Of a DNA stretch of 35,587 nt, positions 1-35,587 are shown piece after piece. The notes below the pieces were generated by a model, which saw only the letters and a list, made by a program, of their open reading frames with translations, searched no databases and was not told the DNA's origin. The DNA lies in NCBI GenBank assembly GCA_947589745.1, contig CANQCS010000023.1:1-35587 (forward strand), written 5' to 3'. This stretch comes from an uncultured Oscillospiraceae bacterium (GTDB taxonomy: Bacteria > Bacillota > Clostridia > Oscillospirales > Oscillospiraceae). Position numbers and translations under genes: made by a program. Positions within the stretch are counted from its first letter, which is position 1. The number at the start of each line of letters is the position of its first letter.

Positions 1-827
1 CGGAGCGAGAGGAACTGCCGGTCCCTCAGCGCGGCGAGGATCCATGTGGATACCACGCCCACCGAGCCCTCCACGAAGGCCTTGTCCTTGGGCTTCCGGG
101 GACGTGCGGGAAGAATGGCTGTGCCGTAATGCTCGGCCATCTCCTGGTAGGACATGTTCAAAACGGTCTCATCCCGGCTGTTCTTCAGGACGCCAGTCTT
201 CAGGTTGTCCGGGGTCAGGATGCGCGTGACGCCGCCAAAGAAACGGTAGGCATTCACATGGGCGGTGATCCAGGCCTCCTGCTTCATGTCCAGAAAGGCC
301 TCTGTGTAGGCGAAGCCGCTATACGGCAGGACGGCGATGAAGAGATAGGCCGGGACGAGCTCCCCGGTGTCTGTATCCAGGATGGAGGCCGTCTGCCCCG
401 CCCAGTCCACCTGCATCGTCTCGCCGGGCCGGTGCTCCAGATGCATGGTTGCCTTCGTCTTGTGGACGTAGTCCGAATAGTACTTGTTGAACTGCGTGGA
501 CTGGTACGGCAGCTCCCCAGTAGCGCGGCACCCCTCGCAGTATTCCACCCACAGCAGGCTCAGCGTAACGCCGGGACGCTGCAGCTCACGGTGGATCTTC
601 TCGTAATCCGGCATTTTGTACTGGCGTCCAGGCGAAGCGGCGGGGAACAGCCTTGCGGCGACGTCCGTCTCGCTGAGCCCTCGTATGTCGTTCCAAGCTA
701 TTCCCTGCTCTCCAGCGCGTCGCAGTGTGGAGATGACCGTGCTCCTGGCACAGCCGCAGCTCTCCGCAATGCGTGTGTTGTTGAGTCCCAGGCTGTGAAG
801 CCTCAGGATCTCCTTGTAATTGGTCAT
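1..827 (-). CDS. istA: IS21-family transposase IstA, 5' part (truncated by window edge)
   Basis: The minus strand reads open from an ATG at 827 to the window edge, about 275 codons. AGGAGG lies 7 bases upstream (835-840), which fixes the start. The N-terminus (MTNYKEILRLHSLGLNNTRI) is the IstA helix-turn-helix that binds IS ends. An RNase H-like DDE core follows: first Asp in QVDWAG, second in TPDNLK, and the Glu in KAFVEGS, so the catalytic triad is intact as far as it can be read. Family IstA proteins are about 500 aa, so the C-terminal half and the partner ATPase gene istB should lie left of the window. IstA cuts and joins IS ends together with the AAA+ helper IstB. Nothing in the visible part is broken, so the element may be active. 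It sits next to the defence operon and two gene remnants, a typical recombination-prone edge. Confidence 0.93.
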   Translation of the reverse strand, partial: MTNYKEILRLHSLGLNNTRIAESCGCARSTVISTLRRAGEQGIAWNDIRGLSETDVAARLFPAASPGRQYKMPDYEKIHRELQRPGVTLSLLWVEYCEGCRATGELPYQSTQFNKYYSDYVHKTKATMHLEHRPGETMQVDWAGQTASILDTDTGELVPAYLFIAVLPYSGFAYTEAFLDMKQEAWITAHVNAYRFFGGVTRILTPDNLKTGVLKNSRDETVLNMSYQEMAEHYGTAILPARPRKPKDKAFVEGSVGVVSTWILAALRDRQFLSL

Positions 828-880
828 ATGCAGACCTCCTTCAATGAATTGCATCAACGATGCGAACTCATTATACAGAA

Positions 881-953
881 GGTGTAGGACCTACGGAATA
901 GGTGTAGGATTTGCGCGGTCAGGGTGTAGGTCTTTAGCGGTCAAAGTGTATGG
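881..953. repeat. Tandem terminal repeats of the IS21-type element
   Basis: Upstream of istA the block GGTGTAGG recurs at 881, 901 and 923, with a weaker GTGTATGG at 946, a period of about 20-23 bases. The last two copies are preceded by CGGTCA (917-922 and 939-944). IS21-family ends carry such multiple short repeats, where IstA binds. The exact IS tip could not be placed; it should lie shortly right of 945. Confidence 0.7.
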
Positions 954-1090
954 CTACGCGCGGCGGATTCAACTGCCAATGCATCTGCCATTTTCGCTGA
1001 CCTCCCTGGTGAGTTTTTTAGCTTGCTCAATTTCTGCAATTGCAGATTTTGTGCTTATTATCTCACACTTGAGGGGCTTTGGGGAGGCGG

Positions 1091-1204
1091 GTGGTTATTG
1101 GGCGGTTACTTCCCAAGTACATGGATAGCTCCGATTCCTCGTTCCTGGATGGCCTGCTCCCCTGGGCTGACGCCATCCCTGATGTCTGCAAAAAAGATTC
1201 TTAA
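1091..1204 (+). pseudogene. Probable C-terminal remnant of an IS66-family transposase
   Basis: An open stretch of 37 codons ends at TAA 1202-1204 and reads (V)VIGRLLPKYMDS, then SSFLDGLLPWADAIPD and VCKKDS. The DxLLPWxxxxPxxC tail is what I recall at the extreme C-terminus of IS66 TnpC proteins. The frame is closed by a TGA only a few codons upstream (1073) and no rest of the protein is seen, so this would be a broken relic. A strong hairpin terminator follows at once. The family call rests on a short motif and is uncertain. Confidence 0.45.
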
Positions 1205-1206
1205 GC

Positions 1207-1245
1207 AGTTAGCCGGCGACCATGTAAGGCCGCCGGCTAACTTTT
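1207..1245 (+). terminator. Rho-independent terminator
   Basis: A perfect 12-bp stem, AGTTAGCCGGCG (1207-1218) with CGCCGGCTAACT (1231-1242), has a 12-nt loop and is followed by TTT. It stands 2 bases after the IS66-like stop codon and probably belonged to that gene. Confidence 0.75.
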
Positions 1246-1295
1246 GCCGTACAGGTTATTTACCGTTTACCCCAATATCGTCTCTTTCGTACAGT

Positions 1296-1487
1296 TCATG
1301 GGGCAATTTGTTGAATGACGTCATAGCAGGCCCCGCCTAGAACAACCTCACTGTCCCAGTCAATGAGGTTGACAGCAATTTGGATGAATTCCGTCTCCGG
1401 ATGTTCTTTCAACACCCGGTCTAGGAGATTAGCCGAGGAGTGGATGGAAAAGCCCAAGTGCCGGATTTTCCCTTGGAAAGACCCCAC
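1296..1487 (-). pseudogene. Aldo/keto reductase remnant at the edge of the ssp operon
   Basis: About 60 codons on the minus strand read GKIRHLGFSIHSSANLLD, then a stretch ending FIQIAVNLIDWDSEVV and CYDVIQ. This matches the conserved core of bacterial aldo/keto reductases (GKIRHLGFSxHxxxxxLxxxL, followed by VQxxxNxxDWxxxxxxxxxCYxV). A family member is about 300-370 aa, so both ends are missing: the N-terminal two thirds, including the catalytic Tyr and Lys, and everything after CYDVI. The fragment begins within about 4 bases of the sspH stop codon (1491), so the defence operon appears to have landed in or replaced part of this gene. There is no ribosome site and it is not expected to be functional. 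Confidence 0.7.
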
Positions 1488-1490
1488 AAA

Positions 1491-4400
1491 TTATACTTCT
1501 TCATGTTCTCTTTCTTCAAATGACGTAACATTTGTGACCGTGGGCTTAAACGTCCCAAAAGAACCATCCGGGCGAACTCGGTCCCCAACCACGACACATT
1601 GACCTTTGTGCAAACTCTTGATTTGGCTTACCCAGCTGTTACTGGACAGAGGATCAATTTGCTTTGCTACCCTAAGAATTTCATCGTCTGTTGGCTTAAA
1701 ATAGAGCGAAAATGGAGCCTGACGGAGGTTGATGACCTCATTTTCCGACAATGATTTCAGACTTTGAGTAGCAAACCATGCTGACCAGCCAAATTTTCTT
1801 CCCTCTCGCAGGATGACCTCAGCCGGAGACCCATCTTTCATGGAGAGGTTTTGCGCCTCATCAAGCACCACGACAAAGGGCGTGTTCTTATCACCGTTCT
1901 TTTTGAAATAATGCCAAGCATCCCACAGCATCATTTCTGTGATGATCACTTGGATTTCTCTCACGTAATGCATCAACTGAAAAATGATAATCGACCCATC
2001 AGAGCGGATAACAGAGTTCCAGTCAAACTCGGCATCCTTTTGGAACTCCACGCTGTCAAAGAACGGAGCCATCTTAGTCAGGACTGATTTAGCGGCAGGA
2101 TTGGCTAGTTCCTTGAGTTTTCCCCTAAATTTGAATATATCTGTCTGATTCCCGTAGGTGTTCATAGCGTCACTGCATGCTGAATATATGGCGCCAAATT
2201 GTTGCTCGCCAAAATTGTAGACATGTGTGAAGATAGCGGCGATCCTCTGAGAAACATCGGAAACCTTCTCCGGTACCTTAAAATCTCCAATCTCAATTTC
2301 ATGGCGTCTGAAGGGATCAATGGGAATCCCCGACACATAAACGACCTGTTGAGTAATCCGATCCGCCAAGGTATTTCTAAACGCCTGTTCAAGCTGGTCC
2401 TCACGGAATCCCTCTGTGTAATCAAAAATCACAGAGGAAATGCCGTTCTCGGCCAGCTCCTTCAACATGGTTTGAATGCTGTAAGTCTTTCCTTGACCAG
2501 AAGTACCGGTTATGAGCAGGTGGCGATTAGCAAGTTTCGGATGACCAAAATCCCAAAAGACTTTATTCCCGGCCTTGTCCTTTCCAATGAATACCCTGAT
2601 GTCCTCCAGAGCTTTTTTCTGAATAACTTCTGGTTTCTCAATTTTAGCTTGGGAGGGGGCTGTCGGCTGATTTACCATATCTGATGCCGGTTCACGCACA
2701 GGATCCTTCTCTTCCTCCTGAGAGGCAGAGGCAGTTTCACCAGGGCTTGTGCTTTCGTTTGTTGCGCCCAAGTCTGTCGTAACTTCTTCCGTAGTCTCAT
2801 CCGAGGAATTTGTTTCAGGGATGACTTGGATGGCAAAGCTCTCGTCCTCATCTTCCTCAGGGGCATCTGTTTCGTCCTCAGCAACTGGCACAAACTCGAC
2901 TGCGGCATCGTCATCATCGAGGAGAATCCTCTGAATCCTTTTTTGCGGGACCTCATGTAACTTGATCATGGGGACCATGGACATGGTGGTTATAATCTCG
3001 TTCTCCCCGGGCATATCTTTCCAATAGCCCATGATTTTCCCGGACCATGAGATTTCAAAATTGCCCTCGAGAATGTCACGCATCTCCTCGGAGAGGCGTT
3101 GAAAAGCCATCGTATCCGATTGGAACGTGATTTGCGAGAAAGCCAAAGCTCTATATAATTGCGCAAACCAATAACGGCGGCGAATGGACGTCGACCTTGG
3201 ATCAAACAGTTTTGAAAGATGCTCTATCCCGTGTTTGACCTGCTTAATCGCATCGGCCTTTCGATCTTCCGCATTGTCATATTTTGCGATTTTGCATTCT
3301 ATGACGGTTGCGTCAAGATGTATTTTTCCATCTTCGCCGATATCTGCCGACACTTGCAGGAAATCAGGTCTCGAGTTGTTCTCGACCTTCTCCTCAAGGA
3401 TGTTGCTTTCAAACCAATGCTGATAGGAGTCGAGATGGACCACAACCTGCAGAGCTGACGCACTGCGCTCTTTTTTCGCCTGAAGAGATGCGAGAATATA
3501 GGCTAAGAACTCATGGATGTTTTCATCTTTCGGGTTGATGGCGCTTAGCAAACTCACCCCGTCCAGATTCCTTGCCTCATCCATGCAGACTCGTGCCGCC
3601 ATCGTCGTTTTCAGCTTGTCCCAGGAGAAAGTCTTTTGCAACCTCCTTTTCAGCCTTGCCTCAACGGCGTTGATAATAGAATTTCTGGCTGTGATCGTCA
3701 GGTTATACTGCCCATGGGGCCCTTTACCTGTACTGAAGCCGATGACAGAATAATCCTGGTTTTTGCCTTCACTGTCGCGGAGCAGAGCACCATCCATCCC
3801 GCTGTCCACACAAACTACCCAATTGGATTTTTGATGGAGCATCAAAATCAATTTTTTGCGTTTGTCATCAATGCTCGCCTCTCGGACAACAATCTGTTTT
3901 TTGTAAGGAAATGACTCGTAGGTCTCCCTATAGTAAACGACCTGGCTGTGGATCGTTGCCGCACTAAATTGTTGTTGCGTCAGCTCAATGCTTCTCTTGA
4001 CATATGCAACCGAAACTGGCGCCGGTTTGAACACAATGGGAAACCGGCAGTCGCTGAGCCCGCCTCCATTCGAGTCTGCGTTCTGCCGCACAAATCGGAG
4101 CTGGTTAAATAACAACACATCCATCAGGAAAATCAGGTCCAGATTGGTGTCCAACAACTTTTTAAGGTCGTCATTGTCATTCCACTCATTCAGATAAATT
4201 TTCAAATCTACGTTTTCTTCTTGATTGAAGAAAGTATTCGCCCAGTAGGACAGATAGTTTTTCCCGCCCTTGTTTTTAGGAAGGACAAGGACATGTAATC
4301 TGATTTGAATGGCTTTTTCATCCGCTCCGGGCTCCTTCTTTATTGTGTTGATATATTGGTAGAGAGCCGCAATGATTGGCTGCAGGTCCTCGGGATCAAT

Positions 4401-6749
4401 CACCGCTATGGAGAGATTAGATGAATAGTTCGGCAGCGCCTTTTTGTACGTCTCCAGAACATCAACAAACATTTTGGCAGAGACGTTCATAGTCTTGAGA
4501 GCTCCGTCAGAAAAATCATCGTCAAACACTGTGTCTTTTTTCATGATGGATCTCATCCGCATTTTGGAAGATCTTTTGCATTCTCCACAAATACAGTAGT
4601 TGGCAAAAGCCCGTGTCGTTCCGAAAAATTTACCATCTTTGCTGGGGAAAATGTCAGCCCCTTCTTGGATTCGTGAAAGCTGAGCCAACTCATCCACCAT
4701 GGAATAGACCGTATCAAACGAGGCATGCATCTCCTCGTTATTATGCAGCCATTCACGGCACCCATCCGCTATGAAAACGACCCTATCAATCATTTTTTGC
4801 AATATAGCAGGATGGAAGGGCGGAATGATACACCCGGTATCGTTTTCGCCTGTTGTAATCGCTCTTGTAGAGCTTTCAATAGCAAAAGCATGGGTAAAGT
4901 AATCCATCACCCACTCCGACTTCTGGGTGAAAGTACTGTTCACAATCAAATCGCCAAGTTTGACATATCTGTCAATAAACTGATTGGCTTTGCATTCACC
5001 CTTCTGGTTTTGAAGGATATCCGCATAAAATCCAACGCTGGTGAGGCTCCTGCAAAAACTCACGAAACTGCGGCCAAGGGCTGAATATTCCTCTCGCCAT
5101 TCGATTGCCCCATCAGGCACAAACTGTCTTTGCGCCTCCGCGCTTAGATTCAAGTCAAAGGAGAGGGAGGATAACTCAAAGACGTCAAGGAACTCCTCTT
5201 CGCTCTTCGCGCTCATCAAGGCCTCGTACTTGTCTACCGTCAACACGGGTATGGCCGCGTCAATTTGATCGTCATCCCATTGCTCGTATTGCATGCACAT
5301 CTGATCAAAGACGATGACCCAATCGTCGTGAAGGGTAAAGGTCCACTCAATGATGTGCTGAATATCCGTGGGCTTTCCCTGGTGATAGTGAGTCACCTCA
5401 AAACTCACTTTGTCCAGTTTTTTGCTGGCCGCCGCTGTAGAAATGAGTCCTTCCAAAATATTGAGTTCCACATATTTAGGGTCAAATGGGGAAGAGTCAT
5501 CGCTCTCAATGCTTATTTCGTTTCCATTTACCTCAAATCCGATGCTGTTGATATATTCTATGACTCCCCCGGCAAACCAACATACTTTTTTCCAGGCAGT
5601 TGCTAATTGCGCCGATTCATCCGCATCTACCAGCGAGTCGACTGCATCGGCCAGTTCAATTGATGATACCTTTAACCTGATTGTGTCGAAGGGTTCAGGG
5701 TCCTCACAGGCGAGTGAGGCGCATATCGCTTTTAGAAAGGCGAAATAGGGATCTCCAGTGACAGACAACTTCTTTTTCTTATGAACAACGACAACAGGCA
5801 GTGTGATTCCCAGAACGTACTCCGTGATGGCAAAATCTACCCCTTGGAGTTTCCTGCGGTTTTCCTCTATATTCTCTCCGCGAATAAATTGACAGACGGA
5901 ATTGGAATACGCCAGCAGGGACTTTATGCTTTGATTTGACCAGCCTGGCCAATCCTCCTGGTACTTTTCTGCTTCCTTCTGATAAAGGCAAACTTTTGTC
6001 TGATACTTATCAAACTGCTTGATTGTCATCTTCGCAAACAGTTTACGGGTAATAAAGTCATAGTTTGTTTGAAGAAGATTCTTCCTGCCGGCGTTGATGA
6101 TTTGATTCACCGTTGGGAGCGTATCTCGAACGCGGCATAAGCCCCACAACGGGAGCTGCTCAAAAAACTTTTCAACGAAATCCTCTATAGTAGATAGCGT
6201 TCCCCATGAATCTGCCATATCACTGAATTTACAGAGGCTAATCGGCACGAGAGAAAACAAATCACCATACAGTTTATTGACGCATTTCTTCTCATCATCG
6301 GTCCACCCGCCCGCAATAGGTGAAAATGCTAAATAGTAATTCGGGACAAGCGCAGAAACTAGCTTTTCAGGGTCAAGATAATAAAAGTCACTTAATCCGC
6401 CCTGATCGTCTACCGCCTCGGTGCCCATGATTACAATCAAGTGAGCCTCACTCAACGGGAGATTTCTATAGTAGGTGAGGCTGTTATTCATGGCGACCCA
6501 ACCATGCGCCTCCACTGAGAGCATGGCTGTTTGATCCGATTGGGGATCCTTCTTAAACTCGCTCCACTTCTCTTTCGACAATCTCGTCTCAACAGCAAGT
6601 TGATCGTCATAGGTGTCATGGAGACGCTTTGCTACAGCCTCATAAATCCTCACATCCTCAAATCCGCTTATTCGGATGCGAAGCTGCTCATCGGGCCGGG
6701 GATTTTGACCTCTAATGGTGTTGATAATCGAATCAACAATGTATTTCAC
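1491..6749 (-). CDS. sspH: SspH / DptH-like HerA-type ATPase of phosphorothioation-dependent restriction
   Basis: This 1752-aa protein is the last gene of the operon. The C-terminal 350 residues form a HerA/FtsK-type motor: Walker A GTSGQGKT at 1415-1422, Walker B VVVLDEAQ with D1630-E1631, then GRKFGWSAWFATQS and NLRQAPFSLYF, typical of HerA-like translocases. Before this lies an acidic low-complexity linker, and a CICGEC cysteine pair sits in the middle third. The long N-terminal part has no domain I can name. Size and architecture match DptH (dnd system-associated protein 2), the large subunit of the DndFGH restriction complex, and SspH of the SspABCD-SspFGH system. It starts with GTG inside the sspG stop (GTGA overlap), so translation is probably coupled. 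Known SspFGH damages DNA lacking phosphorothioate; the motor role here is inferred from the domain. Next downstream is only a broken aldo/keto reductase. Confidence 0.85.
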   Translation of the reverse strand: MKYIVDSIINTIRGQNPRPDEQLRIRISGFEDVRIYEAVAKRLHDTYDDQLAVETRLSKEKWSEFKKDPQSDQTAMLSVEAHGWVAMNNSLTYYRNLPLSEAHLIVIMGTEAVDDQGGLSDFYYLDPEKLVSALVPNYYLAFSPIAGGWTDDEKKCVNKLYGDLFSLVPISLCKFSDMADSWGTLSTIEDFVEKFFEQLPLWGLCRVRDTLPTVNQIINAGRKNLLQTNYDFITRKLFAKMTIKQFDKYQTKVCLYQKEAEKYQEDWPGWSNQSIKSLLAYSNSVCQFIRGENIEENRRKLQGVDFAITEYVLGITLPVVVVHKKKKLSVTGDPYFAFLKAICASLACEDPEPFDTIRLKVSSIELADAVDSLVDADESAQLATAWKKVCWFAGGVIEYINSIGFEVNGNEISIESDDSSPFDPKYVELNILEGLISTAAASKKLDKVSFEVTHYHQGKPTDIQHIIEWTFTLHDDWVIVFDQMCMQYEQWDDDQIDAAIPVLTVDKYEALMSAKSEEEFLDVFELSSLSFDLNLSAEAQRQFVPDGAIEWREEYSALGRSFVSFCRSLTSVGFYADILQNQKGECKANQFIDRYVKLGDLIVNSTFTQKSEWVMDYFTHAFAIESSTRAITTGENDTGCIIPPFHPAILQKMIDRVVFIADGCREWLHNNEEMHASFDTVYSMVDELAQLSRIQEGADIFPSKDGKFFGTTRAFANYCICGECKRSSKMRMRSIMKKDTVFDDDFSDGALKTMNVSAKMFVDVLETYKKALPNYSSNLSIAVIDPEDLQPIIAALYQYINTIKKEPGADEKAIQIRLHVLVLPKNKGGKNYLSYWANTFFNQEENVDLKIYLNEWNDNDDLKKLLDTNLDLIFLMDVLLFNQLRFVRQNADSNGGGLSDCRFPIVFKPAPVSVAYVKRSIELTQQQFSAATIHSQVVYYRETYESFPYKKQIVVREASIDDKRKKLILMLHQKSNWVVCVDSGMDGALLRDSEGKNQDYSVIGFSTGKGPHGQYNLTITARNSIINAVEARLKRRLQKTFSWDKLKTTMAARVCMDEARNLDGVSLLSAINPKDENIHEFLAYILASLQAKKERSASALQVVVHLDSYQHWFESNILEEKVENNSRPDFLQVSADIGEDGKIHLDATVIECKIAKYDNAEDRKADAIKQVKHGIEHLSKLFDPRSTSIRRRYWFAQLYRALAFSQITFQSDTMAFQRLSEEMRDILEGNFEISWSGKIMGYWKDMPGENEIITTMSMVPMIKLHEVPQKRIQRILLDDDDAAVEFVPVAEDETDAPEEDEDESFAIQVIPETNSSDETTEEVTTDLGATNESTSPGETASASQEEEKDPVREPASDMVNQPTAPSQAKIEKPEVIQKKALEDIRVFIGKDKAGNKVFWDFGHPKLANRHLLITGTSGQGKTYSIQTMLKELAENGISSVIFDYTEGFREDQLEQAFRNTLADRITQQVVYVSGIPIDPFRRHEIEIGDFKVPEKVSDVSQRIAAIFTHVYNFGEQQFGAIYSACSDAMNTYGNQTDIFKFRGKLKELANPAAKSVLTKMAPFFDSVEFQKDAEFDWNSVIRSDGSIIIFQLMHYVREIQVIITEMMLWDAWHYFKKNGDKNTPFVVVLDEAQNLSMKDGSPAEVILREGRKFGWSAWFATQSLKSLSENEVINLRQAPFSLYFKPTDDEILRVAKQIDPLSSNSWVSQIKSLHKGQCVVVGDRVRPDGSFGTFKPTVTNVTSFEEREHEEV

Positions 6750-8308
6750 GCTATTTCAACCCCCTTATATGGGTTTACAACAATGGATGTGGCATCCGAC
6801 AAATCTCGGAGAAATCCGGCATCCTTCAGGAACTTCTGAAAGGCGCCCTTATTGCTGGTAAAGCTGTCTGAGAGGCCCTTATCAAGCTCATCAGTCATTT
6901 GACAACGTTTATATTCGTCCGGACCAATCACAAAGGAGTAATGATCATACAGTTTTGTCAAAAAGCAGTCTAAATCCATTTTTCCTCCCGCCGGAACTAA
7001 AGAGAGCACTAAGAATTTGATTACATCTTCCGAAATAGAGAACCGCTCATCCGGCCCGTTTAAAGGGATAATACACTGAATTTCTTTCCCTTTGCTCTTG
7101 AAAATATCCAACGATTCCTTTCTCGCCTTGACAAACAGCCTATACTCCTCTGTCAGATTATGCTCTTCCTCGTGCGGATCTCGACTGTTGATGATTTCCT
7201 TATTTATCGCGCTCATGATCGCCTCTGATATTCTGGTGAAGCTCTGGGCGGAGAGCTTCCTGACTGTTTTATTCCCGGAGCTGTGCATGTCGATGATCCA
7301 GGGTAATCTTCCTCTGGAAAGGTATTCTTCCGTCTGCTCAATCTGCATCCGCATGATTTGCAACATGATCCCTTTTGCAAGCAATTCCACACGCTTAACA
7401 GGGTGGAACTCATTGGACAAGAAACGTGTCAGTTCCTCAACAGCAAACTTGCCAGATTTGAGATACGCTCCGGCAGGAATACAGCCGATAGTCATCCTCC
7501 TCACAAGATGGTTAGGATCTATATTTTTCTCTTTTTCCCATGTGCCCTGTATCCAATTTGCCAGCTGAGAAAAGGCCGAACTCTTGTCGATAAGAAGATT
7601 AACAAGCAACGATTGGAGGCGATCTTTTGCTTCTGGGGCATCCTTGAGGACCTGCAACAGGTGCAGATAATATACCTCTCCTCCGCGGGCCAAGAAATTG
7701 TGTCGGTCCAGTTCAAAGGAGTCATCGTAAAAAGTATCTTCAATGGAATACCCTGCTGCAACAGGCCCATGACACTTTTTCAGAATAGAGGTCCTGTCTG
7801 CTTCCGACCCTTTCTCCCATTTCAAGCGGATGTTGTCATTAGGCATCTCCTCGCAGAAGATCATCTCTGGACAAAGAGGAAGAAGGGTCTGCGCACACCA
7901 GGAGCGATTCTTGAGGACAGCAGCATAACCCCGGAACAGATCTTGGACAGCTTGCAGGAACTCCTCTTTTTCGCTCGCCTTATCCGCTTCTATGTGCTTC
8001 AGCAAGATTTTTTTGATACTCTCGTTTGCTCTTTCGTCACCGGGGATCCTTTTTGCCCGTTTGGCTTGATCAAAGAAGATAAACCGGCGAAGCCCATTTC
8101 TTGGTTTCACAAAATAATACAAGGGCTCATCGCTATGGAATGACATCTCTCCTGTGCCATCAGGTGCTTTTGCAGAGGAGAATACCAGCAAAAACTCAAT
8201 CAGGTATTCATATAGGGACTGGTCACTGTGAAAACGGTTGCCGTAGATCCGTATAGCAGGATTCTCCAAGTTTTTGCAGGAACCGTTCAACGGATATTTT
8301 ACGTTCAC
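6746..8308 (-). CDS. sspG: SspG / DptG-like restriction subunit
   Basis: About 520 aa. I choose GTG at 8308 because AGGAGG (8318-8323) lies 9 bases upstream; a longer frame with TTG at 8338 exists but has no ribosome site and would overlap sspF. No catalytic motif or P-loop is visible. The N-terminal part (VNVKYPLNGSCKNL, later GLRRFIFFDQAKRAKR) and the place between an F-type ATPase and a HerA-type H subunit fit DptG/SspG (dnd system-associated protein 1 family), of which little is known beyond its need for restriction. The ribosome site sits against the sspF stop (8323-8325) and the sspH GTG overlaps its own stop, so F, G and H are probably made in a fixed ratio. The assignment rests mostly on context, size and partial similarity. 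Confidence 0.78.
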   Translation of the reverse strand: MNVKYPLNGSCKNLENPAIRIYGNRFHSDQSLYEYLIEFLLVFSSAKAPDGTGEMSFHSDEPLYYFVKPRNGLRRFIFFDQAKRAKRIPGDERANESIKKILLKHIEADKASEKEEFLQAVQDLFRGYAAVLKNRSWCAQTLLPLCPEMIFCEEMPNDNIRLKWEKGSEADRTSILKKCHGPVAAGYSIEDTFYDDSFELDRHNFLARGGEVYYLHLLQVLKDAPEAKDRLQSLLVNLLIDKSSAFSQLANWIQGTWEKEKNIDPNHLVRRMTIGCIPAGAYLKSGKFAVEELTRFLSNEFHPVKRVELLAKGIMLQIMRMQIEQTEEYLSRGRLPWIIDMHSSGNKTVRKLSAQSFTRISEAIMSAINKEIINSRDPHEEEHNLTEEYRLFVKARKESLDIFKSKGKEIQCIIPLNGPDERFSISEDVIKFLVLSLVPAGGKMDLDCFLTKLYDHYSFVIGPDEYKRCQMTDELDKGLSDSFTSNKGAFQKFLKDAGFLRDLSDATSIVVNPYKGVEIA

Positions 8309-8322
8309 CTTGGCTGTCCTCC

Positions 8323-10014
8323 TCAAACAATTCTCCAATCACCCGCATCGTATTCCGCATTGATAGATTCCCATCCCGAACCCGTCAGGGTAAGGAGTTC
8401 AATATCCAATCTATCTGCTTCACACAACGAAATGATCTGCGCTTTCAGGCTGTCGATTCCCTGGGAGAGCATTGGATCGATATTTGTCGCAATGGCCCCC
8501 CGCCGGATCTCTTCAAAATAATCAAACATGGGTAAAGAGATACGTGTATTGACCCGCTCCCCCGCAACGGAAATGTAAATCAGAAACCGTTTGGTTTGGC
8601 TGTAATCTGAAACCTTTTCCAGTTCAATTTTAACTTTTTTCTTTATGATTGAATCATAGACTAGCTGGACACTCTGGGAGACACCATTTTCACGTTTCAT
8701 AGTGATTGGAATATCTTTCTCTTTCCCAGAAATGGATTCTGTAAAGATCATCTGAAGAGCGTCCTGAACCAATTCTTTGTCGGCACCCGAGGCCGGCTCC
8801 CCGCTTCTTAGCTGTAAATAACGTGGGAACCAATAGGAAAAGACATCTTGCAGCATCTCTTTTCGGCTCGTCTCAGAGGTGTCAATGTTTAAGAACATGT
8901 ATGCCCGCCGCACAGCTCGCTGCCAATCTTCATTATAGTGCAGCAGCTCCCCTTCTCTATCAAGAAGCTCTGCGATATACTTCGTAAAAATTCCAGTCAG
9001 GTCACGCTTAATGAACAAGGATTCATCCGCCCTGAGCCGCTTCTGGTCATAAGCAGCGCGAACGATATCAGCAACCGCTCTCATATTCAGCGCTTCTCGG
9101 TTGATATGTATACCCTTACATCCAAAGAAGTTGTTTGAAAAGAGGAACTTAAATGGGGCGCTTTTGCTATTCGGTACATCTTCACATTTTAAACCGCCTG
9201 TTAAAGTAAAACTGAGATGCCCAACAATTTGGCGGATAGTCAACTTTTCGCCGTACTCCTGTTGGAAAACATAGTGTTTCGTTATGAAGTCGTTGACTCG
9301 GTCACTTGACTGCTCCATTAAGCAGCGGTTTGAATAGATGGCGCAATAGTCCTTTTTGCCGCAGGTACTGCAGGGATCCCATAGTGTCTCTGACAGGAGA
9401 TTATGCAAGAACGGCTTTACAAACGTCGAATTGTCAATCGTCGCTACATTGATGACAGCGACAGGTATCCCGTCATATTGCTTGATTTGCCCATCGTTGT
9501 TATCGATTGCGTCAAGAAGCTGAGCAGATGCTGCATTTGAAAAGCAATCATCAAAGATCTTGATAAGCGGTCCGGTGTTAGCCACCAAAAAAGTGGTTAT
9601 CCCCTGAGAGCACTCGACCTTTGCCTTTTCTAAAACCGTCAGTCTTTCCTCTGCAGTGAGCTCGCTAAAATCCTTGATATACTTCACCATCCTGCCAGTT
9701 AGAGACTTCACGATATCCTCTTTTTTTAGCTTTTCCCCAAACTTGACGGCATTCCAGTCTCTCAAAGTTTGATACAGTATGCCTGTTTTCCCGTCTCCGG
9801 CGTGTCCTGTCAGCACGAAAATAAAGGATGCTTCACCCTCAAGCATATTCTTGATGTAGTGGCCAACCTCACGCTGTACCATTGTTTTTACAAAAAATGG
9901 GTTGGTAATGTTTAATTCGGCAATAGCACTCTGATTATTGGCGCTAGCATTGTGGAGTGTATTGAGATAATCGATAAAACGCTCATTCGGAAACTTCGAG
10001 ACTATTTCTGCCAT
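8323..10014 (-). CDS. sspF: SspF / DptF-like P-loop ATPase
   Basis: About 563 aa from ATG 10014, chosen because a G-run (10021-10026) lies 6 bases upstream; ATG 10020 is an alternative, and the frame is open further up to 10080 inside sspA. Walker A is TGHAGDGKTG at residues 69-78, preceded by a hydrophobic strand (FIFVL). A cysteine cluster CSTCGKKDYC...C in the middle probably binds zinc or is structural. The size, the P-loop of the GxxGDGKT type near the N-terminus and the order F-G-H fit DptF (dnd system-associated protein 3) and SspF. In Dnd systems DptF/G/H form the restriction part that attacks DNA without phosphorothioates; here the paired modification genes are of Ssp type. It follows sspA by 40 bases. 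Confidence 0.82.
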   Translation of the reverse strand: MAEIVSKFPNERFIDYLNTLHNASANNQSAIAELNITNPFFVKTMVQREVGHYIKNMLEGEASFIFVLTGHAGDGKTGILYQTLRDWNAVKFGEKLKKEDIVKSLTGRMVKYIKDFSELTAEERLTVLEKAKVECSQGITTFLVANTGPLIKIFDDCFSNAASAQLLDAIDNNDGQIKQYDGIPVAVINVATIDNSTFVKPFLHNLLSETLWDPCSTCGKKDYCAIYSNRCLMEQSSDRVNDFITKHYVFQQEYGEKLTIRQIVGHLSFTLTGGLKCEDVPNSKSAPFKFLFSNNFFGCKGIHINREALNMRAVADIVRAAYDQKRLRADESLFIKRDLTGIFTKYIAELLDREGELLHYNEDWQRAVRRAYMFLNIDTSETSRKEMLQDVFSYWFPRYLQLRSGEPASGADKELVQDALQMIFTESISGKEKDIPITMKRENGVSQSVQLVYDSIIKKKVKIELEKVSDYSQTKRFLIYISVAGERVNTRISLPMFDYFEEIRRGAIATNIDPMLSQGIDSLKAQIISLCEADRLDIELLTLTGSGWESINAEYDAGDWRIV

Positions 10015-10054
10015 GTTCATCCCCCCGCGCATGTTTGACTTTGATTCACCACCA

Positions 10055-11200
10055 CTACATATTTTCAGCAATATAGTCAAGCGCAGTAACTAGTTCCGCA
10101 AAATCCTTATCCTCTGTGAAAGAGCCTACGCTAAACCGTACCGTGCCCGCTGGGAAAGTTCCTAACCTCTTATGAGCCAGGGGCGAACACTGGAGCCCCG
10201 ACCGTACAGCAATGCCTTTTGAACTCAAAATACCTCCGGCACTGTCGCTACTGATTCCATCGATAAGGCAGGAGACGATACCTACATACTTTCTACCTTC
10301 AACGACGCCTATAGTTGTGATAAAATCGTAACCACTCAAAATCTCCAAAAGTCTATTTCTGTGGAGTTGATCCAGCTGATAGAGCTTCTCTACAGTCTGA
10401 CGGCCTATCCATTTTAATGATGCGTTCAGTCCGGCAACGCCTATCGTGTTGATTGTTCCCATCTCATACTTTTCAGGGAGACTATTAGGCATATTCTGGT
10501 TTGCGGAATCATACCCTGTTCCACCAAACAGCACTGGCGGCAACACAATCGATGGTTCCATCAAAAATCCGGATAATCCTGTTGGACCAAGCAGTGTTTT
10601 ATGTCCTGCAAAAACCGCAAAATCTATGGTATCAAGTCCAACATTCAAGTCGACCAATCCTGCTGTCTGTGCCATATCCACTAATGTTACTGCGCCATAT
10701 CTCTTTGCCAAGTCAAAGATATCTTCCACGGGAGCTACCAGCCCAATAACGTTACTTGCATGGCTTACGATTACAAAATCAGGTCGAACATCATCAAACT
10801 GATAACGCATTCTGTCCAAATCATATTCAAGCGTTTCGGAAACCGATAACTCTTTCACGGCTATCTGGCCAAGCTGCTTGAAGTGATATAGAATGCGGGT
10901 GACTGCGTTATGTTCAAAGGGACTAATATAGACGATCTTTGCTCCCCCGCTGATTATGCCTTGAATAATCATATTCAAGGCAATAGTTGCCGTTGGAGCG
11001 AAAATCACTTGCTTGGCCGGACAATGTAAGAGATCCTGAAGTAATCTCCTTGTTTCAACAATAATCCCTTTAGCTGTGTTAGCAAGGGCATATTCTCCGC
11101 GGCCTGCGCTTCCTCCGTACTTACGGTAAAAGCTATCCATGAAAGAATACACCTCATTCGGCTTCGGATATGTGGTAGCCGCATTATCAAAATATGCCAT
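10055..11200 (-). CDS. sspA: SspA cysteine desulfurase (PLP, class V aminotransferase)
   Basis: 381 aa. It removes sulfur from L-cysteine as a persulfide and hands it on, here presumably to SspD for insertion into the DNA backbone. Visible family motifs are FDNAATTYPKP at the N-terminus, SHASNVIG, the PLP-contacting VDMAQTAG (D175, Q178), the Schiff-base lysine in FAGHKTLLGPTG (K201) and the catalytic cysteine in VRSGLQCSPLAH (C338), followed by GTVRFSVG. The RxGxxCxPLAH form places it in the SufS/CsdA-like branch (TIGR01977-type) rather than the IscS branch. It starts at ATG 11200, 14 bases after the sspC stop. Taken alone it could be a general Fe-S or sulfur-trafficking enzyme; its place inside the operon makes the SspA role likely. 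Confidence 0.9.
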   Translation of the reverse strand: MAYFDNAATTYPKPNEVYSFMDSFYRKYGGSAGRGEYALANTAKGIIVETRRLLQDLLHCPAKQVIFAPTATIALNMIIQGIISGGAKIVYISPFEHNAVTRILYHFKQLGQIAVKELSVSETLEYDLDRMRYQFDDVRPDFVIVSHASNVIGLVAPVEDIFDLAKRYGAVTLVDMAQTAGLVDLNVGLDTIDFAVFAGHKTLLGPTGLSGFLMEPSIVLPPVLFGGTGYDSANQNMPNSLPEKYEMGTINTIGVAGLNASLKWIGRQTVEKLYQLDQLHRNRLLEILSGYDFITTIGVVEGRKYVGIVSCLIDGISSDSAGGILSSKGIAVRSGLQCSPLAHKRLGTFPAGTVRFSVGSFTEDKDFAELVTALDYIAENM

Positions 11201-11214
11201 TTGATTTCACTACC

Positions 11215-14200
11215 TCAACAAAGCTTCTTTAGCACTTCCATTAAAACCTGCCTCTTTTCCTGTTCAGAAATCGACTGTCCCATCGCTGCAAGTGATGTAG
11301 TGATTTGTTTAAACAGGAGCTTTCCGCGGGCCGATATTTCAACCTTATCAAACCGCCTCGTCATATTAACCCCTCCTTCATCCGCAAAGGTTATCTGATA
11401 GCTAGTTGTGCCGTTAATAGTCTCAGCGACCACATTACTATGGAACTCTTCCGCTGTCTTCATAAAACCAGCAAGTGACTCGGAATACCGATTCGCGGTT
11501 TTGCTGTCCCAATCTTCAAGTCGAAGTCCAGTGGCCAACTTTGCAAGGCGTGTTATAAACAAATCCTCGTCGTTCGTCATGCCTCTGATATGTTGAAGAA
11601 ACCGATCCGTTCCGTCCGGGAAAAGCTGTTCAAAACTCTTTGGATCAAGCCGATCGCACCATTCCTTTGCCGCATCTGTCAGTGATAGGTTCTTCCCAGA
11701 TTTTTTGTCTTTTTCAGGAAGAAATGACAATTTGGTTTCTTGAATCAGATTTTGCTTCAGTTCGTTCAATAGTCCATCAAAAGCTCCTTTGGCATCAATA
11801 ATGTCCGTAGCGGCATCATCATAGTCTCCGAGAGAGTCCATTACTTCCGGTAGTCTTCTAAATAGCAAATCAGAACTGCTAATGTTCTGCCGGAGGAGCT
11901 TTATCATTTCAAGCTGTCTTCTATGGAGTCGTTCTCCATTTGGCCTCCTTGTGCTTTCTTTGGAATACTTTGGAAGTGCCATATACCAACGGTGCATTGC
12001 ATTCGAAACATAATCATAAGGATTACCGTTTTTTTCGGCATCCACGATATACTCATCAAACGCCCTTGCTAGTCGAGCGATGTAGCCCTCTTTTTCTGGA
12101 TTCCAGTCTAAGTACTCTAGGGTAAAACCGCTCGGGTCACTGTTGATTTGCACCAACACATCGGCACTGAGCTGGACAGGTCCAAAGCGGTCGTGGACAA
12201 CGGTCTGCTGGCGGTAATTGTGCATAACTGCGGCAACATAGATTGGAATTAAGCCATGTCTCAGTCCTATGTGATTTCGCGGGGAAGTCAGGCGGTCATA
12301 GAGTACAGAAAAACTGACTCGGCCATTCCGGTGAGCTTCATGGATAAAATCCTCAATTGTTGCCAGCATATTACACATTACTGAATCTGCCGGGTGAAGG
12401 TTAATTTGCTGAATTCCGGCATCTTCATTCCAAATCCCCGTCCGAAGGAGCGTACTTCGCATGATAGAAACTTCCTGACCCGTCCCGATAAGGCCTAGGT
12501 TCGGTTCAAGCTCACTTCTCAACAATGCGCTGATGATTTTATTGCGACTGTTTTGCGCAATGCTGGTGATCTCATTTCTATTTACAGATTCGTTGTTGAT
12601 AATCGGTGTCATGGAATAAACTCTGTCACAAATTTGTGACAAAGATTCGGTTAAGCCAGATTTCCGACGTATATTGAGTATATCTCCGTCATGGATATAG
12701 ACCGATTGGTAACTTTCCGGATGCGTGTATGCGACAATAAAGGTCTTTATGACTTCCTGCAGGTCCTCGAATACCACTTCGTACTCATCGAACAATATGG
12801 GGTCATCCACCGCTTGGTCGCGTAGACGCACAACGGCTGCGTACTCCTGAACAACATCTGTGATGTCATAATAATGCTTGGGAAGCACAAAAACATATCG
12901 GTCACAGCCCTGACTTGTGCGTCTGATGATGTTTGCAAGATTCGATAATTCTGCCTCACTACCTGGAATAATACCGTAGATAACACCATCAGCATCAATT
13001 GACTCACTTTTAATATTCCAGTCTACATTATCGGTAACTTCTGCACCAGATATGAACTGAAACGAAAAGAAACGTGTCATCTCATGCTCGTCGTTATAGC
13101 GCGTAGGATACATATAGTTGTCGAAATTAGACGAATTAAGAATGTCCTTTGATGTAATCTTTCCAGATTGCAATACCTTCAAATCGTGAATCTTCTGCTG
13201 AATATCCACGCCGGAGGTTTGCTTCAACCTGAGATAGTCATTGCTCCTCTTGACATAGATGACAAACTCTTTTTCAACAAGATCTGTGACTGCTCGTCTA
13301 ATGTCCTCAACTTCATAAGAGCACGAATAAGTACTGATAATCTGTTCCATGGTAGGACTAAGGCGTTCGAACTGCTCAAGGATATAAATCAGCGAGATTG
13401 TTTTTATTATTTTACTTCCAAGCGTTCCTTCCTGGAGCTGATTTAAAATTGTACGCGAAAGAACGAAAATATCATGTATTTCTCCCGCATATATCTCTTT
13501 TTTTAGTAGCGGCTCAAAATAGTCATATATTTGGTCCGGCGTCACAAGGGAAAAATCGTCTTTATACTCATCCAAAAAAGCTGAAAGCGTGGCTGTTCCT
13601 TCCGCCGACAGGAAAGTAAAGAGTGTACGTTCATTTTGGGCGATACGCTCAGAGAGCCGGGGCAGGATAAAAGTTGATACAGGGTGGAGAGGGAAACAAC
13701 CTTTGATTGCGGTGCTTATCTCCCCCTGTGTATCTGTGAACATCTGATGCGTTTTATATATGTTGAACAGCGCATCAAAATCGCGTTCATGAGCGTCACA
13801 GAAAGTCTTCCATAACGGTTCCTTATGTTGTATAACAGATGAGATTACCTCATATGTCTGAGTAAAGTTGTTGTTCACATGGATGTGCTTGAAGCGGTCA
13901 GATACCCCGCGCCATCCATCAGTCTTCTCTTTAGGAAGCCTATCAATATAATTTGATATCTCCTTGTGAGAAATCAGCATCAGGTGAAGTTGCATATCTC
14001 CGCTGCGGCAACACTTTTCGGCAAAATCCTGGAGCATTTTAGTGTCGCTCACGGAAGCGTCCACAATATTGGACTCCAAAAATTTGCTGAACTCGTCATA
14101 GACAACATAGATGCCAGAATAGCCTTTGGATTTAATGCTTTTAGCAACGCTTTCATAGAGGTCAACTACATCAAAGCCCAGGAAGGGATTAAATACACTT

Positions 14201-14820
14201 CCTGCTGTCAAAGTCGGATATATGCACTCGAAGGTCTCATATGCGGCAACATCAAAGTTCTCCAGACGAGAAATGAATACCTCAACTGGACTATCTATAC
14301 AATTCTGAAACTCCTTAAATGTATCAGGAAATTCCTTTTTCCAACGCACAACGACCTCAACAGCCGCTTTATAATTTGTCTCCGGCAAGGCTGTCACAAG
14401 ATCATATTCTGAAAGTGTGCGCTGCAATGAAATCAGGAATGCTTGGGTAAGACTTGTGTTACTACCACTGATTACAACAGGCAGAATCTTGTTATCACTA
14501 TCATAATAATTTAAAACGAGCTGATAAAGCCTCGGATTCTCCCGAAGTCTCGGTATCAGTTTCTCAAAAAGGGAGAGATCTCGCTTTAAAAGTAAAGAGA
14601 GAATCGTGAGTACAATGTGCGACTTGCCTTTGCCGTATGCGCCAATCACTACCCTAGCTCGATCAGTAGAGGCTGGGGATATGCTCAAGAGTATATCTTC
14701 TAGCAAGCTTAGCGCTGATTTAGTCGGGATAAAATTTCTTAATTTTTCATTATTTCCGAGATCATATCCTATATTTACGGAATATTGGAAGCCAGAAGCA
14801 ACGGAAATCATGTCTCTCAT
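11215..14820 (-). CDS. sspC: SspC-like large P-loop NTPase
   Basis: 1201 aa. Walker A is GAYGKGKS (60-67) and a Walker B-like strand YVVYDEFSKF lies near 237-246. The rest is long, mostly helical and without a motif I can name; it resembles the large ATPases of the BrxC/DUF499 type only in overall plan. In characterised Ssp systems SspC is the ATPase that works with the SspB nickase and SspD in single-strand phosphorothioation, and this gene has the matching place: its ATGA start overlaps the sspB stop (4 bases) and sspA follows 14 bases later. There is no DndD (SMC-like) or DndE gene, which argues against a canonical Dnd modification set. The name is from context plus the P-loop, not from recognised full-length similarity. 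Confidence 0.75.
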   Translation of the reverse strand: MRDMISVASGFQYSVNIGYDLGNNEKLRNFIPTKSALSLLEDILLSISPASTDRARVVIGAYGKGKSHIVLTILSLLLKRDLSLFEKLIPRLRENPRLYQLVLNYYDSDNKILPVVISGSNTSLTQAFLISLQRTLSEYDLVTALPETNYKAAVEVVVRWKKEFPDTFKEFQNCIDSPVEVFISRLENFDVAAYETFECIYPTLTAGSVFNPFLGFDVVDLYESVAKSIKSKGYSGIYVVYDEFSKFLESNIVDASVSDTKMLQDFAEKCCRSGDMQLHLMLISHKEISNYIDRLPKEKTDGWRGVSDRFKHIHVNNNFTQTYEVISSVIQHKEPLWKTFCDAHERDFDALFNIYKTHQMFTDTQGEISTAIKGCFPLHPVSTFILPRLSERIAQNERTLFTFLSAEGTATLSAFLDEYKDDFSLVTPDQIYDYFEPLLKKEIYAGEIHDIFVLSRTILNQLQEGTLGSKIIKTISLIYILEQFERLSPTMEQIISTYSCSYEVEDIRRAVTDLVEKEFVIYVKRSNDYLRLKQTSGVDIQQKIHDLKVLQSGKITSKDILNSSNFDNYMYPTRYNDEHEMTRFFSFQFISGAEVTDNVDWNIKSESIDADGVIYGIIPGSEAELSNLANIIRRTSQGCDRYVFVLPKHYYDITDVVQEYAAVVRLRDQAVDDPILFDEYEVVFEDLQEVIKTFIVAYTHPESYQSVYIHDGDILNIRRKSGLTESLSQICDRVYSMTPIINNESVNRNEITSIAQNSRNKIISALLRSELEPNLGLIGTGQEVSIMRSTLLRTGIWNEDAGIQQINLHPADSVMCNMLATIEDFIHEAHRNGRVSFSVLYDRLTSPRNHIGLRHGLIPIYVAAVMHNYRQQTVVHDRFGPVQLSADVLVQINSDPSGFTLEYLDWNPEKEGYIARLARAFDEYIVDAEKNGNPYDYVSNAMHRWYMALPKYSKESTRRPNGERLHRRQLEMIKLLRQNISSSDLLFRRLPEVMDSLGDYDDAATDIIDAKGAFDGLLNELKQNLIQETKLSFLPEKDKKSGKNLSLTDAAKEWCDRLDPKSFEQLFPDGTDRFLQHIRGMTNDEDLFITRLAKLATGLRLEDWDSKTANRYSESLAGFMKTAEEFHSNVVAETINGTTSYQITFADEGGVNMTRRFDKVEISARGKLLFKQITTSLAAMGQSISEQEKRQVLMEVLKKLC

Positions 14821-15728
14821 ATTGCTCTCTCCTGATTTTGCTCATTGATAGACTCATAAAACCGCTCTACACAACCATAGAAATCAAGTTCTTCTTGTAT
14901 ATTAATAACATCTAGTCCTGCAGTTCGATTGATTTTAATCAAACCGAGTTTCTCGATTCGATATAGCACATCAAGCATAGTAATCGAATCAAGATTAAAT
15001 ACTTTCCCAATATTGCATGGTGCCGTCAAAAGTTCATTCAGGCTGATCTCCTTTTGCTCTTTGGCATTGTCGACAATGACCGCTAACATGATATATGGGT
15101 CAAGAGTATTGCTGGCAGAAATGCTTTTTTTGTAAACCTTTTTTCGCTTGTTAAGAATATCTACAAGGCCAAGCTCGCCAAGAGGGCAATCAATATTATT
15201 CTCTGGTGATACTCGAGCTGTATTCACTTTATAGCGTGGAAGATAGGTATTGATAATGCATTGGAAATCGTCATTCAGTGACCTGATTGCAAATTGAGTT
15301 TCACTGTCGCGCATTTTAATATATTTCTGCAAGGCAGCGACAAAATCCTCCCTTGAAAATTCCGAAACGGAAAACTCGTTAAAGAAAAAGTACCAGGCGG
15401 TGGCGCTGTCCCTTTGAGATGCGAGACGATACTGTAAAAGGCAAAGGGTCCCTAATTCTTCGATATATCTATCATGCTCATAAACCAATTTGCCAAGTGT
15501 TGTGAAGGTTTGGCATCGTCTACCTCTTTCTGGTTCTTCGGTAAGTCCGACGGCTTGCAACCAATAGCGCAATGCCTTGACCATATTAGCACCAATGCCA
15601 AGAACATCCATGGGGTTTTCATCGCGGGCAATAAAGACATCTGGATTGTTCGCTACACAGCGCATACCTTTACTGAGCCATCCCTTCCTGATAAAAAATG
15701 TTTCGTGAGCTCTGAATTTCATAGGCAT
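14817..15728 (-). CDS. sspB: SspB-like DUF4007 protein
   Basis: 303 aa. The N-terminus carries the DUF4007 signature: FRAHETFFIRKGWLSKGM, then DVLGIGANMVKALRYWL, then EELGTLCLLQYRLA and AWYFFFNEF. Proteins of this family sit next to DndC-like PAPS reductases, and SspB of the Ssp system is described as a DNA-nicking component needed for single-strand phosphorothioation; I attach that role from family and context. The C-terminal part looks like a winged-helix fold (VLYRIEKLGLIKINRTAGLD). It starts at ATG 15728 with GGGAGG about 8 bases upstream, 19 bases after sspD, and its stop overlaps the sspC start, so the two are probably translationally coupled. No metal-binding nuclease motif is obvious. 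Confidence 0.85.
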   Translation of the reverse strand: MPMKFRAHETFFIRKGWLSKGMRCVANNPDVFIARDENPMDVLGIGANMVKALRYWLQAVGLTEEPERGRRCQTFTTLGKLVYEHDRYIEELGTLCLLQYRLASQRDSATAWYFFFNEFSVSEFSREDFVAALQKYIKMRDSETQFAIRSLNDDFQCIINTYLPRYKVNTARVSPENNIDCPLGELGLVDILNKRKKVYKKSISASNTLDPYIMLAVIVDNAKEQKEISLNELLTAPCNIGKVFNLDSITMLDVLYRIEKLGLIKINRTAGLDVINIQEELDFYGCVERFYESINEQNQERAI

Positions 15729-15747
15729 TGCGGCGTCCTCCCAGTCT

Positions 15748-17463
15748 TTACTTTGTCCGCAAATATTTGTCCATCATGCAACCACCGTCGAGATACTTGG
15801 CAGTCATGCACATTTTGCAATGGACACACTTATTCGGATTGATATAGTAGTTATCTCCAATAATGGAGATTGCCCCTTGTCTACAGATGGATTCGCATTT
15901 AAGGCACTTCCTGCAGGCATTGAATTTCCTGACCTGATAGCCAACCATGCGTTGCAATTTCTCATGATCAGACACATTCATCGTTCTGACCTTAACGGCA
16001 TAATCGTAGCCATCTTGGTTAAATGGTTGGATTGATAGAATCGGCACATTAGTAAGGGTATCAAGAATGATAGTCTCTCGCAGAATCTTTTTCCCGAGCT
16101 CCGATGCAACCTTGCCAAACGGTACAAACATTCCGACGAGTTCATCATCGAACGGCCTGACTAGCTGATATATCTTTGCGTGATCTTCTGTCGTGCAGTT
16201 GGTAAATCGAATCTTCACATCACCTGCTGACGCAAGTCCATTTCCTCCCTGACGCGCCTTCCACTTTCCACTGTCCACATATACTTCAGGGTCTGGTTTT
16301 CCAACCTTTTTCGCAAAATCGACGAGAAAATCATGCCACTTTTTTGACTCTTCTGGCATATAGATTCGGGAAAGAAATTGTGCGCGCTGATTATTATTTG
16401 GACAGCACCAACAGCCTACGCGATCATAACCGAGCCTGTAAGCTGAATTAAAGTCAATTTCTTCTGCAAGTATATATAACCATATATCGATATCCTTCCA
16501 AAAGAAAATTGGAGAAGCAACGGTCTGCTGTTGAATTTTGACAGATTCGGCATCGTCCTCGATTCTATTGTATTTACTGCGGCTTACCGATTCTGCTTTT
16601 CTTATACCGTAGAAAGTCAATATTTGATGGCTTCCGTATAAACTATAAATTATTCTTGTAATTGGACCTGTTTTGAACATCGAGCAACACCACCGCATCA
16701 TCCGGGCAGGTGGCCCAATATCCTCACATACATCATAAAATACCTGATCCTCGTTTTTGGCAACTTGAAAAATTGCCAGTGGATGCTCATCGCGATACCG
16801 ATTTGCGTACTCAATGGTCATAGGGAACTCAAGGGTCGTGTTCCCAAAGATATGTACTAAACATGGATTACTCAATGCTTTTGTTACCAAATCAGCTGTT
16901 ACAGTTGAGTCCTTGCCTCCAGAAAAGGAAATCACAATATTTTCTTCGCTGACTTTTTCTGCTGCCTGGCGGACAAAAGCGAAAGCCTCATCTTTAAGGT
17001 AGGCTAATCTATGCTGATTAGCTCTAACAAATTGAGCTATATTATTGTTGAAATATGTATAATCAATTTTATCTGGGTGCCTTTTTATTTCCTGAGCTAT
17101 TTTATCTGTATTCGCCTCAGAAAAAACTTTTAGTGAAACAGAATGGCCTTTTCCATCAATATAATACCTGCTATTTGCTGCCCAAATTGAATGATTCATG
17201 TATTCTTCCGGCTTCTTATTCAGCAATATTGCAAGCAGAAGTCGTTCCTCTGGGAAAACCGGCCTTAAATCAGAAGACAAATACTCAGTTTCTTCCCCAC
17301 AAATCGGACATACGCCCTTATCCGCCGCTGTGGAAAGATGAATAATCGGAAGCATGCAGTTTTTACACCAGTAGATTACTACGGGAATATCTTCACATGT
17401 TTTTCGCTTGCAGACCGGGCAATATGCCTCGTTAGTCTCAAAATTGCAATATCTGCACCACAT
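15748..17463 (-). CDS. sspD: SspD-like PAPS-reductase/DndC family protein with zinc ribbons and ferredoxin tail
   Basis: 571 aa, first gene of the operon. Domains in order: a Cys-rich N-terminus with four CxxC pairs (C3/C6, C15/C18, C33/C36, C52/C55), i.e. two zinc ribbons; the PP-loop ATP pyrophosphatase SGGKDST at 181-187; Fe-S-type cysteines in MRWCC (259-260) and GCWCCPNNN (351-354); and a C-terminal 2x[4Fe-4S] ferredoxin-like domain, CRKCLKCESICRQGAI and CVHCKMC. DndC/SspD proteins use ATP to activate the DNA phosphate and an Fe-S cluster to carry sulfur; the fused ferredoxin could supply electrons (inference). AGGAGGA lies 8-9 bases before ATG 17463 and a strong promoter stands upstream. 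A general PAPS/sulfate reductase is less likely because of the neighbours and the N-terminal ribbons. Confidence 0.88.
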   Translation of the reverse strand: MWCRYCNFETNEAYCPVCKRKTCEDIPVVIYWCKNCMLPIIHLSTAADKGVCPICGEETEYLSSDLRPVFPEERLLLAILLNKKPEEYMNHSIWAANSRYYIDGKGHSVSLKVFSEANTDKIAQEIKRHPDKIDYTYFNNNIAQFVRANQHRLAYLKDEAFAFVRQAAEKVSEENIVISFSGGKDSTVTADLVTKALSNPCLVHIFGNTTLEFPMTIEYANRYRDEHPLAIFQVAKNEDQVFYDVCEDIGPPARMMRWCCSMFKTGPITRIIYSLYGSHQILTFYGIRKAESVSRSKYNRIEDDAESVKIQQQTVASPIFFWKDIDIWLYILAEEIDFNSAYRLGYDRVGCWCCPNNNQRAQFLSRIYMPEESKKWHDFLVDFAKKVGKPDPEVYVDSGKWKARQGGNGLASAGDVKIRFTNCTTEDHAKIYQLVRPFDDELVGMFVPFGKVASELGKKILRETIILDTLTNVPILSIQPFNQDGYDYAVKVRTMNVSDHEKLQRMVGYQVRKFNACRKCLKCESICRQGAISIIGDNYYINPNKCVHCKMCMTAKYLDGGCMMDKYLRTK

Positions 17464-17522
17464 GCTTCGATTTCCTCCTTCCGAAAATTAACTAGTAAAA
17501 GGCATCAATTGACACTTCATGT

Positions 17523-17552
17523 ATTATACCATGACTATCGTCATGCTTTCAA
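17523..17552 (-). promoter_or_regulatory. Promoter of the ssp operon with an operator-like palindrome in the spacer
   Basis: On the minus strand TTGAAA (17547-17552) and TATAAT (17523-17528) are separated by 18 bases. The spacer contains a perfect inverted repeat, CATGAC-GATA-GTCATG (17530-17545), filling nearly the whole gap between the hexamers. A dimeric repressor bound there would block RNA polymerase. The leader to ATG 17463 would be about 50 bases. No regulator gene lies beside it, so any repressor is encoded elsewhere or is one of the Ssp proteins. Confidence 0.75.
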
Positions 17553-17844
17553 CGGGTTTATTTAAGAAAAGTCCGCATAGATAAAAGCACAACCGGTCTG
17601 AGCCCGCCGCGGCAGTGCGTCCCCCCGTTCCCGAGTATCCCACATTTCCACTCAGGCGCAGAGAAGGGCTTTGGTCTCAGCTCCTGAGTCTCCCAGACAT
17701 ATTCCCAGAAGGCTGGGTAACAGGCACATATCCGGAGTCCTGGCCTTCGCAGGTGTCTAAAGACCCTAGAGACAAAAAAGCGCAGGCCCTGAGCATACAG
17801 GCCTCCTTAGTCATGCTCCCCCAAAAAAGATGAGTTGCGTCTCT
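17553..17844. other. Gene-free gap between ssp operon and transporter operon
   Basis: No coding frame with a ribosome site was found on either strand. A 45-codon minus frame starting MTKEACML (ATG 17815) ends at about 17678 and has its G-rich run only 2 bases before ATG, so it is not called. No riboswitch core was recognised. Confidence 0.5.
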
Positions 17845-17888
17845 ATAAAAAAGAATCACCCGCAAGACATGATCCGCGAGTGATTCTT
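17845..17888 (-). terminator. Terminator of the BMP transporter operon
   Basis: On the minus strand a stem AAGAATCAC(T)CGC / GCG(G)GTGATTCTT (17876-17888 with 17851-17863), broken by one mismatch, is followed by a T-run (TTCTTTTTTATAG). It lies about 35 bases past the stop of the last permease gene. Confidence 0.85.
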
Positions 17889-17920
17889 CTGTCATGTTGG
17901 CATAGGAAAATTCCAGCTCG

Positions 17921-18874
17921 TCACCGCATAGTGCGGACATAGGGCTTCCCTAGCGCCGCTGGATCTGCATCTGTTCGTTTCACAGCACTAATAATCAATA
18001 CTATCACTGTGAGAACGTACGGGAGCCCAGTAAACATCTGTACTGGCATATCCACACCAAGCGCCTGCATCCTGAATTGTAGTGCATTTGCTGCGCCCAT
18101 GAATAGAGCTGCAAGGCAGATGCCCACAGGCTTTCTCCTACCGAAAACCACCAGAGACAGGGCGATATAGCCGCGCCCAGAGGTAACATTCTCTGAAAAA
18201 ACCCCCAATTGGCCCAATACCAGATAGGCTCCACCCAGACCACCCATAAGCCCGTTGAAGAGTGCTGCCAGGTATTTGATGCGAAATACAGGCAGCCCCA
18301 CTGTATCTGCTGCTCTCGGATTCTCTCCAATAGAAACAAGAGACAACCCCCACATAGTACGATTTAAAAACCATACTAAGGCAACAATAAGGATATACAG
18401 TAAATAGGTGATAATATCCTTATTGAACAGAGCGTCTCCCACCAGGGGAAGATTGGTTAATAACGGAATGGGAATAGTGGGCAGGATGTCCACTTGCGGG
18501 TAGGCACCGGAAGCCTGATTGACAATTACTTGGAAGAGGTAGCTGGTGAGTCCAAGGACAAAAAGGTTCAGTGCCGTACCAATGACATTTTGGTTTTGCC
18601 GTAGGTAGATGGAAAAAAAGGCATGCAGTAGACTGAAACAAGCACCAGTAGTCATACCGGCCAGAAACCCAAGGAGCAGGCTGCCAGTCCAGTAGGTGAC
18701 AGCAAAGCCCATAAATGCACCGCTGAGCATATTGGCCTCCAAGCCAATATTCAGGATGCCTGCTTTCTGTGATACCATCTCACCCAGCGCCGCGTAGGCC
18801 AACGGCACAGCCAGTCGCACAGAGGCGGAGAAAAAGGCTGTAAAAAAGGCGAGATTCCAAATCTCATTCCACAT
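17921..18874 (-). CDS. Nucleoside-type ABC transporter permease 2 (BMP family system)
   Basis: 317 aa from ATG 18874 (MWNEIWNLAFFTAF); AAGGAG lies about 10 bases upstream, so I reject the longer frame to 18943, whose extra N-terminus is charged. It is a polytopic membrane protein with about eight hydrophobic segments and motifs of the BPD_transp_2 class (AYAALGEMVSQKAGILNIGLEANML near the N-terminus; SIGENPRAADTVGLPV, a cytoplasmic coupling loop; GLMGGLGGAYLVLG). It is the second permease of NupABC/BmpA-YufOPQ-like systems that bring in nucleosides. Its start overlaps the end of permease 1 by 11 bases, so the two are probably made in equal amount. It is the last gene of the operon, followed by a terminator. 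Confidence 0.9.
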   Translation of the reverse strand: MWNEIWNLAFFTAFFSASVRLAVPLAYAALGEMVSQKAGILNIGLEANMLSGAFMGFAVTYWTGSLLLGFLAGMTTGACFSLLHAFFSIYLRQNQNVIGTALNLFVLGLTSYLFQVIVNQASGAYPQVDILPTIPIPLLTNLPLVGDALFNKDIITYLLYILIVALVWFLNRTMWGLSLVSIGENPRAADTVGLPVFRIKYLAALFNGLMGGLGGAYLVLGQLGVFSENVTSGRGYIALSLVVFGRRKPVGICLAALFMGAANALQFRMQALGVDMPVQMFTGLPYVLTVIVLIISAVKRTDADPAALGKPYVRTMR

Positions 18875-19925
18875 GCCGAATATTCTCCTTTCTCTTGCGC
18901 AGTATAGGATGATTCTCCTCCAGGATTTCTGGAAGGGAACCACACAGAATCATCAGGACGATAAAGCCGATGATGATGGAAACAATGGAGTTGGGGATGC
19001 CCAGTGTCCGTTGCATGGTGGCAGCACCCACTTGTAGCGCGGCTAGGCCCACGGACATGAGTACCACCCTCAAAGGGTGATTGAGGGCCAGCAGAGCTAC
19101 CAAAATAGCGGTGTAACCATTTCCACCAGAGACGCCCTCCAGCAGGCGATGCTGAACACCGAATACTTCGTTAAACCCGGCTAGGCCCGCCAGGCCACCG
19201 CCGATGACAGCGGAGAGGAGCAGACTCTTAGGTACAGACAGCCCCGTACACAAGGCCGCTCGCTTGTTCATTCCGACCATCTGCATCTCAAAGCCAGTTG
19301 TAGTGCGGCAGAGGAAGAACCAAGCCAATACTGCTGCAACCAGAGATAAAATGGTTCCCGCATGGAAACGGGTGGGGTATAGTAGTAGGGGCAGGATACA
19401 ATCCTCTGGAATTATAGCTGTCTGGGGTAAGGTGCTCCCTGGCTCCTGCAGGAACGTCCGAATGCAGATACCCACCAACATAATGGCAATGTAGTTGAAC
19501 ATGATGGTGTTCACTGTCTCAGAAATGCCTAGACGGCTCTTCATCCATGCAGGGAATAGTACCCAAATTCCGCCGGCTAGGAAAGCAGATACAAGCGCTA
19601 TGGGCAGGCGCAGGCTCCCCCAAGATGCCGGTAGAAGTAGCACCACCGCGGTAGATGCCAGCGCCCCCATATACAGTTGCCCTTCAGCACCCAGATTGAA
19701 AAAGCCGGTGCGGAAAGTAATGGCAACCCCTAACCCCAAGAAGATGAGGGGTGTGGCTCGTACAAATACCTCTGTAAAACCGTGGGCACTGCCAAAGATT
19801 CCCGACAAGAATGCTTGTAGCGCCCGAATTGGGTCGGCGCCTGACAGCAGGATCAACACAGTTGACAACAGCAACACTGCTACCACCCGGGCCAGGGTGA
19901 ATATCGCTTTTCGTTTTACATCCAT
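18864..19925 (-). CDS. Nucleoside-type ABC transporter permease 1 (BMP family system)
   Basis: 353 aa. The start ATG 19925 overlaps the stop of the ATPase gene, as usual for these operons. Strongly hydrophobic segments and the motifs TFRTGFFNLGAEGQLYMGAL and GMNKRAALCTGLSVPKS (the loop that docks to the ATPase) mark it as the first, longer permease of a BMP/nucleoside ABC importer (BPD_transp_2). It would pair with permease 2 to form the membrane channel. The charged C-terminus (EILEENHPILRKRKENIRHVE, split over two lines of charge) is cytoplasmic. Substrate is not readable from the sequence; nucleosides or purine bases are the best guess from family and from the neighbouring deaminases. Confidence 0.9.
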   Translation of the reverse strand: MDVKRKAIFTLARVVAVLLLSTVLILLSGADPIRALQAFLSGIFGSAHGFTEVFVRATPLIFLGLGVAITFRTGFFNLGAEGQLYMGALASTAVVLLLPASWGSLRLPIALVSAFLAGGIWVLFPAWMKSRLGISETVNTIMFNYIAIMLVGICIRTFLQEPGSTLPQTAIIPEDCILPLLLYPTRFHAGTILSLVAAVLAWFFLCRTTTGFEMQMVGMNKRAALCTGLSVPKSLLLSAVIGGGLAGLAGFNEVFGVQHRLLEGVSGGNGYTAILVALLALNHPLRVVLMSVGLAALQVGAATMQRTLGIPNSIVSIIIGFIVLMILCGSLPEILEENHPILRKRKENIRHVE

Positions 19926-21442
19926 CCTTTTGCCTCCTCAAGGGTACTTCCGCCCATCATCAGTCCCAGCAACTCTGCAGAGAGGTCTGGAGTGTTGGGA
20001 ACCACACCCATAATTTTTCCACTGCAGATTACAGCGATTCGATCCGATAGAGCTAGAATCTCCCCAAGATCCGTGGAGATTAGCAATACGCTACGTCCTT
20101 GGTTCCGACGGTCCATCAGGCGAGTGTGGAGATACTCGGCTGCTCCAATATCTAAGCCGCGGGTGGGTTGGCAGGCCACCAGCAGATTCCCTTTGGACTG
20201 CAACTCTCGTGCTAGAATCAGCTTTTGTTGATTGCCGCCGGAGAGCAGGCGAACTTGAGTAGCCACGGAAGGTGTCTTCACTTGATAATCCTCCGTCAGC
20301 GCAGCGGCCTGGTCCCGCATCTGAGAAGGTTGCAGGATATGCGTCCTGGAAAGCGGAGGCTGATAGTAGGTTCGTAGGGCTGTATTGTCCTTCACATCCG
20401 CGTCCATAATGAGGCCATCTTGATGGCGGTCCGCCGGAATATAGGCTAGTCCGGCTTCCCAGCGCCGCCTGACGGACCATCGCCCCAAGCTCTGACCATC
20501 CAGGAGAATATCACCTCCACTTTGGCGGCGGATGCCCATCAGCACCTCCGCCAGCTCGGTCTGTCCATTGCCGTCGATGCCAGCGATTCCCAAGATCTCC
20601 CCACTATGCACGCAGAGGCAGACGTCCCGTAGCAGGGAAACGCCTTCACTGTTGTGCAGGGAGATATTCTGGAAGCGCAAAATCTCCCGGCTCTGATCAG
20701 TGGCCTCTCGATAAAAATTCGAGGCCAGAAAGTCCCGGCCAATCATATAGCGAGACAGTTCCCTCTCGTTGGTAGAGGAAGTCTTGATGGTGCATACCTT
20801 TTTCCCGTCCCGCAGGACACTGACGCGGTCGCTGATTGAGAGAATCTCAGAGAGGTTGTGAGCAATCAAGATGATACTGTGTCCCTCGTCTCGCAACACT
20901 CGCAGAATTTGGAAAAACTCCTGGGTCTCCTGCGGTGTCAAAACGGAGGTGGGTTCATCCAAAACCAAAACCTTGGCATCCCGGAACAGGGCTTTGAGGA
21001 TCTCTACCCGTTGCTGTTCTCCAACGGAAAGGGTGTCCACTCGTTGCCGCAGATTGACCTTGAGTCCGTATTTTTGGCACAGGATATCTGCCTGCTGTAA
21101 CTGCTCTTGTCTGCGGATTATCGGATACCCCTCAGGACGCATACCTAACAGGATGTTTTCCAGGGCTGTCATCTTCCGCACCAACATAAAGTGCTGATGT
21201 ACCATACCGATTCCCAGGCGAATAGCTTCACTAGGGCAGGAGACATCCACGGGCTCGTCTTTCCAAAAAATCTGCCCCTCATCTGCACGGTAAAGTCCAT
21301 AGAGTATGTTCATCAGCGTCGTCTTCCCGGCGCCGTTTTCTCCCAGCAATGCGTGAATTTCTCCTTCCTCCACCTGCAGGTCCACGTGGTCCACCGCCCG
21401 GAGGCCAGGAAAATCCTTTACAATGCCATGCATTTCCAACAA
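19916..21442 (-). CDS. Nucleoside-type ABC transporter ATP-binding protein (double ABC domain)
   Basis: 508 aa with two fused ABC ATPase domains, as in YufO/NupA-type transporters. Domain 1 has Walker A GENGAGKTT (34-42), Q-loop MVHQHFMLV, signature LSVGEQQRVEI and Walker B VLVLDEPTSVL. Domain 2 has a degenerate P-loop GIAGIDGNGQTELAEVL, which is usual in this family, and signature LSGGNQQKLILARE with ACQPTRGLDIGA in place of a normal Walker B, so only one site is fully catalytic. The start is uncertain: TTG 21442 is the longest, TTG 21445 and ATG 21433 are alternatives, and the only purine-rich site (AGAGGTGA, near 21455) is rather far. The end overlaps permease 1. A hairpin separates it from the upstream binding-protein gene, which should lower its expression relative to that gene. 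Confidence 0.93.
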   Translation of the reverse strand: MLEMHGIVKDFPGLRAVDHVDLQVEEGEIHALLGENGAGKTTLMNILYGLYRADEGQIFWKDEPVDVSCPSEAIRLGIGMVHQHFMLVRKMTALENILLGMRPEGYPIIRRQEQLQQADILCQKYGLKVNLRQRVDTLSVGEQQRVEILKALFRDAKVLVLDEPTSVLTPQETQEFFQILRVLRDEGHSIILIAHNLSEILSISDRVSVLRDGKKVCTIKTSSTNERELSRYMIGRDFLASNFYREATDQSREILRFQNISLHNSEGVSLLRDVCLCVHSGEILGIAGIDGNGQTELAEVLMGIRRQSGGDILLDGQSLGRWSVRRRWEAGLAYIPADRHQDGLIMDADVKDNTALRTYYQPPLSRTHILQPSQMRDQAAALTEDYQVKTPSVATQVRLLSGGNQQKLILARELQSKGNLLVACQPTRGLDIGAAEYLHTRLMDRRNQGRSVLLISTDLGEILALSDRIAVICSGKIMGVVPNTPDLSAELLGLMMGGSTLEEAKGWM

Positions 21443-21512
21443 ACTGATAGTAAATCACCTCTCTTCTAGTGTCAGTCTGACCACACACAAAATGAGTGTG
21501 CATCGGGCTTTC

Positions 21513-21571
21513 GATAAAACAGAAATCGGCCTCTCTCATGTCGGTCCTGCTGACGTGAGGAGGCCGATTTC
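21513..21571 (-). terminator. Intercistronic hairpin between binding protein and ATPase
   Basis: A perfect 12-bp outer stem GAAATCGGCCTC / GAGGCCGATTTC (21522-21533, 21560-21571) continues inward through a further wobble-containing stem (CTCATGTCGG with CTGACGTGAG). On the minus strand TGTTTTAT follows. It starts 10 bases after the BMP stop codon and probably acts as a partial terminator or a 3' stabiliser, giving excess binding protein over the ATPase and permeases. Confidence 0.7.
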
Positions 21572-21580
21572 TGAAAAATA

Positions 21581-22585
21581 TCAATCGGTCGTAGGTGTTT
21601 CAATCACCGGCACCACTAGGGAGCCGTCAATAATCTGCTGCTTCAGGTCCTCGATTTCATCCTTGACATCTTGGGGGATTGTCTCCTCAAAGCTGTGATA
21701 GGGTGCCAGTTGGACAATACCCTCCGCAAAACCATAGGACTGGATACCGCTCTCAAATTTGCCCTCGGTGGCCTGCCCCACGATGTACAGCAACACATCT
21801 CCAAAGCTATACATATCGCTGCAGACCACAGTATTCGGCGCTAGGCTGTTCTGGTCCGCAGCCGCGCCCATAGCCATGGCCCCCCGTTCTTCACAGGCCT
21901 TGATGGCACCGGTCCCCGCAGTGTTGGCTCCGTGGCCGATAACATCTGCGCCCTGATCTAGCATCGCTACGGCGGCCTCTTTGGCCAAAGCCACATCAGT
22001 GAAGGACTCACAGTATGTGATTAATACCTGAACATCAGGATTTGCGGTACGTGCACCCAGTTTGAAAGCTTCGGCAGGCTTGATGATAGACGGTTGAGAG
22101 GGGCCGGCAACAAAGCCTACCACACCGCTCTTGGACAGGCGTGCGGCCAAATAACCCAAGAGATAGCGGCTTTGCTCATTAGATATTTTGCATGAGAGTA
22201 CATTATCCGCCTCCACGCTACCTTCGAACACTACAAACTTCGCATCTGGATACTTTTGGGCAACACTCAAGGCAGGATCCCCAAACTGGAACCCTAGGCC
22301 AAAAATAAGATCATAGCCCTGGGCGGCATAGTCAGTCAATGCAGCCTCCATATCGGTTGTCTGTAGATTCTCAGCGTAGGAGAATTCAATCCCATACTGT
22401 TCCTTCGCGGCTAAAAGGCCGTCATAGGCCAGCTGGCACCAGCCCCCATCGTTGGCCGGGCCTGTCAGGCATAGGGCCACTTTCAAAGGATTCGCGTTGT
22501 CATCTCCACCCGCGGAATCACCTTGACAGCCCACCAGTGTTGCCATTAGACAGAGCGAAAGGAACAGTGCAAGAAGCCTTTTCAT
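21581..22585 (-). CDS. BMP-family substrate-binding lipoprotein (nucleoside/purine uptake)
   Basis: 334 aa. A lipoprotein signal peptide ends in the lipobox LVGC with C20 as the lipidated residue, followed by a Gly/Asp-rich linker. The mature part is a BMP/PnrA-like type I periplasmic-binding fold: VALCLTGPANDGGWCQLAYDGL, YDLIFGLGFQFGDPAL, KFVVFEG, GFVAGPSQPSIIKPAEAFKLG and the ligand-loop-like GADVIGHGANTAGTGAIKAC. Members bind nucleosides or purine derivatives outside the membrane and pass them to the ABC permeases encoded just downstream. ATG 22585 has GGAGG at 22595-22599; that site is part of a hairpin (see 22595-22621). The promoter has a MerR-type 19-bp spacer and a core shared with the deaminase promoter at 24455, so induction by one of the adjacent MerR proteins is likely (inference). 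Confidence 0.93.
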   Translation of the reverse strand: MKRLLALFLSLCLMATLVGCQGDSAGGDDNANPLKVALCLTGPANDGGWCQLAYDGLLAAKEQYGIEFSYAENLQTTDMEAALTDYAAQGYDLIFGLGFQFGDPALSVAQKYPDAKFVVFEGSVEADNVLSCKISNEQSRYLLGYLAARLSKSGVVGFVAGPSQPSIIKPAEAFKLGARTANPDVQVLITYCESFTDVALAKEAAVAMLDQGADVIGHGANTAGTGAIKACEERGAMAMGAAADQNSLAPNTVVCSDMYSFGDVLLYIVGQATEGKFESGIQSYGFAEGIVQLAPYHSFEETIPQDVKDEIEDLKQQIIDGSLVVPVIETPTTD

Positions 22586-22594
22586 TTCATTTTT

Positions 22595-22621
22595 CCTCCA
22601 GTCTGGAGGGTAATTCCCTCC
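22595..22621 (-). promoter_or_regulatory. Two mutually exclusive hairpins over the BMP ribosome site
   Basis: In the mRNA the order is GGAGGG (22621-22616), AATTA, CCCTCC (22610-22605), then CTGGAGG (22601-22595) which is the ribosome site. CCTCC can pair with the upstream decoy, GGAGGG/CCCTCC, or with the true ribosome site in the palindrome CCTCCAG-A-CTGGAGG (22609-22595). The first fold frees translation, the second hides the ribosome site. The predicted leader is only about 45 bases, too short for a known riboswitch aptamer. Confidence 0.55.
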
Positions 22622-22632
22622 GATATGAACAT

Positions 22633-22663
22633 ATTATCCTCGATATTCTCTCCTTTATGTCAA
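22633..22663 (-). promoter_or_regulatory. Promoter of the BMP transporter operon, MerR-type 19-bp spacer
   Basis: On the minus strand TTGACA (22658-22663) and GATAAT (22633-22638) are 19 bases apart. Such long spacers are the hallmark of promoters activated by MerR-family proteins, which twist the DNA to realign the hexamers. The sequence TTGACATAAAGG is identical to that at 24455-24466 in the deaminase promoter. A short dyad ATATG-TT-CATAT follows the -10. Confidence 0.75.
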
Positions 22664-22724
22664 TACGAAATCTGACGGATTTTTTTCAAAAACTTAAAGT
22701 CCCCTATAGGTTAGCAAAAGGCGC

Positions 22725-22753
22725 TGGACTTTATCAAAACTTTATGCTATGAT
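22725..22753 (+). promoter_or_regulatory. Probable promoter of the MerR fusion gene; mRNA may be leaderless
   Basis: TGGACT (22725-22730), a 17-base spacer and TATGAT (22748-22753) stand just before ATG 22762. With a start point 7-9 bases past the -10 the mRNA would begin at or next to the ATG, and no ribosome site is visible. An inverted repeat AAAGTCC/GGACTTT (22696-22702, 22726-22732) overlaps the -35 and could be an operator. Confidence 0.5.
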
Positions 22754-22761
22754 ATCTCATT

Positions 22762-23970
22762 ATGAAAATTAGCAATTTTTCCGATAAAACCGGTTTGTCT
22801 ATTCAGACAATCCGATATTATATGAGCATCGGGCTTCTGCACCCAGAGAAGAACGACCAGTACTGGGATTTTTCCCAGGAGGATCTGGAGCGTGCAGAGG
22901 AGATTCTGCGGTATAAGAAATGCGGATTCTCCCTACAGACTATTGCGTCTATTCTGCACTTAAAGCAAGATCCAGTCCTTTCAGAACCAGAGGAGCGCCG
23001 GAAGTTGCTGGAGTTTTTTGCCCAGGAACGGGAACGGATTCTGGCTGAGCGCCGGGAACTGGAGTTCTCTCTAAGGAAGCTAAATGTGGTCATCAGCCGC
23101 GCCAGTAGGAATCCTGAGGTGGAATCTGCCAACGGCATTCCTCTGCCTCTTTTTGCCTTAATCTGCTGTCCTTTCTGCAATACTCCTCTCCTTTGGAATG
23201 GAATCCGCATGGAGCAGAACCAAGTCACTTGTGGTGATGGGCGTTGTGCCTGTGGCTTTCGTGTCTCTGTGGAGGACGGCATACTCATTGTGGCAGATAT
23301 TACGCGTCCGCTGATTCCGCCGGTGGATGAAGACCTCTCCACCCTCCAACACCGCACGCCCCAGGACGTAAGCTATATTGAGGGCTTCAATCAATGGATC
23401 AAGTCCCAACTAGAGCAGCAAGAACTGGATGGAAAAATTATATTTGAGGATATGCTGAACACTGCCTGCTTTCTGCACTGGGCTATTGCTGACCTCAGTG
23501 GAGAAGCAAACTACATCCTCTGCGACACAAGCCTACACGTTGTGCGCTACTATATGTCCAGTATCCGTACAGCCTATCCTCATCGCAACATCCTCTTTCT
23601 GGTGGATGATGGTATTCATCACCCGCTCAAGCCCGGGTGCCTCGATATAATCATCGACTATGCGTCTTCAGAGGTCTATCAGAAGTACGGCTATCCGTCA
23701 TCCTTCAAGCTATTGCAGCGCTATGCCCACAATGGGACCATTGTAGCCGGGCGCTTCTCGGCCCGCTGCAAACTACAGCGAGGGCATACGGAAAACTTAC
23801 CCATGCGTTATCAGCTTCCCACTCTGCTGAGTAGCATGAGAGACAACGGCATCACCATTCTGGCAGAAAAAATGGGGGTCCATTCCCTGGACCCCACTGT
23901 ATACACTGACGCTCTACCGGGTGACGTCATTAAACCCTATGCTTTCATTGGGCAGTGGAATATGGAGTGA
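22762..23970 (+). CDS. MerR-family regulator fused to zinc ribbon and methyltransferase-like domain
   Basis: 402 aa. Residues 1-70 are a MerR winged helix (SIQTIRYYMSIGLL, then CGFSLQTIASIL); 75-115 is a charged helix, the usual dimerisation coiled coil. Residues 130-180 hold a ribbon with CPFC (C136, C139), C157 and CAC (C162, C164) ending VEDGILIVAD, like the Trm112/RlmA-type ribbon that precedes many methyltransferases. The remainder (200-402) has the spacing of a Rossmann methyltransferase (NYILCDTSLHVVRYYM; CLDIIIDYASSEVY), but the glycine-rich SAM loop reads IADLSGEAN, so activity is doubtful and ligand sensing more likely. It lies divergent from the BMP operon and convergent with a paralogous short MerR gene, overlapping its 3' end by 26 bases. 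It is the likely activator of the 19-bp-spacer promoters on both sides. Confidence 0.85.
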   Translation: MKISNFSDKTGLSIQTIRYYMSIGLLHPEKNDQYWDFSQEDLERAEEILRYKKCGFSLQTIASILHLKQDPVLSEPEERRKLLEFFAQERERILAERRELEFSLRKLNVVISRASRNPEVESANGIPLPLFALICCPFCNTPLLWNGIRMEQNQVTCGDGRCACGFRVSVEDGILIVADITRPLIPPVDEDLSTLQHRTPQDVSYIEGFNQWIKSQLEQQELDGKIIFEDMLNTACFLHWAIADLSGEANYILCDTSLHVVRYYMSSIRTAYPHRNILFLVDDGIHHPLKPGCLDIIIDYASSEVYQKYGYPSSFKLLQRYAHNGTIVAGRFSARCKLQRGHTENLPMRYQLPTLLSSMRDNGITILAEKMGVHSLDPTVYTDALPGDVIKPYAFIGQWNME

Positions 23971-24322
23971 TTTCCCGCTCCAGCTGCTTCAGCAGATGTT
24001 CTTGTTGTTGATTTGTTTCCAACGCACGAATCAATCGCTCTCTCTGTTGGTAGAGCAAGGCCAAGTAGGCATTTCGATCCTCTGGCTGGGAAAGTGTAAA
24101 TTTCCGTTGGAGGGTAAGTAGTTCATGGATGTCCAGTAGGGAAAACCTCAGTTCCCGGTATTCCATGACACGTTCCATATCTTGTACACACTTGTCGGAG
24201 AAGATGTACTGTCCGTTCCGACTCTCTGGCACTAGGATCCCAAGTTGAATGTAGTAACGTACTGTTGATGCCGGAATACCAAATTTTTTCGCAAATATGC
24301 CGATTCTCATCTCGCTACTCAT
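23945..24322 (-). CDS. Short MerR-family regulator, paralogue of the neighbouring fusion
   Basis: 125 aa. MerR DNA-binding domain (GIFAKKFGIPASTVRYYIQLGILVP, written here in overlapping parts) with NGQYIFSDKC and RFSLLDIHELL, then a coiled-coil tail (LYQQRERLIRALETNQQQEH). It shares with the 402-aa neighbour the order GQYxFS, FSLxxI and SxPExR(x)7-8QxRERL, so the two look like duplicates of which this one lacks the ribbon and methyltransferase-like part. ATG 24322 has GAGGGG about 5 bases upstream; ATG 24310 is possible. It is divergent from the deaminase gene at 24526 and convergent with the fusion gene. It may compete for or share the same operators; no effector domain is present, as in small MerR regulators. 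Confidence 0.85.
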   Translation of the reverse strand: MSSEMRIGIFAKKFGIPASTVRYYIQLGILVPESRNGQYIFSDKCVQDMERVMEYRELRFSLLDIHELLTLQRKFTLSQPEDRNAYLALLYQQRERLIRALETNQQQEHLLKQLEREITPYSTAQ

Positions 24323-24347
24323 TGCCGCCCCTCACTGCGCTCCTAAT

Positions 24348-24372
24348 GGCCGCCCGGAGGCGGCCTTTTTTT
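24348..24372 (+). terminator. Rho-independent terminator
   Basis: Perfect 7-bp stem GGCCGCC-CGGA-GGCGGCC followed by seven T (24366-24372). It faces rightward, so it stops transcripts of the MerR fusion gene that run antisense through the short MerR gene before they reach the deaminase promoter. Confidence 0.85.
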
Positions 24373-24454
24373 CTGCATTTATGAACTCATAGTCTCGACT
24401 TATGTAGTGTGTAGTTCGCTTTAAGTTTTTTGCGGAAATCCATCTGATATGCTC

Positions 24455-24485
24455 TTGACATAAAGGTTACCACAATTGCTTTAAT
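24455..24485 (+). promoter_or_regulatory. Promoter of the deaminase pair, MerR-type 19-bp spacer
   Basis: TTGACA (24455-24460), 19 bases, TTTAAT (24480-24485). TTGACATAAAGG is identical to the BMP promoter. Within the spacer a dyad TAAAG (24461-24465) / CTTTA (24479-24483) is centred between the hexamers, where MerR proteins bind. Confidence 0.75.
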
Positions 24486-24525
24486 ATTTCTACAACAAAT
24501 TATAAACTGTGGAAGGAGAATATGG

Positions 24526-25926
24526 ATGGAGAAACTTCTATTCAAGAACATCCGCGCCGTTGTTACCTGTGATCCACAGGACCAGGTATTATGGGACACG
24601 GACATGTTGGTGGAAGGGCCAGAGATTGTCCATCTGGGCAAAAATTTAACGGCCGATGGTGCCAGGATCATAGAGTGCCGGGACCACTTTTTGTACCCAG
24701 GCCTGGTCAATACCCACCATCACTTTTTTCAGGCTTTTGTGCGCAATCTGGTAACTATCGACCGGCCCAACATGACTGTAATGGAGTGGCTGGCCGAAGT
24801 CCAAAACACCTTTCAGATGGTGGACAGCGATGTGATTTACTATGCATCCCTCACCGCCATGGCAGACCTAATCAAGCACGGGTGTACCACGGCCTTCGAT
24901 CATCAGTATCTTTACACTGATCGCACCGGTACTGAGCCTATAGATCGGCAAATCGAGGCTGCGTCCCTGATGGGCATTCGCTTCCATGCAGGCCGAGGTG
25001 GCAGCACACGATCGATAGAGGAGGGGAGCTTTGTGCCTAAGGCCATGTGCGAGAGCACAGACCACTTCCTGGCTGATTGTGAACGGGTAATCCGGCGCTA
25101 TCACAATCCAGAGAAGTTTTCCATGCGACAGATCGCCATTGCGCCTACCCAGCCCTTCAGCTGCAAAAAGGAAACCTTTGTGGAGGCTGCCCGCCTGGCC
25201 CGTCAGATGGGGGTCCGGCTCCACACCCATCTCAATGAGGGGGAAGTGGTCCAGATGGTCCAGCGGTGCGGCAAGCGCAGTTTGGCCTGGGCTGAGGAGA
25301 CCGGCTTCATCGGCCCGGATGTGTGGATTGCCCACGGGCGCGAGACCACACCAGAAGAATACACCGTTTTGGCTCGATACGGCACCGGCATCTCCCATTG
25401 TCCAGCCCCAACCTTCTATGGAGCTACAGAGATGCTGGACATTCCCGCTATGGAGAAGGCTGGCATTCTCATCAGCTTGGGCACAGACGGTTGCTCCACA
25501 AATGAGGGATCTAGTATGCTAGAAACTGTTCGTCTAGCCTATCTGATGCAGACTTTCCGAAACTCGGCCCGCACTGGCTGTCCCCGACCCTACGATATTT
25601 TGAAGATGGCTACTGTCAATGGTGCAAAGATGTTGGGGCGTAGTGATATCGGTTACATCCAGAGTGGCATGGCCGCCGACTTCTTCCTGATAGATGTAGG
25701 AACCTTGGAGTACGCTGGGGCGCTTCATGATCCAAAAAATATTCTGGCTAAGTTGGGCGTATCCGGTCCTGTGTGGATGACAGTGGTCAATGGGAAAATA
25801 GTGTATGAAAACGGCCAGTTCCCTGGTATCGACGAGCGCCGCCTGGCAGCAGAGGGAGAGCAGGTTTGCACACAGGTCTTGCGTAACCACTGCAAAGTCT
25901 TTTTGCGTCTGGCCAATGAAATGTGA
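24526..25926 (+). CDS. Amidohydrolase, 8-oxoguanine deaminase-like
   Basis: 466 aa, cytosolic, TrzA/ATZ branch of the metal-dependent amidohydrolases. Metal ligands are visible: HxH in PGLVNTHHHFFQ (H64, H66), HTHLNEGE, WIAHGRE (position of the third His) and the catalytic Asp in GTDGCSTNEGSSM. Features typical of the 8-oxoguanine/isoxanthopterin deaminase group are HHHFFQAFVR, HAGRGG, the GTGISHCPAP stretch and GRSDIGYIQSGMAADFFLID. The expected reaction is hydrolytic deamination of an amino-purine or amino-pterin ring, giving the keto form and ammonia; exact substrate is not decided. Start ATG 24526 has GGAG 7 bases upstream; ATG 24522 is out of frame. It forms an operon with the next gene (11 bases apart) and shares a promoter type with the BMP importer, so it probably handles what that transporter imports. 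Confidence 0.85.
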   Translation: MEKLLFKNIRAVVTCDPQDQVLWDTDMLVEGPEIVHLGKNLTADGARIIECRDHFLYPGLVNTHHHFFQAFVRNLVTIDRPNMTVMEWLAEVQNTFQMVDSDVIYYASLTAMADLIKHGCTTAFDHQYLYTDRTGTEPIDRQIEAASLMGIRFHAGRGGSTRSIEEGSFVPKAMCESTDHFLADCERVIRRYHNPEKFSMRQIAIAPTQPFSCKKETFVEAARLARQMGVRLHTHLNEGEVVQMVQRCGKRSLAWAEETGFIGPDVWIAHGRETTPEEYTVLARYGTGISHCPAPTFYGATEMLDIPAMEKAGILISLGTDGCSTNEGSSMLETVRLAYLMQTFRNSARTGCPRPYDILKMATVNGAKMLGRSDIGYIQSGMAADFFLIDVGTLEYAGALHDPKNILAKLGVSGPVWMTVVNGKIVYENGQFPGIDERRLAAEGEQVCTQVLRNHCKVFLRLANEM

Positions 25927-25937
25927 GGAGATTCCCT

Positions 25938-27287
25938 ATGGAGAACTATCTTCTGTCCTGCGACCTGTTGATTCGGAATTGCACTGCTATTCTGCCTGAT
26001 TTTCAGCTGGCGGAAGACGTGGCTATCGCCGTGAAAGGGGGCACAATCCTGGCAATCGGCCCGGATACTGATTTGGGGAATCGCTATCATCCCAAGGAAA
26101 CCATCAGAGCCTCAGGAAAGTTAGCTATGCCGGGAATGTACGACTGCCACACTCACACGGTCCAGCAGTTGCTGAAGGGAGGCACTGTAGATGAGCCCCC
26201 GATTATCTGGAGGCGTATCCTTGTCCCTTATGAGTCCCGCATGACACCGGATGACCGCTACCATGCCGCCCGTCTGTACTGCCTGCAAGCGCTCCGGGCC
26301 GGAATCACCATGTTTGCCGATGCTGGTAGTATGGACATGAGCGGCACTGTTCAGGCGGCGGTAGAGACTGGCATCCGTGCCGCTATCGCCCGGGTGGGGC
26401 GGGATATGGATCCGGAGTTGCCGGCGTCTATGTGCGACAAAACGCCTGAACAATCCGTAGAGGCAATGGAGGATCTTTACCGCAGCTGTCATGGAATGGC
26501 TGACGGTCGGATCCACATCTGGTTTTCTTTGTCCTCCCCTATGTCCTCCTCCCCCCAGTTGGTGGAGGGCGTGGCCCAGGCCGCTCGGGCACACGCTACC
26601 GGAATCCACATCCACCTAGGTGAGCATCCCGCAGAAGTGCAGACCTGCCTGGCCCGTTGGGGTCTGCGGCCCCCAGAGTTTTTAGATAAGTACGGTGCCC
26701 TAGGTCCTAATGTGATTGCTGCCCACTGCATTCAAATTACGGATTTCGACATCCGCCTCATGGCGGAAAGAAGACTCAATGTTATCCACTGCCCTACTGC
26801 CAATCTGCCAACTCAGGGCGTTCCAAAGTTGTTAGCTGAGCGGGCTGCGGGATTAAATATCGCTCTTGGAAACGATGGGGCCACCAGTGCAAAGCAGGAT
26901 CTGTTTGAACAAGTACGCCTTTTGAAGTACGTGGCCCAAGCCACTTTCGGTACGCCAGTATTCGAACCAACGGTACTTCCTTTGGCGGAGGCATTTGATA
27001 TGATGACTGTCAACGGGGCCCGAGCATTGGGTGTAAGTGACCGTCTAGGTTCTCTTGCCCCTGGAAAAGCAGCAGACATTGTGCTATTGCACACTGATCA
27101 CGTGAACTATCTGCCCACCAGAAATTTGTTGCATACACTGCCTATGGTCGCGTCTTCCCAAGATGTGTCCGATGTGATGATTGGTGGGGAAATGGTCCTT
27201 CAAAACGACCAATTTGTGAAAATCGACGAAGAAGCAGTGCTTTGGGAGGGAAAACGACAGATGGAAGCAATGCTGAATCGTACCTGA
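25938..27287 (+). CDS. Amidohydrolase of the TrzA/MTA-SAH deaminase type
   Basis: 449 aa from ATG 25938, where GAGGAG lies 7 bases upstream; a GTG at 25923 would add five residues. Metal and catalytic motifs are MPGMYDCHTHTVQQLL (H71, H73), GIHIHLGEH, NVIAAHCIQ and LGNDGATSAKQDLFEQVR with the catalytic Asp, then MTVNGARALGVSDRLGSLAPGKAADIVLL. This is the subgroup of guanine, S-adenosylhomocysteine/5'-methylthioadenosine and triazine deaminases. It is only distantly like its neighbour, so the pair probably acts on two substrates or two steps of one purine pathway (inference). No signal peptide, so cytosolic. No clear terminator follows; an 11-bp inverted repeat (CTATGGAAAAC at 27422, GTTTTCCATAG at 27443) is the nearest candidate. 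Confidence 0.85.
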   Translation: MENYLLSCDLLIRNCTAILPDFQLAEDVAIAVKGGTILAIGPDTDLGNRYHPKETIRASGKLAMPGMYDCHTHTVQQLLKGGTVDEPPIIWRRILVPYESRMTPDDRYHAARLYCLQALRAGITMFADAGSMDMSGTVQAAVETGIRAAIARVGRDMDPELPASMCDKTPEQSVEAMEDLYRSCHGMADGRIHIWFSLSSPMSSSPQLVEGVAQAARAHATGIHIHLGEHPAEVQTCLARWGLRPPEFLDKYGALGPNVIAAHCIQITDFDIRLMAERRLNVIHCPTANLPTQGVPKLLAERAAGLNIALGNDGATSAKQDLFEQVRLLKYVAQATFGTPVFEPTVLPLAEAFDMMTVNGARALGVSDRLGSLAPGKAADIVLLHTDHVNYLPTRNLLHTLPMVASSQDVSDVMIGGEMVLQNDQFVKIDEEAVLWEGKRQMEAMLNRT

Positions 27288-27576
27288 TGTGCAATAGTGT
27301 CATCAGTGTCATCTCGTAGATAGCTGAACCTCCTGTGGCCGCATTGATATCTTCCAAACGCTCATGAGCAGTCCTACCAAGAAATGAACGGGACTCTAAA
27401 ATTCGCAGTCTGACTATGGGGCTATGGAAAACTGCCGAAGCTGTTTTCCATAGTTCAGTATCGTACTTTGTCATCATCCCCAATAGGAAACATGCCAGCT
27501 CCCTCTCAATCATCTTATATGGAATCTTATTATGGGTGACAGATTCAGCGAGCAGAAAATCGATGAAGTGGGACAT
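27142..27576 (-). CDS. Uncertain ORF or remnant
   Basis: 144 codons from ATG 27576 on the minus strand (MSHFIDFLLAESVTHNK...). The first two thirds, down to about 27290, have protein-like composition (MIERELACFLLGMMTKYDTE), but the last third is antisense to the deaminase end, which suggests that the true 3' part is lost. The frame is open 17 codons upstream of the ATG and there is no convincing ribosome site. I recognise no family. If it is not a gene, 27288-27700 holds no other feature than an 11-bp inverted repeat at 27422-27453. Confidence 0.25.
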   Translation of the reverse strand: MSHFIDFLLAESVTHNKIPYKMIERELACFLLGMMTKYDTELWKTASAVFHSPIVRLRILESRSFLGRTAHERLEDINAATGGSAIYEMTLMTLLHIRYDSALLPSVVFPPKALLLRRFSQIGRFEGPFPHQSSHRTHLGKTRP

Positions 27577-27681
27577 ATCATTTGCAACGCGAGGAATAGT
27601 GGAAGAGCAGCGCCTCCGCAGGAATTATGTAATGGTTATAACTGCAGGAAAAGGCGAGACAAGAGAAGAATATCGCAGGCG

Positions 27682-27712
27682 AATGGCCGCTGAATCAGAT
27701 TCAGCGGCCATT
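27682..27712. repeat. 15-bp perfect inverted repeat
   Basis: AATGGCCGCTGAATC (27682-27696) and GATTCAGCGGCCATT (27698-27712) flank a single base. It includes the stop codon of the minus-strand ORF at 27701. No T-run follows on either strand beyond TTGTTT, so it may be a weak rightward terminator or a protein site. Confidence 0.6.
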
Positions 27713-27982
27713 GTTTACAGCTTTCCTCCGGCTTCCAGCTAGAGGCATTCCGGTTGGGCATTCCAGAGGACTCGCCGGGAAACCGTCCGCTTCCACCTCA
27801 CGCCCGTTCTCAATATTGATTGGCGGACGAGTCCAATCCCTTTCATGTTCAGCGATGACGAGAAGCTCATCCTTTTCCTCGGATAGTTCGTAGTTTATTC
27901 TGATATTGATGGGGTTAAGCTGATAAGGCTTCATCATGCGACTAACTGCGTGAAAATCATGGTACCATTTCAACGATTCCAT
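27701..27982 (-). CDS. Hypothetical protein
   Basis: 93 aa from ATG 27982, with AAAGAGG about 8 bases upstream. The N-terminal half has a plausible fold (MKPYQLNPINIRINYELS, then ELLVIAEHERDW); the C-terminal part (PASPLECPTGMPLAGSRRK) is Pro/Gly-rich and less protein-like. I recognise no family and see no signal peptide, membrane segment or metal motif. The stop lies inside a 15-bp palindrome. Neighbours (deaminases and a lipoprotein) give no hint. It may be the rest of a longer gene. Confidence 0.4.
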   Translation of the reverse strand: MESLKWYHDFHAVSRMMKPYQLNPINIRINYELSEEKDELLVIAEHERDWTRPPINIENGREVEADGFPASPLECPTGMPLAGSRRKAVNNGR

Positions 27983-28161
27983 GTTGCGCCTCTTTGCCTG
28001 AAGAAATTTGTGTAGCTTTACCGGATGAGTTTCAGAGCAATTTCATGGAATCTAACAATTAAAATATGGTGCTGCTTTACTCCTGGTGGACAGGATTATT
28101 GGATCTTAGTTCCTCAGGCCTGGATAGTTCACTTCCAATTCCGCTGGAGCACCTCATAAGA

Positions 28162-29730
28162 CTATTGAGAGCCGCCTTTGTAAAGAGATACCAACATGTC
28201 TGTTAAGTCGATGGCATCAGTTGCATCTATTTCTTCAAATTTTATGTTTCCATCAGAATCTACAAGAACCTCTGGGCCGTTCTCAAGCTTCAAAAATATG
28301 TTTCCATTAATTACGGAACTTTTACTCAAACTACTTGTTTCATCATAGCCCTTATCTTTGAAAGCGTACTTGAGATTGCCGTTCACATCATAGACAGAAA
28401 TATCATATGACCGATATATATACAATCTATCATCAACAACAGCCACAAAATTCGAACTGAAGGATCCTTTGGTTGGAGGTATCAGTTCGTTAAGTTCATT
28501 ATCAAACAGTGCATAATAGTCTGCGCCGTCTGCTCCCTTCATTCTGGCAATCACATAATTGCCAGAACCAACAAAGGAGTAAATTTTGTCAGTATAATCA
28601 ACATTAGGCTGATAAAATGAGCCTGTTTTTATATTGTAAATACCATAACCTTTTTCGTAATTACCATTAACATTAACAACCATCATGCTTTCCGTAGTAT
28701 TCCAGTATTTATCACTATAGGATGCAATACTCGGAAATCCTTCTGGGTACGGAAGTATGCTGCTCCCCCCTTGGTTATCCAGAATCAACAAACCATTTTC
28801 AGTAGGCATCATCAGTTTTCCGTTATAGAAATGGACATTGTTTAAGCTACGGGCTAGACGAGACATATCATCATCGGAAATATCATCATAGTGAACCCAC
28901 TGACCGGTTGTCGCTGCAACGAGGTCGGCGGAGGGCATTGCTGTGTGACTATCGCCAGTTGTTAAAGGGCAAAACATACCATCCCCTATGTACTCAAGTG
29001 TATAACCATCCCTGTCATCATACTGAAATAGATGATTGCCGGATCTATCGTAGATGTCGTGGATAACGTAATTTTCATCAAAGCCGCTGACCTCTGTGTT
29101 TATAATGAAATAGCCGTCGCCGACCGGGAATGCTCCCATAATATCATCTGTGCTGGACCAAACAACATTGCCCTCCATATCTACCAAAAGGGAAAGCTGA
29201 TAACTGCTCGCGTCAGTTCCATGGGTTCCGTGGATCTTAATATACATCATTTCACCGACAAGCTCATGAAGAATAACAGAAATTCCTGCAGTAGCAACAG
29301 AAGGATCCTTAGCATTAAACCGCAGGAGTCCCTTTCCGTTTTCATCTGTTATGATTGTTTCAGCTATCTTGCTTGGTTCATTAAAAATATCGTAACTAAT
29401 ATGAGTAATAGTGTCATCCAATGGAGGAACATCGCTATAAGCCTTCGAGAGCGGAATAATATTTTCTGGTTCAGGTTCAGACTCTCCTTGATTCACCGTA
29501 TCATCCTGCTCGTCTAAAGTGGGCGAACTGTCTTCCCATGAATTGCCGCCGTTTTCTAGGGAAGGTACGTCTGTAATTTCCGGCGCCTGGGATGGCTCAG
29601 TATTAGAATGCCCTGGCTCTGTGATATTTTTGTCGTTTCCTGCCGTTTTGCTACACCCAGTTAGTGAAATGGCCAGTGCTAATACAAATAGCAAGATAGT
29701 GCAGAGTTTTCTTTTAAATTTGAGCTTCAT
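28162..29730 (-). CDS. Large surface lipoprotein of unknown function
   Basis: 522 aa. A lipoprotein signal (KLCTILLFVLALAISLTGC, lipidated C26) is followed by an 80-residue linker rich in Ser, Thr, Pro, Glu and Asp, then about 420 residues of short beta strands with repeated turns such as LVDMEGNVVWSS, YDRSGNHLFQYDD, VYDVNGNLKYAF and LVDSDGNIKFEE. These look like blades of a beta-propeller, a fold common in exported clostridial proteins, but I cannot assign a named family. It should be anchored on the outer face of the membrane. ATG 29730 has GGAG 9-10 bases upstream. A promoter lies at 29791-29820 and a 16-bp sequence found again at the XRE gene promoter sits directly upstream of it, so this gene is a probable target of that regulator. 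Confidence 0.8.
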   Translation of the reverse strand: MKLKFKRKLCTILLFVLALAISLTGCSKTAGNDKNITEPGHSNTEPSQAPEITDVPSLENGGNSWEDSSPTLDEQDDTVNQGESEPEPENIIPLSKAYSDVPPLDDTITHISYDIFNEPSKIAETIITDENGKGLLRFNAKDPSVATAGISVILHELVGEMMYIKIHGTHGTDASSYQLSLLVDMEGNVVWSSTDDIMGAFPVGDGYFIINTEVSGFDENYVIHDIYDRSGNHLFQYDDRDGYTLEYIGDGMFCPLTTGDSHTAMPSADLVAATTGQWVHYDDISDDDMSRLARSLNNVHFYNGKLMMPTENGLLILDNQGGSSILPYPEGFPSIASYSDKYWNTTESMMVVNVNGNYEKGYGIYNIKTGSFYQPNVDYTDKIYSFVGSGNYVIARMKGADGADYYALFDNELNELIPPTKGSFSSNFVAVVDDRLYIYRSYDISVYDVNGNLKYAFKDKGYDETSSLSKSSVINGNIFLKLENGPEVLVDSDGNIKFEEIDATDAIDLTDMLVSLYKGGSQ

Positions 29731-29790
29731 ACCTATATTCTCCTTCGATTCAAATTTAGTAAATCTTCAAAACATCTATATTACAGAGAA

Positions 29791-29820
29791 AATATAAGCA
29801 TATTATATCTAATAAGTCAA
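29791..29820 (-). promoter_or_regulatory. Promoter of the lipoprotein gene
   Basis: Minus strand TTGACT (29815-29820), 18 bases, TATATT (29791-29796), with a leader of about 55 bases to ATG 29730. Confidence 0.55.
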
Positions 29821-29825
29821 CTGTC

Positions 29826-29841
29826 ATTTTGTATAAACTAA
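29826..29841 (+). promoter_or_regulatory. Candidate XRE operator, copy 1
   Basis: ATTTTGTATAAACTAA, identical to the reverse complement of 30517-30532. Its centre TTTGTATAAA is palindromic apart from one base. It ends 5 bases from the lipoprotein -35. Confidence 0.5.
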
Positions 29842-30094
29842 TTACATCATTTTAGGCATGTTGTAAGAAAGACGAACTGTCCAATATGGGAGTGACACCA
29901 GGAGGTTGCCTAGGAGGTGATAAGCCTGTCAATGGCTTCATTAATTGGCTTTTCATGTTCGCTGGATAGAGCATAATTGATGAAGAACTCAATTCGAGAC
30001 AGGACCTTGTTTAATGCTGAGTTGTCATGGAATATTTATCAGCATTCTCTTACTCAATAGAAAAAATGGAAACGTGCAGCGCCCACGGCAGAGC
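29842..30094. other. Gap without recognised features
   Basis: Part of the 417-base stretch between the lipoprotein and XRE genes. No ribosome site with an open frame, tRNA or riboswitch pattern was found here; the features that do exist in the stretch lie on either side. Confidence 0.5.
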
Positions 30095-30121
30095 AAAGGA
30101 GTGGCCGTTGGCCACTCCTTT
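30095..30121 (-). terminator. Terminator of the XRE gene
   Basis: Perfect 12-bp stem AAAGGAGTGGCC / GGCCACTCCTTT with a 3-nt loop, 26 bases past the XRE stop. The T-run is short, so it may be weak. Confidence 0.6.
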
Positions 30122-30147
30122 GGGGATTCAGATGACGCATGCCTATT

Positions 30148-30492
30148 CTACTCTTTAGCTGTGATCTGTACCAATGTCAAGATGTCAGTTGCCAATCGGT
30201 CAATTATCGCTAACTGCTCACTAGTCAGTTCGGAGAGTCTCTTCGCTATGCGGTCCGCAGTAGCAGTTCTCTCAACCCCACGAAGTAGCCAGTCGCTCGT
30301 TACCGATAAGACTTCACAGATTTTGACGACAGTTTCCAGAGATGCGCCAGCCGAGCCTCTTTCAATCGTAGATATAAATTGTGGTGACCGATTTATGCTC
30401 TCGGCTAATCTTTCTTGGGTCCATCCTGCCTGCTCCCTGGAAATACGAATTCTATTGCCTATTTCTGTATTAAGTTCCTTTTTCTTACTCAT
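30148..30492 (-). CDS. XRE-family transcriptional regulator
   Basis: 114 aa. The N-terminal HTH_3 domain is clear: IGNRIRISREQAGWTQERLA, then RSPQFISTIERGSAGASLET and VVKICEVLSVTSDWLLRG, the Cro/CI fold with recognition helix around QFISTIE. The C-terminal 40 residues are helical and may mediate dimerisation. ATG 30492 has AGGAG 8 bases upstream. The promoter -10 is covered by a 16-bp element that also occurs at the lipoprotein promoter, which points to autoregulation and control of the surface genes on both sides. It is divergent from the zinc-peptide/SLH transcription unit, with promoters overlapping face to face. A phage repressor origin is possible, but no phage genes are near. Confidence 0.9.
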   Translation of the reverse strand: MSKKKELNTEIGNRIRISREQAGWTQERLAESINRSPQFISTIERGSAGASLETVVKICEVLSVTSDWLLRGVERTATADRIAKRLSELTSEQLAIIDRLATDILTLVQITAKE

Positions 30493-30516
30493 GGCATTTT
30501 CTCCTAAAATAATTTG

Positions 30517-30532
30517 TTAGTTTATACAAAAT
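30517..30532 (-). promoter_or_regulatory. Candidate XRE operator, copy 2
   Basis: Minus strand ATTTTGTATAAACTAA, identical to 29826-29841 in opposite orientation. It covers the -10 of the XRE gene and lies 5 bases from the -35 of the rightward promoter. Confidence 0.55.
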
Positions 30533-30550
30533 ACCACTTGACTGACACAA
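30521..30550 (-). promoter_or_regulatory. Promoter of the XRE gene
   Basis: Minus strand TTGTGT (30545-30550), 18 bases, TATAAA (30521-30526). It overlaps both the candidate operator and the rightward promoter. Confidence 0.45.
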
Positions 30551-30567
30551 TATACTATGTTTATAAT
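30538..30567 (+). promoter_or_regulatory. Rightward promoter for the zinc-peptide/SLH unit
   Basis: TTGACT (30538-30543), 18 bases, TATAAT (30562-30567). The leader to ATG 30763 would be about 190 bases and contains an 11-bp inverted repeat, AATCCTTTTGG (30600-30610) with CCAAAAGGATT (30698-30708). Confidence 0.6.
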
Positions 30568-30762
30568 GATAATCATGTTGCAGAGGTTCTGTCATCATCA
30601 ATCCTTTTGGGTAGCGCTTCACGAAATTATTTCTATCATGTAAGTGAATAATATTGGGCGTTTTGCGTTGTTTTTTCATTACCAGCTTAATTAGTTGCCA
30701 AAAGGATTTGAAATCCAGTTTTGTCGGTAAATTTGTAGAAAATCAAGAAATGGGAGGGAGAT

Positions 30763-30864
30763 ATGAAGTGTTTTGATCATGAGGGCTGTTATACGGTGGC
30801 CACTTGCCAGTGGTGCAGCAATGCAATCTGTAAGGAATTAGAATATCAACAAATGGCAGCTTGA
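30763..30864 (+). CDS. 33-aa B-box-like zinc-binding microprotein
   Basis: ATG 30763 has AGGGAG 5 bases upstream. The peptide has the pattern CxxHxxC(x)5CxxC(x)4C: MKCFDHEGCYTVATCQWC, then SNAICKEL. This matches the first zinc module of bacterial B-box zinc-finger proteins (CxxH...AVxxCxxCxxxxCxxC), which usually continue into a membrane-bound tail; here the protein stops 9 residues after the last Cys. It could be a genuine small zinc protein or the head of a decayed longer gene. It lies 95 bases before the SLH gene, probably in the same transcript. Confidence 0.55.
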   Translation: MKCFDHEGCYTVATCQWCSNAICKELEYQQMAA

Positions 30865-30959
30865 ATATCCTCCGCATTTCCGCGATACCAGCCAACAACA
30901 ATTTTACAAAACTTATTTTATTGTCAAAGTAGTAAAAACATACTGGGAGGAAGATTACC

Positions 30960-33900
30960 ATGAAAAACGCGCAGAAAAAGATTCTACAGAGCAGCTATCA
31001 TCTGCTTGGCATCCTTCTGGCTCTGGTCATAATGCTATCACTCTCTCCCGCAGCTCTGGCTTTTTCGGATACACCAGTAGGCGGTAGCCGGTCTGACAGG
31101 GGATGCAGTTTGATGCCCCGCTCGGATGGAAACTACGATTTGGTACATATCGAAGGAGTTTATATTCGCCAACAGAGCGGAACCCCTATGGACACAAGGA
31201 CCTTGAAGGTAACCACATACAGTCCAACTTTTCAAGAACTTTCCTCACGGGAGCTACCCATTGAATTACCGGAATTTGCCGGAGTCTACAGTGGGAAAGA
31301 CTACAACTTTATTGCTTTTGGTCAGGAAAATCTACAAGAACTTAATTCCGTTGAAGTGCTTCGAGTCGTTAAGTATTCCAAAGACTGGTCTCGGCTGGGG
31401 GCAGCGAGTCTGTACGGAGCCAACACGATTGGTATTGTCTACCAACACGGAAATCGTAGCTTCGCGGAATACGGTGGGATGCTCTATATCCACATGGGAC
31501 ACGCCATATTCAAGAGAAGTGATGGGTTGAACCACCAAACCAACATGACAGTATGTATCCGTCAATCAGATATGACAATCACGGAAAAACTTGACGATGT
31601 GGAGTCCGCTAGCCTTGGCTATGTGTCCCATTCTTTGGCGCAGGATATCCTTGCTGATGCGGATGGAAATCTGGTCACATTGGACGCTGGCGACGGCTAC
31701 CCAAGAGGGGCAAGCCTGTTCCGCTACCAAAAGAAAGCGGGGGGTGACACGATCATCTCCGGCGGCGGTAGCAGTATCCTCCTGACCCAATGGCCCGGGA
31801 CGACTGATATCAGCATTGGCGCAACCACCTGTGCATTGGCGGAAACAGAAGCAGGATATCTGAGTGCTTATATCGACAGTGGCTTGGGTGATTCCTATAA
31901 TGGGACGCAGCCCAGGAGCCTTTACGTGGCCTTTACAGACAAGGACAATTTCTCGCAGTCCGGTACCACCGTGCGGAAAATCTTTACTGGCACTCCCCAA
32001 GAGAGCGCCAACTATGCGTATATCGTCCCCATTAGTAGCGACGGTGGTTATCTCATGTGGTATACATTGAAATCTTATCAGGGAGCCTATTCCGTGGCTG
32101 GCGGCTTGCAGATATACTATGCCACGTATTCTTCGGACGGCTCTGTGGGGGCCGCGACTCCCCTCAATGATGTACCTTGGCCTGACGTTGGGCCCATCTA
32201 TGTGGATGGAAAACTCATCTGGGCGGAGTCAATTGAGCCGGTTGACGGCGGCGGATTCAAATTCTGTGTCATGGATAGTTCAGGCGTCCATGTCTATGAC
32301 GGAAGCGGCGCCTCCACCGATGAGCCCGTCACACCCTCAAAGCCTGATACCGCTGAAAAGCCTTCCACGCAGGGACAGTACACTGCGGACCTGATGCTGG
32401 CGGCTCCCACTTTCGGCTATACCAAGGCTGTCAAGACCGATGGGAGCCTGTGGGGGTGGGGTGATGCCAGAGATAATTTGGGTCATGCGGACGTTCATCC
32501 CGCCGACGGTAGTCTTCCTTATCTCAGTAAGCCCACTGAGATCGCAAAGGGGTACATTGCCGCAGGAATCAACTGGGGCATCAAGGAAGACCACAGCCTC
32601 TGGATGTGGGGGTTAGATATAGAGATCAACGGATTTACGGATGATTACCAATGGCTCACGACCCCGGTCAAGGTGATGGATAATGTACAGAATTTCCAGA
32701 GCAGCCTGGATATGGGGTATGATATGGCCCTTAAAACGGATGGCACGTTGTGGGGCTGGGGCTTTAGGAATGGCTTCATGAATGACGGTAGTGGCTCTGA
32801 CAAATGGCAATCCCCCAGTAACGCTTTTAAACTCATGGATAACGTGAAGCAGTTCTACCTTTCCTGCCCCAAAGGACGTGTTACTTGGATGGCTCTGAAG
32901 GATGACGGAACTCTGTGGGCCAGCGGTTACAGTGAATATGCGGATTTAACAGCCAACAGCTCCAAAAAATGCTCGGAAGAGATCCCTCTGACGCGCATCA
33001 TGGACGGCGTCAAGGCATTCACTGCCGGCTGGAACTCCACATTCATCATCAAGGAGGACGGATCTCTTTGGAGCTGGGGAAACAATGGTTATGGCCAGCT
33101 TGGCAATGGAGGTAAATATACAGATGTGGCTCCTGACGAAATGATCTACCAGACCGAGCCGGTGAAGATCCTGGATGATGTCATTTACGCATCCGTCAGT
33201 AGCACCTCGTATGCTGTCACCTCTGACGGTACACTGTATGGCTGGGGCTTGAATGATGAGCAGCAGCTTGGCTTCAGTGGCGGCAATTTCAAGAGTATAC
33301 CAAAATCCTATGAGACGGAGAGCAAGCCCTGCCAGTCGACTCCCGTGAAGCTCATGTCCGACGCGGTAGCCGTAGACGGCGACTATGTTCTGAAGAAAGA
33401 CGGTACCCTGTGGGAGAACAAGGACGGAAAGTTCGTCCAGATCCTTAGCGGTGTGGCTCTTCCTACGGGACCGAAGGCAAGTCCCAAGCCCAGCAGCTCA
33501 CAGACGCCATCCACATCATCCACCCCGTCCTCTCCCTCTGCTTTCTCCGATATAGCAGCAGGCAAATGGTATTCCGATGCGGTCTTTGATATGGCCGAGC
33601 GCGGCGTGGTCAACGGCGTTGGCGGCGGCAACTTTGACCCCAACGGCGTAGTCAGCCAGGGTCAATACTTTGCTATGATGGCGAGGCTGTTCTATTCCGA
33701 CCAGCTGAGCAAAGAGAAAGGCAACTGGATGACGAGTGGTATGGAGGTCGCGAGGAAGAACGATCTCATCGCGGGTACTAAAGCAGCGAATGCCTACAGT
33801 AACGGTTCTTGGAACTCGAATATTCTGAACGGAGCATGCAGCCGTTACGATTTGGCGCAGATCACATACAATTACTTGGTTTCCATTGGCGCTGTCCCTG

Positions 33901-34103
33901 ATCCTTCGGAGATTGAAGCTGCGAAGGACAGCATTTCCGATTACAGCAGCATTCCCAGCGCTTACCGTACCGCCGTGTGTGCTGTGGTAGCTGCGGGATA
34001 CATGAATGGTGTTGGCGGTGGCCGCTTCAGTGGTGATGGTACTCTCACGCGTGCTCAGGCTGTAACGCTGTTATACCGCCTTACACAAAACCTAGGTGTG
34101 TAA
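30960..34103 (+). CDS. Exported RCC1-repeat protein with C-terminal SLH domains
   Basis: 1047 aa. A signal peptide (residues 1-34, hydrophobic LLGILLALVIMLSLSPAALA) directs export. Residues 36-450 are beta-rich without a named domain. From about 489 to 830 come RCC1-like repeats of the bacterial KTDGTLWGWG type: AVKTDGSLWGWG, ALKTDGTLWGWGF, ALKDDGTLWASG, IIKEDGSLWSWGNNGYGQLG, AVTSDGTLYGWG and VLKKDGTLWE, likely a beta-propeller. A Pro/Ser/Thr linker (about 838-860) leads to S-layer homology domains: FSDIAAGKWYSDAV...GGGNFDPNG, a weaker middle copy, and YRTAVCAVVAAGYMNGVGGG...TLTRAQAVTLLYRL. SLH domains bind pyruvylated cell-wall polymers, so the protein sits on the cell surface, perhaps for binding or adhesion. 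GGAGG lies 9 bases before ATG 30960, and a 16-bp-stem terminator follows. Confidence 0.93.
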   Translation: MKNAQKKILQSSYHLLGILLALVIMLSLSPAALAFSDTPVGGSRSDRGCSLMPRSDGNYDLVHIEGVYIRQQSGTPMDTRTLKVTTYSPTFQELSSRELPIELPEFAGVYSGKDYNFIAFGQENLQELNSVEVLRVVKYSKDWSRLGAASLYGANTIGIVYQHGNRSFAEYGGMLYIHMGHAIFKRSDGLNHQTNMTVCIRQSDMTITEKLDDVESASLGYVSHSLAQDILADADGNLVTLDAGDGYPRGASLFRYQKKAGGDTIISGGGSSILLTQWPGTTDISIGATTCALAETEAGYLSAYIDSGLGDSYNGTQPRSLYVAFTDKDNFSQSGTTVRKIFTGTPQESANYAYIVPISSDGGYLMWYTLKSYQGAYSVAGGLQIYYATYSSDGSVGAATPLNDVPWPDVGPIYVDGKLIWAESIEPVDGGGFKFCVMDSSGVHVYDGSGASTDEPVTPSKPDTAEKPSTQGQYTADLMLAAPTFGYTKAVKTDGSLWGWGDARDNLGHADVHPADGSLPYLSKPTEIAKGYIAAGINWGIKEDHSLWMWGLDIEINGFTDDYQWLTTPVKVMDNVQNFQSSLDMGYDMALKTDGTLWGWGFRNGFMNDGSGSDKWQSPSNAFKLMDNVKQFYLSCPKGRVTWMALKDDGTLWASGYSEYADLTANSSKKCSEEIPLTRIMDGVKAFTAGWNSTFIIKEDGSLWSWGNNGYGQLGNGGKYTDVAPDEMIYQTEPVKILDDVIYASVSSTSYAVTSDGTLYGWGLNDEQQLGFSGGNFKSIPKSYETESKPCQSTPVKLMSDAVAVDGDYVLKKDGTLWENKDGKFVQILSGVALPTGPKASPKPSSSQTPSTSSTPSSPSAFSDIAAGKWYSDAVFDMAERGVVNGVGGGNFDPNGVVSQGQYFAMMARLFYSDQLSKEKGNWMTSGMEVARKNDLIAGTKAANAYSNGSWNSNILNGACSRYDLAQITYNYLVSIGAVPDPSEIEAAKDSISDYSSIPSAYRTAVCAVVAAGYMNGVGGGRFSGDGTLTRAQAVTLLYRLTQNLGV

Positions 34104-34174
34104 TATGCAATCGTAACGGCAGGAGACCTAGATCCTGGGTAGATCTGTATCAGATAAAGGAAAGAATCGTTGAT

Positions 34175-34209
34175 CACAAAAGCCGGTAGCTTGGCTACCG
34201 GCTTTTGTG
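34175..34209 (+). terminator. Terminator after the SLH gene
   Basis: Perfect 16-bp stem CACAAAAGCCGGTAGC / GCTACCGGCTTTTGTG with a TTG loop, 71 bases past the stop. The A- and T-tracts inside the stem let it work in both directions. Confidence 0.85.
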
Positions 34210-34555
34210 CGGCCGAATGAGAGAGAGTTTAACAGTTCCTTAGAGTCCCCCTATATCATCTGACTTTGAACTTGGTTACAGGCTGAATACATAGTAGCTT
34301 GGACCCTCACCCGGACGGTCGAAGCGTGGGTGTTAAAGCCAGCTCTGTTTGTCGGGAAATGGACGGCGTAATATGTCGCAGTGGTTCGAATTTGGGCCCA
34401 GGCAATATCCGTGGCGATATATTCAACCAAGATTCCTCACCATAGGAGAAGCAGCTTGAAGCTACTTTTGCAAGAGACGGTCCACTTGTCGGAAATCGAG
34501 CTTATTGGTGGGCCTGGACAAACAAAATCTCAAGTCTTCTCCGGGACGACCGCCA

Positions 34556-34679
34556 CCCTTGACAGAACCTGAAAGAAATGCACGCGAGCGCTTGCCGACG
34601 GCGATGAACTCAGAAGCAGCACACCTTGGCATACCGTCGGGCTTGGCAGTGTAGCATTTCTTTCAGAACCCGTCAAGGG
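34556..34679. repeat. 124-bp long inverted repeat with promoter-like arm
   Basis: Arms of 26 bases: CCCTTGAC-N6-TGAAAGAAATGC (34556-34581) and GCATTTCTTTCA-N6-GTCAAGGG (34654-34679), 20 of 26 paired, with a symmetric 6x6 internal gap. A second inner pairing GCCGACGG / CCGTCGG exists. On the minus strand the right arm contains TTGACG, 17 bases, TACACT, which reads as a promoter pointing left through the element. Confidence 0.6.
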
Positions 34680-34923
34680 CAAGCCCCTACGGGGTGGCTA
34701 CATTGCCTCTGGCTCAGAATCTAAAAGCAGCACATTCGTTTACCCATATCTATCTCGCGACATGCAAGTCGGCTTGCAGCGACAAATTATCCCGTCCCAT
34801 ATTCGTCATATCGCGTCGGCATTAACAGCGTGGGAAACTGGCAGGAAAGAGTCGGCAGGTGCCGTCCGACATCTGTTGTCCTTTTCGACTGCGACCACTC
34901 ACTGGTTGATAGGCCAATGACTC

Positions 34924-34961
34924 GCTGACACACTGCCTAGCTTGCTAGGTGGTGTGTCAGC
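34924..34961 (+). other. 17-bp hairpin with CTTG loop, possible RNA structure
   Basis: GCTGACACACTGCCTAG (34924-34940) pairs with CTAGGTGGTGTGTCAGC (34945-34961) around a CTTG tetraloop. The two non-Watson-Crick positions are T934-G951 and G935-T950 (window 34934/34951 and 34935/34950), G-U pairs only in plus-strand RNA, which suggests a rightward transcript. There is no T-run, so it is not a simple terminator. Confidence 0.5.
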
Positions 34962-35032
34962 TGAAAGCCTTCACATTAAAAGTGCCAAAGAAGGACATTG
35001 TGGACGCTTTAAATCAGTACGCTATCAGCACG

Positions 35033-35061
35033 AAGGAGCCCTACGCGACGTAGGGCTCCTT
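35033..35061 (+). terminator. Terminator-like hairpin
   Basis: Perfect 13-bp stem AAGGAGCCCTACG / CGTAGGGCTCCTT with a CGA loop, followed by TGTT on the plus strand. It would end a rightward transcript from the 34.6-35.0 kb stretch. Confidence 0.65.
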
Positions 35062-35319
35062 TGTTACAATACGGATAAACTCCATTCGTCCTCAAAGCTT
35101 GCTTGGAGGACAAATGTCGACCAAGAAAGCCGCAAGTGAGAAGATATTGCGATTGTATACTTCCTGTGCAAGCAGGACCAACTTCCGTGAGCAAAAGGAG
35201 AGCGGATGCGACCACAGGTATCCCTCTAGGCCTCGCTCAAGAACCGTTCGTCCGACTGATATCACCTTGCACCAAGCCTCGATATATCCACCTCAGAGTT
35301 CGTTCAGATCAGAGTTCGC

Positions 35320-35587
35320 TCAGAAGAGGGCATTCGCTTCTTCATCTGGATGGAATGTCACCATGTACCGTTTCAGAAGAAAAGCACAGAAATACGGAAA
35401 AGTATAGATGCCGTCATTGTGCCCAATATTATTGGCGGATAGCTTAAATCCATAACGGATGTCTGGGTACTTTTCAGAGCGGATCATTGTACGCATGGAT
35501 TTTGCTTTCCCGCTTTTCGCCTTAACTTCTATGGGGATCAGCGAAGAAGCAGAGCGGATGAAGAAATCCTCCTCCAAAGTAGAATTA
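35320..35587 (-). CDS. C-terminal part of an AAA ATPase / DUF4143 protein (runs off the window)
   Basis: The last 88 codons on the minus strand, open to the window edge (NSTLEEDFFIRS first). They read SSLIPIEVKAKSGKAKSMRT, then KYPDIRYGFKLSANNIG and GIYTFPYFCAFLLKRYM. This is the end of a DUF4143 domain: the nuclease-like IPIEVKA strand, the KS(L/M)R helix and the YTxPxYxxFLL end strand. Full-length proteins are 400-450 aa with an N-terminal P-loop ATPase domain, which must lie right of the window. A TTG at 35577 could be mistaken for a start, but similarity clearly extends beyond it. The cellular role of the family is not settled. Stop at 35320-35322; no terminator follows closely. Confidence 0.85.
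   Translation of the reverse strand, partial: NSTLEEDFFIRSASSLIPIEVKAKSGKAKSMRTMIRSEKYPDIRYGFKLSANNIGHNDGIYTFPYFCAFLLKRYMVTFHPDEEANALF

Follow-up and report, generated by a model that had tools for sequence, protein, structure and literature searches.

Does the leftward operon of an uncultured Oscillospiraceae bacterium, initially annotated as a complete SspABCD-SspFGH set for DNA phosphorothioate (PT) modification and restriction, encode such a system, and is the set complete? The window, i.e., the whole stretch of DNA that we analyzed, is an entire contig of 35,587 bases in an assembly of 252 contigs. Based on the family matches of its seven proteins, the catalytic or nucleotide-binding motifs in A, C, D, F, and H, the conservation of the cassette, and the published precedent, the operon probably represents a variant form of the SspABCD-SspFGH kind of PT restriction-modification operon, with predicted chemistry, specificity, cutting, and role in defense. 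The word "complete" is doubtful, as relatives with this type of H carry two further genes after it.

A seven-gene operon shared with a close relative

As initially annotated, the genes form a single leftward operon: seven uninterrupted ORFs at 1491-17463 on the minus strand, in the order D-B-C-A-F-G-H, behind one strong promoter. The closest relative is a MAG labeled uncultured Oscillospiraceae (L009), in which the operon is syntenic and all seven genes are likewise open. The genes and the elements in front of them are as follows.

17523..17552, minus strand: promoter TTGAAA-18-TATAAT with an extended -10 (TG), 11/12 consensus matches, kept in L009
17530..17545, within the promoter spacer: candidate operator, a 16-bp perfect inverted repeat with 6-base arms and a 4-base loop
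15748-17463, minus strand: D, 571 aa, BrxP-like PAPS-reductase/PP-loop protein, putatively in the SspD role
14817-15728, minus strand: B, 303 aa, SspB, DUF4007
11215-14820, minus strand: C, 1201 aa, SspC/BrxC-like ATPase
10055-11200, minus strand: A, 381 aa, cysteine desulfurase, SspA/DndA-like, class V aminotransferase
8323-10080, minus strand: F, 585 aa, SspF, P-loop protein, start uncertain
6746-8338, minus strand: G, 530 aa, SspG, start uncertain
1491-6749, minus strand: H, 1752 aa, SspH with a C-terminal HerA/DptH-type translocase

The overlaps of B with C (4 bases, ATGA) and of G with H (GTGA) are as first described. F and G could begin at TTG 10080 and TTG 8338, respectively, but further start codons lie downstream and both starts are uncertain. 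The operon had been taken to end at 17552, which is the first base of the -35 hexamer. A promoter match of this quality occurs once in the window, compared with a mean of 0.5 in shuffled sequence. The arms of the inverted repeat occur nowhere else in the window and are kept in L009; from its position in the promoter spacer the repeat may act as an operator, and no regulator gene was seen next to it. At the other end, no terminator was recognized: the folding of a 101-base stretch taking in the last part of H is no better than that of shuffled sequence.

The window and L009 are 87.4% identical at the DNA level over 16,112 bp (window 1487-17565). The alignment stops abruptly at both ends, and the cassette therefore lies in different surroundings in the two genomes. 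The operon has a GC content of 0.44, compared with 0.56 on the left side and 0.50 on the right, and a comparison of the flanking DNA with 25 genomes of the same genus found no syntenic flank showing an empty site. Pairwise dN/dS values between the two copies were 0.066 (D), 0.090 (B), 0.092 (C), 0.084 (A), 0.157 (F), 0.127 (G), and 0.099 (H). The syntenic operon at this identity, together with dN/dS of 0.07-0.16 in all seven genes, indicates that the genes are real, and they are under purifying selection between these two copies.

The gene order is not peculiar to the window. D-B-C-A followed by F-G-H is found in four loci, namely the window, L009, G022 from the same family, and G480 from the same taxonomic order, the last two at 26-44% identity. 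An SspF search matched 2 of the 200 family genomes and 3 of the 391 class genomes, with the window's own genome counted in both.

The predicted modification genes

The identification of the 303-aa B as a DUF4007 SspB was borne out by Pfam (DUF4007, 1.5e-83), PADLOC (SspB, 4e-59), and the solved SspB structure 6juf (2.9e-24). The 1201-aa C proved to match SspC, as annotated (PADLOC, 3.4e-125), and has a Walker A at 60 and a Walker B-like YDEF at 241, both aligned with their counterparts in the 10 sequences compared; a search of C against solved structures gave no match. A was correctly called a cysteine desulfurase of the SspA kind (Pfam Aminotran_5, 4.5e-65; PADLOC SspA, 3e-35, and DndA, 6e-33). 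It keeps the cysteine-desulfurase residues HK at 200-201, Cys 338, FEHN, VDMAQ, and VRFS, to which we applied the residue roles given in PMC7188994.

D had been described as a DndC/SspD-like PP-loop protein. The PP-loop (SGGKDS at 181) and a C-terminal ferredoxin-like CxxCxxCxxxC motif at 517 are indeed present, along with four N-terminal Cys pairs and a Pfam PAPS_reduct match (1.3e-31), but the best score was for PADLOC BrxP (1e-81) and not for SspD (only 4e-11). In D trees, seven short SspD form a group separate from the window's D. By sequence, D is thus of a long type with a ferredoxin-like end, scoring best as the BrxP of BREX type 4 and distinct from short SspD. Of 391 class genomes, 348 matched in a search with the BrxP family, as did 12 of the 14 controls, probably owing to the ferredoxin and PP-loop parts, and only the 13 genomes with E < 1e-75 were counted as BrxP-like. 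Among these we examined the loci of the window, G480, G485, G257, G224, G350, and G546.

The predicted restriction genes

The restriction side had been likened to DndFGH/DptFGH. This holds for the end of H, which carries a HerA motor, whereas F and G match the Ssp families: F scores 2.7e-32 for PADLOC SspF versus 5e-5 for DndF and has a Walker A (GHAGDGKT at 92), and G scores 7e-35 for SspG. Solved structures gave no match for F and chance-level ferritin matches only for G. H matches PADLOC SspH at 903-1239 (5.5e-23) and DndH at 1145-1671 (3.6e-70), as well as the Pfam HerA central domain (2.5e-8) and the solved structures of HerA (4d2i, 4e-7) and DptH (7es4, 0.0026). By these matches, H is an SspH-like middle joined to a DndH/DptH-type motor. 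The combination of an Ssp-type PT modification set with an FGH restriction set in one operon, as first proposed, is thus upheld by the family matches. Two parts of H stand out.

3291..3431, minus strand: predicted PD-(D/E)xK nuclease core, residues 1107-1153, LDxxxxWF ... RPD ... ECK
1851..2507, minus strand: HerA motor core, from Walker A GTSGQGKT (1415) to Walker B LDEAQ (1629)

Across 11 aligned SspH, D1107, E1151, and K1153 are invariant (11/11); D1129 is present in all but L009 (10/11), which has Asn. The pattern D ... (D/E)xK is the PD-(D/E)xK signature, and the conserved residues fit a predicted nuclease of this type. AlphaFold2 runs on two-row alignments gave a mean pLDDT of 34.7 for H 940-1330 and 31.7 for G, too low for use of the folds.

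The motor is HerA/DptH-like in H of the window, L009, G022, G480, and G279. Six aligned plasmid SspH have a different, FtsK-like motor (five of the six are annotated FtsK/SpoIIIE), and the two kinds of SspH separate fully in a tree of the front part as well as in a tree of the motor. Among viral contigs, three loci match the ATPase part of H only and none matches G; phage records gave no G match either.

A gene pair after H in the relatives

In all nine relatives with readable sequence beyond H, the next genes encode another DUF4007-like protein (B2) and another ATPase of the SspC/BrxC-like kind (C2). Four of them are listed here.

L009: B2 of 269 aa, from a start common to the window; C2 of 1535 aa
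G022: B2 of 277 aa; C2 of 1398 aa
G480: B2 67% and C2 54-76% identical to those of G022; C2 in three frame pieces
G279: B2 match at 5.7e-24; C2 match at 9e-83, extending to the end of the stretch fetched

For a wider check, we made an SspG profile of the window and these four loci and ran it against 398 genomes of the phylum. It matched 11 genomes including the window's own, seven others strongly. F-G-H-B2-C2 stand in a row in five of these seven (G1083, G1018, G1308, G1216, and G1124); the contigs of G1021 and G1187 end within H and are uninformative on the pair. The count of nine leaves out the weak SspG matches G1005, G1157, and G1330, and five of the nine came from the profile that was itself built on the window and the other four. 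B2-C2 is present with a long D (L009, G022, G480, and G1083) and with a short D (G279, G1018, G1308, G1216, and G1124), and therefore belongs with FGH and not with D-B-C-A. In seven plasmid SspFGH loci, C2 was not found after H (0/7), and the weak C2 matches there correspond to the SspC gene.

In the window, the pair is cut off at its very start.

1487..1504, minus strand: B2 remnant, a start and five codons (MKKYNL), overlapping the end of H
1299..1486, minus strand: fragment, at the break, of a putative aldo/keto-reductase-like gene, paralogous to one that is open on contig C105
3..827, minus strand: transposase, presumably of IS21 type (istA), Pfam rve 1.2e-9, cut by the contig end

The 18 bases of the remnant are identical to L009, 14 of them lying within H and only four being kept beyond it. 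The B2 frame, which gives 269 aa in L009, meets a stop after 27 codons in the window, and the sequence past the remnant is unrelated to B2. At the break, window 1313-1472 shares 88% DNA identity with G000:C105:9706-9865 of the same genome; a Pfam search gave no match for this fragment. An ORF at 129-887 on the plus strand was discarded as a gene, lying opposite the transposase frame. When a 775-aa part of the L009 C2 was searched against the window's own genome (98.8% complete), SspC was the sole match and no C2 was found. The simplest reading would be that a break where H ends removed B2-C2; the break, 1.5 kb from the contig end, could also be a chimeric contig join.

At sites where the outgroups agree, departures in the window versus L009 number 8:2 in D-B-C-A and 10:5 in F-G-H, 18:7 together, on few sites. 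The two gene sets are alike in this respect (Fisher p 0.66): FGH shows no special decay relative to D-B-C-A, and recent decay is still possible.

Homologues of C2 also occur elsewhere. On plasmids of Thermomicrobium roseum and Pseudanabaena galeata, a C2 homologue and a second DUF4007 gene lie between two sets, DUF4007-SspC-PAPS reductase and PglZ-BrxL-cysteine desulfurase (the P. galeata PglZ is annotated as hypothetical and matches that of T. roseum at 2e-33). B2-C2 therefore resembles one half, the BrxA/BrxC-like one, of a BREX-like effector that has been joined to FGH, and we infer that the pair may read a DNA state. The pair may also be dispensable, because proteobacterial SspFGH is active without it (PMC8092258).

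The predicted modification genes recur beside other putative effectors

After L009, the D-B-C-A sets nearest to that of the window are unlinked to FGH. In G485, D, B, C, and A are 62, 57, 45, and 47% identical to the window's and are followed by PbeA (1e-255) and PbeC (5e-112); on plasmid pTS1 of Treponema saccharophilum, D is 66% identical and the set is followed by a helicase, an ATPase, and a phospholipase D-like protein. G257 carries B-C-D-A with PbeA and PbeC. In G224, a 412-aa D-like frame adjoins an 804-aa protein matching type IV restriction and PbeA helicase models, and B, C, and A were not found in the stretches examined.

The D tree places the window and L009 together with G485 and Treponema, away from G022 and G480, and the C tree gives the same picture for the rows it holds. 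AU tests, framed after the identities were known, rejected a single clade of FGH-linked long D, both with four rows (p 0.00018) and with five rows including G1083 (p 4e-6). Because the nearest sets are joined to other effectors, these data suggest that D-B-C-A is a portable modification cassette whose effectors are exchangeable.

Proposed mechanism and alternatives

In the mechanism that we propose, A would take sulfur from cysteine and hand it to D, the BrxP-like PP-loop enzyme, which probably activates the DNA phosphate using ATP, while B (DUF4007) and the ATPase C would select and open the site, so that the host's DNA becomes PT-marked. F, G, and H would form the restriction complex, in which the HerA motor of H may pull DNA and its PD-(D/E)xK-like nuclease may cut DNA that is unmarked. 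In this lineage, the restriction module would normally end with B2 and C2, putatively its own site-reading or licensing pair. We tentatively suggest, at a little under an even chance, that HerA-type SspFGH is a five-gene effector, F-G-H-B2-C2, whose reader, a DUF4007/BrxC-like pair, is a paralogue of the writer pair B-C, and that the window is a natural deletion of this reader. After such a loss, FGH in the window might still function in reduced form, or the copy might write marks while its effector is weakened or silent.

The latter case deserves separate weighing: loss of B2-C2 may have disabled FGH, so that the operon only marks DNA or is decaying. We consider this possible but rather doubtful. 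In its favor, a pair that is present in all nine informative relatives is cut off here near an IS21-like element, and the window's unusual residues are somewhat above those of L009 overall (18:7). Yet F, G, and H are intact with low pairwise dN/dS, and unusual residues are no more frequent in FGH than in D-B-C-A, although the loss may be too recent to show. A different separation of the two halves, in which FGH acts independently of PT, as proposed for DndFGH (PMC10853773), and shares the operon for convenience, would agree with this type of FGH joining two different types of D and with D-B-C-A joining other effectors. It appears improbable, since published unrestrained FGH harmed PT-lacking cells (PMC8092258) and SspC-like genes occur in all FGH loci with a readable writer side (limited in G279 to D and a C-terminal portion of C; the contig of G1021 starts at F).

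The modification set might instead be a piece of BREX type 4 (BrxP, DUF4007, BrxC, and cysteine desulfurase) that acts as BREX, with FGH merely adjacent. D matches BrxP far better than SspD; BREX-4 loci of the same class (G350 and G546) use a longer BrxP, and the architecture of D is known in a subset of SspD (PMC12839542). We rejected an assignment to BREX type 4 because PglZ was not found in the window's own genome by a search that was positive in 2 of 14 control genomes. In addition, tblastn with one BrxL (T. roseum) gave no match within the window, no BrxL model matched the seven operon proteins, D has no fused DUF4007, the C tree sets the window's C with SspC-like rows and away from two BREX-4 rows (on long branches), and FGH follows D-B-C-A in the same order in four loci. 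We consider it very unlikely that the set acts as BREX.

If the five-gene reading is true, the writer and the reader of the PT mark are duplicates of one machine, and the window, as a natural copy lacking B2-C2, is a ready test of FGH alone. A conserved second DUF4007-ATPase pair, tied to FGH and related to the writing pair, is a specific candidate for the factor that reads PT marks. Cassettes of the D-B-C-A kind occur with FGH, with PbeA/PbeC, or with a set of helicase, ATPase, and phospholipase D-like protein, which suggests that PT marking can be moved as a module and combined with different effectors. This bears on the published count, in which 2,211 of 2,678 sspBCD loci lacked sspFGH as well as sspE (PMC8092258).

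Comparison with known systems

SspABCD-SspFGH of Vibrio anguillarum FF-93 and relatives confers PT and phage resistance, with F, G, and H each required; its writers put PT on DNA, and FGH damages unmarked DNA and harms cells that lack PT (PMC8092258). The window shares with it the DUF4007 SspB, the SspC ATPase, a PP-loop D, a cysteine desulfurase, and a three-gene F-G-H with a Walker A in F and a translocase-like C terminus of H. It differs in its long, BrxP-like D, in A lying between C and F (the cysteine desulfurase of the known system lies beside the cluster, with IscS as a possible replacement), in the B2-C2 pair of its relatives, and in an H motor of HerA/DptH type, whereas PMC8092258 reports similarity to FtsK/SpoIIIE. 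Both SspABCD-SspFGH and an SspD subset with the BrxP-like architecture of D are already published (PMC8092258 and PMC12839542, respectively).

With DndABCDE-DndFGH, the window has in common a cysteine desulfurase, a PP-loop enzyme, and the DndH-like motor at the end of H. As first annotated, however, DndD and DndE are absent from the operon: PADLOC models gave no match among its seven proteins, while F and G match Ssp models and DUF4007 and SspC are present. A DndE profile found nothing in the window's own genome, with the control genomes likewise matchless.

BREX type 4 (BrxP-BrxC-PglZ-BrxL; PMC12839542) shares a BrxP-like D with a ferredoxin-like motif, DUF4007, a BrxC-like ATPase, and a cysteine desulfurase; in contrast, the set in the window has no PglZ match, no BrxL in the window, and no DUF4007 fused to D, and is followed by F-G-H instead.

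A literature search, which covered neither supplements nor most subscription papers, found no published description of B2-C2 with SspFGH or of Ssp-type D-B-C-A with PbeA/PbeC. The H-B2-C2 arrangement of the window's relatives comes close to the HerA/FtsK (PMC10853773) and BREX-related (PMC12839542) capture systems, which combine HerA, ORC/Cdc6-like ATPases, and DUF4007-like triple winged-helix proteins. The term "sspFGH" does not appear in the main texts of these two papers, and their sections on the capture systems mention neither SspFGH nor a PT cassette. In this respect the capture systems differ from the relatives of the window.

Apparent effector exchange and a recurrent gene pair at plasmid loci

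Two Pseudanabaena plasmids, ABRG53b (L031) and pPg_05 (L033), share, in conserved order, genes for a methyltransferase, DUF4007, SspC, PemK/MazF, Uma2, a cysteine desulfurase and ParA. They differ in one segment, which holds F-G-H (with H in pieces) together with DUF262 and kinase genes in L031 versus DUF4007-C2-PglZ-BrxL in L033. The effectors of the two plasmids have thus apparently been exchanged at a single site.

At plasmid SspFGH loci we also found a recurrent gene pair, adjoining the locus or lying within it, which consists of a sensor histidine kinase or ATP-binding protein (by annotation) and a hypothetical protein:

L034, 20767 to 25084: histidine kinase/ATP-binding and hypothetical pair
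L032, 20772 to 25147: the same pair
L029, 6375 to 10948: the same pair

A domain scan of the L034 pair returned weak REase_II matches in one of its members.

Variation in SspF, SspH and regulatory genes

SspF is much longer in six of the seven strong loci of the phylum-wide search (833 to 1524 aa; G1083, G1018, G1308, G1216, G1187 and G1124, among L095 to L105) than in the window (585 aa). The alignment of SspH placed an Asn in the protein of L009, the nearest relative of the window operon (codon at L009 16734 to 16736), at the position of window D1129, where 10 of 11 SspH carry the PD-type Asp. Judging from this substitution, the nuclease of L009 H may be weakened. The second DUF4007 and SspC/BrxC-like genes (B2-C2) of L009 are open alongside the Asn-bearing H.

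In G022, a small helix-turn-helix frame of XRE-like type lies directly ahead of D:

L006, 3909 to 4118: helix-turn-helix frame

In the window, a promoter palindrome is present, but no regulator gene was seen adjoining. Elsewhere in the window are ordinary ABC transporter genes right of the island (17921 to 22585; two permeases, ATPase, PnrA-like binding protein), two ordinary amidohydrolase genes (24526 to 27287) and a gene (30960 to 34103) whose 1047-aa product combines RCC1-like repeats with S-layer homology domains at its C-terminus.

D-B-C-A cassettes joined to other effectors

Two further loci carry D-B-C-A with other genes behind it; the gene table displayed for the Treponema locus has no row for D:

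L072 (G485), 2666 to 14587: D-B-C-A (45-62% identity to window D-B-C-A), then PbeA and PbeC
L078 (Treponema saccharophilum pTS1), 18031 to 29888: D-B-C-A, then DEAD/DEAH helicase, ATPase and phospholipase D-like protein

The G485 locus is an Ssp-type writer joined to a Pbe-type effector.
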